Source: Acidobacteriota bacterium
GTDB lineage: Bacteria > Acidobacteriota > Terriglobia > Terriglobales > Acidobacteriaceae
Assembly: GCA_021836865.1 (NCBI GenBank)
Contig: JAKBHH010000006.1
Coordinates: 1 to 64,000 of the forward strand
Direction: 5' to 3'
Length of the DNA: 64,000 bases
Position 1 is the first letter of the stretch, and each line of letters begins with the position of its first letter. The translations under genes were made by a program, and so were the position numbers. Under the pieces are notes generated by a model. That model ran no database searches. It had not been told where the DNA came from and saw nothing but the letters and a program-made list of their open reading frames with translations. Positions 1 to 64,000 of this stretch are shown in pieces.

Positions 1-114
1 GCATGGTTCGGTCAGTTCCGACGACTCTTGGTTCGGCATGAGCACCTCCTTGCCACCTACCGCGCATTCTTTTACCTCGCCTGTTTCTGGATCACCCTCA
101 GGCGGTGTTTATGA
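1..114 (+). mobile_element. 3' fragment of IS5-family-like transposase (C-terminal tail)
   Basis: Frame 1 from base 1 reads AWFGQFRRLLVRHEHLLATYRAFFYLACFWITLRRCL-stop. This matches the typical C-terminus of IS5/IS4-type transposases ('RxDxLxxTYRAFFxLACxxIxLRRxL'). Confidence 0.75.
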
Positions 115-396
115 AACAGCCTCTAGGGTTTGCTAAAGTAATGAAAGAATCCCTGATGCATTTTAACTGCGACGAGCGGTCCCAAGGCTTGTCCGTGCCA
201 CCCCACCGGATGAGTGTGTTGGACCTTTTTCCATGTTGGTCACCCTCAATCCTCCGGACGGTCACCTCACTCGCAACGGCCTCTCAAACAAGGTTCCCTA
301 CGAGCCTCTTATCATGCATTGCTGGGAACGCTATGGGACGCCTTGGATGAGAGGCACCGCAGGACTTCCGCAGAGACTCACCCGCAGGTCAAAATA

Positions 397-1299
397 ATGA
401 AGAAGTTATCGCATGTATCAGTGTGTATCTGCACCTTCAAGCGACCTGCTCTGCTTGAAAGGTTGCTGGCGGCGCTCAACAGACAAGAGACAGGGGGTCA
501 ATTCACAATTTCTATCGTCGTTGTGGATAATGATGCAGCTGAAAGTGGCCGGAGCGCAGTCAACAAGCACGCCGCCCAGCCAGCGGTGCCAATCAGCTAT
601 CATGTGGAGTCGAAGCAGAATATTGCGATGGCAAGGAATCGCGCGGTGTCTGAGGCAACTGGAGACCTGATTGCATTCATCGACGATGACGAATGTCCTC
701 CTCCTTCCTGGCTTCTGGCCCTGTGGACAGCACTATCCAAGCATGGGGCCGATGGCGTACTTGCTCCGGTTGATCCAGAATTCGAGCAGGGTGCGCCGCA
801 ATGGGTCGTCAAGGGTGGATTCTATGATCGCCCCAGCCATCCGACGGGGATGAAACTCGAGTGGCGCCAATGTCGGACTGGCAATGTGCTTTTGCGCCGC
901 ACGGTTTTTGAAGAACTGGGACAGCCCTTCAACCCGGAATGCTTATCTGGGGAAGATCAGGACTTTTTCAGGCGCTGCATCGAAAGGGGCTATGAGTTTG
1001 TATGGTGTCATGAGGCCGGCGTGTACGAGTTTGTGCCACGCAGTCGGTGGAAGAAAAGTTTTCTACTGAGGCGAGCGCTCTTCCGCGGGATCTTCGCGCA
1101 GCGCAACCATGGTCTACAACCGCTGAGCCTTATCAAGGCGATCATTTCGGCTCCGGTCTACCTCATGTTCCTTCCTTTTGCGATTCTTGGGGGCCAGACT
1201 CAGTTTATGAAATGTCTCTTCAAGCTCTCCTATCATACCGGCAGGCTGCTTGGCCTGTTCCGGCTGAATCCGATAAGACAGCCCTACGTTTGTGACTAG
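397..1299 (+). CDS. Glycosyltransferase family 2
   Basis: Translation from ATG 397 (MKKLSHVSVCICTFKRPALLERLLAALNRQ...IAFIDDDECPPPSWL) has GT2 N-terminal strand and DDD motifs. The longer ORF start at 214 looks spurious. Confidence 0.88.
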   Translation: MKKLSHVSVCICTFKRPALLERLLAALNRQETGGQFTISIVVVDNDAAESGRSAVNKHAAQPAVPISYHVESKQNIAMARNRAVSEATGDLIAFIDDDECPPPSWLLALWTALSKHGADGVLAPVDPEFEQGAPQWVVKGGFYDRPSHPTGMKLEWRQCRTGNVLLRRTVFEELGQPFNPECLSGEDQDFFRRCIERGYEFVWCHEAGVYEFVPRSRWKKSFLLRRALFRGIFAQRNHGLQPLSLIKAIISAPVYLMFLPFAILGGQTQFMKCLFKLSYHTGRLLGLFRLNPIRQPYVCD

Positions 1300-1330
1300 C
1301 GAAACATAATAACTTTTCCAACAAGATTAA

Positions 1331-1421
1331 GGAGAGGTCGCCGCTGGTAAGGCAGCGACCAGTTTATTGGTCGTGATGGGCTTTGCTCATCCGGAGGTTC
1401 GAATCCTTCCCCTCTCCGCCA
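1331..1421 (+). tRNA. Class II (long variable arm) tRNA-like gene with non-canonical fold; encoded CCA; anticodon uncertain
   Basis: Acceptor GGAGAGG/CCTCTCC, discriminator G, CCA end. T-arm GGAGG-TTCGAAT-CCTTC. 7-bp variable arm GATGGGC-TTT-GCTCATC. D-arm CGCTG-GTAAGG-CAGCG. Anticodon arm GACCA-GTTTAT-TGGTC (6-nt loop) or GACC-AGTTTATT-GGTC (8-nt loop). Extra C1410 between the T-stem and acceptor. Confidence 0.72.
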
Positions 1422-1452
1422 AATGTTAAGAAACGACGGGAACAAAATACAG

Positions 1453-2351
1453 TGGATATTTGCGGCGAGAAAATCAAGATCCGGGGACGTGTTTTGCGAA
1501 TTGCAAGGCTCGATGCGGACATGTTTCAGTTTCTCGAACAGACGGCAGATCAGATTGAGGCGGGACTGAAGGATTTGGGGGCCAAGGCGGATATTTTTAC
1601 CTTCAATCAGCGCCTGCCAAACACCACCCCAATCTACCCCTATTCGATGGAATGGGAAAACTTCGCTGCACTCCAGATAAGCACGTTTGAAGAGTGGTGG
1701 ACGAAACAGATTGGCTTCAAGGCGCGGAATAAGGCAAAGCAGGCAGAAAAGAAGGGCGTAGTCCTTTGTGAGGTCCCCTTCTCGGATGAGCTTGTTGAGG
1801 GCATCTGGGCAATCTACAACGAGACGCCAGTACGACAAGGCCGGCGCTTTCCACACTTTGGGAAGAGCCTTGAGAGGGTTCATGTAGAGTCGGCAACATA
1901 TCCCGAGAGCAGTGTCTTTGTTGGCGCATATCTTGAAGGAAAGTTAATCGGATTTACCAGGATCGTAAGCGACAAGACCGGAACGCAAGCAGGCTTGATG
2001 AACATAGTGTCTCTCGTCAGCCAGCGAGACAAAGCTCCGACAAATGCACTGGTGGCCGCTGCAGTGAAAGCATGCGCGGAGCGAAAAGTACAATTTTTGA
2101 CTTATTCACGCTTTGCATATGGCAAGAAGCAGTCGGATAGCCTGAGCGATTTCAAAGAGCGCAACGCCTTCAAGCGGGTCGATGTTCCGCGCTACTACAT
2201 TCCACTTTCTCCACTCGGCAAGTTTGCAATGCGTTATGGGCTGCATCACAGCCTCTCCGAGAGGATGCCTGAAGCCATTGCAAGCCGGCTCCGGGAGTTG
2301 CGTAAAGCCTGGTACAAACGCAAATACACAACGGCTTACGATGTGTCCTAA
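1453..2351 (+). CDS. GNAT/FemAB-like acyltransferase (cell-surface glycan locus)
   Basis: ORF 1383..2351; GTG at 1453 is a likely start because the 5' part overlaps the tRNA-like gene. Motif RNKAKQAEKKGVVL...IYNETPVRQGRRFPHFGKS resembles GNAT/FemAB-type proteins in EPS clusters. Confidence 0.6.
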
Positions 2352-2359
2352 GGGAGCCT

Positions 2360-4207
2360 ATGCCCGGATTAGCAGGATTAATTACAAAGCGGCCGCGGCA
2401 ATGGGCGGTGGCTCAACTCAATTTGATGCTTTCAACCATGAATCACGAAGCATCGTACGTCTCGGGGACCTGGGATGACAGCGCAAGTGGGACATATATT
2501 GGCTGGACCGCCCGACGGCATTCATTTGCGTCGAGTATGCCGATCACCAACCAAGTCAGGAATCAGGTGCTGGTCTTTGCTGGCGAGGAGTTTACATCCC
2601 CTCGGTCAGTGCAGACCGCATGTACCATGGTAGATTCTCCCGGCGAAGGCCAGCCGTCATATCTCATCCATCTTGCGAACGAAGATCCGGCTTTCCCCCG
2701 TGTTCTCAATGGCCGGTTTCATGGCATTCTGGTCAATAGAGGGGAGGGAACATCTCACCTATTCAACGACCGATACGGTATGGACCGTCTTTACTATCAT
2801 GAAAGCTCTGACGCCTTTTACTTTGCAGCGGAAGCCAAAGCGATCCTTGCTGTGGTTCCGGAGTTGCGTCAGCCCGATATGCGCGGCATGGGGGAATTTG
2901 TCGCCTGTGGATGTGTCCTGCAGGACAGGACACTCTTTCAAGGTTTGCACGTACTGCCGAATGCCTCAAGATGGACCTTCAGAAATGGCATGCTTGAGTC
3001 AAAGGGACGATACTTCCTCGCGTCGGAGTGGGAGAACCAGGAAACTCTGGACTCGGATACCTATTACGAGAAATTGAGGGGTGCCTTTACGAAGTGCCTC
3101 CCGAGATATTTTGAAGGGCCTGGTCGCGTCGCCATCTCTCTGACGGGTGGTCTGGACACGCGCATGATTATGGCCTGGTCGCGCCTTGCAGATCGGTCCG
3201 TACCGACATACACGTTCGGCGGGCCATTCCGCGAGTGCCACGATGTGCGCATTGCGCGCGAAGTGGCCGAGGTTGCGAGACAGTCATACCAGGTCATTGA
3301 TGTCGGAGATGACTACCTCTCGCGATTCGGGCACTACGCTGAGCGTGCAGTCTATCTTACAGACGGTTGTACAGCAGTTACTCGGGGCGCTGATCTGTAT
3401 GCCAATGAACTTGCCGCTCAAATTGCGCCGATCCGGCTCACCGGCAACTACGGTAGTGAGATCTTACGGCGTCTCAGAGCCTTCAAGCCCGGCACACCCG
3501 CGCCCGATCTATTTACTCCAGAGTTTATGGGGCAGGTTGAACGCGCAACACATACCTACAGCGAGATAGCGGGCGGCCATGCCGTATCCTTTACTGCCTT
3601 CCGCCAGGCGCCTTGGTATCAATACGGTCTTCTTGCTCTGGAGCAAACGCAAGTAGCGATCCGGTCGCCTTTTCTGGATAACGATGTTGTGCAAGTCGCA
3701 TTTCAGGCGCCGGATGCGGCAATGGTCAAGAAGGATATTTTCGAAGACAGTAGCGATTGCAGCCGTCTGATTGCAGACGGCGACAATCGGTTGTCCGAGA
3801 TTCCGACTGACAGAGGATTGGGAGGGCCGAAGGGGCCGAGAGGAGTCTTTCTCCGTGCACTGCGCGAGTTTAGCTTCAAGGCGGAGTACAGTTATGATTA
3901 CGGAATGCCGCAATGGCTCGCGCAACTGGATCATGCCTTCTCGGGTCTGCGTCTTGAGCGATTGATTCTGGGCAGGCACAAATTTACGCACTTTCGAGTT
4001 TGGTATCGCGACCACTTATCTCAATATGTGCGAGATGTTCTTCTCGATCCGCGGAGTCTTTCAAGGCCCTATCTTCAGCGCCGAACGATGGAGAGGATGA
4101 TCTCTTCACATCTGAGGGGAACTGCAAACTATACCACGGAAATTACCAGACTATTGACCCTCGAATTGCAGCACAGGCTGTTCTTCGATAGCAAATCTTT
4201 TCAATGA
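2360..4207 (+). CDS. Asparagine synthetase-like protein (degenerate GATase II N-domain + PP-loop synthetase domain)
   Basis: MPGLAGLI start (Cys2 of MCGIAG replaced by Pro), FNDRYGMDRLYY, and the synthetase PP-loop variant SLTGGLDTRMIM. Confidence 0.82.
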   Translation: MPGLAGLITKRPRQWAVAQLNLMLSTMNHEASYVSGTWDDSASGTYIGWTARRHSFASSMPITNQVRNQVLVFAGEEFTSPRSVQTACTMVDSPGEGQPSYLIHLANEDPAFPRVLNGRFHGILVNRGEGTSHLFNDRYGMDRLYYHESSDAFYFAAEAKAILAVVPELRQPDMRGMGEFVACGCVLQDRTLFQGLHVLPNASRWTFRNGMLESKGRYFLASEWENQETLDSDTYYEKLRGAFTKCLPRYFEGPGRVAISLTGGLDTRMIMAWSRLADRSVPTYTFGGPFRECHDVRIAREVAEVARQSYQVIDVGDDYLSRFGHYAERAVYLTDGCTAVTRGADLYANELAAQIAPIRLTGNYGSEILRRLRAFKPGTPAPDLFTPEFMGQVERATHTYSEIAGGHAVSFTAFRQAPWYQYGLLALEQTQVAIRSPFLDNDVVQVAFQAPDAAMVKKDIFEDSSDCSRLIADGDNRLSEIPTDRGLGGPKGPRGVFLRALREFSFKAEYSYDYGMPQWLAQLDHAFSGLRLERLILGRHKFTHFRVWYRDHLSQYVRDVLLDPRSLSRPYLQRRTMERMISSHLRGTANYTTEITRLLTLELQHRLFFDSKSFQ

Positions 4208-4242
4208 TCCGGGCACACACTGCGTGAGGACGCTCCGAATAG

Positions 4243-5652
4243 ATGGCTCATCTTGCTCTTAGTCTCTCTTTGATCTTCAGCTTATGGCTGCTGATACGGG
4301 ATAGCCGACGGCGCGTCGGAGTGAGCCTTGCGGTCTGGGTTCCAATCCTGCTGTTGCTTATCCTTGGATCCCGGCGGCCGGCTCAATGGATCACCGGCGG
4401 GATCGTAACGGTGACGGAAATGGGCAATGACGCGAGCAGCAGCCCACTTGATGCGAGTGTATTCCTGGTGATCATTTCAGCGTCTGTCCTCATCACGACA
4501 TTGAGAGGCATGAGGTGGCAAAGGATATTTGCTGCGAATCCTATCCTTCTCACGTTCTACTTCTATTTTCTCCTGAGCGTTCTCTGGTCCGGGGATCCCT
4601 CGGGGTCTATCAAGCGGCTGATCAAGGACTTTGGCCTAATCTTTGTTGCAGGAGTGATTTTCTCCGAGAGGTCTCCGCTTGAGGCAATGAGGGCAGTGTA
4701 CTTTCGGTGCGCCGCAGTTCTTCTGCCGTTGTCGATTGTGTTTATCAAGTACTTTCCTGACTACGGACGTGCATACACGATCACCGGCGGCATGATGTTC
4801 ACTGGAGTGACAACGCAAAAAAATTCACTGGGAGAAATCGTCCTTCTATTTACCCTGTTTCTCGTATGGGACTGTATCGAGAGCCGCCAGAGTCGCAGTC
4901 TGAGCAAGTGGCTATTTGGTATCTGGGACAGGCTGATTCTACTCGCCATCGGTTTGAGACTCTTGCAGCTCTCACAAAGCAAGACGGCTATGCTTTGTGT
5001 AGGAATCGGGGTCTTTCTCGTGTGGCGGAACGGATGGCTAGTGACCAAGCCGATTAATCGTCTCATTCACATTGCTGCATTAGCGCTCCCTTTCCTTGTG
5101 TTCTTCTCGCAGGAGTTCAGTACGGTGATCGCCCCGATTGTAGAGGCGATGGGAAGAAATATGACCTTTACGGGCAGGACGGACATCTGGAACCATATCA
5201 CGCTGAACACCGTCAATCCTCTCATCGGAGCGGGCTTCTGGAATTTTTGGGGCGGCCCAGGAGGATATGCAATAAGTCAGGCAATGCTCACGGTTGTTCC
5301 CAATGCGCACTGCGGGTACGTCGACATATACCTTGATGGAGGTATCCTCGGCATCGCTCTCCTATTTGCGGTCTTGATTGGATACGGCCAGACCATTATT
5401 AGCAAGATGCAGGCCGGGGCTGATGAGCACAGATATCTCCGCGTACGTTTCAGTGTTTTGATTGTACTGATCATCTACAATCTGTCCGAGTCAACATTTG
5501 CTCGGATAGGGCCGATCTGGTTCACAGCGCTACTGATGCTTGTCAATTTCCCGGGGTACATCAAGGGAGCGATCAGCGCGGGCAGGCCGGGTACACAGAA
5601 AGCATTAAGGCCCAAGGTTGACTTTGCATTCCACAGCCTGGGTACAGGTTGA
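4243..5652 (+). CDS. O-antigen ligase/polymerase-like (Wzy/WaaL superfamily) membrane protein
   Basis: Multi-TM protein with a long loop containing 'FTGRTDIWNHITLNTVNPLIGAGFWNFW...PNAHCGYVDIYLDGGILG', typical of the Wzy_C/O-antigen ligase domain. Confidence 0.85.
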   Translation: MAHLALSLSLIFSLWLLIRDSRRRVGVSLAVWVPILLLLILGSRRPAQWITGGIVTVTEMGNDASSSPLDASVFLVIISASVLITTLRGMRWQRIFAANPILLTFYFYFLLSVLWSGDPSGSIKRLIKDFGLIFVAGVIFSERSPLEAMRAVYFRCAAVLLPLSIVFIKYFPDYGRAYTITGGMMFTGVTTQKNSLGEIVLLFTLFLVWDCIESRQSRSLSKWLFGIWDRLILLAIGLRLLQLSQSKTAMLCVGIGVFLVWRNGWLVTKPINRLIHIAALALPFLVFFSQEFSTVIAPIVEAMGRNMTFTGRTDIWNHITLNTVNPLIGAGFWNFWGGPGGYAISQAMLTVVPNAHCGYVDIYLDGGILGIALLFAVLIGYGQTIISKMQAGADEHRYLRVRFSVLIVLIIYNLSESTFARIGPIWFTALLMLVNFPGYIKGAISAGRPGTQKALRPKVDFAFHSLGTG

Positions 5653-5715
5653 ACTCCAATAGGCTCGACATCCAATACTCCTGCTTTAGTTGTAAGGTGT
5701 ACGGCAGAACGCAAG

Positions 5716-7266
5716 ATGGCGAAGTGCGACAGCAAAGCGGCCAGCAGCACCATAGTTCAGGTCGATATAGTTACTGAGTCGATCGCTCGGATGCGGTTGT
5801 GCAGCCCAAACTTCGCCGTTGGACTTGAGGATCTAAACGTGACATCTAAGAAAGACGCTCTCCATGCAAGAGAGCACCGCAAAGAGATACCTCTATCTCA
5901 AGGAGAAAGGTATGCACGCATTGCCCTTCTTCTTTCTGTCGCATGCAATATTGTCGTCGTGTTCCTGGTTATCCCTATTCTGAACAGCCGCCTTTCGCAC
6001 GCATACAACCATGACAAATTTACTGACGGCTATGATCTTATAGCGTCTAATTTAGTAGCAGGAAATGGCTACAGGTTCTACCCGGATACTGCGCAGACCA
6101 TGATGCGAGAGCCGGGATATCCCTTGCTGCTTGCAGGACTCTATCTTGTCTTCGGGAAGAGCTTTGTTATTGTCAAAAGTGCGAATCTTGCATTTGCCTT
6201 GATGACGGCCTGGCTGCTAAGGCTGTTGACTCAACGAGTGGTTCAATGCAACACAATCAGTGCAACGATCTGCGCAGATCTGGCCTCGAGTCTGTTCTTT
6301 CTGCACCCCGGCATCATGATCGCAGAGAGCAGAGGCGGTGTTGAGCTTCTCTTTGCCATGTTGACGACTGGCCTCATTCTCGTCTTAATCGATGCATGTA
6401 CTCGAAACAGCCCGTTGAGATTTGCGGCAGCAGGCGCCATCCTGGGTCTGATTGTCATCGTAAGAAGCACCCCCGTGCTTTTTCCAATCCTATTCTTCGC
6501 AGGACTGCTTTTGTTGCAGCGGAAGCCTCGTCCACTTCATGCAACGCTCAAACAGTTTCTCGCTTTTACTTTGGCAATGACGTGTGTCATGTCTCCCTGG
6601 ATCGTGCGCAACTTTAAACTCACTCATCGCTTTGTGCCAACTGCAAGTGTGCTAGGCGTATCTGCGCAGGCGGGCGAGTATATCAACAGCAGGCTGTGGA
6701 CCGGTAAGCCATTCTGGCTTCTCGACCGGGAGGCCTCACGTGAGCGCGACAAAATCGCCGACCAACTTGGTTACAGATTTGAAGACGGAGCCAATGGCTA
6801 CTATCAGACGTTTTACCGGGCCCAGGATGAACTGACGTTCTCTGCATATCTAATGCATAGCGTGACGACCATATACCGGAAATCGCCCCTGCTTTTTGCC
6901 CGATGCATCGCACAGAATGCATTTAACTTCTGGTTCTCAGGTAGAACGTGGGATGCGACGCTCGCAAACATCATCGTTCAAATGCCTTACCTCGCGTTTG
7001 CGATTGTGGGCATCGTGTCGCTCATAAAACAGGAGCGACTGCGGGTCATTTTGCCGATCCTCGTGTATATGGGCGGAATCTTTGCAGTGCACCTTCCCGT
7101 TCTTGCTCAAGCTCGCTATAGCATCCCATTTGTCCCACTCTTAGCTACACTCTCTATCGCAGGCGTTGCGGAAATTTGGAAGAGCTCCATCGGCGGGATA
7201 GGAGCGCCGAAGACCCGAGTGTTGGCCCGCGTTGACTCCTGTGAAGGGACGCCGAAAGCCTCGTAG
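5716..7266 (+). CDS. Membrane glycosyltransferase, GT39/ArnT-PMT-like
   Basis: Hydrophobic multi-TM protein with 'MMREPGYPLLLAGLYLVFGKSFVIVKSANLAFALMTAWLL' and C-terminal 'YMGGIFAVHLPVLAQARYSIPFVPLLATLSIAG', typical of PMT_2-like proteins. Start uncertain. Confidence 0.7.
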   Translation: MAKCDSKAASSTIVQVDIVTESIARMRLCSPNFAVGLEDLNVTSKKDALHAREHRKEIPLSQGERYARIALLLSVACNIVVVFLVIPILNSRLSHAYNHDKFTDGYDLIASNLVAGNGYRFYPDTAQTMMREPGYPLLLAGLYLVFGKSFVIVKSANLAFALMTAWLLRLLTQRVVQCNTISATICADLASSLFFLHPGIMIAESRGGVELLFAMLTTGLILVLIDACTRNSPLRFAAAGAILGLIVIVRSTPVLFPILFFAGLLLLQRKPRPLHATLKQFLAFTLAMTCVMSPWIVRNFKLTHRFVPTASVLGVSAQAGEYINSRLWTGKPFWLLDREASRERDKIADQLGYRFEDGANGYYQTFYRAQDELTFSAYLMHSVTTIYRKSPLLFARCIAQNAFNFWFSGRTWDATLANIIVQMPYLAFAIVGIVSLIKQERLRVILPILVYMGGIFAVHLPVLAQARYSIPFVPLLATLSIAGVAEIWKSSIGGIGAPKTRVLARVDSCEGTPKAS

Positions 7267-7446
7267 TAAGGCTTGGCCGCGCTGCCACCGGGCATTCAGG
7301 GAGGAGAATTCTACGGACGTCATAGTTACTCTTGCAACTCTCATCATGGGCACACCCGTGTAGAGAGGTTGCGCCAAGAAATCTGACTTCCCGGACACCA
7401 GGTGTTCAGGAAGATCGAACGCCGCCAACTTCTGAATAGAAGAAAT

Positions 7447-8886
7447 ATGCTTTTCACCTCACTCCATTTCGCTCTCTTCTTCCCGATTGTAACGGTTGGG
7501 TTTTTCCTGATTCCGTCAAAAATGAAGGTCGCATGGCTGCTTCTCGCCAGTTGCATCTTCTACATGGCATTCATCCCCGCGTATATCCTGATCCTGTTTG
7601 TCACGATCCTTATAGACTATGCAGCTGGAATAGGGCTCGAAAAGGTCGAGGCGGGGCATCGCAAAATCCTTCTCGTCATCAGCATTGCGTCGACTTGTCT
7701 CGTCCTGCTGGTATTTAAGTATCTGTACTTCGCCATTGATAGCATTATTCTTGCCGCCGGATATGCTGGCGTGCACCTGGCTCATCCGGTGATTTCAATC
7801 GTTCTTCCGATCGGCCTATCGTTCCACACATTCCAAAGCCTGAGCTATGTCATAGAGGTATACAAAGGGAATCAAAAGGCAGAAAAGAATCTGGTCGTCT
7901 ACGCAACGTATGTCATGTTCTTTCCGCAGCTGGTCGCCGGGCCAATTGAGAGACCGCAGAATCTCCTGCATCAGTTCCGGGCCAGGCACGAATTCAGTTA
8001 TGAGGCTGCCACGCAGGGCCTGAAGAGGATGGCGTGGGGCTTTTTCAAGAAGCTTGTCATCGCGGACCGGCTTGCACTCTATGTCAACGATGTTTACCGG
8101 GCTCCACGGAATTTTAATGGCACTCAGCTAACGATTGCTACCTTCTTCTTTGCTTATCAGATCTATTGCGACTTTTCAGGGTACTCAGACATTGCGATTG
8201 GCGCAGCGCAGGTCATGGGCTTCAAGCTCATGGAGAATTTCAACAGTCCGTACCATTCTCTTTCGATTGGCGAGTTTTGGCATCGCTGGCACATTTCGCT
8301 GTCAACCTGGTTCAAGGACTACCTATATATCCCACTCGGTGGAAGCCGGGTGAACTATTGGCCACATGTCCGCAATATTCTAATTACTTTCGCGGTCAGT
8401 GGGCTGTGGCATGGCGCTAACTGGACGTATGTATTCTGGGGAACTCTTAATGGTGTCTATCTCGTCGCAGGTCAAGCGTCAAAGCGGTATCGCGATGCAA
8501 TCTTTGCAGCGTGCGGAATCGGAGATGCTTCACCCCTGCGCAAGTCGGTGAGCCTCGCGACCACATTTATACTTGCCTGCATAGCGTGGGTCCTCTTCCG
8601 CGCGGCGAGTATCTCGGATGCGATGTACGTTCTAACGCATTTTCTAAGAAACTGGAACCTGCATAACATCGCAACCGAACAGTTCTACCTGAGGCAGTTC
8701 CCGGTTGCGGTAGGATCCATCATCTTCCTCGAAATTGCCGAAATGCTGGCGGCGCGAGACTTCAAGATTGAAGAAGTACTTGCTAAATCTCTTGCAGTAC
8801 GTTGGGCAGCATATGCATCCTTCGTAGTTCTGGTGATTCTTCTTGGTGTTTATAAGAGTGCGCAATTCATCTATTTCCAGTTCTAA
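7447..8886 (+). CDS. MBOAT family O-acyltransferase (AlgI-like)
   Basis: MLFTSLHFALFFPIVTVGFFLIP; LPIGLSFHTFQSLSYVIEVYKG; FFPQLVAGPIERPQNLL; GEFWHRWHISLSTWFKDYLYIPLGGSR; SGLWHGANWTYVFWG. Confidence 0.95.
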   Translation: MLFTSLHFALFFPIVTVGFFLIPSKMKVAWLLLASCIFYMAFIPAYILILFVTILIDYAAGIGLEKVEAGHRKILLVISIASTCLVLLVFKYLYFAIDSIILAAGYAGVHLAHPVISIVLPIGLSFHTFQSLSYVIEVYKGNQKAEKNLVVYATYVMFFPQLVAGPIERPQNLLHQFRARHEFSYEAATQGLKRMAWGFFKKLVIADRLALYVNDVYRAPRNFNGTQLTIATFFFAYQIYCDFSGYSDIAIGAAQVMGFKLMENFNSPYHSLSIGEFWHRWHISLSTWFKDYLYIPLGGSRVNYWPHVRNILITFAVSGLWHGANWTYVFWGTLNGVYLVAGQASKRYRDAIFAACGIGDASPLRKSVSLATTFILACIAWVLFRAASISDAMYVLTHFLRNWNLHNIATEQFYLRQFPVAVGSIIFLEIAEMLAARDFKIEEVLAKSLAVRWAAYASFVVLVILLGVYKSAQFIYFQF

Positions 8887-8912
8887 ATTTCCCCGGACAC
8901 CTCGTTATCGAG

Positions 8913-10067
8913 TTGTGTCACCAAAATATGACGGAGCCTCTGATGTCGCCTATCGTCGAGACAAGAGATAGCCACAGGCCGATCAGCATGCGAGATATGT
9001 CTCAGGGTGACAATGGAATAGACCCCAGGCGTTGGCCGAATGTATTGCGGATATTGTGCTTTGTGGGGATGCTGGTTATTGCTTGTTACCTGCTCAATGG
9101 GATGGTGTCAAAGGGCCTCAGGATGCTGACGAGCGACGAGTTCGGGGCATGGAACGAAGAGATGCAGGGGCGTGTGAACGCGGACGTCATCATATCTGGA
9201 TCGTCAAGAGCTGCAAATCACTTCGATCCTCGGGAGATAGCCCGAGTAACTGGCCTGACAGCCTTCAACATCGGAAGGAACGGTACGCAAACCGATGTTC
9301 AACTCGGCGTGTTGCGGGCGTATCTCGAGCACAACCGCAAGCCAAGGATCATTATTCAGAATCTGGATGCCTTCACTTTTGTAACTACGCGAGAGCTCTA
9401 TGATCCCGCACTATACATCCCCTACATCGATGACCATGAGATCTATCAGACGATGAGGAAGGTCGACGTGGAGTTGACACAGGGTCGGTATATCCCCCTG
9501 TATGACTATGCTGTCGAAGACATGAACTTTACGTGGTGGCTCGGTTTAAAAGGGCTAGTAGGTATTAATCCGAAAAATACGATCTATTTGGGATTTAAAC
9601 CACGAGACCGCGCGTGGTCGGATGAGTTTGACAGGTTCAGGGCCGGCAATCCAAAGGGCGTCACCTTTCCAGTTCAGCCAGATGGTGTGCGTGTCCTTGA
9701 GGATATGATCACGCTGTGCCACGAGAACGGCATCCAGCTGGTGCTCGTGTACTCGCCTGAGTATGACGGTATGCAAAGAATGACGAAAAATCGTGAAGAG
9801 ATATTTGCTGAATTCAGGGAACTATCAAAGCGCTACAACGTTCCATTTTGGGACTATAGCCAGTGGAAGTACGTAGATGATACGAGCATGTTCTACAATT
9901 CGCAGCATATGAATTCCCGCGGTGCAGAAATGTTCTCAATCGACTTTGCGCGGCAGTTAGCTGCCTATATGAACAAACTGGGATGGCAAGTTGGTGGCCA
10001 GAGCGCGAGTGGAACAAATGTTATGACCTCTACGTTGGGGAGCATGAATGCAGTCCGTTTTCACTAG
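8913..10067 (+). CDS. SGNH/AlgX-AlgJ-like accessory protein paired with MBOAT acyltransferase
   Basis: Single N-terminal TM followed by 'VIISGSSRAANHFDPREIARVTGLTAFNIGRNGTQ' (SGNH block I-like) and 'FYNSQHMNSRGAEMFS' (DxxH-like block). Immediately follows the MBOAT gene. Confidence 0.65.
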   Translation: MCHQNMTEPLMSPIVETRDSHRPISMRDMSQGDNGIDPRRWPNVLRILCFVGMLVIACYLLNGMVSKGLRMLTSDEFGAWNEEMQGRVNADVIISGSSRAANHFDPREIARVTGLTAFNIGRNGTQTDVQLGVLRAYLEHNRKPRIIIQNLDAFTFVTTRELYDPALYIPYIDDHEIYQTMRKVDVELTQGRYIPLYDYAVEDMNFTWWLGLKGLVGINPKNTIYLGFKPRDRAWSDEFDRFRAGNPKGVTFPVQPDGVRVLEDMITLCHENGIQLVLVYSPEYDGMQRMTKNREEIFAEFRELSKRYNVPFWDYSQWKYVDDTSMFYNSQHMNSRGAEMFSIDFARQLAAYMNKLGWQVGGQSASGTNVMTSTLGSMNAVRFH

Positions 10068-10836
10068 GGCAAGGAAGTATGTTGAGCGCAATCTGGCTCA
10101 TGGTCTGTACCGCCGCCCTATAGCGATCAAGTCTGACAGAGCGATTGTCTCGTTCACCTTCGACGATTTTCCAAGATCGGCGCTAGACACAGGTGGCGCA
10201 CTGCTAAGAAGCTATGGCCTGGCCGGAACTTATTACGTCGCGTTGGGTTTGCTGGATGGGACCTCGCCTTCTGGTGTCATCTGTTCCCGGGCGGACATTG
10301 CCAAACTGCTTGACGAAGGACATGAGATCGGCTGTCATACTTATGACCATTGCCATTCCTGGAACACGTCACCTTATGCTTTTGAGGCCTCAATCAATAG
10401 GAATCGGCAGGAGCTTCAAAAGAATTTCCCCGGGCAGGAGTTTCACACGTTGTCTTATCCCATCAGTGAGCCACGGCCGGAAACGAAGCGAAGGGCAGGG
10501 TCGCACTTCCTTGCATGTCGAGCAGGCGGGCAGGTGTTTAATCGCGGGAAGGCTGATCTGAATCAACTGTCAGCATATTTCCTGGAGAGAGCAAATGGCG
10601 ACCTGGGCGCAGTCAAAGCACTCATCCGAGCCTGCCACAAAGAAGGCGGCTGGCTCATCTTCGCAACCCATGATGTTGCGGAGAGTCCGAGTCAGTTTGG
10701 ATGTTCGCCCAGCTTTTTTGAGGACGTCGTGAGCTTTGCCGTGAAGAGCGGCGCCCATGTGCTCCCGGTGGCGAGGGCGCTCAATCTGATTCAGGAACAG
10801 AACCTACCGGCCTCAGAGGCTTCAGCGAATGCGTAG
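10048..10836 (+). CDS. Polysaccharide deacetylase (NodB/CE4-like)
   Basis: AIVSFTFDDFPRSALDTGGALLRSYGLAGTYYVALGLLDG...LLDEGHEIGCHTYDHCHSW. Confidence 0.88.
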   Translation: MQSVFTRARKYVERNLAHGLYRRPIAIKSDRAIVSFTFDDFPRSALDTGGALLRSYGLAGTYYVALGLLDGTSPSGVICSRADIAKLLDEGHEIGCHTYDHCHSWNTSPYAFEASINRNRQELQKNFPGQEFHTLSYPISEPRPETKRRAGSHFLACRAGGQVFNRGKADLNQLSAYFLERANGDLGAVKALIRACHKEGGWLIFATHDVAESPSQFGCSPSFFEDVVSFAVKSGAHVLPVARALNLIQEQNLPASEASANA

Positions 10837-11116
10837 GCGCTCATAGTGCACTCCGCCTTGTCGTACCCGCACCCCCGGAAAGGCGACTTCCGATCCTTGC
10901 GCGGATTAGGGCGGTGAAGAGCGCCACCATGCGGTCATCTGAGGGCCGGCCGCTGACGGGGCAACATGGAGGAGTAGAGCGCGTGAGATAGCGCCCGACG
11001 CCAAAGTGCCGCATCAAAAGCTTCAGGCTATACAGTCTTTCGCAAAGAATAGCTGTGGAACGCTGGACTCCTTCTTGCTTCACTGCCAGGTGTGAGTTGA
11101 TGTTCAGTGGTTCGGT

Positions 11117-13222
11117 CTACTGTACAACGGTATTGGTAAGGTTAGATGGCGCAGGCGGCACTAACCCTTGCGACGAAGCCGGGTAGCAACTGGATGCGTT
11201 GAAGGTAAGAGCGGGACCAGAGCCATCTGGTGGGCCCGCCATCTGGTTCAAGTAGCAGGCCATCGCCGGAATCGCGTTGACATGGCCTCCCCACTGGGAT
11301 GGATTCAGCGCCGGACCAGGGGCGCATTGGGCGGATGTTAACGCGGCCACACCGGCAAATTGCCCGCGCGTGTTTAGAGTGCCTGAACAGATTCCCAGGT
11401 TGCCTCCCGAGATGTCAGGTCCAATGGCGGGGAAGGGGATGGACGCAGGCCACCAGGTCGGCCGCGATGGGAGATAGATCGAGTTTGGACAACTTGAGGT
11501 GCTTGTGCAAGTGCTGGACGGAACAGGATTCCCATAGTTCGCGAGGCCAGTGGGAACGTTGCTTGTATTCCACAGGGTCGCTGCGCTGACTACATCGTAG
11601 TTTCCCCAGCGGAAAATCGTGGTACCGACTAGCGGATCCGGCGGAACGACGGCGGATGTCCCAGTCACTCCATTTCCAATAACCCAAGCCGTGGTATTGA
11701 CAATGTATCCAGCGCTGTTCACTGATTCCAAAGTATTCGTAAAGCCGGGAGTTCCGAGGACATTGCCAACATAGTTGGCATACCGGTTGTAGGCAATATC
11801 CACTACTGCAGATGTGCTGACGTCCTTCGCAGAATAACTTCCACATTGCCCGTTTCCGCACGATTCAAATCCGGTGAACAGGTTTCTGTAGAAGGTTTCC
11901 ATCAAATGCGAGCCATGTATCTGGTCTTCGAACATCTGATTTGCGACATTACCCTCGTACAACTCATAGTCATCTCCAGTTGAGTGCTCCCAGAGCCCGC
12001 CGAATAAGAAATCATCGCCAGTATAGTTATTGATGGTGAAGTTGTAGGCGATCACGGATCCATTCGATGGACCTTCTGCCAGGAACGCTGGTCTGACCGC
12101 CTCAATAATATTGTTCTGCATCAGGTTATTGGACCCGTTGTGTTTGATACCTGTCGGGTCAGCGTAGGTGAGATGCTGCCCTGCATCAAAGATATAGTTG
12201 TTTTCGATTTGGGTGTGGATGTCCTGGCTGAGCCAGATCCCGATGTTGTATGAGTGGAGCACCGCGATTCCCGTAGCCCAGCAATAGGAGCAATTGTTGA
12301 AGGATACTCCCGCCGTCGAGTTGGTGCCGGATCCATCGACGGAGAAATTCCGGAATCCGGCATACTGGGCAGGCTGGACAAGCCAAGCTTGGGGGGTCTG
12401 TCCTGCTGACCAATTTGGGTGTTGCAATGCAGGCGAAATTGTGACGGTAGTCGGCCCCTTCTTCCCACACGCAGGAGAGCATGAAATAGCTTCTACAATT
12501 TCCCACTGAAACCTGTGCGGGCGCGCTAGCCCGGTATCAGGCCCGTTTCCGGCGCAACCATTCGAACCATTCACCTGGTCGCTGCAGACGAAGAATCCAT
12601 GATTATCGGTGGCACTCCCGGCACATGGTGCGCCAGTATAGCCCGTATCGCACTGATCGAGAACGATCCACGTAGACTTTGCCGTGATATTACTGCCGCT
12701 GCTCAGCGTGATGGTATTTGTACCTTTTGAATATCCAGACGTCCAGTTATAGATGTTTGCAGGGGGCATGAGGGGGTACGTGCTATCCGAGCTCTCAAAG
12801 CCAACCAGACATGTTCCGCTGCCGCCCTGACATGGAGAAGCTGAGCTGAAATTCAGGTGGGTTTGATCCGCTCCCATCCCGCGTAGCTCAACATTGCTCA
12901 CGCCGACGGAGCGAATGCCGCCTGACAAATTAAATGTGCCTGCGCCTAATTGGATGTATTGATTTGCCGCACACTTCCTGTAGCCGCTACCTGAATAATT
13001 CAGCGCGTTGATGATAATACTTGGACTGCCTGTGTAGGCGGGGATTGTTGGCCCGCATTGGGTCCACGTTGTAGAGGGAATGCCGCCCGGAATGCCTGCT
13101 TGTGTCCAGTCGACTGCACGATCCGGGCTGATTACACCCGACCAAAGTTGCGCCTGCCCCACAGCACTGAAACAAAACACCAAGCACGCTGCGAGGAGAT
13201 AAGATAATTTCGATCGCGACAT
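11117..13222 (-). CDS. Secreted right-handed beta-helix (pectate-lyase-like) protein
   Basis: N-terminal signal peptide (MSRSKLSYLLAACLVFCFSAVGQAQ); 'IQLGAGTFNLSGGIRSVGVSNVELRGMGADQTHLNF' and repeated 'NNLMQNNIIEAVRPAFLAEGPSNGSVIAYNFTINNYTGDD' typical of beta-helix rungs. Confidence 0.75.
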   Translation of the reverse strand: MSRSKLSYLLAACLVFCFSAVGQAQLWSGVISPDRAVDWTQAGIPGGIPSTTWTQCGPTIPAYTGSPSIIINALNYSGSGYRKCAANQYIQLGAGTFNLSGGIRSVGVSNVELRGMGADQTHLNFSSASPCQGGSGTCLVGFESSDSTYPLMPPANIYNWTSGYSKGTNTITLSSGSNITAKSTWIVLDQCDTGYTGAPCAGSATDNHGFFVCSDQVNGSNGCAGNGPDTGLARPHRFQWEIVEAISCSPACGKKGPTTVTISPALQHPNWSAGQTPQAWLVQPAQYAGFRNFSVDGSGTNSTAGVSFNNCSYCWATGIAVLHSYNIGIWLSQDIHTQIENNYIFDAGQHLTYADPTGIKHNGSNNLMQNNIIEAVRPAFLAEGPSNGSVIAYNFTINNYTGDDFLFGGLWEHSTGDDYELYEGNVANQMFEDQIHGSHLMETFYRNLFTGFESCGNGQCGSYSAKDVSTSAVVDIAYNRYANYVGNVLGTPGFTNTLESVNSAGYIVNTTAWVIGNGVTGTSAVVPPDPLVGTTIFRWGNYDVVSAATLWNTSNVPTGLANYGNPVPSSTCTSTSSCPNSIYLPSRPTWWPASIPFPAIGPDISGGNLGICSGTLNTRGQFAGVAALTSAQCAPGPALNPSQWGGHVNAIPAMACYLNQMAGPPDGSGPALTFNASSCYPASSQGLVPPAPSNLTNTVVQ

Positions 13223-13841
13223 GTAGTCCTCCTTGCTGACTCACGGAACATGCTGCACTTTATTCAGCCATTTTCGTCCTTATGCGATCTACTTGCGCAT
13301 CGACATGTCCGTTCCCAAAGATTTTACCAATCGAGCGGCCTCGCATGCCATCTTCCCCATATACATCGCTCGGTCTTCGCTCGAATCTGGCGGTTTATAC
13401 AGAAATCTGCTCAGACGCTTGATGGCCTTCGTGCGCCCAGCAGCAATTGCAAGCCCTTGAAAGCATTGGTATAGACGCGCCGCGAAGAAAGTTGTTGCGC
13501 GACAACTCGCCGCCGCTCCACGCCGGCTGCGGGAGAATAAAGATGAGTTCAGCGCTGCCGAAATGTCTTTGAGGACGGCAGAGAGGAGTTGCCGGCCAGA
13601 TCTTAAGCGATATTGCCTAGCCGCATCACGAAGTTCGTGCGCCACAGAACGGTTACAAGCCCGCGTCTCCCCTTAGTATCCGAGCGGCTGCATCCCTTCC
13701 AAGGATCAGCTATCTCCATCGGGTTCCCATGTGGGAATTCACCAATTTGATGTCCTTGATACAACGTCACAACATTACGGCTTAGCAGTTTGAGGTGCAA
13801 TTCTGAGACCCTTCGATGCAACTGGAGCCTTCCGCAAGAAA

Positions 13842-15461
13842 GTGGATGCAGGAGATGTTCGACGATTGGCCACGCGCGGGGCAGCAGCTACTCTGTTCTC
13901 CGGGGCGTCCAGTGTAGGGATTCAGTTGGTGTCAACGATGATCCTTGCCCGTCTGCTGTCGCCGCGGGACTTCGGTTTAATAACGATCGTGACCACGTTC
14001 AGCCTCCTTCTGGTCAATTTTGGATTCAACGGTTTCACGGAAGCAATCGTTCATCGCGAAGATATCAATCATGCTCAGGCGAGTAATCTCTTCTGGATCA
14101 ATGCTGTCGGGAGTACTATTCTTGCGATTGGGTTTGCCTTCACGGGTCCGTGGATGGCTCGGCTCTTTCACGACGAGAGGATTGCAGGTGTCGCAGTTTG
14201 GATATCTTTAACGATCTTCGTCACGGGCTTCTCGGTCATCCACCTGGCGCTGCTGAAGCGAGCAATGTCCTTTTCGGCAGCATCCGCCAATGACATCGTG
14301 GCTCGATTTATCTCGGTCGTGGTATCCATTACTCTTGGCTGGGCCGGATGGGGCTATTGGGCGCTCGTCGCCGGAGCCATTGCTCTTGCGGCCAGTCCTT
14401 GCATTGGAGCCTGGATACTCTGCACATGGAGACCAGGCCTGCCAACCAGAGCGAAGGGCACCGCTTCGCTGCTCCGATACGCGACTCATACTTATGCTCG
14501 ATTTACGACAGGCTACTTCACGAGCAACCTCGACAATTTTCTTGTCGGCTGGCGCCTGGGGCCGGTGCAACTGGGCTTCTACAAGAAAGCCTATGATCTA
14601 TTCGTACTGCCGTCTTCGCAGCTTTCCCTGGGGATGACTATTGTGGCGGTATCAGCCCTCAGCCGCTTGCAGAACGACGTGGAGCAGTATAGACGATATC
14701 TTTTTCGTGCCCTCGGCGTTATGGCGCTCATCGGAATGGGCATTAGCGGTCTACTGACACTGGTTGGTCGCGATCTTGTGTTTGTGCTCCTTGGTCCCAA
14801 GTGGAGCGAATCGGGAACGTTGTTTACGATCTTCGCCCCTGGAATCGGCTTGATGGCATTGTACGGCACCCATGTGTGGATCCATCTATCGCTGGGCCAT
14901 GCAGATCGCTGGTTTCGATGGGGAATCATCGATCTAGTTGTCACAACGGCGTTCCTATGTGTTGGCCTGCACTGGAAGGCACAGGGTATTGCTCTGGCGT
15001 GGGTTCTTTCCTATTGCGTGATCACTTTGCCGGCATTATGGTATGCAACGCGTCCGATACATCTACGCACTGGGTCGATACTTAACGTGCTTTGGAGGTA
15101 CATTACTGCGTCCCTCGCAAGTTATCTATGTGCGGAGAGCCTGATCGGGCGATTTCAGGATCCGGCCAATCTGCATGGTCCTCTTTCAGCGATTGGCATG
15201 CTCTTGATCTCAACGCTTCTCTTTTCCGCACTCTACCTTTTCCTTGTAGTCATACTTCATGGCAGCATCGCTCCTATCAGACAGGTGATGCGGCTGATCC
15301 AGGAGGTAGTAAGTAAGCGCAGCGGGAGAACGATGGGAGTACCAGGTGCAACAGAGGGACCTCAGTCCCCGCAGGCCGATGGCTCGTTGTTTGAAGAAGA
15401 GATGAACTCCACCGAAACCGCTGCATCAAGAGCAGCGATGGCAGAGCGGGAGTACCTGTGA
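13842..15461 (+). CDS. Wzx-type oligosaccharide flippase (MVF/polysaccharide biosynthesis superfamily)
   Basis: ATRGAAATLFSGASSVGIQLVSTMILARLLSPRDFGLITIVTTFSLLLVNFGFNGFTEAIV...LLRYATHTYARFTTGYFTSNLDNFLVGWRLGPVQLGFYKKAYDLFVLP; many TMs. Confidence 0.92.
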   Translation: MDAGDVRRLATRGAAATLFSGASSVGIQLVSTMILARLLSPRDFGLITIVTTFSLLLVNFGFNGFTEAIVHREDINHAQASNLFWINAVGSTILAIGFAFTGPWMARLFHDERIAGVAVWISLTIFVTGFSVIHLALLKRAMSFSAASANDIVARFISVVVSITLGWAGWGYWALVAGAIALAASPCIGAWILCTWRPGLPTRAKGTASLLRYATHTYARFTTGYFTSNLDNFLVGWRLGPVQLGFYKKAYDLFVLPSSQLSLGMTIVAVSALSRLQNDVEQYRRYLFRALGVMALIGMGISGLLTLVGRDLVFVLLGPKWSESGTLFTIFAPGIGLMALYGTHVWIHLSLGHADRWFRWGIIDLVVTTAFLCVGLHWKAQGIALAWVLSYCVITLPALWYATRPIHLRTGSILNVLWRYITASLASYLCAESLIGRFQDPANLHGPLSAIGMLLISTLLFSALYLFLVVILHGSIAPIRQVMRLIQEVVSKRSGRTMGVPGATEGPQSPQADGSLFEEEMNSTETAASRAAMAEREYL

Positions 15462-15498
15462 CCACATCAGGAATAGACCGAAAAGGAATGGTATCTCA

Positions 15499-17379
15499 GT
15501 GGATTCTATGAATTCGACGAATATACCGAAGAGGATTATCCAGACCGGCCGCTATAGGATGCAGCCGCTGAAGACGCGCGTCATGACATCGACCGTACAG
15601 AGGTTACATCCCGATTTTGAATATGACTTCTATGACGATCAAAGAGTGGAGCTGTTCATTGACGAGTACTTTCCTCAATATCGATCTCTATTTCATGACT
15701 ATCCATTTCCAATACAGCGGTATGATCTCTTCCGGTACCTTGTCGTCTTCCAGTTCGGTGGATTCTATTTCGATCTAGACGTGCTCCTTGCCGAGAGCGT
15801 TCACGCGTTGCTTGAACAAAAGTGCATATTCCCGTTTGAGGGCCTTACGCTTAGCGATTATCTCGCGAATGATCTCAGAATGAAGTGGGAGATCGGCAAC
15901 TATGGATTTGGGTCTGCTCCGGGACATCCCTTTCTCAAGGCTGTGATTGATAACTGCGTCAAGGCGGCATCGAATCGCCAATGGGCAGGGGCTATGATGC
16001 GCGGTACGCCCGCATTTGCGCGGGATCAGTATTGGATTCTGAATACGACGGGGCCGGGCCTCCTTTCACGAACACTCGCAGAGCGGCCTGATCTTACGGA
16101 CGACGTGACAGTTCTGATACCGGAGAGCATCTACGACACTTCCACTTGGAACTGCTTCGGCAACTTCGGTGTGCATTTGATGTTGGGTTCATGGAGACCG
16201 CAGTCAACGCGCATGAGGCGATGGCTCGCCCGATCATCTGAGGCCTCCAGGCAAGATCATGTGCTGAAGAAGAAGGAACAAATTGAAGATACAAGAAGCG
16301 CTTGCCGAACGATCACTTGGAAGGCAGAGCACGGATTCATGATCAATGCTCTGGAACCGCGGCCTCTAGTATCGATTCTGATCCCAGCCTTCAATGCACA
16401 GGAGACCATCTCGCATACCCTAAGGTCAGCGCTGAATCAGACATGGAAAAACATTGAGACCATCATCGTCGATGATGGATCGGCTGACGCCACGGCTAAG
16501 ATCGCCGAGAGCTTTCGATCAAAAGGCGTGAAGGTATTCCGTCAAGACCGGGGGGGAGCAGCGGCCGCGCGCAATAAAGCACTATCCCATGCAAGTGGCG
16601 ACTATATTCAATGGCTTGACGCAGATGATCTTCTTGCTCCCAATAAGATATCGCTGCAAATCCAAGCCTTCCCTGACCAAAGGAAACGCACGCTCCTGTC
16701 GTCGGCATGGGGTAGCTTCCTTCATAGAACCAGTCATGCTCAGTTTACCCCTTCGGGACTATGGCAAAACCTGAAACCGGTTGAGTGGCTGTTCTGCAAG
16801 ATGGACCAAAACGTCTACATGCAGACAGGTAGTTGGCTGGTGACTCGCGAGTTGACGGAGGCGGCAGGGTCATGGGACACGAGGCTCCTCTCCGATGACG
16901 ACGGAGAGTACTTTTGCCGGGCGCTGCTGGCGAGCGACGGAGTGCACTTTGTGCCCGGGGCCAAGATCTACTACCGCAGCCCCGGAATGGCGTTTGGCGG
17001 TCTGAGCTGTGTTGGCCTGTCAGATCAAAAGCTTGAAGCTCACTGGCTTTCCATGAAGCTCCACATCGACTATCTGAGATCGCTGGAAGACAGTGAGCGT
17101 GTGCACAGAGCCTGCATTAACTTTTTGCAGGCCTCAATGCTGTACTTCTATCCCGAACGTAGTGACATAGTGGAGCAATCTCAGCGCCTGGCAGCTGAAT
17201 TGGGTGGAAGCGTCTACCCTCCCAATCTGTCCTGGAAGTATTCCTGGATAAAGGAGTTGTTCGGTTGGAAGTGCGCAAAGAGAGGGAGAGAACTGCTGTT
17301 GAAGGCAAGGTGGTCGATGACGCGGAGAGTTGACAGGTTTCTCAGCAGCCTAAGTAGGCGCGGTCTCGTGGAAGACTAA
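15499..17379 (+). CDS. Bifunctional glycosyltransferase: N-terminal GT32 (OCH1-like) + C-terminal GT2
   Basis: N-term IPKRIIQTGRYR...PIQRYDLFRYLVVFQFGGFYFDLDVLL (GT32 DxD). C-term VSILIPAFNAQETISHTLRSALNQTWKNIETIIVDDGSADAT...IQWLDADDLLAPNKI (GT2). Confidence 0.88.
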   Translation: MDSMNSTNIPKRIIQTGRYRMQPLKTRVMTSTVQRLHPDFEYDFYDDQRVELFIDEYFPQYRSLFHDYPFPIQRYDLFRYLVVFQFGGFYFDLDVLLAESVHALLEQKCIFPFEGLTLSDYLANDLRMKWEIGNYGFGSAPGHPFLKAVIDNCVKAASNRQWAGAMMRGTPAFARDQYWILNTTGPGLLSRTLAERPDLTDDVTVLIPESIYDTSTWNCFGNFGVHLMLGSWRPQSTRMRRWLARSSEASRQDHVLKKKEQIEDTRSACRTITWKAEHGFMINALEPRPLVSILIPAFNAQETISHTLRSALNQTWKNIETIIVDDGSADATAKIAESFRSKGVKVFRQDRGGAAAARNKALSHASGDYIQWLDADDLLAPNKISLQIQAFPDQRKRTLLSSAWGSFLHRTSHAQFTPSGLWQNLKPVEWLFCKMDQNVYMQTGSWLVTRELTEAAGSWDTRLLSDDDGEYFCRALLASDGVHFVPGAKIYYRSPGMAFGGLSCVGLSDQKLEAHWLSMKLHIDYLRSLEDSERVHRACINFLQASMLYFYPERSDIVEQSQRLAAELGGSVYPPNLSWKYSWIKELFGWKCAKRGRELLLKARWSMTRRVDRFLSSLSRRGLVED

Positions 17380-17477
17380 GATGGCTTTAAGATTCATCTT
17401 ACGGAGAGGAATGAACACCTACCCAGCGGCCCGCAGGTAAAGCAGCTTCGGTAATTGAGAGCAGAAAGGAATGTAAA

Positions 17478-18791
17478 TTGCGAATCAGTGTGTTTGGACT
17501 CGGCTACGTCGGTACAGTGTCTGCCGCATGCCTTGCCAGCGAGGGTCATAGCGTCGTTGGAGTGGATACAGTTGTTGCGAAAGCCGAGCTTATTAACAAG
17601 GGCATATCGCCAATCATCGAGGCGGAAATTGGCGACATCATTGCCCGATGCCATCAAAACGGCACGCTTCGAGCAACATCGGACCCCAGTGATGCGATTC
17701 AAAACACGGACATTTCATTCGTGTGTGTAGGGACACCGAGCCAGCAGAACGGGAATCTGGATCTTCGATTCATAAGGCGCATCTGCACAGAGATCGGCGA
17801 AGCCCTGAAGGCCAAGCATGGCCGACATACAATCATCATTCGAAGCACCATTCTTCCAGGCTCCATGCGTAACGTTGTGATTCCAACGCTACAGGAGGCT
17901 TCGGGCAAGTTGGCAGGAAGGGACTTCGGCGTGAGCAATAATCCGGAATTCATGCGCGAGGGGACTGCCGTGAAGGATTACCGGCAACCGCCGAAGATAG
18001 TCATCGGAGAGCTCGATCCACAAAGCGGGGACATTCTTGTAGAACTCTACAGCAAGATTGACGCGCCATTAGTCCGGACGGACATTGAGACCGCCGAGAT
18101 GGTCAAGTATGTCGATAACTGCTGGCACGCGCTGAAGATCGGGTTCGCGAATGAGATTGGCAACCTAGCCAAGTGTATGAAGATCGATTCCCATCTACTC
18201 ATGGATATCTTCTGCCAAGATCAAAAGCTCAATATCTCGCCCGCCTACCTGAAGCCTGGATTTGCATTTGGCGGGTCGTGCCTTCCAAAAGATCTGCGGG
18301 CGCTTTCCTACAAGGCAAGATCGCTTGACCTGGAGTTGCCGATCATCTCTTCCATCTTGAGGAGCAATGAATATCAGGTTGCCCGTGGATTGAAGATGAT
18401 CACGGACCTTGAGGCGAAAAGGATTGGCTTTCTCGGTTTCAGCTTCAAGGCCGGAACGGATGATCTGCGCGAAAGCCCGATTATCGAGGTCATCGAGCGT
18501 CTTTTAGGGAAAGGATACGACCTGCGCATCTATGACAGAAATGTCAACATGGCAAGCCTTGTTGGCGCAAACCGCGACTTTATTTTGAACCACATTCCCC
18601 ACATTTCCAAACTCATGGTCCATGCGCCAGAAGCGATTCTGGAACATGCGGAGGTGATTGTCATTGGCAATGGCGATCCTGAGTTTGCATCTCTATCCAA
18701 CAAACTACGCTCAGGGCAGAAAATTGTTGACTTTGTTCGAGTCGCAGGGAGGAAAAGTAACGAAGATGAATATCACGGCATCTGTTGGTAA
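17478..18791 (+). CDS. UDP-glucose/GDP-mannose dehydrogenase family protein (AlgD/Ugd-like)
   Basis: MRISVFGLGYVGTVSAACLASEGHSVVGVD; NNPEFMREGTAVKDY; FAFGGSCLPKDLRAL; GFSFKAGTDDLRESPIIEVIERLLGKGYDLRIYD. TTG start. Confidence 0.95.
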   Translation: MRISVFGLGYVGTVSAACLASEGHSVVGVDTVVAKAELINKGISPIIEAEIGDIIARCHQNGTLRATSDPSDAIQNTDISFVCVGTPSQQNGNLDLRFIRRICTEIGEALKAKHGRHTIIIRSTILPGSMRNVVIPTLQEASGKLAGRDFGVSNNPEFMREGTAVKDYRQPPKIVIGELDPQSGDILVELYSKIDAPLVRTDIETAEMVKYVDNCWHALKIGFANEIGNLAKCMKIDSHLLMDIFCQDQKLNISPAYLKPGFAFGGSCLPKDLRALSYKARSLDLELPIISSILRSNEYQVARGLKMITDLEAKRIGFLGFSFKAGTDDLRESPIIEVIERLLGKGYDLRIYDRNVNMASLVGANRDFILNHIPHISKLMVHAPEAILEHAEVIVIGNGDPEFASLSNKLRSGQKIVDFVRVAGRKSNEDEYHGICW

Positions 18792-19992
18792 GCCTGCGGG
18801 ATCCCAAAGCGACATGAATGCAGACCAGGTGGAGATCCTGGATGCAGAGTTGAAACTCTATGACTGGCTCGATAAGCACCAATTCAAAGGCTACGATACA
18901 TTTGACGGGTTGAGCGCCAAACTCCTGCGTCCGCTCACGTTTGAAAGTCCGATTCTGAGGACCGTTCTTCTGCAAGGTATCAGAAGGTTCCCGATCAATC
19001 TTCGACCAATGGTGGGTGTCCCGAAGGCACCATCCACCAAGGCGATGGGCTTCTTGGCACGGGGTTACATGAGGCTGCACACAGTCACGGGCGAATCCTG
19101 CTGGGCGGAGCGCGCAGCCGAAGCTTTAGAATGGCTGACCGGCCATAAGAGCAAAGGATACAGCGGGGCATGCTGGGGCAATCATTTTGACTATCAATCG
19201 CGCACTTTTTATCTTCCGAAAGATACGCCAACTGTCGTGTGGACCTCGCTCATAGGGCATGCTTTCCTCGATGCATATGAACAAGGCAAGCTCTCGCCCA
19301 ACATCGAAGTAGCAGACAGCTGCTGTAGACACATCGTGCAAGACCTCGGCCGGCATCAAGAGGAATGGGGAACCTGTATCAGTTATATCCCAGGGAAGAT
19401 GAGCCTGGTCCACAACGCGAATACCCTTGCTGCGAGCCTGCTTGCAAGGACATATCGATATACCGGGACGGTGGCCTACCTGGACCTAGCCCAAAAGGCT
19501 CTGCAATACACCGCAAATCATCAAAGAGCCGATGGAGCGTGGTACTACGGGCCGGCTAGCAATCTTCGCTGGGTTGATAATTTTCATACTGCCTATGTGT
19601 TGGATTGCTATAAACACTATACGGATTCGACCAAGGATGAGAGGTTTATGCCCGTGATGATGCATGGGTATGAATTCTGGAAGAAGACCTTCTTCCTGGA
19701 TGACGGCACGCCGAGATACTACGACGTCAAGACCCTTCCAATCGACATTCAGTGTTGCTCCCAAGCCATCGATACGCTGTGCTTCTTCAGGGATGTTGAC
19801 TCCGATAGTGTGAAATTGGCGCACAAGGTGGCGCGATGGACAATTGAAAACATGCAGCACGAGAGCGGCTATTTTTACTACAGGCGATACTCCAGGCATC
19901 TTGTGAACAAGACGCCGACGTTACATTGGGGTCAATCAACCATGTTCTGCGCGCTGGCGGGTCTATGCGATGCATTGGGCGATAAAGGATGA
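18766..19992 (+). CDS. (alpha/alpha)6-barrel (six-hairpin glycosidase-like) protein of glycan clusters
   Basis: ATG at 18766 (MNITASVGKP). Helical repeats with AARALEW-like pattern and 'NHQRADGAWYYGPASNLRWVDNFHTAYVLDCYKHY...HESGYFYYRRY', typical of six-hairpin folds. Confidence 0.6.
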   Translation: MNITASVGKPAGSQSDMNADQVEILDAELKLYDWLDKHQFKGYDTFDGLSAKLLRPLTFESPILRTVLLQGIRRFPINLRPMVGVPKAPSTKAMGFLARGYMRLHTVTGESCWAERAAEALEWLTGHKSKGYSGACWGNHFDYQSRTFYLPKDTPTVVWTSLIGHAFLDAYEQGKLSPNIEVADSCCRHIVQDLGRHQEEWGTCISYIPGKMSLVHNANTLAASLLARTYRYTGTVAYLDLAQKALQYTANHQRADGAWYYGPASNLRWVDNFHTAYVLDCYKHYTDSTKDERFMPVMMHGYEFWKKTFFLDDGTPRYYDVKTLPIDIQCCSQAIDTLCFFRDVDSDSVKLAHKVARWTIENMQHESGYFYYRRYSRHLVNKTPTLHWGQSTMFCALAGLCDALGDKG

Positions 19993-19994
19993 GC

Positions 19995-21182
19995 ATGAAG
20001 AAGAGGGTTCTGATTATTGTAGAGAATTTGCCGGTGCCATTCGACGGCAGGGTCTGGAAGCAAGCACTCGCGCTGGTGAGCGGCGGCTATCAGGTTACGG
20101 TCCTATCGCCTCGCGCCAAAGGTTATGTACGCAATCATGAGGTCATGGAAGGCGTACACATCTATCGGCACCCGATGCCGAGAGAAGCGGATAGCGCTTT
20201 GGGATATTTTCGGGAGTACCTGGCGGCCTTCTTCTGGGAATTGATTTATGCGCTCTGGATCTTTGCAACGCGTGGTTTCGACGTCATTCAGGGCTGCAAT
20301 CCGCCTGACACGATTGCATTTGTAGCACTCCCGTTCCGGATGTTTGGTGTCCGGTACATCTTCGATCATCATGATGTGAATCCAGAACTCTACATAGCAA
20401 AATATGGACGAAAAGACTTCTTCTATCGTTTGCTGGTCATGCTGGAGCGGCTTACTTTCCGACTCAGCGACATCGTAATCTCTACGAACGATAGCTATAA
20501 ATCGATCGCAATCCAGCGCGGCGGAGTCAATCCGGAAAATATCTTTGTCGTCAGAAATGGCCCGGACCTGACAAAGTTCTATCCGGTGCAGCCCAACCCG
20601 GACTTGAAGTACGGAAAGCGCTATCTTGTGGGATACGTCGGAACTATGAGCGAACAGGAAGGACTGGACATTCTTCTTGGCGCCGCCAATGAGATTAAGC
20701 GTCGTGGGCGCCGGGATTTGCATTTCACCTGCGTAGGCGGGGGGCCGGCGCTGGCCAGCCTGCAAAAAATGGTCGTCGATATGGACCTGGGAGATATGGT
20801 GAATTTCACTGGAAGAATCTCCGATCAGGACCTGCTGGAGATTCTTTCAACCGCGGACGTGTGCGTCAACCCTGACAAGCCATGTGAGATGAACGATCTG
20901 TCTACCATGATCAAGATTGCGGAATACATGGCGATGGGAAAGCCGATCGTTCAGTTTGATTTGAGGGAAGGCAGATACACTGCGGCAGATGCCTCGGTGT
21001 ACTGCGACACAGCGGACCTCGCGTTAGGCTTTGCCGACAAGATTGTCTGGCTTCTGGATCACCCTGAGGAGCGAGTCCGAATGGGCGAATTCGGACAGAA
21101 GAGGGTGAAGGAAGCGCTGGCCTGGGAGTATTCCATCCGCAACCTTTATAGCGCTTACGAGCGGGCACTTCATCTCTCGTAG
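19995..21182 (+). CDS. Glycosyltransferase family 4
   Basis: RVLIIVENLPVPFDGRVWKQALALVSGGYQVTVLSPRA...YLVGYVGTMSEQEGLDILLGAANEIKRRGRRDLHFTCVGGGPALASLQKMV...IKIAEYMAMGKPIVQFDLREGRYTAADASVY. Confidence 0.92.
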   Translation: MKKRVLIIVENLPVPFDGRVWKQALALVSGGYQVTVLSPRAKGYVRNHEVMEGVHIYRHPMPREADSALGYFREYLAAFFWELIYALWIFATRGFDVIQGCNPPDTIAFVALPFRMFGVRYIFDHHDVNPELYIAKYGRKDFFYRLLVMLERLTFRLSDIVISTNDSYKSIAIQRGGVNPENIFVVRNGPDLTKFYPVQPNPDLKYGKRYLVGYVGTMSEQEGLDILLGAANEIKRRGRRDLHFTCVGGGPALASLQKMVVDMDLGDMVNFTGRISDQDLLEILSTADVCVNPDKPCEMNDLSTMIKIAEYMAMGKPIVQFDLREGRYTAADASVYCDTADLALGFADKIVWLLDHPEERVRMGEFGQKRVKEALAWEYSIRNLYSAYERALHLS

Positions 21183-21243
21183 CAGTGTCAACGCGTCAGA
21201 CAGATTAAGTGTCTGGTTCTTCAGCGGAAGGCGGCAACAGAAA

Positions 21244-22062
21244 GTGACTGAACTAGTTATAGAAGCTGGACACACTGAGCGGGAATACTGGCGAGATCTT
21301 TGGCGTTACCGCGAACTCTTCTATTTTCTTGCCTGGCGAGACCTCCTCGTTCGCTACAAGCAAACCATCGTCGGTGTCGGATGGTCCATTATCCGCCCCG
21401 TGTTGACCATGGGCGTTCTCACCTTCGTCTTCGGGAAACTGGGGAAAATGCCCTCCGGCGGCATACCCTACCCGTTGCTTGTTTTATGTGGAATGCTACC
21501 CTGGCAATTTCTCTCAACTGCCATTTCAGAGAGCGGGAACAGTCTCGTGATGAACTCCGCGCTCATCTCGAAGGTGTATTTCCCCCGCGTGGTCATCGCG
21601 GCGAGCAGTGTGATTACGAGCTTCGTCGATTTCATCATAGCAATTGCCTTCCTAGTCGTCCTGATGCTCTGGTACCACTTCACACCGTCCATCAATCTGC
21701 TCGCGTTCCCCTTCTTTGTGCTTCTTGTTTTTGGGGCATCCCTTGGAATGGGTCTATGGATCGCGGCGCTGATGGTCGAGTATCGTGATTTCCGTTTTAT
21801 TGTTCCCTTTATTGTTCAGTTCGGACTGTATCTTTCTCCCGTCGGGTTTCAGACGAGCGTCGTTCCTGCGAAGTATAGGCTCCTCTTTTCCTTCAATCCG
21901 ATGGTCGGCATCATCGATGGATTCCGTTGGAGCCTGCTCGCAGGAAAGATACATATCTACTGGCCAAGCGTTGTGATATCAAGCATCGAGACGGTGCTCT
22001 TGATCATCAGCGGCATATGGTACTTCCGTAAGACGGAGCAGTTCTTTGCGGATGTCATCTGA
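21244..22062 (+). CDS. wzm: Polysaccharide ABC exporter permease (Wzm-like)
   Basis: EREYWRDLWRYRELFYFLAWRDLLVRYKQTIVGVGWSIIRPVLTMGVLTFVFGKLGKMPSGGIPYPLLVLCGMLPWQFLSTAISESGNSLVMN; ABC-2 type permease. Confidence 0.95.
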   Translation: MTELVIEAGHTEREYWRDLWRYRELFYFLAWRDLLVRYKQTIVGVGWSIIRPVLTMGVLTFVFGKLGKMPSGGIPYPLLVLCGMLPWQFLSTAISESGNSLVMNSALISKVYFPRVVIAASSVITSFVDFIIAIAFLVVLMLWYHFTPSINLLAFPFFVLLVFGASLGMGLWIAALMVEYRDFRFIVPFIVQFGLYLSPVGFQTSVVPAKYRLLFSFNPMVGIIDGFRWSLLAGKIHIYWPSVVISSIETVLLIISGIWYFRKTEQFFADVI

Positions 22063-22092
22063 AAGCGACCAAACGTTGTCGAATGAAGGAAT

Positions 22093-23427
22093 ATGACTCA
22101 GCTAGCAATCTCGATCGAAAAATTAGGCAAGCGCTACACTTTGGGCCGCCAGCGTGCCAAGGGAGACGGAATCCGTCATGCAGTAGAAGGAGCAATTCGC
22201 TCGCCCATCGAGTGGATCCGCAGAAGGATGGACGCGAGCGCAAAAATGGAAGAGTTCTGGGCGCTGCGCGATCTTTCTGCCGAGATAAGACACGGAGAGG
22301 TTGTAGGAGTTCTTGGAAGGAACGGCGCGGGGAAGAGCACTCTGCTCAAACTCCTGAGTCGCATTACAGTCCCGACGGAAGGCCGCATCCGGCTCCGCGG
22401 CCGGGTTGCGAGCCTGCTTGAGGTAGGTACGGGCTTTCATCAGGAATTGACGGGGCGGGAAAACATCTTCCTGAACGGTGCAATCCTCGGCATGTCAAGG
22501 GCAGAAATTATCCGCAAGTTTGATGAGATCGTCGCGTTCTCAGAGATCGAGAACTTCATTGATACTCCAGTGAAGAGGTACTCGTCCGGCATGTACGTCC
22601 GACTCGCTTTTGCAGTTGCTGCCCATCTGGAGCCGGAGATTCTTATCGTGGATGAAGTGCTCGCGGTTGGTGATTCGGCATTTCAAAAGAAATGTCTTGG
22701 AAAAATGGGCAGCTTTGCACAGAGCGGCCGAACGATTCTTTTTGTAAGCCACAACATCGATGCGATCAGGTCGCTGTGCCTCCGAGGGATATGGCTACGG
22801 GATGGAAGCATGGTGAAGGATGGAGACATCGCGAACGTCGTGGAGGAGTATTCGAAGAGCATGTTCAGCGAGGAGGTCCCGTCCTGGTCGAATCCGGCAT
22901 ACGGGGTTACCTTGAACAGGATTGTACTCAAGAACGAGCGAGGCGAGATTACGAACCATTTTTCTCCCGGTGAAGATTTGAAGGTAGAGATCACCTTTCA
23001 GACAACGAAACGCGTGCATCGCCCGCGATTTGCAATTGGCATCGTGGGCATGAACGGCTCTTGCTTTACCTCCAATATGCTTCTCGATGGTAGATATCCG
23101 GAATGGCTCGATGGGGAAGGTACTCTGTCCTGCACCTTCAAGGCTGTTCCACTGTTACCTCAAAGCTACACGGTGAAGATGGCTGTCCGGGACGAGAATA
23201 TCAAAGACTTCATCTTTCCCTATCGTGACGTGACCAGCTTTAATGTTTCTGGAGACCTTGCTGAGTACGGCTACAAAGGGGAATTCGTCACATGGGCCAG
23301 CCGCTCCACCGCGGTTGTGATTCCATATGAGTGGCATCTTCCCAACGGAGACCGCGTGGCCGTGTCACTTAATCGGGCCAAACGGGACGACTTAATCAAG
23401 GAAGACGTTCTGCACTCCGGTACATAG
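22093..23427 (+). CDS. wzt: Polysaccharide ABC exporter ATPase with C-terminal carbohydrate-binding-like domain (Wzt-like)
   Basis: Walker A GVLGRNGAGKSTLLK; signature KRYSSGMYVRLAFAVAAHL; Walker B EILIVDEVLAVGD; ~190-aa C-terminal extension as in Wzt. Confidence 0.95.
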   Translation: MTQLAISIEKLGKRYTLGRQRAKGDGIRHAVEGAIRSPIEWIRRRMDASAKMEEFWALRDLSAEIRHGEVVGVLGRNGAGKSTLLKLLSRITVPTEGRIRLRGRVASLLEVGTGFHQELTGRENIFLNGAILGMSRAEIIRKFDEIVAFSEIENFIDTPVKRYSSGMYVRLAFAVAAHLEPEILIVDEVLAVGDSAFQKKCLGKMGSFAQSGRTILFVSHNIDAIRSLCLRGIWLRDGSMVKDGDIANVVEEYSKSMFSEEVPSWSNPAYGVTLNRIVLKNERGEITNHFSPGEDLKVEITFQTTKRVHRPRFAIGIVGMNGSCFTSNMLLDGRYPEWLDGEGTLSCTFKAVPLLPQSYTVKMAVRDENIKDFIFPYRDVTSFNVSGDLAEYGYKGEFVTWASRSTAVVIPYEWHLPNGDRVAVSLNRAKRDDLIKEDVLHSGT

Positions 23428-23551
23428 CGCGCAAGCAAGGAAAAGGATCTTCGCGCGCGTTCGGGAGCCAATCATAGGAGCGCATTGCAACTGCGGTCGA
23501 AGCGGGCTCATAGATATCGATCACGTCTGGCATAGTGCAGGGGCGAATTCA

Positions 23552-24895
23552 GTGGGGATTCTTTATGTAGGGGATAACCGATCGAATCTGAACTGGGGTC
23601 GAGCTGCGAGTATTGCGCTGCACGAGTTACTGAGCCAGTCGTTCGAAATTGTCGATTCCGTCCGGGGAGACCTCTTCGATCTTCAGACTGCCGACGTCGG
23701 CTATGTCCATACACTCATGCCTCGAAAGCACTACCCAATCTTTCGGGCGTTACTCAAGAGAAGAGGAAATGTCATTGTGCGTGCATATCTCAGGCTGGAG
23801 CGACTACTGGGCGCACGAGACTTCATCCATGAGGATCCCGAAATCAGCGTCAAAGAGATATGCGCCAACAGTGCGCATTACCCGGAACTGAAACGGATCA
23901 AGGATGCTGCGCAAAGTGCCGATGCAATCGTAGTAGATGGAGATGGCGATCTGCAGTTCTCCGAAGTACCTCGCCGCCAGACCTCGTTTTTGCTCACGAT
24001 GATTGCACTCGGCCTCCACTACAAGAAGCCTGTATTTCTGATCAACGCGATGGTTTCACCGCCTTCATCTACAGGCCGTGGGCCTACAACCTTTCAATAT
24101 GCGCGTAAGTTGATCTCTCAATGCAAGGTCGTAGCGCTCCGTGATCCATTATCCTTTGGGTTCGCGAAAAAGGAATTCCACGGGCCAGCAATTTGTTACT
24201 TCCCGGACTCTCTATTTGCTTGGTGCCGAGTTATAACGGCCGGACGCATGAGCGTCCCCGCGAACAGCCGGTTCGTCCTACCGTATCCAGAGGAACATCT
24301 GTCAGGCGGGCAAGTTGACTTCTCGCAACCATACATTTGTGTGGGAGGGGGCGCAGTCAGCGCGAGCAGTCCCGAGAGCGCGGTGAAGGCGTACTCAAAA
24401 CTGGTGCAGGCAATCCTGGATATGGACATCCAGGTCTGCCTTGTCGAGTCCGACTCACCGGATGGGTACTTGCGCACCGTAGCGGCCAATCTGCGCCTCG
24501 GAATCGTACCAGCACGGACTTCGGCGTTCATGAGTGCGGCTATCCTAGGCAACGCCAGGGCGTTTGTCTCCGGGCGTTATCATCCATCCATCATGGCTTC
24601 CCTGGGAGGGACGCCCTGCATCTTTCTAGGCTCCCATGGTCATAAAATGGAGAGTTTGGCGAAGGTTTTGGACTATCAATCGCCTGTCACATTCAGTGCA
24701 TGTCCAACAGATCGAGAGATCCAGAACATCGTTCAATTGCTGCGCGATTATCTGAAGCGCGGAGACACTCTGCGTGAAGAAATCCGACAAGCAGCCGACA
24801 AACGCTGCGGAGAGGCAGAGGGGTTGCCTCGCTTCCTGGCAGACCACTTGTATCCTGGTCCATGTACTGAAGATCAAACCGTTGCGAGGCAATGA
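23552..24895 (+). CDS. Polysaccharide pyruvyl transferase family protein (CsaB-like)
   Basis: GTG start. MGILYVGDNRSNLNWGRAASIALHELL...ADAIVVDGDGDLQFSEVPRRQTSFLLTMIALGLHYKKPVFLINAMVSPP...RAFVSGRYHPSIMASLGGTPCIFLGSHGHKMESL. Confidence 0.8.
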   Translation: MGILYVGDNRSNLNWGRAASIALHELLSQSFEIVDSVRGDLFDLQTADVGYVHTLMPRKHYPIFRALLKRRGNVIVRAYLRLERLLGARDFIHEDPEISVKEICANSAHYPELKRIKDAAQSADAIVVDGDGDLQFSEVPRRQTSFLLTMIALGLHYKKPVFLINAMVSPPSSTGRGPTTFQYARKLISQCKVVALRDPLSFGFAKKEFHGPAICYFPDSLFAWCRVITAGRMSVPANSRFVLPYPEEHLSGGQVDFSQPYICVGGGAVSASSPESAVKAYSKLVQAILDMDIQVCLVESDSPDGYLRTVAANLRLGIVPARTSAFMSAAILGNARAFVSGRYHPSIMASLGGTPCIFLGSHGHKMESLAKVLDYQSPVTFSACPTDREIQNIVQLLRDYLKRGDTLREEIRQAADKRCGEAEGLPRFLADHLYPGPCTEDQTVARQ

Positions 24896-24901
24896 TAAAG
24901 A

Positions 24902-25534
24902 ATGCACGATGTAGTCATAGTGGGCGGGGGCGGACATGCAAAAGTCGTCGCCAGCGTCTTATCTAGTCTCCCCGGCTACAGGATTCTCGGCTATAGCGAT
25001 TTGGAAGATCGCGGCCTTTTACGGGGGGACCCGTATCTCGGCAACGATGAATGGCTCGCGAATTTTGCGCGCAAGTCTCCGGGCTTGCACCTCGTTATTG
25101 GAGTGGGGCAGGTCGGTCTCGGAATGAAGCGCAGCGAATTGTGGCGCACTTTTCAAACCTGCGGTGTGTGCTTTCCCACCATAGTCTCACTCCATGCAAC
25201 CATGAGTCGCGAAGCGAGGTGTGGCGAGGCATGTACTGTGATGTCGGGTGCAGTTGTGAATCCAGACGCCGCTGCGGGAACAGGTGTCATTATTAATACG
25301 AACTGTACAATAGAGCATGATGTTATCTTGCACGACTGGGTTCATGTCGCCTCTGGCGCTACGGTATGCGGCGGAGTAGAGGTCGGTACTTATTCCATGA
25401 TCGGTGCGGGTGCGACCCTCATCGAGGGCGTGAAAGTACCTCCGTGCAGCATTATTGGAGCGGGGGCCACGGTCATCCGATCGATTGCTGAGCCCGGCGT
25501 CTATGCCGGCTCTCCAGCGAGACGAATCCGGTAG
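24902..25534 (+). CDS. Sugar O/N-acyltransferase, NeuD/PglD family (left-handed beta-helix)
   Basis: MHDVVIVGGGGHAKVVASVLSSLPGYRILGYSDLED; hexapeptide repeats VNPDAAAGTGVIINTNCTIEHDVILHDWVHVASGATVCGGVEVGTYSMIGAGATLIEG. Confidence 0.93.
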   Translation: MHDVVIVGGGGHAKVVASVLSSLPGYRILGYSDLEDRGLLRGDPYLGNDEWLANFARKSPGLHLVIGVGQVGLGMKRSELWRTFQTCGVCFPTIVSLHATMSREARCGEACTVMSGAVVNPDAAAGTGVIINTNCTIEHDVILHDWVHVASGATVCGGVEVGTYSMIGAGATLIEGVKVPPCSIIGAGATVIRSIAEPGVYAGSPARRIR

Positions 25535-25590
25535 TACGGACCGCAGAACAAATTGCATGATTCAGCAGCTGCAGATGTGCTTGCGAGCCA

Positions 25591-27438
25591 TTGATTCGTA
25601 GTGCAATTCAGGAGGGCCCAGCGTTGGCACGATGGTATCTCACCTCAAGCACGACCGCTCATCTCGCTGCTCAGGCTGCCTGCGAGAGGGCCGAACTGCG
25701 CTCATCCGGGAAGATTGAGGGGGCAGGATTCTTTCTGCAGTCCTACTTCAAGCGCACCACGCCGGTCCAGAACTTGTGGAGCGGTGATGATGGCGACTGG
25801 GTATGTTCTGCAGGGACCTTACTCTGCAAGGCTGATCCGGGAGTTGAGTCGCTCCGTAATTGCTATGCCGCATTCGTAAGTGGTGGTATGCATGCAGTGC
25901 AAGTCTCTGCGTTGGGACATTTTGCCCTCGCGGTTAAAAGAGGCGCAGAGATCACAATCTTCACAGATCCGAACGGATCGCATACTCTTTACTACCTTCA
26001 AGACCACGCGTTCTGGTTTGTTTCAAATTCTCTGCACTTATGCGCGAGTGTTATGTCGGAAAGAAGGATTGATCAGACCCTTCTGCTGATCAATGCTCTG
26101 CAAACAAGTGCTCCGGGGGAGGATACATTTTATTGCGGGATCAAGCGCCTGTTTGGAGTGCAGGAGTTGAAGGTTTCCTTGCCAGGCGGATCCTGCAGCT
26201 TGCTATGCAGGCAGACGAGTCCCTCGTCGGAGGAGTGGAATCTTCCGACGATCCAGCTAGCGGTTGAGAGATACGTCGAAGAGGTGCAGCAGGTATTTCG
26301 CGGCCTGAAGCGGATGGGGCGTATCGGGGTCCTGTGCACAGGCGGCCTTGACTCCAGGACGGTTCTTGCCGGGCTCCTAAATCAGTGTGCAGATCTAGAG
26401 CTCTTTTACGGTTGGGGCAATAGCAAGATGACCGACTACCATTCCGTAGACCGTGATATATCACGCCTCATCGCGGAGAAGAATGGCCTCGCCTTCTATC
26501 AAATGGATTGGTCGGGTACGCAGCCCTACGATGAAGCGACGCTGGAAAGTCTTTTTCACACCTATGGATTCAGGTACGAAGTTTTTGGAGCATCCAATGC
26601 ATTTATTAAGAGCTTCAGTGATCGCCCCGAGAGCCTTCCAAATCTCTTTGTAGGCGGATACTGCCCGGCATTCACCAATGCCAAGCCATGGGAGTTGACA
26701 GAGCCATCCTTCATGTTTGATCGGCTTCTTGACGATTGTCTGAAATTTCACAAGGGGGCGATCGCCGAGAGTCATGCAATTCGTGGGAAGCGCCATTATC
26801 GGGAGCTCTATGCAAGCCAGGTTCGATCGGCCTTTGCCATCGCAGGCGTTGAATACCCGGAATCCGGAGCGTCTCTGGAAGTCTATGTCCGCGCAAAGCT
26901 GCTCCTCTACATTCGTGCAGAGTCGCGATTTCTCAACCTTCTCAACGAATTTTGCCCCTATATCGCGCCATTCCTCTTGAAGCAGCTCTACGACCCGCTT
27001 CTAAGTGTTCCGATGCGATTCCGCACCCATGACGAATTTCAAATTCGATTGATCGATGCACTTGCACCGAGACTTCTGGACCTCCCGCTCTATTCGGGCT
27101 GGGGCGAGGCGCGTATTGATCGCGGGACTTTTCGACTGATTCGTGAAGAAGAGAAGCGTCGCCCACCCACTGTGCTTCACCGCATTGCGCATATGGCTCC
27201 AGGTGCGATTACGAATCCACTGCGCGGCGCGGTCAGGCGCACGCGGCTCGCATTCCATCAGGGGGGCACACCAGAGGCCCTGCGGGATGCACGGATCCGT
27301 GATGCCTATTCCCGGCAGGTTATGAGTGACAGCCTGGGCAGAGCATGGTTCACGTCAACAGAGGAACTTTCAGTCAAGGAATTGTCGAGGATCCGGCATT
27401 ATATGGCAGGGGTTCGCACACTGGGCTACCTGTCTTGA
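25591..27438 (+). CDS. Asparagine synthetase-like protein (second copy; no Cys nucleophile visible)
   Basis: DPNGSHTLYYLQDHAFWFVSNSLHL (degenerate GATase-like) and PP-loop RIGVLCTGGLDSRTVLAGLL. No MCGI start; TTG start as given by the ORF track. Confidence 0.75.
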   Translation: MIRSAIQEGPALARWYLTSSTTAHLAAQAACERAELRSSGKIEGAGFFLQSYFKRTTPVQNLWSGDDGDWVCSAGTLLCKADPGVESLRNCYAAFVSGGMHAVQVSALGHFALAVKRGAEITIFTDPNGSHTLYYLQDHAFWFVSNSLHLCASVMSERRIDQTLLLINALQTSAPGEDTFYCGIKRLFGVQELKVSLPGGSCSLLCRQTSPSSEEWNLPTIQLAVERYVEEVQQVFRGLKRMGRIGVLCTGGLDSRTVLAGLLNQCADLELFYGWGNSKMTDYHSVDRDISRLIAEKNGLAFYQMDWSGTQPYDEATLESLFHTYGFRYEVFGASNAFIKSFSDRPESLPNLFVGGYCPAFTNAKPWELTEPSFMFDRLLDDCLKFHKGAIAESHAIRGKRHYRELYASQVRSAFAIAGVEYPESGASLEVYVRAKLLLYIRAESRFLNLLNEFCPYIAPFLLKQLYDPLLSVPMRFRTHDEFQIRLIDALAPRLLDLPLYSGWGEARIDRGTFRLIREEEKRRPPTVLHRIAHMAPGAITNPLRGAVRRTRLAFHQGGTPEALRDARIRDAYSRQVMSDSLGRAWFTSTEELSVKELSRIRHYMAGVRTLGYLS

Positions 27439-27551
27439 TCGCCGCCATTCCTTCTGGAAGCCTGGGGTTGTTCGGGGAATCGCCTCCCAATCCATCGCGC
27501 CTATGCCGGTGAGGATTGATGATCGCTATAGAACGGAACGGTTAAAACCGA

Positions 27552-28598
27552 ATGAAGGCTCTAATGCAACCCGAATCGTCGCAATCGATGCATGATGTGT
27601 TCCTTATCGCAGAGGCAGGAGTGAATCACAATGGCTCCCGCGCCATGGCTCTGGATCTGGTAGACGCTGCAAAGCAGTGTGGAGCAGACGCTGTCAAGTT
27701 TCAGACATTCCGGGCCGACGAACTGGCTACGCAATCCGCACAGAAGGCGACTTACCAGAAGAAGACGACGAACGCAGGCGAGTCTCAGTTAGCTATGCTT
27801 CGGAGGCTCGAATTAAGCCAAGAGGACCACCGGCAGATTCTGGAGCACTGTAAGAGTATCGGAATTGAATTTCTTTCAAGTCCGTTCGACGAGGAGAGTG
27901 CGGACTTGCTATCGTCCCTTGGAATCCCGCTTTTCAAGATACCGTCGGGCGAGATCACCAACCATCCCTTTCTTCAGCACCTCGCCCGAAAAGGCAAGCC
28001 GCTTATCTTGTCGACAGGCATGTCAACATTGGGAGAGGTCGAAGAAGCAATTGCGGTGATCATGGCTGAGGGCCCAGTCGATCTGACATTGCTCCATTGT
28101 GTGACGGAGTACCCAGCCCCGTACGCGGAGATCAATCTTCGAGCCATGAATACGCTCAGGACGGCCTTTGGCCTTCCGGTTGGTTATTCTGACCACACGC
28201 CTGGGATCGAAGTCTCTATTGCGGCCGCAGCTCTGGGTGCGGTTGTTATCGAGAAGCATCTCACCTTGGACAGGCGTCTGCCCGGCCCGGACCACAAAGC
28301 GTCCTTGGAGCCGGACGAATTCTCCCGCATGGTGACCTCGATTCGGCATGTTTCTCTTGCTCTTGGCGACGGCATCAAGAGCCCCGCAAAGTGCGAGATT
28401 CCAAATATGGCGGTGGCCAGAAAGAGTCTTGTTGCCGCCCGAGATCTCCCTGCAGGACACATCGTCAGCGCTGAGGACCTCAGAGTGAAGCGACCCGGAA
28501 GTGGCATCTCATCCAAGTTCATGGCGGCGCTGATCGGACGCCAATTGCGTGTCAGCCTCCTGCAGGACGAACTCATTACATGGGATTGCTTATCGTGA
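27552..28598 (+). CDS. neuB: Nonulosonic (N-acetylneuraminate/legionaminate-type) acid synthase with SAF domain
   Basis: VFLIAEAGVNHNGSRAMALDLVDAAKQCGADAVKFQTF...IPLFKIPSGEITNHPFLQHLARKGKPLILSTGMSTLGEVEEAI...YSDHTPGIEVSIAAAALGAVVIEKHLTLDRRLPGPDHKASLEP; C-terminal SAF. Confidence 0.96.
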   Translation: MKALMQPESSQSMHDVFLIAEAGVNHNGSRAMALDLVDAAKQCGADAVKFQTFRADELATQSAQKATYQKKTTNAGESQLAMLRRLELSQEDHRQILEHCKSIGIEFLSSPFDEESADLLSSLGIPLFKIPSGEITNHPFLQHLARKGKPLILSTGMSTLGEVEEAIAVIMAEGPVDLTLLHCVTEYPAPYAEINLRAMNTLRTAFGLPVGYSDHTPGIEVSIAAAALGAVVIEKHLTLDRRLPGPDHKASLEPDEFSRMVTSIRHVSLALGDGIKSPAKCEIPNMAVARKSLVAARDLPAGHIVSAEDLRVKRPGSGISSKFMAALIGRQLRVSLLQDELITWDCLS

Positions 28599-29821
28599 AG
28601 AAGAGACGCATTTGTGTGGTCACGACGAGCCGTGCAGACTTCGGCCTGCTGCACGGACTTATCAATGAGATTGCCCATGATCCGCGTCTGAGTCTCCAGT
28701 GCATTGCCTCCGGAACTCATGCCGCCAGAGGCTTCGGTCGAACGGGCCGCGAAATCGAAAAGGCCGGATTGTCCCTTGATCTGAAGATTCCGATGCGCAT
28801 GACAGGTAATTCTGCGCTTTCCGGGGTCTCTGCGATCGCGCACTCTTTGACTCTCTTCGGAAAAGCCTTTGCGCATTTAAAACCCGACATCGTCGTGCTG
28901 CTCGGGGATCGCTTTGAGTTATTTGCGCCAGCCGTTCCGGCCCTCATGCTGCAGATTCCGATCGCGCACATTCATGGTGGTGAGGTGACCGAAGGAGCCA
29001 TTGACGACTCAGTTCGCCATGCCATCACGAAGATGGCCTCTCTGCATTTCACGGCGACTGAGACTTCCCGTCGCCGCATCCTGCAAATGGGGGAGGATCC
29101 GGGCAGAGTGTTCAATTGCGGAGCACCCGGCCTGGACGCAATTCACAATGCCAATTTGCTCACGCGCGAAGAGCTTGAAGAAGCACTGGACATTGACCTT
29201 GGGATACCAACCGCGCTCGTGACCTACCATCCTGCAACCAGAGACAAGATTCCTGTACGAAAACAAGTAAAGGCTCTCGTCGATGCACTCGTTGCAACGA
29301 CTCTTCCCGCGGTGCTGACCATGGCGAACGTCGATGAGAACGGAGCCTATATTAACGCTGAACTAAGAGCACTGTGCAGGAAGCATCCCAGCCGCTTCAA
29401 ATGGGTCCCCAACCTAGGGCATTTGCGTTATTTGAGCGCCCTCAGGCATTTTGCTGTGATGATCGGCAACTCATCAAGCGGGCTGATTGAAGCACCCTCG
29501 TTTCGACTCCCTGTGATAAACATAGGTTCCCGACAGAACGGCCGGGAGCGAGCCGCTAACGTGATTGATGTGCCGTGCGAGGCAGATCAGATTGTGAAAG
29601 CTGTCAGGCGCGCGATATCCCCGGCCTTTCGTGCAAAGATAGCAGACATGACCAACCCCTATGATCTGCGAGGAGACGGAAAGGCGAGCCATCGAATTAA
29701 GAATGTCCTGCGTGATACTGAGATCACAGAAAGCCTCTTGAGCAAGAGGTTCTGGGACTTTCCATATATTCAATCCCTGGATTCAACCCAATCTGTAAGT
29801 GGACGAAAGCCTCGAAAGTAA
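28595..29821 (+). CDS. neuC: UDP(NDP)-N-acetylglucosamine 2-epimerase, hydrolysing (NeuC/LegG type)
   Basis: KRRICVVTTSRADFGLLHGLINEIAHDPRLSLQCIASGTHAARGFG...DIVVLLGDRFELFAPAVPALMLQIPIAHIHGGEVTEGAIDDSVRHAITKMASLHF. Confidence 0.95.
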   Translation: MKKRRICVVTTSRADFGLLHGLINEIAHDPRLSLQCIASGTHAARGFGRTGREIEKAGLSLDLKIPMRMTGNSALSGVSAIAHSLTLFGKAFAHLKPDIVVLLGDRFELFAPAVPALMLQIPIAHIHGGEVTEGAIDDSVRHAITKMASLHFTATETSRRRILQMGEDPGRVFNCGAPGLDAIHNANLLTREELEEALDIDLGIPTALVTYHPATRDKIPVRKQVKALVDALVATTLPAVLTMANVDENGAYINAELRALCRKHPSRFKWVPNLGHLRYLSALRHFAVMIGNSSSGLIEAPSFRLPVINIGSRQNGRERAANVIDVPCEADQIVKAVRRAISPAFRAKIADMTNPYDLRGDGKASHRIKNVLRDTEITESLLSKRFWDFPYIQSLDSTQSVSGRKPRK

Positions 29822-29830
29822 GAGAACTCA

Positions 29831-30922
29831 ATGGATAACAAAATCAATTCCTTCCTCGTTCCTGCCGCGCATTCTATTCGCCAGGCGATGGAGCGGCTTG
29901 AACAAACTGAAGAGAAGATCATCTTTGTGGTCGATGACGACAAGCGTCTGCTCGGATCGTTGACGGATGGTGACATCCGGCGTTGGATTCTCTCAGATGG
30001 CGACCTCAAGGCGGAAGTCTCGAAGGTCTGCAATTGCAATCCACATGTCGCTCGCGACGGCTACCAGATTGATCAAGTTCGGGATGAAATGCTGCGAGGC
30101 AATCTCGGGTGCGTTCCCGTGCTCAACGAATCACGAGAGATCATAAAGCTTCTCTTCTGGAAAGAGCTCTTCCAGGGAGACGCGCCGGTCAGACCGCTTG
30201 CTACACTTGATCTCCCGGTGGTGATCATGGCAGGAGGCATGGGAACACGATTGGCGCCCTTCACAAACGTGCTTCCCAAGCCACTGATCCCTGTGGGAGA
30301 CCGGACAATCATCGAAATTATCATCAGTCAGTTTCTTGCGTACGGAATTGACAAATTTTATCTTTCAGTGAATTACAAGGCAAAGCTTCTTAAGTCCTTC
30401 TTTGAAGAGCTATCGCCGCCATATTCTGTCGAATATATTGAAGAGTCAGAGCCAAGAGGCACCGCCGGTAGCCTCCGATCTTTGTATGATCACGCCCTGG
30501 ATAGCATCATCGTGACGAACTGCGATATTGTAATTCAAGCGGATATCGCCGATGTGGTAGCGTTTCACATAGACAACGGCTACGATATGACTCTTATTGC
30601 ATCGCTCAAGGAGTATCGCATTCCATACGGCGTGTGCGCGCTGGAGAATGGCGGAGATCTTTCCTATATCAAGGAGAAGCCTCGGTACGACTTCCTCGTA
30701 AATACGGGGATGTATGTTGTCCGCAGGGATCGTTTAAATTTGATTCCCCCAAACGGTAAATATGATATGACGGACTTTATAGCTTCCCTTAAGTCAACGG
30801 GAGCTCGGATCGGTGTGTTCCCCATCAGCGAGAGTGCATGGGTGGATACGGGAGAATGGGACGAGTATCGCAAAGCAATCGACAGCCTGAACAGGCTGGG
30901 TGCGCGGAGCGTACAAGAGTGA
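29831..30922 (+). CDS. CBS-domain sugar nucleotidyltransferase (PtmE-like)
   Basis: N-terminal CBS pair (EEKIIFVVDDDKRLLGSLTDGDIRRWIL...GNLGCVPVLNESREIIKLLFWKELF), then nucleotidyltransferase (VVIMAGGMGTRLAPFTNVLPKPLIPVGDRTIIEIIISQF). Confidence 0.9.
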   Translation: MDNKINSFLVPAAHSIRQAMERLEQTEEKIIFVVDDDKRLLGSLTDGDIRRWILSDGDLKAEVSKVCNCNPHVARDGYQIDQVRDEMLRGNLGCVPVLNESREIIKLLFWKELFQGDAPVRPLATLDLPVVIMAGGMGTRLAPFTNVLPKPLIPVGDRTIIEIIISQFLAYGIDKFYLSVNYKAKLLKSFFEELSPPYSVEYIEESEPRGTAGSLRSLYDHALDSIIVTNCDIVIQADIADVVAFHIDNGYDMTLIASLKEYRIPYGVCALENGGDLSYIKEKPRYDFLVNTGMYVVRRDRLNLIPPNGKYDMTDFIASLKSTGARIGVFPISESAWVDTGEWDEYRKAIDSLNRLGARSVQE

Positions 30923-30946
30923 AAGGAAAGCGCCGGTACACATTCC

Positions 30947-31648
30947 ATGCTGAATGGTAGTCGCTTGATCGCGGTGATTCCGGCCAGGGGAGGCAGCAAA
31001 TCTGTTCCTCGCAAGAATCTTTATCCGCTTGCGGGCAAGCCGCTGATCCTTTGGTCTATCGATATCGCCAAGTGTGTTGGGGGCATTGATCGAGTGATTG
31101 TATCGACTGACGATCAGGAGATAGCCAATGTCGCGAGCGCACATGGAGCGGAAGTGTACATGCGGCCTGCCCATCTGGCTACAGACAGCGCACTCGTAAT
31201 TGATACTCTGAAAGATCTTGTCGCCACTCTTATTCGAGAGGGAGAAACTGCTGATTGGGTGATTCTTCTTGAGCCGACCTGCCCCTTGCGCTCCGTCGAA
31301 GATGTCGAAGAGTGCATGAGAGTTCTGAGGTCCGGCGCGTTCGATTCGGTCGCCACTTTTAAGTCTGCGGATTTGAATCCGCACCGTGCATGGAGGATCC
31401 ATCAGGGTATCCCAGAGGTCTTTATCCCGGGTGCGATCCCGTGGTTGCCGAGGCAATTACTTCCGCCTGCCTACCAATTGAACGGTGCAGTGTATGTCTT
31501 TCGGAGTAACATGCTCGGTTCGGACTCGAGATCCATTCTTCCGGGCAGGATTGGAGCGGTCGTGATGCCAAAGGAGAGATCCTACGATATCGACGATCCA
31601 ATCGATTTCACTGTTGTTGAAGCTCTCTTAAAGGAATCAGAAAAATGA
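30947..31648 (+). CDS. neuA: Acylneuraminate cytidylyltransferase family (CMP-NulO synthetase; NeuA/LegF/PtmB-like)
   Basis: RLIAVIPARGGSKSVPRKNLYPLAGKPLILWSIDIAKCVGGIDRVIVSTDDQEIANVASAHGAEVYMRPAHLATDSALVIDTL. Confidence 0.95.
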   Translation: MLNGSRLIAVIPARGGSKSVPRKNLYPLAGKPLILWSIDIAKCVGGIDRVIVSTDDQEIANVASAHGAEVYMRPAHLATDSALVIDTLKDLVATLIREGETADWVILLEPTCPLRSVEDVEECMRVLRSGAFDSVATFKSADLNPHRAWRIHQGIPEVFIPGAIPWLPRQLLPPAYQLNGAVYVFRSNMLGSDSRSILPGRIGAVVMPKERSYDIDDPIDFTVVEALLKESEK

Positions 31649-32445
31649 ATAGAACATTGCATCAGATGCTCAATCTGGAAGGGAGAACTGCTCTGATCAC
31701 TGGAGGAGCTGGCTATCTCGGCTCAGCCATAAGCGAAACGTTGGTGGAATTGGGTGCGCGCGTCATCCTTGCAAGCCGCGATGTTGAGAAGTGTCGAATG
31801 AAGTGCCAGGAGCTTGAGGCTTTTGCGGGAGCATCCGCGCGGGCCTTCGCCTTGGAACTGGATGTGATGAAGCGTGACTCGGTGGACGCCTTCCTGGCTA
31901 AGCAACGGTCGGAATTCGGCAACATTGACATCCTCGTCAACAACGCCTGGTCGGGCAATAAGAACTCATGGGAGTCAATCAGCCAGGAGGATTGGGACTA
32001 CGACATTGATATGAGCCTGAATTCAGTCTTTCGGCTCACAAAGGCCGTCTTTCCTGATTTGGTGGCGACGCGCGGCGTCATACTCAACATTGCGTCGATG
32101 TACGGCCACATCGGCCCAGACTACCGCATCTATGACGGCAAGCAATTTGCAAATCCGCCGAGCTACGGAGCCGCAAAGGCTGGAGTCATCCAGTTCACAA
32201 AGTATCTTGCCAGCTTTCTTTCGCCGCACGGAATTCGTGTCAATTCTCTAAGCCCCGGGGCATTTCCGCACCCTCCCACACAGCAGCATACTGAATTTAT
32301 GGAAAAGCTCTCCTCCAAGAATCCACTGAACAGGATTGGTCAGCCAGAAGAGCTTAAGGGTGCGGTGGCGCTGCTCTGCTCCGACGCCGGAAGTTATATA
32401 ACAGGCCAAAACCTGTGTGTCGATGGCGGATGGGCCATATGGTAA
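31645..32445 (+). CDS. Short-chain dehydrogenase/reductase (PtmA-like context)
   Basis: GRTALITGGAGYLGSAISETLVELGARVILASRD...DILVNNAWSG...PSYGAAKAGVIQFTKYLASFLSPHGIRVNSLSPGAF; 4-nt overlap with the upstream gene. Confidence 0.93.
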   Translation: MNRTLHQMLNLEGRTALITGGAGYLGSAISETLVELGARVILASRDVEKCRMKCQELEAFAGASARAFALELDVMKRDSVDAFLAKQRSEFGNIDILVNNAWSGNKNSWESISQEDWDYDIDMSLNSVFRLTKAVFPDLVATRGVILNIASMYGHIGPDYRIYDGKQFANPPSYGAAKAGVIQFTKYLASFLSPHGIRVNSLSPGAFPHPPTQQHTEFMEKLSSKNPLNRIGQPEELKGAVALLCSDAGSYITGQNLCVDGGWAIW

Positions 32446-33362
32446 AGTCTCTGGGAATCATTGGTCTCAGCGAAGGCAATGGCCATCCGCTTTCTTACAG
32501 CTCCATCATCAATGGCTATTCCGAGATAGATCTGGCAGCCTCGGGCTGGCCCGGAATTTATGAGTATGTACGCAGGCGGCATCCATCCGAGTTCGGCCTT
32601 CAGGACTGGACCGTGACTCATGCATGGACACAGGAACCGGAGTCAACCAAGAGGCTATGCAATGCGTGCCGCATTCCGCACGGCGTCAATGACTATCGCG
32701 AATTTCTCGGTCGGGTTGACGCGGTCATCATTGCTCGTGATGACTATCAGACTCATCTGGAGATTGCCCATCCATTTCTTGAGGCAGGTCTCCCCGTGTT
32801 TGTCGATAAGCCACTGAGCCTTTCTCTGGATGAGCTGAGGTACTTCCGGCGATACCTGGAGAGTGGGCAACTGATGTCCTGTTCCGGGATGCGCTATGCC
32901 CGGGAACTGGATGAACCAAGGGCGAATATGGCGAGGTTTGGCAATCTCAAACTCATTCAAGGCACAATCGTATTGACCTGGGAAAAGTACGGGGTCCATC
33001 TTCTTGAGGCGGCCATGTCCTTACTGGATGCGAAAGCTCTCACAGTCCGGGTGCAGGCAGCAAGTCATTTCTCCGCCGCTGTGCGGCTGGATAACAGCGC
33101 GCTTTTGAGGATCGACACGCTTGGCGACTCCCCTCGTTCATTCCGTCTTGATATCTATGGGTCCGGACTCATTGGTTCATATGATATTGTTGACAACTTT
33201 TCTATGTTCAGGCGCATGTTGTGGGGATTTACTGAGTCGATTCGCACAGGGAAGCCTGCAATCCGGGCGGAGAGTACATTGCAGATTATGCAGGTCCTCA
33301 TAGCCGGGCAGATTTCGCAAAGGGAAGATAGGGAGGTTAGCCTCGATGAAGTTGCACTATAG
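32439..33362 (+). CDS. Gfo/Idh/MocA-family oxidoreductase
   Basis: KSLGIIGLSEGNGHPLSYSSIINGY...RVDAVIIARDDYQTHLEIAHPFLEAGLPVFVDKPLSLSLDELRYFRRYLESGQLMSCSGMRYARELDEPR. Confidence 0.85.
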   Translation: MVKSLGIIGLSEGNGHPLSYSSIINGYSEIDLAASGWPGIYEYVRRRHPSEFGLQDWTVTHAWTQEPESTKRLCNACRIPHGVNDYREFLGRVDAVIIARDDYQTHLEIAHPFLEAGLPVFVDKPLSLSLDELRYFRRYLESGQLMSCSGMRYARELDEPRANMARFGNLKLIQGTIVLTWEKYGVHLLEAAMSLLDAKALTVRVQAASHFSAAVRLDNSALLRIDTLGDSPRSFRLDIYGSGLIGSYDIVDNFSMFRRMLWGFTESIRTGKPAIRAESTLQIMQVLIAGQISQREDREVSLDEVAL

Positions 33363-34170
33363 CAAGCTCTTCGAACTTAGAGGTAAGACTGCGATCATTA
33401 CTGGGGCTACCGGCATCCTGGGGACGAGATTCTGCAATGGATTGGCCGAGTTTGGGGCCAATGTCGTTGTAGTTGATTTGGATTCCGCTCAGTGCAAGGG
33501 CCTGGCAAGCGACCTGGAGAGGGACTATGGTATCTCATCCATCGGCATCGCGTGCGATGTCGCGGATCCTCTCTCTGTTGCCAACATGGTCGATACGGTC
33601 GTCAAACGATTTAATGGAGTCCATATTCTCCACAACAATGCAGCATCCAAGTCAAACGATCTTGATGCCTTCTTTGCTAGTACAGAGGATTATGCGCTTT
33701 CCGAGTGGCGCAAGATTATGTCAGTCAATATTGATGGCATGTTTCTTGTTGCGCAGGCAGTAGGACGGCAAATGCAATGTCAGGGTACAGGGGGAAGCAT
33801 CATTCAAACCGCCTCAATCTATGGACTGGTCTCTTCTGATAAGAGAATCTATGAGGGTTCTCACTATCTCGGACGGCAGATCAGCAATCCAGCAGTATAT
33901 TCCACCTCAAAGGCAGCCGTCGTTGGACTTACACGGTATTTAGCCGCTAACTGGGGCGATTCCCGGATTCGCGTCAACGCCCTGGTTCCAGCGGGAGTCG
34001 AGAGTGGCCAGAATGAGACCTTCAAGGCGCGCTATGCTGCACGAGTTCCCCTGGGACGGATGGCGCAGGGCGACGAGATGGTCGGCGCTCTCATCTACTT
34101 GGCGTCAGATGCTTCGAGCTATGTCACAGGACATTGCCTTGTTGTAGACGGCGGCTTGAGCGCCTGGTAG
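33346..34170 (+). CDS. Short-chain dehydrogenase/reductase (second copy)
   Basis: GKTAIITGATGILGTRFCNGLAEFGANVVVVDLDS...HILHNNAASKSNDLDAFF...AVYSTSKAAVVGLTRYLAANWGDSRIRVNALVPAGVESGQ. Confidence 0.93.
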   Translation: MKLHYSKLFELRGKTAIITGATGILGTRFCNGLAEFGANVVVVDLDSAQCKGLASDLERDYGISSIGIACDVADPLSVANMVDTVVKRFNGVHILHNNAASKSNDLDAFFASTEDYALSEWRKIMSVNIDGMFLVAQAVGRQMQCQGTGGSIIQTASIYGLVSSDKRIYEGSHYLGRQISNPAVYSTSKAAVVGLTRYLAANWGDSRIRVNALVPAGVESGQNETFKARYAARVPLGRMAQGDEMVGALIYLASDASSYVTGHCLVVDGGLSAW

Positions 34171-34327
34171 GGCAGGGCGTCTCATCTCTGCCGATCCAGC
34201 CATTCAACCTAGTGGGGGGGGTCTTTTAGAGCGAGCACTCGACGCAAACATAAAGCAGGGTTCCTGATTGCGAACGAGCAAACTTAAAGTCATCCATATT
34301 GCCTTCTGGTACGCTTAACGGAAAGAT

Positions 34328-35266
34328 ATGAGCCAACAAGTCACAATCGTCATGTACCACTACGTGCGACCTCTGGAGCGGTCCCGGTTTCCGACATTAA
34401 AAGCTCTCAGCATTGAACGTTTCGTGCGACAGCTGGACCATATTGTGGCAGCGTATCACCCGGTTACTGTTGAACAGATCCTTGAGTCGTTGCGCTCCCC
34501 TGGGTATGAACTCCCGCCCCGTTCAATCTTGCTTACGTTTGATGACGGATACAGCGACCACTTTCAGCATGTGTTTCCCCACCTGGACTCGCGCGGAATC
34601 CAAGGCTGTTTCTTTCCGCCTGTTAAGGCGGTGTTGCATCACAAGGTTCTGGACGTCAACAAGATTCAATTTACTCTTGCCGCATATCCGGATCCCTATG
34701 CTCTCCTCAACGACGTGTTGAGCCTTCTTGATGAGTATCGAAGTGAATACGAGCTAGAGTCAGTGGATGATTACAGAAACCGCGCGAGAGAGGTGCACCG
34801 TTACGATAGCGCGACCGTGATTGCATTCAAGCGACTGCTGCAACGGGAGCTTCCGGAGCCTGTCAGGCGGGATATCGTAAATCGCCTTTTTCAAAAGTAT
34901 GTGACCCTCGATGAAGCGGCGTTTGCAAGCGAACTGTATATGACTCCTGAACAAATGTCCTGCATGATCCGGCACGGCATGCACTTCGGCTGCCATGGTT
35001 ATAGCCATGCATGGATGGACCAACTGACCACCGAGGCGCAATCGCATGAAGTAGACCAATCACTGGGCCTTCTGGAGAAGCTGGGCTGTGCCGGCAAAGG
35101 CTGGACGATGTGCTATCCATATGGCGGCTATAACGCTTCCTTGTTGAAAATGCTGCAAGACCGAGGTTGTCAGCTCGGATTTAGCGTTGAGCCGAGGATT
35201 GCAGATCTGGCCGCAGAGAATCCACTAACTCTTCCCCGAATCGATACCAACGATCTGCCTAGCTGA
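34328..35266 (+). CDS. Polysaccharide deacetylase family protein
   Basis: MSQQVTIVMYHYVRPLERSRFPTLKALSIERFVRQLDHI...SILLTFDDGYSDHFQHVFPHLDSRGIQGCFFPPVKAV...MHFGCHGYSHAWM. Confidence 0.88.
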   Translation: MSQQVTIVMYHYVRPLERSRFPTLKALSIERFVRQLDHIVAAYHPVTVEQILESLRSPGYELPPRSILLTFDDGYSDHFQHVFPHLDSRGIQGCFFPPVKAVLHHKVLDVNKIQFTLAAYPDPYALLNDVLSLLDEYRSEYELESVDDYRNRAREVHRYDSATVIAFKRLLQRELPEPVRRDIVNRLFQKYVTLDEAAFASELYMTPEQMSCMIRHGMHFGCHGYSHAWMDQLTTEAQSHEVDQSLGLLEKLGCAGKGWTMCYPYGGYNASLLKMLQDRGCQLGFSVEPRIADLAAENPLTLPRIDTNDLPS

Positions 35267-35274
35267 CTGCCGTT

Positions 35275-36561
35275 ATGAAATCCATGCTTCAGCTAATCCG
35301 TGAACTTACGCCACTCAACCGAGCCGTATGCTCCGTTGGATATGATGAGGCAGTAGCTTGTCTGTGCGATCAGCTTCCATTCGCAGTGATCGCGGTTCCT
35401 GATCATGTCCGGCATAATGGGTGGGTGATTCCCCCATCATGGGATATTGAAGAAGCGAAAATTCGTCGTGACAATGAGATCGTGTACGATGGCGCAAGCC
35501 ATCCTCTCTCTGTCATCAGCCTGTCTTCGAGTTATGCTGGCTCAGTACCTCTGAACGAACTCAAGAGGCATCTTTTTTTCGATCATCGCAATGACGACTC
35601 AATCCCCTTTCACTATCGCCAGCAATTCCGGTGTTGGGAACGGGACTGGGGATTCTGCATGCCCAAGCGCATTCTGGATGAGTTGACGGGTGGTCACTAC
35701 GAAGTCTCGATTCGCACGCGAGAGTCGCGGGGTGCCGTTAAGATTCTTGAATATAAACATCGGGGCCAAACCGACTTAACGATTGCTCTCGGCGCAAACC
35801 TCGATCATGCAGGCGTTGCAAACGATGGCCTCTCTGGGTGCGTTGTCGGTCTCGAGGTGATGCGCCGAATCGCCAGCCGAAAGACCAAACTCACCTACTC
35901 ACTCGTCCTTTCGCCTGGAATCCTCGGGTCAGAATTGTATCTCGCCTCTATGCCTGAGCACGCCAGGAGCCAGATTCTTGAGGGCATTTTCCTGGAAATG
36001 CTAGGTACAGATAACTCTCTTGCAGTGCAAGAGTCACGACATAGCATGGTGAGTGTTTCACATGCTCTTCGCGCGAGTCTGGAAGCGCAAAGCATTCAAT
36101 ACCGGCGAGGCGAATTTGAGGAGATCATCATCAACGATGAATACATATGGGAAAACTATAAGATCCCGATGCTTTCACTGTCCCGCTTCCCTTATCCGGA
36201 ATATCATTCGAGTCGGGATAACCTGACGATTATCCGCGAGGCGGCGCTTATAGAGGCTGTGAATGCTATCGTCGGCATGATCGATCAACTCGAAGCCTCT
36301 CCAATCGTTGTGAAGCGATTTCAAGGGAATATGTGCCTTTCCAACCCGATCTATGATCTCTATGTTGACTACGGCCAGGTTGCCCTCGGCGACAGATCGT
36401 CAGCCCAGCAGAGAAGGATGCGCGCGCTCATGGATTTCATTCCGTCCCTGGAGAGGCCAGCCAGCATCGCTGCGATCGCAGGTCAAGTCGGGCTGAATGA
36501 AGAAGTTGCCCACGAGTATATGCTTAAGTGGTCCGCGAAAGGACTTGTAGAGCTGCTTTAG
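35275..36561 (+). CDS. DUF4910/DUF2172-type aminopeptidase-like (M28-fold) protein with C-terminal winged helix
   Basis: 'TIALGANLDHAGVANDGLSGCVVGLEVMRRI' (xHxxxANDxLSG-like metal-site segment) and 'YHSSRDNLTIIREAALIEAVNAIVGMIDQLE'. This family occurs in glycan clusters. Confidence 0.7.
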   Translation: MKSMLQLIRELTPLNRAVCSVGYDEAVACLCDQLPFAVIAVPDHVRHNGWVIPPSWDIEEAKIRRDNEIVYDGASHPLSVISLSSSYAGSVPLNELKRHLFFDHRNDDSIPFHYRQQFRCWERDWGFCMPKRILDELTGGHYEVSIRTRESRGAVKILEYKHRGQTDLTIALGANLDHAGVANDGLSGCVVGLEVMRRIASRKTKLTYSLVLSPGILGSELYLASMPEHARSQILEGIFLEMLGTDNSLAVQESRHSMVSVSHALRASLEAQSIQYRRGEFEEIIINDEYIWENYKIPMLSLSRFPYPEYHSSRDNLTIIREAALIEAVNAIVGMIDQLEASPIVVKRFQGNMCLSNPIYDLYVDYGQVALGDRSSAQQRRMRALMDFIPSLERPASIAAIAGQVGLNEEVAHEYMLKWSAKGLVELL

Positions 36562-36639
36562 AGCCGCGTGCGGTAAGTGCACATAAGTAAAGGGGCAACA
36601 ATACCTGTCTCAACAATAACTCAAAGGAAGAATAGGCCT

Positions 36640-37608
36640 ATGAAAATTCTTGTAACTGGCGGTGCCGGATATATTGGATCATCTCTTGTATCCTCCCTGA
36701 TTGCCAAGAACAACCAGGTGCGCGTCCTTGACTCACTCCTGCACGGCGGCGAGTCGTTGCTCGGCGTTTGGCCAAGTGCCGACTTCGAGTTTATGGAAGG
36801 GGATATCAGGGATCCGAAGAGAGTTGGTGAGGCGCTCAGAGACATCGATGCTGTCGTCCATCTTGCGGCCATCGTAGGCGATCCCGCGTGTGCGCGGGAT
36901 CCCGGCGCGGCAAGGGAGGTTAATCTCAGTGCGTCGTTGCATCTCATAGAGCAATGCAAACGGCACGGTGTAGGTCGCTTTGTCTTCGCTTCTACATGCA
37001 GTAACTATGGAAAAATGCCGGACCCTGATCAATACCTGGACGAGGCCTCGGAACTGCACCCCGTTTCCCTATACGCCGAGACGAAGGTTGCCGTAGAGCG
37101 CGCAATCTTGGACGGTCCCGATTCAGACGGTTGGTGTCCAACGCTGCTTCGCTTTGCAACAATCTTTGGCGTGTCGCCGCGTATGCGCTTTGATCTTACA
37201 GTGAATGAGTTCGCGGCTGAACTCCTTATCAAGAAGCGTCTCACAGTTTTTGGGGAGCAGTTCTGGCGTCCCTACGTTCATGTGCGGGATGCCGCGTGTG
37301 CGATTCAACTCGTGCTTGGCGCGGAGCCGAGCCTTGTGCGAAGCACTGTGTTCAACGTAGGCTCCACAAGCCAGAATTTTCGCAAACAGGATATTGTGAA
37401 TATGATCCGCCCGCTCGTTCCGGATGCTCAAATCGAATTTGTACATAAGAAGGAAGATCCCCGGGATTATCGGGTATCGTTTGAGCGCATTGCGCAACGT
37501 CTGGGGTTCAATATCTCCAAGACCGTGGATCAAGGGATTCAGGAAGTAGCTCGCCTCATCCAAAGCCGCGCAATTTCAAATTTTGAAGACAGTAGGTATC
37601 GAAATTGA
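36640..37608 (+). CDS. NAD-dependent epimerase/dehydratase (extended SDR)
   Basis: MKILVTGGAGYIGSSLVSSLIAKNNQVRVLDSLLHGGESLLGV...FVFASTCSNYGKMPDPD...SLYAETKVAVERAIL (YxxxK). Confidence 0.92.
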   Translation: MKILVTGGAGYIGSSLVSSLIAKNNQVRVLDSLLHGGESLLGVWPSADFEFMEGDIRDPKRVGEALRDIDAVVHLAAIVGDPACARDPGAAREVNLSASLHLIEQCKRHGVGRFVFASTCSNYGKMPDPDQYLDEASELHPVSLYAETKVAVERAILDGPDSDGWCPTLLRFATIFGVSPRMRFDLTVNEFAAELLIKKRLTVFGEQFWRPYVHVRDAACAIQLVLGAEPSLVRSTVFNVGSTSQNFRKQDIVNMIRPLVPDAQIEFVHKKEDPRDYRVSFERIAQRLGFNISKTVDQGIQEVARLIQSRAISNFEDSRYRN

Positions 37609-38816
37609 ACCTGAGAGAGACACAAGCCCCCGGTGCGCCGCAGGCGCCTGATTTCGTCCCTTTAATAGTCCCCGAGATCCGCGGGAACGAATGGCACTAT
37701 GTCAAGGAGTGCCTTGATACGAATTGGGTGTCGTCCGTCGGAAGCTATGTAGAGCGCTTCGAGAGGATGGTCGCCGATCAGGCTGGGACAAGATATGCTG
37801 TCGCAACCATGAACGGCACATCCGCATTACATATAGCTCTCATGTTGGCCGGCGTAGAGCGCGATGATGAGGTGCTCGTCTCGTCTCTCACATTCATCGC
37901 GCCAGCGAATGCGATTCGATACGTTGGCGCCTGGCCGGTATTTATGGATTCGGAGCCGCGCTACTTGCAGATTGATCCCGTACACACATTGGATTTCCTC
38001 AAGAGTGACTGCACTTGGGACGGGGCGGCACTGATCAATCGGCGCACGAGGCGCAGGGTCCGTGCCATCCTCCCGGTGCATATACTCGGCCACCCGGTCG
38101 ATCTAAATCCAATCCTCGAGATAGCGGAAGCCTTTTCACTCCCGGTGATCGAGGACGCAACCGAAGGGCTAGGTAGTACCTATCGCGGTCGAAGCGTCGG
38201 AGGCATGGGAAGTGTTGGATGCTTCAGCTTCAACGGGAACAAGATTATTACTACCGGCGGCGGAGGAATGTTAGTCACCAATAGCGCGGAGTGGGCGGAA
38301 AAGGCAAGGTACCTGACGACGCAAGCAAAGGATGACCCGATAGAGTACGTGCATCGCGCCATAGGCTTTAACTATCGCTTAACCAACCTACTGGCTGCGG
38401 TAGGCTGTGCGCAAATGGAAAGCCTAGACGCATATATTCAGTCGAAGCGACAAATTGCGAAGCGATACAACAGCGCGCTTGGAGGTATCCCCGGAATTAC
38501 GATCCCAGCCGAGGCCGAGTGGGCGCAGAGCACCTACTGGATGTACACGATACGGATTGATGCAGGGATTACCCACATTGACTCTCGAAGCCTTCTTCGT
38601 GAACTGCACTCGAGGAAGATACAGACACGCCCGTTGTGGCAGCCGCTTCATTTGTCACCCGCGCATGCGCACCCGGATGGACAGGCTTGTCCAGTTGCGG
38701 AAGTAATTCATCGGGACGCAATCAGCCTGCCGTGCTCGGTGGGCCTCACAATTCCTGATCAAGACAGAGTCATTGATGCAATTGTCGATATAGTCAGCAG
38801 AAACCCCAGATCATGA
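37605..38816 (+). CDS. DegT/DnrJ/EryC1/StrS aminotransferase (LegC-like)
   Basis: PLIVPEIRGNEWHYVKECLDTNWVSSVGSYVERFERMVADQAGTRYAVATMNGTSALHIALMLAGV...IEDATEGLGSTYRGRSVGGMGSVGCFSFNGNKIITTGGGGMLVT. Confidence 0.95.
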   Translation: MNLRETQAPGAPQAPDFVPLIVPEIRGNEWHYVKECLDTNWVSSVGSYVERFERMVADQAGTRYAVATMNGTSALHIALMLAGVERDDEVLVSSLTFIAPANAIRYVGAWPVFMDSEPRYLQIDPVHTLDFLKSDCTWDGAALINRRTRRRVRAILPVHILGHPVDLNPILEIAEAFSLPVIEDATEGLGSTYRGRSVGGMGSVGCFSFNGNKIITTGGGGMLVTNSAEWAEKARYLTTQAKDDPIEYVHRAIGFNYRLTNLLAAVGCAQMESLDAYIQSKRQIAKRYNSALGGIPGITIPAEAEWAQSTYWMYTIRIDAGITHIDSRSLLRELHSRKIQTRPLWQPLHLSPAHAHPDGQACPVAEVIHRDAISLPCSVGLTIPDQDRVIDAIVDIVSRNPRS

Positions 38817-38832
38817 TCTACGAATTTACTAC

Positions 38833-40308
38833 ATGAACATCGACGGCCTCTTCACTTCGGCGACTCCCCACATCGCAAACTTTGCGCAGCAACAGGTCCT
38901 TCTCTACCGCCATGATCCGCGCTTGCAGGACTATTTCGAGGCTATTCAAATTGACGGCCTCGACACTCCTCGCGCGAGGGCTAGCAAGGATCGGCGTGCG
39001 CATGGATTTATTCAGGCTGCTCTCGCGGGCGCGTGCCGCATCTCGCGATTCCAGAGAACATCCCCCATTAGAGCAGATGTACTGCTTTGCCCAAGTCCCT
39101 ACTTTAGCCGAGAGACGGAAACGCGTTTCTTCATGCGCACGCTTCTAGGCATTGCGCGGACAGGTGCAACGATAGCCTGTTTGCTGCCGAAGGCAGCGCC
39201 ATGTCTCGCCGACTTGAACGCTATTCTCGACGCAGAAAATCGTGCCCGTCAGGTGCACTTCATCGACCCGCTTGGCGGGTTGGGTCTATTGCAGCGTCCG
39301 CTCATGCGCAAAGCTGCACAGACTCGCGGGCGCATCGCGTTCGAAGCGGCCACCGATATCCTCAGCCCTCACGGACTTGAGCCTGGTGAGGATGTCCTGC
39401 CGCACTTTGAGCGGCTTGCATACTTTGTCGAGGCCTGGGAGCAACTGCTTACGCACATCGAGTTTGATACCGCAGTGACACGTTGTCACTGGCTTCCTCT
39501 GTGCAGTGCAGTAAGCAGATCCGCGAATAGCCAACGACGGAAAGTAATTACTTTTCAACAGGGAGTGATTGGCCACAGCCTGGACGCTCCAGTTACCGCA
39601 TCTACTTATGTTGCCTTTGGCAACTCATCCTCCGCCTTCCTGTCTCAGATGAACCGCAGATTCTTTGATGCTGTAGCACTCCCAGAGCCTAAGGTCGAAT
39701 TCATCAGTGGAGGCTGCCTGTTCGATGCAGTTGGTGCGCTTCCTGACCAGTTTGCGAACAAAACTCTATTGATGGTTGATGTCCCAACAGCGCAGTCCCT
39801 CTTCTACGGAGTCAGGGCGCAAACCGAGGCGCTAACAAGGCTCGGCGAAGAATTTCTGGCATTTGGAGATTCGACCTGGCGCCTAATCATCAGGCCGCAT
39901 CCGTTCTGGAACAATCTGGACATGCATGACTGCCTGGATCTTGCAAAACGCTTTCCAGGACGCTGCGAGATCTCTCATCCGGCATGGCCTTTGGATGATG
40001 ACCTGCGCAGGTCGTCTGCGACGATTGGGATTTTCAGTGGGGTCCTCACGGTTGCCTCCGCATCTGGGCTCCCAAGCTACTTTCTTCAAACAGAAGGCGG
40101 CTTTTCAACAGGCGACTTTGCATGTTTCCAAGATGGGCAAATGTTCATGCCGAATGATGCCTTGCAGCAGATTCGAAGCATCTTCCGCGACCCCAATGCT
40201 TACGCTGACGCTCGAGCAACCGCGCTCCGCAATGGGCGAGAATACTATGCCAATGGAACCAATCTGCAGCTTGACGCGACGTTCTTCAGCCGCACGATCA
40301 GTCACTGA
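38833..40308 (+). CDS. Uncharacterised GT-B-like / capsule-polysaccharide-transferase-like protein
   Basis: No strong family motif. 'LIIRPHPFWNNLDMHDCLDLAKRFPGRCEIS..PLDDDLRRSSATIGIFSGVLTVASASGLPSYFLQTEGGFSTGD' resembles the C-terminal nucleotide-sugar-binding half of capsule/sialyl-type GT-B enzymes. Confidence 0.5.
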   Translation: MNIDGLFTSATPHIANFAQQQVLLYRHDPRLQDYFEAIQIDGLDTPRARASKDRRAHGFIQAALAGACRISRFQRTSPIRADVLLCPSPYFSRETETRFFMRTLLGIARTGATIACLLPKAAPCLADLNAILDAENRARQVHFIDPLGGLGLLQRPLMRKAAQTRGRIAFEAATDILSPHGLEPGEDVLPHFERLAYFVEAWEQLLTHIEFDTAVTRCHWLPLCSAVSRSANSQRRKVITFQQGVIGHSLDAPVTASTYVAFGNSSSAFLSQMNRRFFDAVALPEPKVEFISGGCLFDAVGALPDQFANKTLLMVDVPTAQSLFYGVRAQTEALTRLGEEFLAFGDSTWRLIIRPHPFWNNLDMHDCLDLAKRFPGRCEISHPAWPLDDDLRRSSATIGIFSGVLTVASASGLPSYFLQTEGGFSTGDFACFQDGQMFMPNDALQQIRSIFRDPNAYADARATALRNGREYYANGTNLQLDATFFSRTISH

Positions 40309-40338
40309 GCCGCGGATAATTGCTGGGTGGAGCGTTTG

Positions 40339-41454
40339 ATGAAAGTCGTCTTTATTAGCACCATGCGAGGCTGGCAGTGGGGAGGGAGTGAGGAGTTGTG
40401 GAGCCAATCTGCTGCTGCTCTCAAAAGTGCCGGTGATGAAGTGGTTGTATGCCTCCCCGACTGGCCAAAGCGAGCACGCAAAGTTGCTGAGTTGGCCACT
40501 CTGGGAATCCCAATTTACACGCATTCCATGGGTTCTCACAGGTCTATTATCCGGCGTGTCTGGAGGAGGTTGACCTATGATCCGAAGAGCGCACCAAGGT
40601 GGTTTGCGCAGTGTAGGCCTGACTTAGTCGTCATCTCGCAAGGTCATAACTCCGGTGGCTTTGGCTGGGCGCGAATCTGCAGAGATGCGCGTATCCCGTA
40701 CATTGTGATCGTCCATTGCAACAGCGAGTCATGGTGGTTCGGAGACGAGCTCAATGATGCTCTTGAATGTTACACCTCAGCCCGCAAGGTATTCTGCGTC
40801 TCCGAGAAGAATCTCGCTTTGCTGCGTCTGCAGTTGTGCGATCCCATTCCAGATGCAGAGATCGTGCGCAATCCGTTCAATGTGTCCTGCGAACCCGCAC
40901 CAGCATGGCCAGGTAGTACGTCTGGATGGAAGATAGCCTGCGTCGCCCGGATCGATGCCGCCGCAAAGGGACATGATCTCCTCCTGCAGACTCTTGCCAG
41001 CCCCATTTGGCGCGATCGCCACGTGGAGCTGAATCTGTTCGGCTCCGGCCCTGACGAAGCGTTGCTGCGGAAGATGGCAGCAGCACTCGATCTGAAGAAT
41101 ATCCGCTTTCGCGGCCATATCCCAGATGTCAGAAAGATATGGGAGGAAAATCACATTCTTGCTCTCCCTTCGCGCTTCGAGGGGCTGCCTCTTGCGCTTG
41201 TTGAGGCAATGTGGTGTGCCAGGCCGGCTGTGGTCACCGATGTTGGGGGGAACACAGAACTCTGTGTGGAGGGAAAGACCGGGTTTGTCGCCCCCGCACC
41301 GACACTTGAATTCTTTTCGAATGCGCTTGAGCGTGCTTGGACCATGCGCGAAATGTGGCACGACATGGGCCAGGCTGCCCGACTGCTCGCAGAGGGAAGG
41401 ATTCCCAAGGATCCGGTCAAGGCGTTTTGCTCGAGGCTGCGAGAGCTCGCATGA
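40339..41454 (+). CDS. Glycosyltransferase family 4
   Basis: KVVFISTMRGWQWGGSEELWSQSAAALKSAGDEVVVCLP...WKIACVARIDAAAKGHDLLLQTLASPIWRDRHVELNLFGSGPDEALLRKMA...ILALPSRFEGLPLALVEAMWCARPAVVTDVGGNTE. Confidence 0.93.
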   Translation: MKVVFISTMRGWQWGGSEELWSQSAAALKSAGDEVVVCLPDWPKRARKVAELATLGIPIYTHSMGSHRSIIRRVWRRLTYDPKSAPRWFAQCRPDLVVISQGHNSGGFGWARICRDARIPYIVIVHCNSESWWFGDELNDALECYTSARKVFCVSEKNLALLRLQLCDPIPDAEIVRNPFNVSCEPAPAWPGSTSGWKIACVARIDAAAKGHDLLLQTLASPIWRDRHVELNLFGSGPDEALLRKMAAALDLKNIRFRGHIPDVRKIWEENHILALPSRFEGLPLALVEAMWCARPAVVTDVGGNTELCVEGKTGFVAPAPTLEFFSNALERAWTMREMWHDMGQAARLLAEGRIPKDPVKAFCSRLRELA

Positions 41455-41602
41455 AACTCAAGGATCCGAAGGCTGCATGGCAACACAGGTTCGCTGGGGG
41501 ATTGCACGTTGCGGCGTCCTATCCTAACTCCTACCTGAGCGGTCAATTGCGGTCAGTGTGAGTGTCGCTGCAGGAGTCTTTCCACGGTGGAGTAAGCCCT
41601 AT

Positions 41603-42523
41603 ATGACAATTACAGTGATCCTCTGTACATTTAATCGTTGCAGGAGTCTGGAAAAGGCGCTCAAGAGCCTTGCAGTGATGCAGGTAGATGGCTCTATATC
41701 ATGGTATGTTCTTGTGGTAGACAACAACTCCACAGACGCGACTCGCAGTGTCGTAGATAAGTTTTCCCGTGAGTATCCCGGCCGCTTTCTCTACCAATTT
41801 GAAGCCCAACAAGGTAAATCCTTTGCCCTAAATGCGGGAGTGCGAGCAGCCGCGTCCGAAGTGATAGCGTTTGTGGACGATGATGTCGAGGTTGATCGCA
41901 ACTGGCTTGAGAATCTTGTCAGGCCGCTCGAAGCGGCAGAGTACTCCGGCGTAGGGGGAAGGATTCTTCCCGAGATCGCGTTCACGCCTCCCCGATGGAT
42001 GGACACGACAGGTCGCTACGCGTTAGCCCCGCTTGCCATCTTTGACCTTGGGATAGAGCCGCATGACTTACAAGAGGCGCCGTTCGGCACTAACATGGCG
42101 TTCAGAAAAGCTATGTTTGACAAATATGGCGGGTTTCGTACGGACTTGGGGCCACGTCCGGGAAGCGAAATCCGCAACGAGGATGCGGAATTCGGCACTA
42201 GGCTTCTGAACGCAGGGCAACGTTTGTGGTACCAGCCGTCGGCGGTTGTCTACCACGCAATTCCGCAGGGTCGGCTGAGCAAGAGGTACTTCTTGACCTG
42301 GTGGTTTGATAAGGCGCGTGCAGACATCCGTCAATCCGAACCCCCAACGGATGGAAGAGTGTGCTTTCTGGGTATTCCGCTTTTTCTTGTACGAAGACTG
42401 GGGGTCTGGATCATACGATGGATCGTCGCTGGAGATTCAAGAAAGAGATTCAGTTGCAGGCTCAAAGTGTGGAGTATATCCGGGGCGATCACAGAGTGCG
42501 TGAAGCAATATCGAGAATCGTGA
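41603..42523 (+). CDS. Glycosyltransferase family 2
   Basis: MTITVILCTFNRCRSLEKALKSLAVMQ...LVVDNNSTDATRSVVDKF...VIAFVDDDVEVDRNWLENLVRPL; ATG at 41603. Confidence 0.92.
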   Translation: MTITVILCTFNRCRSLEKALKSLAVMQVDGSISWYVLVVDNNSTDATRSVVDKFSREYPGRFLYQFEAQQGKSFALNAGVRAAASEVIAFVDDDVEVDRNWLENLVRPLEAAEYSGVGGRILPEIAFTPPRWMDTTGRYALAPLAIFDLGIEPHDLQEAPFGTNMAFRKAMFDKYGGFRTDLGPRPGSEIRNEDAEFGTRLLNAGQRLWYQPSAVVYHAIPQGRLSKRYFLTWWFDKARADIRQSEPPTDGRVCFLGIPLFLVRRLGVWIIRWIVAGDSRKRFSCRLKVWSISGAITECVKQYRES

Positions 42524-42685
42524 GTGTGCTCGGAGTCGGTCAGCCCCGCGTCGTCTCCCTCTTAGCGAGATGCAGGGTGAACGAATGCACGCTGCTGCAC
42601 GGAGCAGCGAATGGAGAGGATGAAGCACACAAATGCGCCGTCGGAGCGATCTCGACTGCGTCTTTCTTCGATCGGGTCTAGGTGA

Positions 42686-43885
42686 ATGAAGCTACGCGTT
42701 GTTATCGTCGGCGGTGGCATTGTGGGGCTAGCGACTGCTCACCAATTGCTTTGTCGATTCCCATCTCTTCAAGTACTTGTTCTGGAAAAGGACAAGCAGG
42801 CGGGATCACAACAGACTGGGCATAACAGCGGCGTGCTGCATAGCGGTCTGTACTATAGTCCGGGATCCTTGAAGGCGCGCCTTTCCGTTGAAGGAATACG
42901 GCGCATGACGGCGTTCTGCGATCTGCACCATGTTCCCTACAGAATCTGCGGCAAAATTGTGCTGGCCACGGACAAGGAGGAGATGCCTCGTCTTCACGCC
43001 CTGTATCAGAGGGGATTGGCCAATGGGTTGACCGATCTGCAAATGCTTGGCCCTGAGGAGATCCGGGAGCGTGAGCCTCATGCCGCTGGCGTCGCCGCCG
43101 TATATGTCCCGCAGGAAGGGATTGTCGACTTTCATAAAGTCGCGCAAGCCCTGGTGCAGGAGATCACGCTGCGAGGAGGCGTTGTCAGGTGCTCATCCAG
43201 AGTGGAACGCCTTAAGCAATCTGTCCGGTGGCAAATCATCTCTGAGACGGGCGAGGACGAAGCGGATTTCCTGATCAATTGCGCCGGACTCCACAGTGAT
43301 CGCGTAAGCAGGCTTGCCGGCAACCACGATCGCACGCAAATTGTCCCGTTCCGCGGGGAATACTACCGGCTGCGACCAGAGCGCGATTACCTCGTACGGA
43401 ATCTGATTTATCCGGTGCCTGACCCGAAGTTCCCTTTCCTCGGTGTGCATTTCACGCGTCAGATTGACGGTTGTGTGGAAGCCGGCCCCAATGCGGTCCT
43501 TGCATTTGCGCGGGAGGGCTATCGCTACGCAGATATCAACTTGAAAGATTTGATCGAGTCCCTGACCTACGGCGGCTTTTGGCGATTTCTGCTGCGGTAT
43601 CCTTCAATCTGCTGGGACGAATTCTATCGATCCTGCCGCAAAGAACTTTTCTGCCATTCGCTCCAGCGGCTTGTCCCGGAGATTCAGGTGGATGATCTGG
43701 GACCTGGCGGAGCGGGCGTCCGCGCGCAGGCGCTTTCGCCATCCGGCGAGCTGCTGCAGGATTTCTATTTCATACGGCAACCCCATGCCCTGCACGTGGT
43801 CAATGCGCCAAGTCCAGCAGCAACAGCATCTCTCGCCATCGCCGACGAAATTATCGATCGGATGAAGGATGCATTCAACCCGTAG
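42686..43885 (+). CDS. lhgO: L-2-hydroxyglutarate oxidase (FAD-dependent)
   Basis: RVVIVGGGIVGLATAHQLLCRFPSLQVLVLEKDKQAGSQQTGHNSGVLHSGLYYSPGSLKARL...VPFRGEYYRLRPERDYLVRNLIYPVPDPKFPFLGVHFTRQIDG. Confidence 0.93.
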   Translation: MKLRVVIVGGGIVGLATAHQLLCRFPSLQVLVLEKDKQAGSQQTGHNSGVLHSGLYYSPGSLKARLSVEGIRRMTAFCDLHHVPYRICGKIVLATDKEEMPRLHALYQRGLANGLTDLQMLGPEEIREREPHAAGVAAVYVPQEGIVDFHKVAQALVQEITLRGGVVRCSSRVERLKQSVRWQIISETGEDEADFLINCAGLHSDRVSRLAGNHDRTQIVPFRGEYYRLRPERDYLVRNLIYPVPDPKFPFLGVHFTRQIDGCVEAGPNAVLAFAREGYRYADINLKDLIESLTYGGFWRFLLRYPSICWDEFYRSCRKELFCHSLQRLVPEIQVDDLGPGGAGVRAQALSPSGELLQDFYFIRQPHALHVVNAPSPAATASLAIADEIIDRMKDAFNP

Positions 43886-43983
43886 AGCTCTTCGCTCAAC
43901 TAGAAGCGATCCCAAGGCGCAGGCAGGCGGAAGTTGATCGCTTCATTCTGCTTGCACCGGAAGGGAATTGCGCGCCTTGATTG

Positions 43984-45681
43984 CTAAGGTATTGTGGCGG
44001 TGGTTGTATTCGAGGGTCCACTTTCAACACCCAGAGTGTCCACTGACTTCACAATATAGTCGTAGGAGTTACCGCCCTGCACCGTTGTATCTGAATAGGT
44101 CGTCAGTGAAATATCCACCGTTGTGAGGAACTGATATGCATTCGCTCCTGCGATAGAGCGATACACATGATACCCAGACAGAGGATCCGGCGACGCCACC
44201 GGCGCATACCAGGCAAGGTCAACAAGATGTTGTGTGCCTGTGCCGCTCAGGTTAACAATCAGCGTCGGATTTGCCGACGAATTACTGGTGATTGTCAGCT
44301 GTCCGGTTGCGGCTCCTGCTACCGTCGGGCTGAATTGAAGATTGACTTGTAAGTTTTGCCCTGGGTTGAGCGTGACAGGCGCAGTAAGTCCGCTCTGGGT
44401 GAAGCCTGTTCCTCCCAGCGTGGCCGCACTGATGGTGACTGGGGTAGACCCTGTGGAAGATAAAACTACAGTTTGGGTCGACGAACTGTTGACCGCAACG
44501 CTACCGAAAGCGACAGTGCTTGCATTGATACTCAGATTGGGAGACGCAGTTGACGTTGTGCCTGTACCGCTCAAACCAACAACCACCGTAGCATTGGTTG
44601 AAGAGTTGCTTGCAACGGAAAGCTGTCCGCTAGCCTGACCTGCCGTTGTTGGGCTGAACTGCAGACTAAGGGTCAGGGTTTGACCGGGATTCAGAGTGGC
44701 GGGAAAGCTTGAAGTGCTGAGCGAAAATCCAGTCCCAGTTAGAGTGGCGGAGTTGATCGTCAACGGCGCGGAACCCCCGGAAACCAGCGTGACATACTGC
44801 GTCGAAGACGCATTCACTCCAACACTGCCGAAGGCCACGCTCGCCGGATTGATGGTGAGCACGGGTAGATCTACTGCCGGCACGCCGGCTCCCGATAGAT
44901 TGACCTGGGCCGTTGGGCTTACAGATGAGTTGCTCGTGATGCTCAGTTGTCCCGTGCTGGACCCCAGCGTCGTCGGGCTAAATTGCAGTTGAAGGGTGAG
45001 CGTCTGTCCAGGATTCAGAGTCGCAGGCAGACTTGCGGATGTGAGCGCGAAGCCGTTGCCGGCCACCGTTGCCGTGTTTACTGTTACAGGCGCACCGCCG
45101 GAAGAGGTCAATGTGACGGACTGAGTGGAAGTGTAGTTCAGGCCAATATTTCCAAATGAAACACTGGAGGGGCCGATGCTGAGTATAGGCGTCGGTGCCG
45201 TGACCGTGGACGTACCTGCCCCACTCAGGCCCACGACCGCCTGGGGACTCGTTGCGGCGTTGCTCCTCACGGTGAGATCTCCGGTAACCTGCCCCGTTGC
45301 CGTGGGGTCAAATTGAACAGCCAGATTCAGGCTGCTGCCTGCCGCCAGAGTGATTGGAAGACTGCCTTCCCCTGTCACAGAAAACGGTTGCCCTGAAATG
45401 CTGACCTGGTAGATGGTGACCGCGGTGGTTCCGTTATTGACCACGGCAGCCTGCAGCGTGGAGATATGGCCGACCGTAACAGAGCCGAATGCAAGGCTGC
45501 TTGGGAGTGTCAGGGAAGCTCCGGGGACGCTTTTGGTCGCATAGTATCCGCAACCGGAAAGTCCGAAGCTGAAAATCAGAAAAACGGCGAAACCGATGGG
45601 TACTTTGCGCTGAGCGATTGCCGGAATGACGCTCTTAATTTGACGAAGAATTGAGCGGAACGCGACGCCCTGCAGGCGCAT
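43984..45681 (-). CDS. Lipoprotein with tandem choice-of-anchor-D (Hydin/ASH-like) repeats and C-terminal FN3-like domain
   Basis: Lipobox FSFGLSGC. Four ~105-aa repeats of 'xxxFGSVxVNxxSTQxVTLxSxGxxPVTI...LNPGQTLTLxLQFSPTTxGxxxGQLSITSNSSxxPxxxVxLSGxGT', then a C-terminal FN3-like domain (VDLAWYAPVASPDPLSGYHVYRS...SYDYIVKSVDTLGVESGPSN). Confidence 0.85.
   Translation of the reverse strand: MRLQGVAFRSILRQIKSVIPAIAQRKVPIGFAVFLIFSFGLSGCGYYATKSVPGASLTLPSSLAFGSVTVGHISTLQAAVVNNGTTAVTIYQVSISGQPFSVTGEGSLPITLAAGSSLNLAVQFDPTATGQVTGDLTVRSNAATSPQAVVGLSGAGTSTVTAPTPILSIGPSSVSFGNIGLNYTSTQSVTLTSSGGAPVTVNTATVAGNGFALTSASLPATLNPGQTLTLQLQFSPTTLGSSTGQLSITSNSSVSPTAQVNLSGAGVPAVDLPVLTINPASVAFGSVGVNASSTQYVTLVSGGSAPLTINSATLTGTGFSLSTSSFPATLNPGQTLTLSLQFSPTTAGQASGQLSVASNSSTNATVVVGLSGTGTTSTASPNLSINASTVAFGSVAVNSSSTQTVVLSSTGSTPVTISAATLGGTGFTQSGLTAPVTLNPGQNLQVNLQFSPTVAGAATGQLTITSNSSANPTLIVNLSGTGTQHLVDLAWYAPVASPDPLSGYHVYRSIAGANAYQFLTTVDISLTTYSDTTVQGGNSYDYIVKSVDTLGVESGPSNTTTATIP
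44229..45510 (-). repeat. Four tandem ~315-bp coding repeats within the anchor-D lipoprotein (approximate boundaries)
   Basis: Repeated protein module visible in the translation (SVAFGSV... / LNPGQTL... / SNSS... / LSGxGT), recurring about every 105 aa. Confidence 0.7.
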
Positions 45682-46882
45682 GGACGTTCCTGTTCGGGTC
45701 TCTGGGCACGGGCTAATCAGAGCTATGGGTTCCTTGATTGATCCAACCACTAAAATCTCTCACCTAATAGGTCGTAAACAGTTCAGGTTTTGCAGGCATT
45801 CAAATCACTCCAACTGGCTGGTAGTCCGCCCCTTATCCTGCCGAATTCTGGTACAAATCTAGGCCGTCGCAGAAGTCCCGTTCGATTGCGGAAAAGGCTG
45901 TCGATTCACCTTCCCCGCAATCCAGAGTCAATTGCATCCCGCGGCTGGGAGGTGTGAATCGACGCAAACGTACCTTGGGACTTTGACGAGAGGCGGATGA
46001 TGGGAACCAGTTGCGAGTCAGTGTCTTTCACCCCCAAAGGTCCTTCCTTTGCAGGTACACGTCACACATCTTCCCTACATCTTCAAGGATTCGCAAGAAT
46101 ACAGTAAATCCCCCGGCCGGGTTGCAGGTTCATCATCCCGGTCTTGGCTACTGGTGTCAAGCATCAGCCACTTGCCTAGTTCGGTACATCTTTCTTTGCA
46201 ATTCCACTGCCAAAGCGGTGCTCTTAGCGAGGTCTGCAAATTACTGAAATAATTCGCCGCCCTTGCAAGGCTCCGGCCCGTCAGGAAAACGTTCTCAGTC
46301 ACTCGCTCCGCGGGCTGTGTAATTTTTGCACGAAGGTGTATTTTATTCCCTTCTGATGCCTCAGAATCTCATTGGTCCGTGAGTTGATATTCAAGCGGCC
46401 AGGCGCGCACAGAGGGCACGGACACTCGCTTCCGTCCTGTTTCCCCGGGCGGCCGCAACTATGCCTTTGTCCAGCCATACGGCTCGTGGTGAGCGAATGG
46501 CAAAGGCAGGTGGCCGATTCATTCCTGCGGCCGAGGCAGGGGCGGACTGGGTGACACTCAGGTCCATCCCGGTCAGGCACGGCCGATACGACATTGGCGA
46601 TGTCTTGGCGGGTGCCAAGAGCACCTTACAATTAGGTTTGTCAGTCACAAAGATCCAATCGCCGGGATGCCGGCGGACCCCGGCACAGTCCTGCTCGTCC
46701 ACGCTGACGGAACTCATGCCGGACAGGTCGCCTTCCAGCCTCGCATTTCAGGCAGAAGAACGCAGGTTATCTCGGAATGATCCCGAATTATCGAGGCCGC
46801 GGTCGATCAAGAGGAACAATTCAACCATCGCCGCACGGGCGTTGCAGGCGCAACAGGTGGCCAATGCAGAGGTGTTGTGTTA

Positions 46883-47779
46883 ATGGATAAACCTCGGATT
46901 CTGATTCTCGGTGCAACGGGCCAGCTTGGACACGAGTTACAAAGGAGCTTCGCTGGCGCGGGAGAACAGATTGCCTGTGGTCGCGATACCGTCGATCTTG
47001 CCAACACGAGGCAGATTCAGGAGGTTGTCCGCAAGGCCGCGCCCGATGTCATTCTCAACGCCGCTGCTTACACTGCCGTCGATCGCGCGGAATCCGAACC
47101 GGAGCTTGCCGCGGCCATTAACGCAGTTGCGCCGGGCGTCCTGGCAGCAGAGGCGCAGCGCGCCGGCGCCTTGCTCGTCCACTATTCCACGGACTATGTC
47201 TTCGATGGATCAAAGACAACGCCGTGGAGCGAGACGGATACCACCCATCCGCTGAACATCTACGGGCAGACCAAACTTGCGGGCGAGCAGGCGATCCAGC
47301 AAGTGGGCGGAAAGTTTCTCATCTTCAGAACCAGTTGGGTCTACGGCCCGCACGGTCGCAATTTTCTTTTGACCATGCTGCGCCTCGGACGCGAGCGCAA
47401 GCAGATCAAAGTTGTCGATGATCAATACGGTGCCCCGACCAGCTCCATGGAACTGGCGGATGCAACCCGTTCTGTCGTCGGGCAGATTCTTGCAGGCCGG
47501 TTCGAATCGACTTCACAATGGGCTGGCCTCTATCACATGACCTGCTCCGGATCGACCTCGTGGTGCGGCTTCGCGCGGGAAATCTTCCTTCAAGCCGGGC
47601 AAATGCTTGAGGGCCACACTCCGGAGGTTTTGCCTATCTCTTCCGCGGAGTTTCCAACTCCGGCCAGGCGGCCCGCGCACTCAGTTCTCTCGGGCGAAAA
47701 GCTGATGAGCACATTTGGGGTCAGGCTTGCCGGTTGGCAGGCTGCGCTCCGGCAGGTTGTCACGCAACTCTCGGCGTAG
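46883..47779 (+). CDS. rfbD: dTDP-4-dehydrorhamnose reductase
   Basis: PRILILGATGQLGHELQRSFAGAGEQIACGRDTVDLANTRQIQEVVRKAAPDVILNAAAYTAVDRAESEPELAAAINAVAPGVLAAEA...VHYSTDYVFDGSKTTPWSETDTTHPLNIYGQTKLAGEQAI. Confidence 0.95.
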   Translation: MDKPRILILGATGQLGHELQRSFAGAGEQIACGRDTVDLANTRQIQEVVRKAAPDVILNAAAYTAVDRAESEPELAAAINAVAPGVLAAEAQRAGALLVHYSTDYVFDGSKTTPWSETDTTHPLNIYGQTKLAGEQAIQQVGGKFLIFRTSWVYGPHGRNFLLTMLRLGRERKQIKVVDDQYGAPTSSMELADATRSVVGQILAGRFESTSQWAGLYHMTCSGSTSWCGFAREIFLQAGQMLEGHTPEVLPISSAEFPTPARRPAHSVLSGEKLMSTFGVRLAGWQAALRQVVTQLSA

Positions 47780-47788
47780 TGCGGCCTT

Positions 47789-48442
47789 TCAGCCAAACAG
47801 CGCATGGACCTTGTCGCGCAGGGAGTCCAACTCTCTCCGCAGTTCCGCAACCGCATCCTCCAGTTGCGTGATCCGCTCGGTCTGGTTTGGGTTTGTCTCC
47901 ACCGGCGCCGGCTCCGGGCCGGTCCAGGCGTCCGCCGCGCCTGAAAGCAGATGAGCGTAGCGGGATTCCTTCGTCCCCGGTTGCCGGGGCAGCACGGCAA
48001 CCAGCGCAGGCTCGCGTTCCATCAGCTTCTGCAGCCCGGCCAGCACGTCGCCAATCTCATCAAAGCGGTGCAACCGCTCGGTCCTGCCGCGCAGCTCGCC
48101 CGGCGTCTGCGGCCCGCGCAACAGCAGCACACACGCCAGCGCCGTCTCCGCGCGGGTGAAGTTGAAGGCCTCGCCCAGGCGATGCTCATACTTGGTTACG
48201 CGCCCGTCAGCCCCACGCGCCGGACCGGCCAGCCGCATCGCTTCCAGCCCGTGCAGCGCCTGGCGCACGTCCTCGTCGTCCAGGTCCATGATCGGGTCGC
48301 GGTTGGAGCGCTGATTGCAGGCGTTAACCAGCGCGTTCAGCGAAAGCGGATAGTAATCCGGCGTGGTGATCTCTTTCTCCACCAGCGCGCCCAGCACGCG
48401 GGCCTCAGCAGCGGTCAGGACAATGGGCTCAGTCGACGGCAT
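47789..48442 (-). CDS. yceH: YceH family (DUF480) protein
   Basis: PIVLTAAEARVLGALVEKEITTPDYYPLSLNALVNACNQRSNRDPIMDLDDEDVRQALHGLEAMRLA; ATG at 48442. Confidence 0.95.
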   Translation of the reverse strand: MPSTEPIVLTAAEARVLGALVEKEITTPDYYPLSLNALVNACNQRSNRDPIMDLDDEDVRQALHGLEAMRLAGPARGADGRVTKYEHRLGEAFNFTRAETALACVLLLRGPQTPGELRGRTERLHRFDEIGDVLAGLQKLMEREPALVAVLPRQPGTKESRYAHLLSGAADAWTGPEPAPVETNPNQTERITQLEDAVAELRRELDSLRDKVHALFG

Positions 48443-48494
48443 ACCTCTATTCTGCAATTCGCGTGCGCGGCAGCCCATGCGCGCAGGGTCATCC

Positions 48495-51400
48495 TCAGGC
48501 CTCGCTCTCTTCCTGCTCTGCGCGATTGCGCGTAAGCAGGAAGTAGACCACCGGCGTCACCACCAGGCTCAGCACCATGGAAATCGTCAGCCCGCCAATC
48601 ACGGCGATGGCCAGCGGCTGCAGCATCTGCGAGCCTGCGCCCAGTGCAAAGGCCAGCGGCAACATGCCGCAGACCGCGGCGATGGCCGTCATCACGATGG
48701 GGCGCAGACGGCGCTGCGCGGCATGGATCATCGCGTCGGCGGCCGAGGCGCCCGCGGCACGGAACTTCTCATCCGCGTCCAGCAGCAGGATTCCGTTCTT
48801 GGCCACGATGCCGATGACCATGATGAGACCCATGAACGAAGCGACGTTGAAGGTTGTACCCGTCACGAGCAGCGCCAGAATCACGCCGGAGATCGAAAGC
48901 ACCGATGAAGTCAGAATGGCAATGGGCGCGGGGAAGTTGCGGAACTCCGTCAGCAGCACGCCAAAGACCAGCGCCAGCGCCAGCAGCAGCACCTGCAGCA
49001 GATCGCGGAAGGACTTCTGCTGCTCCTCGTACGTCCCGCCGTATTCGACCCGTACCGAGGGAGGCAGATGCAGACCGTCCACGGTCTGACGCACCCTGGC
49101 CATGCCTGTGCCAAGGTCCGAGCCCTCAAGCCTTCCGGTCACAATCACAAGCCTCTGCAGGTTTTCGCGTCGGACCTCGTTCTGCGGCGGCAGTTGCTGA
49201 ATCGTCGCCAGAGAGCCCAGGGTTGCCGTGTGACCTGAACTGCTGTTGAAGACCGTATTCTCGATCGCATCCAGTGAGGCGCGATGCTCGTCGCTCAGCC
49301 GCACGCGAATGGTGTAGGGCCGCTCGCTCGCAATCAGTGGATCGGCGGTTGGGAGGCCGTCGAGAATCGAAGTCGCGTCCTCCGAGACCTCCGCCGGCGT
49401 AAAGCCCATGCGCGCCGCGACGACGGGATCGACCTGGAAGTTCGTCGCAGGCCCGCTGATCGTGTTCTCGATTCCGTTTTGTACATCCACCACGCCGGGA
49501 ATCTTGCCAATCGCGTCCCCCACGCGCGGCCCGAGCTGCGACAGTGTTGCTTCGTCGTTCGAGAAGATCTTGATCTGGATCGGCTCGGGCGCATTGGAGA
49601 GGTCGCCGATCATGTCCTGCAGCACCTGCGTGAACTCGACGTCGAGTTCGGGTTCCGTAGCGCGAATCTGTGCGCGCACACCCGCGATCACATCGTCGAT
49701 GCCCCGGCTTCGCTTGGACTTGAGCTTTACTGTAAAGTCACCGGTGTTGGCCTCCGTCACTGCCGCCAGGCCCATCTGCAAACCGGTACGCCGCGAGGTG
49801 ATCTCCACTTCGGGGGTCGCGCGCAGAATGCGCTCCACGTGCTCCAGGACGCGATTAGTTTCAGAGAGCGAACTGCCCGCCGGCATGATGTAGTCGAGGA
49901 TGAATCCACCCTCGTCCATCTCCGGCAGCAGATCAGAGCCGAGCGCCTGATAACCCGCCCAGGTGCCAATCACCAGCAGCACGCACGCGCCGGCCAACCA
50001 CACCGGCTTGGCCAGCGACCAGTCCAGCACGCGGCGATGCACGTGCAGCACGCGGGCCATAAGCCGGCCCGCCGCGTGATCCTTGGCGCCGTCGTGCCCG
50101 CGATGCTGCCGCAGCAGCACCAGGCTCAGCCCCGGCGTCCACGTCAGCGCCAGCATCAGCGACGTGAGCAGCGAAGCGGCCATGGTAATGGCCAGTGCGC
50201 GAAAAAAGCTGCCGGTCACGCCGGTCACCGCAATCAGCGGCAGAAACACAACCACCGGCGTAACGGTCGAGCCAATCAGCGGCGTCGTGATCTCATGCAG
50301 CGCCTTGCGCACCGCCTCCGCGCGGCTTTCGCCGGCGTCGCGATGCATGACGATGTTTTCCACCACCACAATCGCATCGTCAATCACCAGCCCGATTGCC
50401 GCCGCCAGACCGCCCAGCGTCATCAGGTTGAAGCTCTGCCCTATGGCCCAAAGCACCACCACCGTCACCGCAATGGTTACGGGAATCACCAGGCCGGCCA
50501 CGAGCGATGAGCTCCAGTCGCGCAGGAAGAGAAACAGAATGATGCAGGCCAGCACCAGCCCGATGAAGATCGCGTCGCGCACGCTGGAGATGCTGTCGCG
50601 TACCAGTTGCGACTGATCGTAGAACGGTTCCAGCCGCACGCCCGGCGGAAGCTTGCGGCGCAACTGGGTTACTTCGGTGGAGACTGCGTCCGCCACGGCA
50701 ACCGTGTTGCTCGAGGGCTGCCGCGCAATGGTCAGCAGCACCGCCTGCTTGCCGTTGGCGGTCACCGTTGTGTAGACCGGCATGGTGGCTTTATCCACCG
50801 TGGCCACATCGGCCACGCGCACCGGAGCACCCGTCGCCGTCGTCTTCACCACCAGTTGCCGCAACTGATCGGCGTCATGCACCTGCGCACCCACCAGCCC
50901 CAGAATCAACTGGTGGTTGGCCTCGTAGAGGCCCGGTGACTCCACGATATTCGAAGCCTGAATTGCGTTGACCAGGTCGCTAATTGTTACGCCATCGGCC
51001 GCGAGAAGCGCGAGGTTCGGCGCCACGTGGAACTCCGGCACCTGTCCTCCCTGCACCAGCACGGTGCTCACCCCGGCCACGCGATTCAGTGGCGGCTTCA
51101 GGTCATAGGTGGCAATCTCCCACAGCTCGGTCTGCGGCACGGTCTCCGACGAAAGGCTGTATCCGAGAATAGGAAATGTGGCAAAGGTAAGCCGGTTGGT
51201 TGTGATGCGCACCGTCGGCGGCAGCGATTGTTCGACCTTGCTCAACGCCGCATCCACCAGTTGCAGCGACAAGATCATGTCCTGGTTCCAGTCGAAGAAG
51301 AGGCTCACTTCGGCTGAGCCGCGGCTGGTCGTCGAGCGCACAATCCGCAGTCCGGGCACGGCGTTCACCGCGTCTTCTATGGGCCGGGTGATGGTCACTT

Positions 51401-51605
51401 CCATCTGCTCCACCGGCATCACCCCGTTGTCAATGCCGATGACGACCCGCGGAAAATTGGTCTCAGGAAAGACGGAGATCGGCACCCGCGTGGCCAGAAA
51501 AATACCGGCCAGCGTCAGCACCGTGGCAAAGAAAAAGATGGTGCGCGTGGAGCGGGACAGCCAGAACGGCTTGTGTGGCTCTGCCTCCGGGGTGGGCTTC
51601 GACAT
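48495..51605 (-). CDS. RND efflux transporter permease (AcrB/CusA superfamily)
   Basis: 1036 aa with two TM halves; GLAAAIGLVIDDAIVVVENI; ALTWTPGLSLVLL; VASFMGLIMVIGIVAKNGILLLDADEKFR. Confidence 0.95.
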   Translation of the reverse strand: MSKPTPEAEPHKPFWLSRSTRTIFFFATVLTLAGIFLATRVPISVFPETNFPRVVIGIDNGVMPVEQMEVTITRPIEDAVNAVPGLRIVRSTTSRGSAEVSLFFDWNQDMILSLQLVDAALSKVEQSLPPTVRITTNRLTFATFPILGYSLSSETVPQTELWEIATYDLKPPLNRVAGVSTVLVQGGQVPEFHVAPNLALLAADGVTISDLVNAIQASNIVESPGLYEANHQLILGLVGAQVHDADQLRQLVVKTTATGAPVRVADVATVDKATMPVYTTVTANGKQAVLLTIARQPSSNTVAVADAVSTEVTQLRRKLPPGVRLEPFYDQSQLVRDSISSVRDAIFIGLVLACIILFLFLRDWSSSLVAGLVIPVTIAVTVVVLWAIGQSFNLMTLGGLAAAIGLVIDDAIVVVENIVMHRDAGESRAEAVRKALHEITTPLIGSTVTPVVVFLPLIAVTGVTGSFFRALAITMAASLLTSLMLALTWTPGLSLVLLRQHRGHDGAKDHAAGRLMARVLHVHRRVLDWSLAKPVWLAGACVLLVIGTWAGYQALGSDLLPEMDEGGFILDYIMPAGSSLSETNRVLEHVERILRATPEVEITSRRTGLQMGLAAVTEANTGDFTVKLKSKRSRGIDDVIAGVRAQIRATEPELDVEFTQVLQDMIGDLSNAPEPIQIKIFSNDEATLSQLGPRVGDAIGKIPGVVDVQNGIENTISGPATNFQVDPVVAARMGFTPAEVSEDATSILDGLPTADPLIASERPYTIRVRLSDEHRASLDAIENTVFNSSSGHTATLGSLATIQQLPPQNEVRRENLQRLVIVTGRLEGSDLGTGMARVRQTVDGLHLPPSVRVEYGGTYEEQQKSFRDLLQVLLLALALVFGVLLTEFRNFPAPIAILTSSVLSISGVILALLVTGTTFNVASFMGLIMVIGIVAKNGILLLDADEKFRAAGASAADAMIHAAQRRLRPIVMTAIAAVCGMLPLAFALGAGSQMLQPLAIAVIGGLTISMVLSLVVTPVVYFLLTRNRAEQEESEA

Positions 51606-52936
51606 CAGTCGTCACCCCCGCCCTTGCCGGCCGCGGGCTTCGCATCTTCACCGTCTGCCGGGCCCACCTTGACCTTCGTGCCCGTGTCCAGCCCATATGC
51701 GCCGCTGGTAATCACCATGTCAGACGGCGCAAGGCCGGAAATCACCTGCACATCGTCTCCATCCTGAATGCCGAGCGTCACCGGCTTGTGCTGCGCCGTG
51801 CCGTCTGCGCCAATCAGCATGACTGATTTGCTGCCATCTTCCGCCGTCAGGATCGATGAGACCGGAACCTTCCACGCCTGCGCCACGGTGCGCCCGGTAA
51901 TTGAAGCCTTTACCGGCGTGCCCACCTTCAGCGTGCCGGCCTTGTTATCGATTTTCAACCACACCTCGACCGTGGTGCTGCCCGGATCGAGGGCCGGGCT
52001 GATCAGCGACACGGTTGCCGCCACCGGCTGATCCACGCCCGGCACAAGCACCGTCGCCTTATCGCCCACCTTCATCCTTTGCACCAGGCTTTGCGCCAGG
52101 TGGGTCTTGGCTATCAGCGCGGAGGTATCCATCACCGTCAACAGCGGTGCGCCTGCTGCGGCTGTTTCGCCGGCAAATAGCGGCCGGTCGGTGACCACGC
52201 CGTTGATGGGGCTGCGAATCTCCGAGTAGCTCACCTGCGCCTCGGCGCCCTTGTACTTGCCTTCGGCTGAGGTCAACTGTCCCTCGGCGGATTTGAGGGC
52301 CGCCGCGCGGCTCACCTGCCGCATCGACTCCAGATGCTTCGTCGCGGAGTCGTACGCAGCCTGCGCCTGCACCAGCGCGGCCAGCGCGGTGTCCAGATCG
52401 CGGCCCGGAATCGCGCCCTCTTTGAAGAGCTGCTTGCGGCTCTGCACAATGCTCTGATTCAGGTCGAGATTGGCCTTGGCCTGCGCAAAATCCAGCTCTG
52501 CCTTTTGCGTGTCTTCGGGCACCTGTGCCTTGGTGGCCGTAGCGTAGGCTGCCTGGGCGGCCACAAACGATCCTTTGTTGTCCATCGCCGCCGCCGCCAG
52601 ATCGCTGTTCTCCAGCACGGCCAGTAACTGGCCCTCTTTCACCTTTGCGCCGCGCTGCACCAGGAACTGCTTCACCGGCGCGGTGATCTTCGGCTCGATG
52701 GCGGCCTGCGCCAGCGGCGTCAGAATTGCGTCGGCAACCATGTGTTCCGCGATCGCGCCCTGCTCGGGATGCTCGGCCTGCACGGTGACTTCCGGCGCGG
52801 GCGTGGCCTCTTTCTTGCAGCCCGGAAGCAACAGGAGAGGAAGCGCAAGGGCAGATGTCAGCAGAATTCGCGCGTGTCGGCTTGTCAGGGAGGCGCGCGC
52901 TCTGCACTTGGTTGAACTCATTCTCACATTCCTCAT
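51605..52936 (-). CDS. RND efflux periplasmic adaptor (MFP/HlyD family)
   Basis: Lipobox-like LLLPGCKKEA; 'ITAPVKQFLVQRGAKVKEGQLLAVLENSDL'; hairpin; 'IRSPINGVVTDRPLFAGETAAAGAPLLTVMD'. 1-nt overlap with the permease gene. Confidence 0.95.
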   Translation of the reverse strand: MRNVRMSSTKCRARASLTSRHARILLTSALALPLLLLPGCKKEATPAPEVTVQAEHPEQGAIAEHMVADAILTPLAQAAIEPKITAPVKQFLVQRGAKVKEGQLLAVLENSDLAAAAMDNKGSFVAAQAAYATATKAQVPEDTQKAELDFAQAKANLDLNQSIVQSRKQLFKEGAIPGRDLDTALAALVQAQAAYDSATKHLESMRQVSRAAALKSAEGQLTSAEGKYKGAEAQVSYSEIRSPINGVVTDRPLFAGETAAAGAPLLTVMDTSALIAKTHLAQSLVQRMKVGDKATVLVPGVDQPVAATVSLISPALDPGSTTVEVWLKIDNKAGTLKVGTPVKASITGRTVAQAWKVPVSSILTAEDGSKSVMLIGADGTAQHKPVTLGIQDGDDVQVISGLAPSDMVITSGAYGLDTGTKVKVGPADGEDAKPAAGKGGGDD

Positions 52937-52940
52937 CGGT

Positions 52941-54359
52941 TCACATTGTCCCGGTCAGTGTCTGCAGATCAGCCAGGGCCATCTGGTAGCGCACGCGTCC
53001 GTCTTCACGCGCGTTCTCCGCAGTTACAAAGGCGGTCTGCGCGTCCACCACTTCCAACACCGTCGCTTCTCCGCCGGTGTAGCGCATCTTGGTCAGACGC
53101 AGGCTTTCGCCCGCGGTGGCCACGCTGGCGTCCAGCGAGGCAAGCTGATCGCGCGCCGCAACAGCTTCGTCGTAGGTTTCGTCCAGGCGGGCAATCAAAT
53201 GCTTCTGCGTAGCCGTCAGCGCTACCTTTGCAGCGTCGCGGCGAATCTCGCTTTGCCTGACCCTGTGCTCGGTGGAGAGCCAGTCCCACACCGGAATATC
53301 CAACGTCACGCTGGCCGAGTAACCCAGGTTCCGCACATGGTCCGGCCCGTTCACGGCAAACTGCGGAGCATCCACGCCGTACATCACGTTCAACCCAAGG
53401 TCGGGCAAATACCCTGCGCGCGCCGACTGCACGTCCGCGTCGCTGATGTTCAGCGCGGCCAGGGCGCTCTTCAGGTCAGGGTTGTTGTTCGCCGCGGCCT
53501 GTTGTACGTCCTCACGCGAGGCCAGCGGTGGCGCACTTTCCTCTGCAACCAGCGCATACGGCGTATGCGGATCGGGAAACAGCAGTACGGCCAGTTCAAG
53601 ACGCGCCTTGTCCGCAGCCAGCTTCGCATCGGAGACATCGCGTTCGCGCTGCTGTTGCAACAGTTGCGCCTTCACCACATCGGCGTGCGCAGCCTCTCGC
53701 ACCTGCTCGCGCTCCGTGGTGAGCTTCGTAAAGTCGGCAGCTTCGACCTGCGCGCGCTGGGCTACGGTCAGTTTGTTGTCGGCAGCCAGCAGGCCGTAAT
53801 ACATGGCCGTGACCGCGGCAACCAGCCCGCGCCGCGCGACCTCAAGCTGCGCCGCGGCCAGCGCTGCGGTAGCGTCTGCGCGATGTACTCCGGCCACAAG
53901 ATCCATCCCGACCATTTCATTCACGGACGCTAGGCTTGTGTACTCACGCACTGCATTGTTGGCAATGAAGCGCGGCGCGGGCTGCGCAGCTACGCCCTGC
54001 CCGGCCTGGTTCAGCAGGCCATTCGCCTGCGTGTAGAGAACCTGGTTGTGATAGATCACGCTGGGCAGGAGGCCGTTGCGCGCGATGGAGCGGTCGAGGC
54101 CCGCAGCCCTGTTCTCCGCCGAGGCCGCGGCATAGGTCGGCTCATTGGCCTCCGCGCGTCGAATGGCCTCATCCAGCGTGATCGTTGCGGGCGCGCCGGC
54201 TGCTGCCACCTGTGCGGATGGGGCGGTGGACGTCTGCCCCATGGCGGGGCAGGGGAACCCAGCCGCAGCCATCCAGCAAAAGGCGGCAATGGACAGAAGC
54301 CGCACCGGATGTCGCTTTTGGCCGGTGGTGATTAGGTGCCTCATAGTCTCACCCAGCAT
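52941..54359 (-). CDS. TolC-family outer membrane efflux protein
   Basis: ITLDEAIRRAEANEPTYAAASAENRAAGLDRSIARNGLLPSVIYHNQVLYTQANG; paired OEP repeat; same operon as MFP/RND genes. Confidence 0.93.
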   Translation of the reverse strand: MLGETMRHLITTGQKRHPVRLLSIAAFCWMAAAGFPCPAMGQTSTAPSAQVAAAGAPATITLDEAIRRAEANEPTYAAASAENRAAGLDRSIARNGLLPSVIYHNQVLYTQANGLLNQAGQGVAAQPAPRFIANNAVREYTSLASVNEMVGMDLVAGVHRADATAALAAAQLEVARRGLVAAVTAMYYGLLAADNKLTVAQRAQVEAADFTKLTTEREQVREAAHADVVKAQLLQQQRERDVSDAKLAADKARLELAVLLFPDPHTPYALVAEESAPPLASREDVQQAAANNNPDLKSALAALNISDADVQSARAGYLPDLGLNVMYGVDAPQFAVNGPDHVRNLGYSASVTLDIPVWDWLSTEHRVRQSEIRRDAAKVALTATQKHLIARLDETYDEAVAARDQLASLDASVATAGESLRLTKMRYTGGEATVLEVVDAQTAFVTAENAREDGRVRYQMALADLQTLTGTM

Positions 54360-54408
54360 ACGATGACAACCTTAATTTCAGATGAGCCTTCGCGTAAGAT
54401 GTTTTTCT

Positions 54409-55395
54409 ATGGAAACCACGCGCGTCGCCGGAGCAGCCGTTTCCCGCATCGGCCTTGGCACCTGGGCCATTGGCGGGCTCGACTGGGGCGCAGTGCCGGA
54501 CTCCGCCGCCATTGCCACGTGTCTGCACGCCATCGACCGCGGTATCAACCTGATCGACACAGCGCCTATCTACGGCCACGGGCGCGCCGAGGAACTTGTC
54601 GGCAAGGCCATGCGCGCTCACGGGCGCCGCGAGGCGTTCTACATTGCCACCAAGGCCGGCCTGGAGTGGAATGAGCGCGGCGTCTACGCCAACTCCACGC
54701 TACCCCGCCTGCGCAGCGAGCTCGAAGACAGCCTGCGCCGACTGGATACCGAATACATCGATCTCTACCAGGTTCATTGGCCCGATCTTCTTGTCCCCAT
54801 CGACGAGGTTGCCCAGCTCTTTGCCGACTTTCTCCGTGAAGGCAAGGTCCGCGCAGTCGGCGTCAGCAACTTCAGCATCGCTCAGATGCAGACCTTCCGG
54901 TCTGTTGCTCCGCTCAGCTCCAATCAGCCGCCCTACAACCTTTTTGAGCGCCAGATTGACGATGAGATTCTGCCCTGGTGCCGGGCCAACGGCGTGGCTG
55001 TGCTTACCTACAGTTCGCTCTGCCGCAGCCTGCTCGGGGGCCGCGTTCACCGCGGCATGGTCTTTGATGCCAGTGATATCCGCTCTGCCGACCCGAAATT
55101 CAAGCATCCCCGCTTCAGCCAGTACATGACAGCCGTGGAGCGGCTTGCAGCCTTCGCCCGTGAGCGCTTCGGCAAGTCCGTGCTGGAGCTGGCGGCCCGT
55201 TGGGTGCTGGATCGCCCCGGCGTCTCCGTTGCCCTTTGGGGCGCGAAACGCCCTGACCAGCTCGATGCCGTTGCGGGCGTCATGGGCTGGTGTCTTGACG
55301 TAGACGCGATGATCGAAATCGATCGCATCGTCGCCGAGTCGGTGACCGACCCGATCGGCCCTGAATACCTCACGCCCAGGGTGAGGGGCGATTGA
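54409..55395 (+). CDS. Aldo/keto reductase
   Basis: VSRIGLGTWAIGGLDWGAVPDSAAIATCLHAIDRGINLIDTAPIYGHGRAEELVGKAM...YIDLYQVHWPD...VRAVGVSNFS. Confidence 0.95.
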   Translation: METTRVAGAAVSRIGLGTWAIGGLDWGAVPDSAAIATCLHAIDRGINLIDTAPIYGHGRAEELVGKAMRAHGRREAFYIATKAGLEWNERGVYANSTLPRLRSELEDSLRRLDTEYIDLYQVHWPDLLVPIDEVAQLFADFLREGKVRAVGVSNFSIAQMQTFRSVAPLSSNQPPYNLFERQIDDEILPWCRANGVAVLTYSSLCRSLLGGRVHRGMVFDASDIRSADPKFKHPRFSQYMTAVERLAAFARERFGKSVLELAARWVLDRPGVSVALWGAKRPDQLDAVAGVMGWCLDVDAMIEIDRIVAESVTDPIGPEYLTPRVRGD

Positions 55396-55440
55396 AGAGT
55401 TTTCGCCATCTCCCAACCAGTTCTGCGATACTAAACCGTT

Positions 55441-56007
55441 ATGCCAATCGCTGATCTGCAAGAAGCCGCACAGAAAATTGCTGGATTCCTCGCCACCCTG
55501 AACAAGCTGGGCGGCCTGCGCCTCAAGTACCGCATCACGGCGGGCGATGGCGCCCGCGACCCCGAAGGGCTTGAAGCTCGCCAGATCTACGTCGAGCTGG
55601 GCGGACCCGACGTTCCGCTCGTTACGCAGCACAACGGCGAGCTGCTGCGCGCTCTTGAAACCCTGGCCGCGCAGATACTCCGTCTTGACCAGCGCGAGCA
55701 CGACCTGGTCAGCTTCGACGCCGGCAACTTCAAGGCCCTCCGCGCGCAGGAACTGCGCATGGCCGCCGAGGTCGCTGCCGAAAAAGTGATCAAGACCGGC
55801 ACGCCCTACTCCTTTCCGCCCATGAACAGCCGCGAACGCCGCCTGCTGCACCTTGCATTCCGCAGCATCGAGGGTGTGGAGACAGCCAGCTCCGGCGAAG
55901 GCCAGGATCGCTTTCTTGCCGTCTTTCCCGCAGGCAAGACCAACCTGCCCGTGGCCGCGCCGGCCAGGCCCAGAGGCTTCGGACGCAGAGAGCCGAGCCG
56001 CCGATAA
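55441..56007 (+). CDS. R3H (Jag/KhpB-like) single-stranded nucleic-acid-binding protein
   Basis: C-terminal 'FPPMNSRERRLLHLAFRSIEGVETASSGEGQDRFLAVFP' matches the R3H core; preceded by a Jag-like KH region. Confidence 0.8.
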   Translation: MPIADLQEAAQKIAGFLATLNKLGGLRLKYRITAGDGARDPEGLEARQIYVELGGPDVPLVTQHNGELLRALETLAAQILRLDQREHDLVSFDAGNFKALRAQELRMAAEVAAEKVIKTGTPYSFPPMNSRERRLLHLAFRSIEGVETASSGEGQDRFLAVFPAGKTNLPVAAPARPRGFGRREPSRR

Positions 56008-56051
56008 TTGAGCGGCGGACATGCGCCGCGGGTATGGCACAATACCCAACA

Positions 56052-57161
56052 ATGAGAACCGCAAAACTCCTGCTTCTCCTGGCCCTCGCTGTTCCGCTTT
56101 GCAGCGCGCAAAAGCGCCTCGTCCTCATCGATCAGGATGGTTCCGGCCCCGGCGGCTCCAACCAGATGGCGATGCTTGCGCTGCTGCAATCTCCGCAGGT
56201 GCAGGTGCTGGGCATCACCATGGTCACCGGCAATGCCTGGCGCGACGAAGAAACCCTTCACACCTTGCGCATGTTGGAGCTGACCGGCCATGCGGACATT
56301 CCGGTTGCCAAGGGCGCAGTCTTCCCGCTCGTCCGCACACAGCTTGAGACGCAACTGGCCTCCGCGCTCAACGGCAAAGTCACCTGGCTCGGCGCATGGG
56401 GCGAGGGCCCGACCATGCTTGTCGAAACCGCCAAAGGCGTCACGCCCGTCACGCCGGACACGCTCCCCTCGCACGGGCCCTACGTGATTCCTCCCATGCC
56501 GGAAGGACGGCCGGCGCTCAAGCCCATCGACGAGGATGCGGTCCACTTCCTCCTTCGCCACGTGCACGCGCATCCGCATCAGGTCACCATCTATGCCGCC
56601 GGTCCCATGACCAACATCGCCCTCGCCATCTCCATTGACCCCGATTTCGCCGCGTTGACTCAGGGCATTGTGATGATGGGCGGCAGCCTCAATCCGCAGA
56701 CCGACGACCCCGAGTTCGCCACCAGCCCACGCCATGAGTTCAACTTCTGGTTTGACCCCGAGGCCGCGCACATCGTGCTGCGGGCCGCCTGGCCGCGCAT
56801 CGACGTCACCACCGTCGATGTCTCCATCAAGGCCCCATTCACCAAAAAGATGCTGGATGAGATTGCGCAATCCACCTCGCCCACCGCACGCTACATCGCC
56901 GCGTGGAGCCAGGACCGCTACTACATGTGGGACGAGCTCGCCGCCTGCGCCTGGCTCGATCCCACGCTCATCACAAAAGACGAGCAGGTTTACATGGACA
57001 TCGATCTCAGCCGCGGGCCCACCTACGGCGACACCCTCACCTGGACGGAAAAGTTGAAGCCGGCCACCGACGTGCGCCTCGTCCACGCGCAGACAGACCT
57101 CGACCTGAGGCGCTTCCAGCAGATGTTTGTGGACCTGATGACCCGCGGGGGCACACAATAG
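56052..57161 (+). CDS. Secreted nucleoside hydrolase-like protein (IUNH family)
   Basis: Signal peptide MRTAKLLLLLALAVPLCSAQ; 'LVLIDQDGSGPGGSNQMAMLALLQSPQVQVLGITMVTGNAWRDEETLHTLRMLELTGHADIPVAKGA'; 'YAAGPMTNIALAI'. Confidence 0.85.
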   Translation: MRTAKLLLLLALAVPLCSAQKRLVLIDQDGSGPGGSNQMAMLALLQSPQVQVLGITMVTGNAWRDEETLHTLRMLELTGHADIPVAKGAVFPLVRTQLETQLASALNGKVTWLGAWGEGPTMLVETAKGVTPVTPDTLPSHGPYVIPPMPEGRPALKPIDEDAVHFLLRHVHAHPHQVTIYAAGPMTNIALAISIDPDFAALTQGIVMMGGSLNPQTDDPEFATSPRHEFNFWFDPEAAHIVLRAAWPRIDVTTVDVSIKAPFTKKMLDEIAQSTSPTARYIAAWSQDRYYMWDELAACAWLDPTLITKDEQVYMDIDLSRGPTYGDTLTWTEKLKPATDVRLVHAQTDLDLRRFQQMFVDLMTRGGTQ

Positions 57162-57195
57162 CCTGCCGGAGCAAGAACGGCAGCGGCGAAGCGGC

Positions 57196-57606
57196 ATGGC
57201 GAAGCAATCGATTCTCGCAGACAGCAGGCTGGTTGCCTTTGCGGCAACCCTGCATCCTGAGCGGGCGCGCGCGTTCTACCAGGACACCCTCGGACTCCGT
57301 CTCGTTGCCGACGAGGCGCCCTTTGCACTGGTCTTCGATGCCAACGGAACGATGCTCCGCATCACCACTGTCAACGAGCTGCATCCGCAGCCGTTTACCG
57401 TGCTGGGCTGGCAGGTAGCATCCATCGACGTCACCGTCGAGCGGCTCACCGCGGCCGGCGTCGAGCTCCTTCGCTTTCCGAGGATGAACGATGCGGACCC
57501 GCATGGAGTCTGGACTGCGCCGAGCGGCGCGCGCATCGTATGGTTTCACGACCCAGACCGAAACGTGCTCAGTGTGACGGAATTTCCCGTTCCCGCCGCG
57601 ACTTGA
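57196..57606 (+). CDS. VOC-family (glyoxalase/bleomycin-resistance-like) protein
   Basis: VAFAATLHPERARAFYQDTLGLRLVADEAPFALVFDANGTMLRI...GVWTAPSGARIVWFHDPDRNVLSVTEF. Confidence 0.88.
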   Translation: MAKQSILADSRLVAFAATLHPERARAFYQDTLGLRLVADEAPFALVFDANGTMLRITTVNELHPQPFTVLGWQVASIDVTVERLTAAGVELLRFPRMNDADPHGVWTAPSGARIVWFHDPDRNVLSVTEFPVPAAT

Positions 57607-57656
57607 AAGCTCAATTGCCGGCCTGGATCAAGCTCAGTTGCTGATCTGGATCAAGC

Positions 57657-58688
57657 TTAATTGCTTGTCTGGATATTTACCAGTTCGCCCTGTCCGCCCG
57701 GCGAGGTGGTCTGCGTCTGCGGCGCGCGCCAGTGGTCAATGTAGCTGATCCGGTGTACGCACCCGATCGTGCAGTTGGGTGCGCAGCTCTTCGCCGTCAG
57801 GAACTCCCGCTTCACGTCCGCGGTTGTGTACTCGGCCAGCGGCACGCCCGGATATCCGCGCTGCTGCGAGCAGTAGTGCACCAGCCCGTCCTCGCAGATA
57901 TACAGGTACCGCGACCCGGCCCTGCACCGCCAGTCGTTCGGCCGCCCCTGCGCAATCGCCTCCTGAAACTTGTCGAACTGCGCGTAGTTGGTCTTCCTCC
58001 GGTTGGTCATCTCGAAGTAGACCTTGGCCTCGTCGTCCTTCAGCGGCTTCAGTTGCCCGCTGCCGTCGTGGATAATCCCAATCGTCGACTCAAACCCCAG
58101 CGCCAGCGCCCGCTTGCCAATCACCAGCGCGTCGTTCGGGTCCTTGAAACCTCCGCCCACCACCGAGTTGATGTTGACGTGGAACTCAGCGTAGTCGGCG
58201 AGCATCTGCAGCTTCTTGTCCAGCACCTTCAGGCTCTTTTTTGAAATCTCGTCCGGCTCCAGGTTATCGATGCTGATCTGCATGTGGTCAAGGCCCGCCT
58301 GGTTCAGCCGCTCAATCCGTTCCGCGTTCAGCAGATAGCCATTGGTAATCATCCCGGCAATGGCGCCCGTCCGCCGCATCCGGCGAATGATCTCGTCCAG
58401 GTGGGGATGGGTCAGCGGCTCGCCGCCGCTGATGCCGATCATCGCCGTTCCCAGCCGTCCCAGGTGGTCGATGCGCCGCAGCATCTCCTCCAGCGGCACC
58501 GGCGCTGAGACCTTGTCGTACTCGTTGCAGTAGCCGCAGCTCAGGTTGCAGAAGCGCGCCGGCACAATCTGTGCCAGCACCGGGTGCGATGTGGAGGCCA
58601 GGGCCCGCGTGACCATCGCGTATTCGCGCGCCTTGCGCCTGGCCGCAATCCAGCGCCCGCGCGCCGTCGATCTCCGGGGAGTAGCCAT
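57657..58688 (-). CDS. Radical SAM protein with SPASM-like C-terminal Cys cluster
   Basis: CxxxCxxC in 'ARFCNLSCGYCNEYD'; GGEP motif 'ISGGEPLTHPHLDEI'; C-terminal Cys set 'WRCRAG..YICEDGLVHYC...CAPNCTIGC'. Likely start ATG at 58688 (MATPRRSTARG). Confidence 0.88.
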   Translation of the reverse strand: MATPRRSTARGRWIAARRKAREYAMVTRALASTSHPVLAQIVPARFCNLSCGYCNEYDKVSAPVPLEEMLRRIDHLGRLGTAMIGISGGEPLTHPHLDEIIRRMRRTGAIAGMITNGYLLNAERIERLNQAGLDHMQISIDNLEPDEISKKSLKVLDKKLQMLADYAEFHVNINSVVGGGFKDPNDALVIGKRALALGFESTIGIIHDGSGQLKPLKDDEAKVYFEMTNRRKTNYAQFDKFQEAIAQGRPNDWRCRAGSRYLYICEDGLVHYCSQQRGYPGVPLAEYTTADVKREFLTAKSCAPNCTIGCVHRISYIDHWRAPQTQTTSPGGQGELVNIQTSN

Positions 58689-58915
58689 CTCTCTTATTGA
58701 ATCACAGACCGGCCTGCGGGGACTATCGGCGCCGCTACCGCGTCGCGCGGCGATTGGAGTCCGCTGGCTGAACACGATCACCCGCACAGGAACGGCGTAA
58801 AAGCGAAGATAGAGCGGAAACGGCCTCGGAAAAACCTGCAAACAAATTGTGGAAGCCTGCAAATTCTGTAGATGAGTTAGGGGGTATTTTTGCGCACGGA
58901 GAGCACCGCTGGCCG

Positions 58916-59587
58916 TCAGCGACAGCCAGGCTGATCCTGAAAAGCGTGATTCTGTGTCATGGCTACAAAGTCGCGCGCACAATTCAGAATCTGCTGTTCA
59001 AGAGGACTGCCGCCGAAGGTGTCCGGCGAGATGTACGCGGCCTGTTTTCGGACCGAGAGGTAGAGGTCACTCAGCTTTTGCATATTGTTGAACTCACCAG
59101 AGAGCAGCGGAGCGGCGTTACGGTCGTCCTCCGTAGATGCTGCGGCAGAAGCAAGCCCCAGCCCCTTCTCTGCCAGTCTGTGCTGTGCGGATAGCCAGTC
59201 TTCCGACACCGGAGTGTTATTTTGTACCGCGGTGACGACGGCGGATCGCCATTCCCGGATCACGCTCATCTCTTCGATGCCCAACTGTGCGAAGGCTTTT
59301 GAGAAGCCCGGCTCGCCAGGAGGCGTCGATGGCTGCACGTTGGCATCTGCGGGCGGCAATGTGAGAATCGTCTGATCGGCTTTGAAGGAAAGGGTCCCCT
59401 GCGTCAGGCGTGCCAGTGTTTGCACTTCGATGTACAACTTTCCATTGACTTCAAGCAGCGGTGCCTCGCCCGCGTGTCCCGCGATGGTGAGTGTGGGCTC
59501 CTTCTGCGCCGTCTGGGAATACCCGCTTTGCTGCAGCATCAAGAGGGCGGTCCACAGTATCGAGATCACGGAAAGTTTGGTTTTCAT
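58916..59587 (-). CDS. Secreted hypothetical protein with copper-amine-oxidase-N/stalk-like domain
   Basis: Signal peptide MKTKLSVISILWTALLMLQQSGYSQ; 'LLEVNGKLYIEVQTLARLTQGTLSFKADQTILTLP' resembles the stalk/CAO N-terminal domain. Confidence 0.65.
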   Translation of the reverse strand: MKTKLSVISILWTALLMLQQSGYSQTAQKEPTLTIAGHAGEAPLLEVNGKLYIEVQTLARLTQGTLSFKADQTILTLPPADANVQPSTPPGEPGFSKAFAQLGIEEMSVIREWRSAVVTAVQNNTPVSEDWLSAQHRLAEKGLGLASAAASTEDDRNAAPLLSGEFNNMQKLSDLYLSVRKQAAYISPDTFGGSPLEQQILNCARDFVAMTQNHAFQDQPGCR

Positions 59588-59843
59588 GGACCCTCCGTAG
59601 AGCACTTACTCGTAGTCTCCCCCTCGGGAAACTCCGAATGCTGTGCAAACTTGAGCACGATGGGAAGAGAACTCCATGCGTGGGCGCCCATGCCCCGTTT
59701 CTGAGGCCGGGGATCGCTGTGGCGCCCCGATCCCATCCGCCGGCCGTTTCCATCCGGTACACGAGAATGGAGCTCCAGAGAGCCGGATTGAGCATCAATG
59801 CAGAGCGAATGCGTTTAATGTCAGCGCAGACAGGGGAATTCCG

Positions 59844-60041
59844 ATGCAGATTAAATTCACGATCGACGATTCGCTGCTTGCCCATGCCAGAGCCCTCAGC
59901 GGTCTGCGCGAAACCGGCTCGCTGGTCCATGCGGCTCTTCAGGCACTCATTGTTCGTGAAGCATCGCTGCGGCTGGCCAGTCTGCCCGTTGCCCGTCGTG
60001 GCAGCCACTATGACGTCCCCCGTCCTGACTTCGATCTGTAG
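59844..60041 (+). CDS. VapB-like type II antitoxin, orphan
   Basis: MQIKFTIDDSLLAHARALSGLRETGSLVHAALQALIVREASLRLASLPVARRGSHYDVPRPDFDL; ribbon-helix-helix VapB/DUF2191-like layout. Confidence 0.6.
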   Translation: MQIKFTIDDSLLAHARALSGLRETGSLVHAALQALIVREASLRLASLPVARRGSHYDVPRPDFDL

Positions 60042-60259
60042 ACCCGCAGGCAGCAAGTACGGCTCTTGATGCCCCACTCTTCCGCAGCATCTCTCAAACT
60101 CTTTGGTTCCAGGCTGAAGAGGGAGACTCAGGGATCGCTGTGCCGCGCGTGAGGAATGAGCGTACCATAGAGAGTGAGCGGGGCATATTTCTCCTCTTTC
60201 AGATTCTCTGAACTAAGGCAGTTACTCTGAAGTAAGTTATCTCTTAGCCCTTGAGCGAC

Positions 60260-60475
60260 ATGAGGGTTCCCATGATTGTTTCCAAGGTTCAAAAGATGCC
60301 AAAGATGAACAGAGTCCCTGCAACAACTGCCACGGAAGCGCCGGTGCTGAACAAAGGCGTTGCACACGACACAATCAGAGAGCGGGCCTTTCAGATCTAT
60401 GAAAGCCGTGGCAGCAAGCCCGGCCTCGACATGCAGGACTGGCTCCGCGCCGAGCAGCAGATCAGCAAGCACTAA
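60260..60475 (+). CDS. DUF2934-like small protein
   Basis: 'IRERAFQIYESRGSKPGLDMQDWLRAEQQI' matches the DUF2934 consensus (RAYEIYxxRGxxxGxxxxDWxxAExxL). Confidence 0.7.
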   Translation: MRVPMIVSKVQKMPKMNRVPATTATEAPVLNKGVAHDTIRERAFQIYESRGSKPGLDMQDWLRAEQQISKH

Positions 60476-60530
60476 GGCGACCCTATCCAAAGCGACGGTA
60501 GCTCCGGCGAAAAGGCTGGAAGGGGTGACT

Positions 60531-60803
60531 ATGGCTTGCTCAATCTGCAACGATCTGGGGCGTGCTCTTGCAAACAGAAGCAAAGAATACGTCCTGGCGC
60601 GCTCTGCGTCGTATTCCCTTGTCAGTTCAAGGTTTGTGGCCTACGACATGGTCGAGATGGAGCGCGCACGGAGTGAACTTGCGACGCATCGCTCGGTATG
60701 CGTCTACGCCGTCAGCGAGGCTGGCGGGCGGCTCTTGTCTCGCAGCGCCGCATCCGAGGGCAGCAAGGCAGGCTCAGGGCAGGTGGCAGGGTCTCGCCGC
60801 TGA
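60531..60803 (+). CDS. Small hypothetical protein
   Basis: ATG with upstream GGAAGGGG; MACSICNDLGRALANRSKEYVLARSASYSLVSSRFVAYDMVEMERARSELATHRSVC. Confidence 0.45.
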   Translation: MACSICNDLGRALANRSKEYVLARSASYSLVSSRFVAYDMVEMERARSELATHRSVCVYAVSEAGGRLLSRSAASEGSKAGSGQVAGSRR

Positions 60804-60857
60804 AGACTGGCCCATGCGGGCGGGTGTCCGCTCAGGCGGATTCCCTATACTACCCGC

Positions 60858-61451
60858 ATGAAGTTCACAGGCAATGAGCTGGCAGCTCTGCTGGTAGCCG
60901 TCAGTTTTGCGGCGGGGCTTAACGTCTACGCCACCGTGGCCACGCTGGGCCTGCTGGCCCATGCGGGTGTGCTGCCGCTGCCGCCCGGTTTGCACATGCT
61001 GGCAGGCTGGTGGGTGATCTCCGCCAGCGCCGCGCTTTTTGCTGTCGAGTTCTTTGCCGACAAGGTGCCCGCGTTCGACCTCATCTGGAATGCGCTGCAC
61101 ACGTTTATCCGCGTACCGGTGGCGGCGTTGCTGGCCTACCAGGCCACCGTGGCCCTTTCGCCCGGTGAGCAGTTGGCCGCCACGGTCGCAGGAGGTCTGA
61201 TCGCCCTGGTGGCTCACGGTGGCAAAACCGCCGTGCGCGCTGCTGTTACCCCTTCGCCCGAGCCGCTCTCGAATATCGGGCTCAGCATGGGCGAGGATGC
61301 GCTGGCCGTCTCTCTCACCTGGCTGGCAAGCGTGCACCCCTACTGGGCCGCCGCAATCACCACTGCCCTGGTGGCAGTCACGGTCGTCCTGGTCCGTTGG
61401 GTAGTCCGGGCGTTGCGGGCACTCTTCCGGGGAGCGGAGCGGGCGCTCTGA
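60858..61451 (+). CDS. DUF4126 family membrane protein
   Basis: LLVAVSFAAGLNVYATVATLGLLAHAGVLPLPPGLHMLAGWWVISASAALFAVEFFADKVPAFDLIWNALHTFIRVPVAALLAYQA. Confidence 0.88.
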   Translation: MKFTGNELAALLVAVSFAAGLNVYATVATLGLLAHAGVLPLPPGLHMLAGWWVISASAALFAVEFFADKVPAFDLIWNALHTFIRVPVAALLAYQATVALSPGEQLAATVAGGLIALVAHGGKTAVRAAVTPSPEPLSNIGLSMGEDALAVSLTWLASVHPYWAAAITTALVAVTVVLVRWVVRALRALFRGAERAL

Positions 61452-61520
61452 CGCCGGTCAGAGGGCCATGCAGGGTTCACCGTCCTGCAGCCGCGTGCCA
61501 CAGGCTGCGGTCGGCGCTCC

Positions 61521-62198
61521 TCACAACTGCTCGAAGATTTCGCGGAACTCCCACGCGCCTTGTTTGTGTGCGATCCACTCGGCTGCGCGAACGGCTCCGA
61601 GCGCAAAGCCGCGGCGGGAGTGAGCGTCGTGGCGGAGTTCCAGCACGTCGTACTCGCTGGTGGCGGTCACAACGTGCTCGCCTTTGGCGTCGCCCACGCG
61701 GTGCGAGATAACCGGAACCTCAACGGACGGCCGGACTTTTTGAATAATTTCCTGCAACGTCAGCGCGGTGCCCGAGGGGGCGTCGAGCTTGGAGGTGTGG
61801 TGGGTCTCACTGATGGCGAAACTGTACCCGTCGAGCTGGGCCAGCTCTGCAGTCAGCCGGAAGAGCTTTTGGACGCCGATGGAGAAATTGGTGCCATAGA
61901 GCAGGGCTCCTCCGCGGCGGTGGGCCAGGGCCTTCATCTCTGCGAGGTGCGCATACCAGCCTGTGGTGCCAACGACGATGCGTCCGCCGAGGGCCAGCAC
62001 GGCGCGCATGTTTTCGACGGCGGCTTCCGGCGCAGTGAAGTCAATGACTGCGTCGATGCCTGCGAGGCTGGGTGCGGTGAGCGCGGAGGCGTTGCTATTC
62101 TCTGTGATATCGAGGGCGCGCACGCCATGGCCGCGCTCGCGGCTGATTTCGGCCACGAGTGAGCCGGTTTTTCCTTTGCCTAAGACGAGAAACAGCAT
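61521..62198 (-). CDS. dapB: 4-hydroxy-tetrahydrodipicolinate reductase
   Basis: MLFLVLGKGKTGSLVAEISRERG...GIDAVIDFTAPEAAVENMRAVLALGGRIVVGTTGWY...SFAISETHHTSKLDAPSGTALTLQEII. Confidence 0.95.
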   Translation of the reverse strand: MLFLVLGKGKTGSLVAEISRERGHGVRALDITENSNASALTAPSLAGIDAVIDFTAPEAAVENMRAVLALGGRIVVGTTGWYAHLAEMKALAHRRGGALLYGTNFSIGVQKLFRLTAELAQLDGYSFAISETHHTSKLDAPSGTALTLQEIIQKVRPSVEVPVISHRVGDAKGEHVVTATSEYDVLELRHDAHSRRGFALGAVRAAEWIAHKQGAWEFREIFEQL

Positions 62199-62200
62199 CT

Positions 62201-63625
62201 CTACCTCGCGGGTTGGGCGGCGACCTTTTGCGCTTCGACGTCGAAGACTTCCGGATCGGGGTCCCTGAAGAAGGCGGCGTGCAGTGAGCGCACGGCCTCG
62301 TCGGCGTCGTCCTCCTCAATCATGAAGCTCATGTTGATTTCGCTGGCGCCCTGGGAGATCATGCGCACATTGATGTGGCGGATGGCGTTGAAGACCTGCG
62401 CGGCAATGCCGTTCTGGCCGCGGATGTCTTCGCCCACCATGCAGATGAGCGCCTTCTTGCCCTCGTACTTCACATCGGCAAGCTGGCTCAGGTCTGCGGC
62501 GATGGCCGGGAGCCTGTCGTTCGAGTCTACCGTGAGCGAGACGGAAACTTCGCTGGTGGAGACCATATCGACAGGGCACTTGTGCTTGTCGAAGATGGTG
62601 AAGATCTCCTTCAGGTAGCCGTGGGACATCAACATGCGGCTGGCCACGACGTCGATGATGGAGAGCTTCTTTTTGACCGCGATGGACTTGAACGGGCTCC
62701 TGCAGTGCGGGGCCAGTGATACGATGCGCGTGCCCTCGTTGGAAGGGTTACGGCTGTTGAGCACGAGCACGGGAATATTCTTTTTGACAGCGGGCAGAAT
62801 CGTGGCCGGGTGCAGCACCTTGGCCCCGAAGTAGGCCAGCTCGGCGGCCTCCTCAAAGCTGATCGCCTTCACGCGCAGGGCGTCGGGACAAACGCGGGGA
62901 TCGCAGGTCATGATGCCATCGACGTCGGTCCAGATTTCAATGGCTTCTGCATTCATCGCGCCGCCGATGAGTGCGCCGGTAAAGTCGGAGCCGCCGCGGC
63001 CCAGGGTGGTGGTGATGCCCTCTTCGTTGGCGGCGATGAATCCGCCCATGACGGGGACCTTGCCCTGATCGACGAGGGGCCGAATCTTCTCGGCGGCACG
63101 CTTTTCAATGATGCTGTCCTGCGGCACGGCCCTCTGGAACTGCGAATCGGTGACGATGATTTCGCGTGCGTCCAGGTGGGCGGCAGGGATGCCGTGCGTG
63201 CAGAAGGCTGCGACCACGATGCGGCTTGAGATGCGCTCGCCGTAGCTGACGATCAGGTCGGAGATGCGCGGAGTCAGCTCTTGAATGGCGGCCAGGCCGC
63301 GCAGGATCTCATCGAGCGAGTCGAATTTCTGGTCGATGAGGGTGATGAGCGGGGCGGAGGCTTTGGGGTCCTTGACGAGCGCGCAGGCGGTGTCGCGATG
63401 GCGGGCGCGGAGCCGGGAGCTGATGGCCAGTGCGCCAGTGCGATCTCCGGTGGCGGCCGAAGAGGCGGCGCGCAACAACTGGTCAGTGACCTTGGACAGC
63501 GCACTGACCACCACAACCGGCCTCTTGCCCATGGCGACACGCCCGGCGACGATGGCTGCGGTGCGAGAGATGGCGGCCGGATCTTCGACCGACGTGCCGC
63601 CGAACTTCATGACTACAAGGCTCAT
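62201..63625 (-). CDS. lysC: Aspartate kinase
   Basis: MSLVVMKFGGTSVEDPAAISRTAAIVAGRV...TTLGRGGSDFTGALIGGAMNAEAIEIWTDVDGIMTCDPRV; C-terminal ACT domains. Confidence 0.96.
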   Translation of the reverse strand: MSLVVMKFGGTSVEDPAAISRTAAIVAGRVAMGKRPVVVVSALSKVTDQLLRAASSAATGDRTGALAISSRLRARHRDTACALVKDPKASAPLITLIDQKFDSLDEILRGLAAIQELTPRISDLIVSYGERISSRIVVAAFCTHGIPAAHLDAREIIVTDSQFQRAVPQDSIIEKRAAEKIRPLVDQGKVPVMGGFIAANEEGITTTLGRGGSDFTGALIGGAMNAEAIEIWTDVDGIMTCDPRVCPDALRVKAISFEEAAELAYFGAKVLHPATILPAVKKNIPVLVLNSRNPSNEGTRIVSLAPHCRSPFKSIAVKKKLSIIDVVASRMLMSHGYLKEIFTIFDKHKCPVDMVSTSEVSVSLTVDSNDRLPAIAADLSQLADVKYEGKKALICMVGEDIRGQNGIAAQVFNAIRHINVRMISQGASEINMSFMIEEDDADEAVRSLHAAFFRDPDPEVFDVEAQKVAAQPAR

Positions 63626-63766
63626 GCAAGAAATCTCATCGTTCGTGGTGCGAGGGCGGGTCTCTTTGCTCCCCATCCCTCAGGGGCTCAAGCCCCGCTC
63701 TCTTTCGGACCCATTTTCGGCACGACTTGCGTCCTGCCCTGGCGCGAGGTGGATCCTGAGCTGCGC

Positions 63767-64000
63767 TCAGGCGTGCGTGGCGGCTTCGGCAACCGGGTCG
63801 AGTTTGCCGAGGCTGGCCAGCAGTTCAGCGTTGAGGATGGCCGCGCCGGCGGCTCCGCGAATTGTGTTGTGCGAGAGCACGGTGAACTTCCAGTCCAACA
63901 GGCCGCAGGGACGCAGTCGGCCCACGGTCACGGCCATGCCGTTGCCGCGGTTGCGGTCCAGGCGCGGCTGCGGGCGGTCCTGCTGAGGCGCCCACTCCAC
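63767..64000 (-). CDS. asd: Aspartate-semialdehyde dehydrogenase, C-terminal part (runs off the window)
   Basis: [52 protein letters not shown] is a typical Asd C-terminus; upstream of lysC on the same strand. Confidence 0.9.

What the first reader, a model, noticed from the sequence alone, without database searches (positions are those of the whole stretch)
1331..1421. Non-canonical class II tRNA (allo-tRNA-like candidate)
Seen directly: a 91-nt element folds as a tRNA with encoded CCA, G73, a 7-bp variable arm and a TTCGAAT T-loop. Several features are odd. (a) There is an extra C (1410) between the T-stem and acceptor, giving a 13-nt 3' strand as in the 8/5 fold of bacterial tRNA-Sec, with U1338 opposite C1410. 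(b) The D-arm CGCTG-GTAAGG-CAGCG lacks the usual A-GG-rich D-loop. (c) The anticodon loop is 6 nt (GTTTAT) or 8 nt (AGTTTATT), not 7, so TTA, TTT or TAT are all possible anticodons; TTA would decode UUA-class or UAA codons. It is not a standard tRNA-Sec because there is no TCA. Established knowledge: non-canonical class II tRNAs with altered acceptor/T-arm geometry ('allo-tRNAs') have been described in bacteria, to my recollection including acidobacteria, and are often serine-accepting (long arm, G73).
Basis: partly seen in the sequence, partly recalled or inferred. Interest (0 to 1): 0.8.

Follow-up and report, generated by a model that had tools for sequence, protein, structure and literature searches.

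The report
Operon tRNA feeding a surface-sugar transferase
A serine-type transfer RNA whose decoding loop has collapsed sits beside a gene for a Fem-like enzyme in an acidobacterial polysaccharide cluster, so it probably carries serine to that enzyme for decorating a cell-surface sugar rather than to the ribosome.

Summary
The element is real: a full-length class II tRNA with encoded CCA at 1331-1421. It is an extra tRNA-Ser relative; its acceptor stem equals the host's tRNA-Ser(CGA) and it has G73, and all four canonical tRNA-Ser genes are present. It is not an allo-tRNA or tRNA-Sec: the proposed eighth acceptor pair is U·C in every homologue. The odd nucleotide is best read as a bulge in the T-stem, and the D-loop keeps its GG. 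The anticodon arm (19, 20 or 24 nt) is a covarying stem closed by a tetraloop-like end of changing sequence, so it has no usable anticodon. In all eight of 349 class genomes that carry it, a GNAT-fold gene of one family lies on the same contig (within about 10 kb), usually directly downstream in a surface-polysaccharide cluster. That protein's predicted fold matches aminoacyl-tRNA transferases (streptothricin peptide synthases, FemX, MprF). A sister clade of the GNAT pairs instead with odd tRNA-Thr genes that keep the ThrRS determinants G35-U36 but often lose U33. Best reading: a dedicated, non-decoding Ser-tRNA donor for a Fem-like transferase. No held paper describes this. Charging, expression and the acceptor molecule are untested.

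The parts
1331..1421 (+). non-decoding class II tRNA (tRNA-Ser relative) with encoded CCA
   Evidence: ARAGORN tRNA-???; covariance model R1 95.5 bits against at most 49.2 bits for any other tRNA in the genome
1331..1337 (+). acceptor stem 5' strand GGAGAGG, pairs with 1411-1417; identical to the host tRNA-Ser(CGA)
1340..1353 (+). D-arm: 3-bp stem 1340-1342/1351-1353, loop GCUGGUAA with G18-G19 retained, A14 missing
   Evidence: conserved in 18 homologues; compared with canonical tRNA-Ser
1355..1374 (+). anticodon-arm position: 7-8 bp stem closed by a G(UUUA)U tetraloop-like end at 1362-1367; no 7-nt anticodon loop
   Evidence: compensatory pairs in the stem; arm length 19, 20 or 24 nt across homologues
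1375..1391 (+). variable arm, 7 bp here, 5 bp in most homologues
1393..1410 (+). T-arm: 5-bp stem with a 1-nt bulge (U1408; 1407/1408 equivalent) in the 3' strand, loop UUCGAAU
   Evidence: 6-nt 3' strand in 18/18; bulge register gives the most pairs
1411..1421 (+). acceptor 3' strand, G73 and CCA
   Evidence: invariant N73-CCA in 18/18
1452..2351 (+). Fem-like GNAT-fold aminoacyl-tRNA transferase (clade A), GTG start, 299 aa
   Evidence: AF2 model pLDDT 89; Foldseek top hits Sba18/Sbb17, FemX, L-PGS/MprF; invariant F-K in 34 homologues
397..1299 (+). family 2 glycosyltransferase directly upstream, conserved neighbour
   Evidence: Pfam PF00535 1.4e-21; synteny
2360..4207 (+). AsnB-like glutamine amidotransferase/synthetase, conserved neighbour of the GNAT
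   Evidence: PF00733, PF13537; weak TIGR03108; synteny
4243..5652 (+). O-antigen ligase/polymerase-like membrane protein (Wzy_C)
   Evidence: PF04932 1.7e-11
7402..8886 (+). MBOAT O-acyltransferase (DltB/AlgI-like) of the same cluster
   Evidence: PF03062, TIGR04091 below cut-off

Best explanation
The element is a dedicated seryl-tRNA donor that does not decode. The housekeeping SerRS should charge it, because SerRS reads the long variable arm, G73 and the acceptor/elbow and ignores the anticodon. The bulge in the EF-Tu-binding T-stem and the missing anticodon loop should keep the charged tRNA out of translation. The Fem-like dual-GNAT enzyme encoded 30 nt downstream then takes the serine from the tRNA and attaches it to an amine or hydroxyl of a sugar, or a precursor, of the surface polysaccharide made by this cluster. 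Shown here: the tRNA structure and conservation, loss of a standard anticodon loop, tRNA-Ser kinship, genomic linkage, the Fem-like predicted fold, and tRNA type tracking enzyme clade. Inferred: serylation, EF-Tu evasion, transfer, and the sugar acceptor (the weakest step).
For: Linkage: all 8 element-bearing genomes of 349 in the class also have the GNAT, present in 48 of 349 (hypergeometric P 7e-8; uncorrected for relatedness), always on the same contig, adjacent in 5 and about 8-10 kb away in 3. Fold: the best PDB matches are aminoacyl-tRNA-dependent peptide synthases Sba18/Sbb17 (2e-10), FemX (8e-10) and L-PGS/MprF. Charging identity: acceptor stem identical to the host tRNA-Ser(CGA), G73, long arm; serine identity is independent of the anticodon (PMC9976931). 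Not for decoding: all four canonical tRNA-Ser genes are present; the loop is the most variable part (majority fraction 0.70 against 0.94-1.00 for acceptor, D-arm, T-loop and CCA) and the arm varies from 19 to 24 nt. Specificity: the 74-row GNAT tree splits 100/100 into one clade with Ser-type tRNAs (16, no Thr) and one with Thr-type tRNAs (12, no Ser). Thr-type tRNAs keep G35-U36 in 13/13 but lack U33 in 6/13, as expected if selection is for charging and not decoding. L022 carries both pairs in one cluster.
Against: No expression or charging data. 33 of 50 clade-A GNATs have no tRNA found nearby, so the enzyme can probably use ordinary Ser-tRNA and the dedicated tRNA is optional. Three elements lie 8-10 kb from the GNAT, and G050 has the element without a detected GNAT (contig end about 2.9 kb away). 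Catalytic residues were not structure-aligned with FemX. The glycan acceptor is inferred only from gene neighbours. A one-nucleotide bulge has not been shown to weaken EF-Tu binding.
Confidence: 0.75

Rival explanations
1. A translationally active allo-tRNA that inserts serine at an unusual codon.
For: Class II, serine identity, and allo-tRNAs are known from Acidobacteria with diverse anticodons (PMC7609411).
Against: No 8/4 or 9/3 branch: the eighth pair is U·C in 18/18. No consistent 7-nt loop or U33, arm length 19-24 nt, and loop sequence drifts while the rest is fixed.
Confidence: 0.07
2. A decayed tRNA-Ser pseudogene, or an integration-site remnant of an island.
For: Acceptor stem equals that of tRNA-Ser; located inside a variable polysaccharide cluster.
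Against: Compensatory changes (14 cells against 5.5 in shuffles), invariant CCA and near-invariant D-arm and T-loop over 18 homologues, and consistent placement before one gene family. Decay would not preserve these.
Confidence: 0.05
3. A tRNA-like leader in the mRNA that controls expression of the downstream GNAT gene, for example by binding SerRS.
For: It lies directly upstream of the GNAT in most loci; tRNA-like leaders are known for thrS (PMC9976931).
Against: In three genomes it is 8-10 kb from the GNAT; the Thr-type partner lies downstream of its GNAT; encoded G73-CCA is invariant, which a leader would not need.
Confidence: 0.06
4. A dedicated Ser-tRNA donor, but for a peptide, lipid or small-molecule acceptor and not a polysaccharide.
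For: The closest folds act on streptothrisamine, lipid II precursors and phosphatidylglycerol.
Against: The conserved neighbours are glycosyltransferase, Wzy-like, MBOAT and AsnB-like genes.
Confidence: 0.2

Closest known systems
Non-proteinogenic tRNA-Gly isoacceptors of Staphylococcus aureus for FemXAB
   Same: Extra tRNAs altered at EF-Tu contact pairs of the T-stem, serving Fem-family GNAT transferases (PMC4052509; PMC9976931)
   Different: Those are not reported as operon-encoded with their transferase and serve peptidoglycan. Here the tRNA is serine-type, lacks an anticodon loop, and sits in a surface-polysaccharide cluster.
Allo-tRNA (8/4 and 9/3, class II, serine-accepting)
   Same: Class II, serine identity, found in Acidobacteria (PMC7609411)
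   Different: Here 7/5 with a T-stem bulge, no usable anticodon, and linked to a Fem-like gene.
Bacterial tRNA-Sec
   Same: Long arm, G73, a 13-nt 3' strand
   Different: No 8/5 pairing, no UCA, no SelB over cut-off.
FemX, Sba18/Sbb17, VlmA, DhpH-C (GNAT-fold aminoacyl-tRNA transferases)
   Same: Predicted fold of the neighbour gene; invariant F-K resembles DhpH-C F328-K329 and FemX K305 (PMC12945691)
   Different: About 10-14% identity, 299 aa, no recognised Pfam or NCBIfam family over cut-off, and encoded with its own tRNA.

Membership tests
Allo-tRNA | 12-bp acceptor branch in 8/4 or 9/3 arrangement | tested here: not met
   Eighth position U·C in 18/18; 7-bp acceptor plus bulged 5-bp T-stem
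Allo-tRNA | class II with serine identity elements (long arm, G73) | tested here: met
Allo-tRNA | able to decode in translation | not testable with these tools
   Loop geometry argues against it
Bacterial tRNA-Sec | 8/5 acceptor branch | tested here: not met
   U·C at the eighth pair in all homologues
Bacterial tRNA-Sec | UCA anticodon and SelB in the genome | tested here: not met
   No TCA in the loop; selB model below cut-off
Canonical tRNA-Ser | 7-bp acceptor, G73, long variable arm | tested here: met
   Acceptor identical to the host tRNA-Ser(CGA)
Canonical tRNA-Ser | 7-nt anticodon loop with U33 and a serine anticodon | tested here: not met
   6-nt loop GUUUAU; covarying longer stem in the family
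Dedicated non-proteinogenic donor tRNA for a Fem-type transferase | extra to a complete canonical set | tested here: met
   Four canonical tRNA-Ser found in the genome
Dedicated non-proteinogenic donor tRNA for a Fem-type transferase | altered EF-Tu contact region (T-stem) | tested here: met
   T-stem bulge in 18/18; the effect on EF-Tu was not measured
Dedicated non-proteinogenic donor tRNA for a Fem-type transferase | is the amino acid donor of the transferase | not testable with these tools
   Needs a biochemical assay
Fem-like GNAT aminoacyl-tRNA transferase (neighbour gene) | dual-GNAT fold with best matches to aminoacyl-tRNA transferases | tested here: met
Fem-like GNAT aminoacyl-tRNA transferase (neighbour gene) | catalytic lysine as in FemX K305 / DhpH-C K329 | tested here: inconclusive
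   F233-K234 invariant in 34 homologues, but not superposed on FemX

The most novel reading that the evidence does not exclude
A modular family of polysaccharide clusters in which each Fem-like transferase is encoded with its own non-decoding tRNA (serine-type for clade A, threonine-type for clade B, perhaps cysteine-type and glycine-type), so that tRNAs stripped of decoding features act as amino-acid carriers for glycan decoration.
Probability: 0.6. Interest if true: 0.9.

Novelty: new variant of a known kind. Interest (0 to 1): 0.8.

Why it matters
How aminoacyl-tRNAs are diverted from translation to non-ribosomal uses is described as unclear in most cases (PMC4052509). Here tRNA and transferase are encoded together, the decoding end of the tRNA has been lost, and two independent tRNA types match two enzyme clades, which makes the question directly testable. 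The Ser/Thr contrast is close to a natural experiment: tRNAs charged by an anticodon-blind synthetase lost their anticodon loop, while those charged by an anticodon-reading synthetase kept only the residues the synthetase reads. It would also add amino-acid decoration of acidobacterial surface glycans to the roles of Fem-like enzymes, and it offers naturally EF-Tu-averse tRNA scaffolds.

Tried and rejected
Allo-tRNA 8/4 and 9/3 and tRNA-Sec 8/5: rejected on U·C at the eighth pair in all homologues and on no SelB over cut-off. Pseudogene or integration remnant: rejected on covariation and invariant functional parts. mRNA leader: rejected because in three genomes the element is 8-10 kb from the GNAT. 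Extra nucleotide at the acceptor/T junction: fewer pairs than a bulge inside the T-stem. Rfam found nothing over gathering score in the window. Rfam at E<1 found no tRNA in 16 loci around GNAT genes without one. Pfam and NCBIfam do not name the GNAT. PDB by sequence gave only weak single-GNAT hits. Paper searches on GNAT/exopolysaccharide, dedicated tRNAs in gene clusters, and amide-linked serine polysaccharides returned nothing describing this system. The primary allo-tRNA paper (2017) was not found by the identifier tried, so its sequences were not compared directly.

Full report
What is there. The sequence at 1331-1421 is a complete class II tRNA with an encoded CCA. ARAGORN reports it as 'tRNA-???' with a two-base anticodon, Rfam gives nothing over gathering score, and the fold is stable relative to shuffles (z -3.6). 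It occurs once in the 3.98-Mb genome. The genome also has all four canonical tRNA-Ser genes (GCT, GGA, CGA, TGA), so the element is not needed to read serine codons.

Homologues and structure. The gene downstream (1452-2351, GTG start) has relatives in Acidobacteria and a few other MAGs, and 12 of those loci (the window included) carry the same tRNA upstream. The alignment and pair counts support one cloverleaf: 96.4% of cells paired, 14 cells changed on both sides against 5.5 in shuffles, and far more pairing than any slid version. A covariance model from these 12 finds true members at 74.5-108.6 bits, while the next tRNAs in the class, canonical tRNA-Ser, stop at 59.2 bits. With six further members there are 18. 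All have G73-CCA, a 7-bp acceptor stem (one mismatch, in L022), a D-arm GCC/GGC (or GCU/GGC) with a GG-containing loop, and a 6-nt T-stem 3' strand where 5 nt is normal. The best pairing places the extra base as a bulge inside the T-stem (75 Watson-Crick pairs against 61 for a base at the acceptor junction). The proposed eighth acceptor pair is U·C in every member, so neither 8/5 (Sec) nor 8/4 (allo) applies.

No anticodon. Where a tRNA has a 5-bp stem and 7-nt loop (17 nt), this family has 20 nt in most members, 19 in L067/L075 and 24 in L041 and L042. The stem is 7-8 bp with compensatory changes and ends in G-YNNR-Y (CUUG, UUUA, UUCA, UCUA, UCGA, UGCA and others), or a 10-bp stem with CAAA or CUAA. 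Five members, all with 20-nt arms, have an A·C step at the seventh pair, so an 8-nt loop remains an alternative reading for those. Either way the loop is the least conserved part of the molecule and has no fixed U33.

Serine identity. The acceptor stem GGAGAGG/CCUCUCC with G73 is identical to the host's own tRNA-Ser(CGA). Serine identity rests mainly on the variable arm and G73 and not on the anticodon (PMC9976931). Serylation is therefore likely but untested. The serS gene is present as fragments on two contigs.

The neighbour. Pfam and NCBIfam leave the downstream protein unnamed. An AlphaFold2 model from 34 homologues (pLDDT 89) matches in the PDB first the aminoacyl-tRNA-dependent peptide synthases Sba18/Sbb17, then FemX, then the aminoacyl-phosphatidylglycerol synthases and MprF. 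An F-K pair at 233-234 is invariant, as in DhpH-C (F328-K329, with K329 analogous to FemX K305; PMC12945691); this was not superposed. The gene lies between a family 2 glycosyltransferase and an AsnB-like gene, then Wzy-like, PMT-like and MBOAT genes. The wider window holds ORFs that read as UDP-glucose dehydrogenase, nonulosonate-type (NeuB/NeuC/NeuA-like) and ABC polysaccharide export genes; these last names rest on my reading of the translations, not on a family search.

Association. Over 349 genomes of the class, 8 have the element and 48 have the GNAT; all 8 have both (P 7e-8, not corrected for relatedness). All 8 pairs are on one contig: five adjacent, and three (G005, G178, G155) 8-10 kb apart. 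In the relatives set G050 has the element without a detected GNAT; its contig ends about 2.9 kb downstream.

A second pair. More distant GNATs have a tRNA-Thr-like gene immediately downstream. A tree of 74 GNATs separates clade A (16 Ser-type, 1 Gly, 33 none) from clade B (12 Thr-type, 2 Cys-type, 10 none) with full support and no exception. L022 has both GNATs and both tRNAs in one cluster. The Thr-type tRNAs have an extra T-arm base on the opposite strand, keep G35-U36 in 13 of 13, vary at 34 (U, C, A) and lack U33 in 6 of 13. From general knowledge, ThrRS reads G35-U36. Hosts checked (G178, G363, G141, G343) also have ordinary tRNA-Thr. So both types keep what their synthetase needs and lose what the ribosome needs.

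Mechanism and limits. I conclude that the element is a dedicated seryl donor for the Fem-like enzyme, parallel to the S. aureus tRNA-Gly species that escape EF-Tu (PMC4052509). Charging, EF-Tu evasion, transfer and the acceptor are inferences. Many clade-A enzymes lack a nearby tRNA, so the dedicated tRNA is optional. The library searched holds only openly licensed papers, so an existing description elsewhere cannot be excluded.

Noticed in passing
L015:2382-2456, L019:2345-2419, L022:4499-4573, L136-L149: Thr-type non-canonical tRNAs directly downstream of clade-B GNAT genes; G35-U36 invariant, U33 lost in 6 of 13, extra T-arm base.
   Followed up: partly
L141:2275-2347; L148:3996-4069 (minus): tRNA-Cys-like genes directly upstream of two sister clade-B GNATs; the one in L148 has an extra T-arm base.
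   Followed up: no
L126:1206-1281: tRNA-Gly(TCC) with C instead of U at position 33, about 220 nt upstream of a clade-A GNAT.
   Followed up: no
L022:3700-4492: The clade-B GNAT matches in two overlapping pieces in different frames, suggesting a frameshift or sequencing error.
   Followed up: no
L137, L136: Tandem clade-A plus clade-B GNAT genes followed by a Thr-type tRNA (G113, G155).
   Followed up: partly
window 17478-31648: Surface-glycan gene set by eye (UDP-glucose dehydrogenase, NeuD/NeuB/NeuC/NeuA-like, ABC exporter), suggesting a nonulosonic-acid-containing polysaccharide; not searched by family.
   Followed up: no
window 7402-10067: MBOAT (DltB/AlgI-like) gene followed by a gene of DltD/AlgX-like appearance, suggesting O-acylation of the same polysaccharide.
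   Followed up: no
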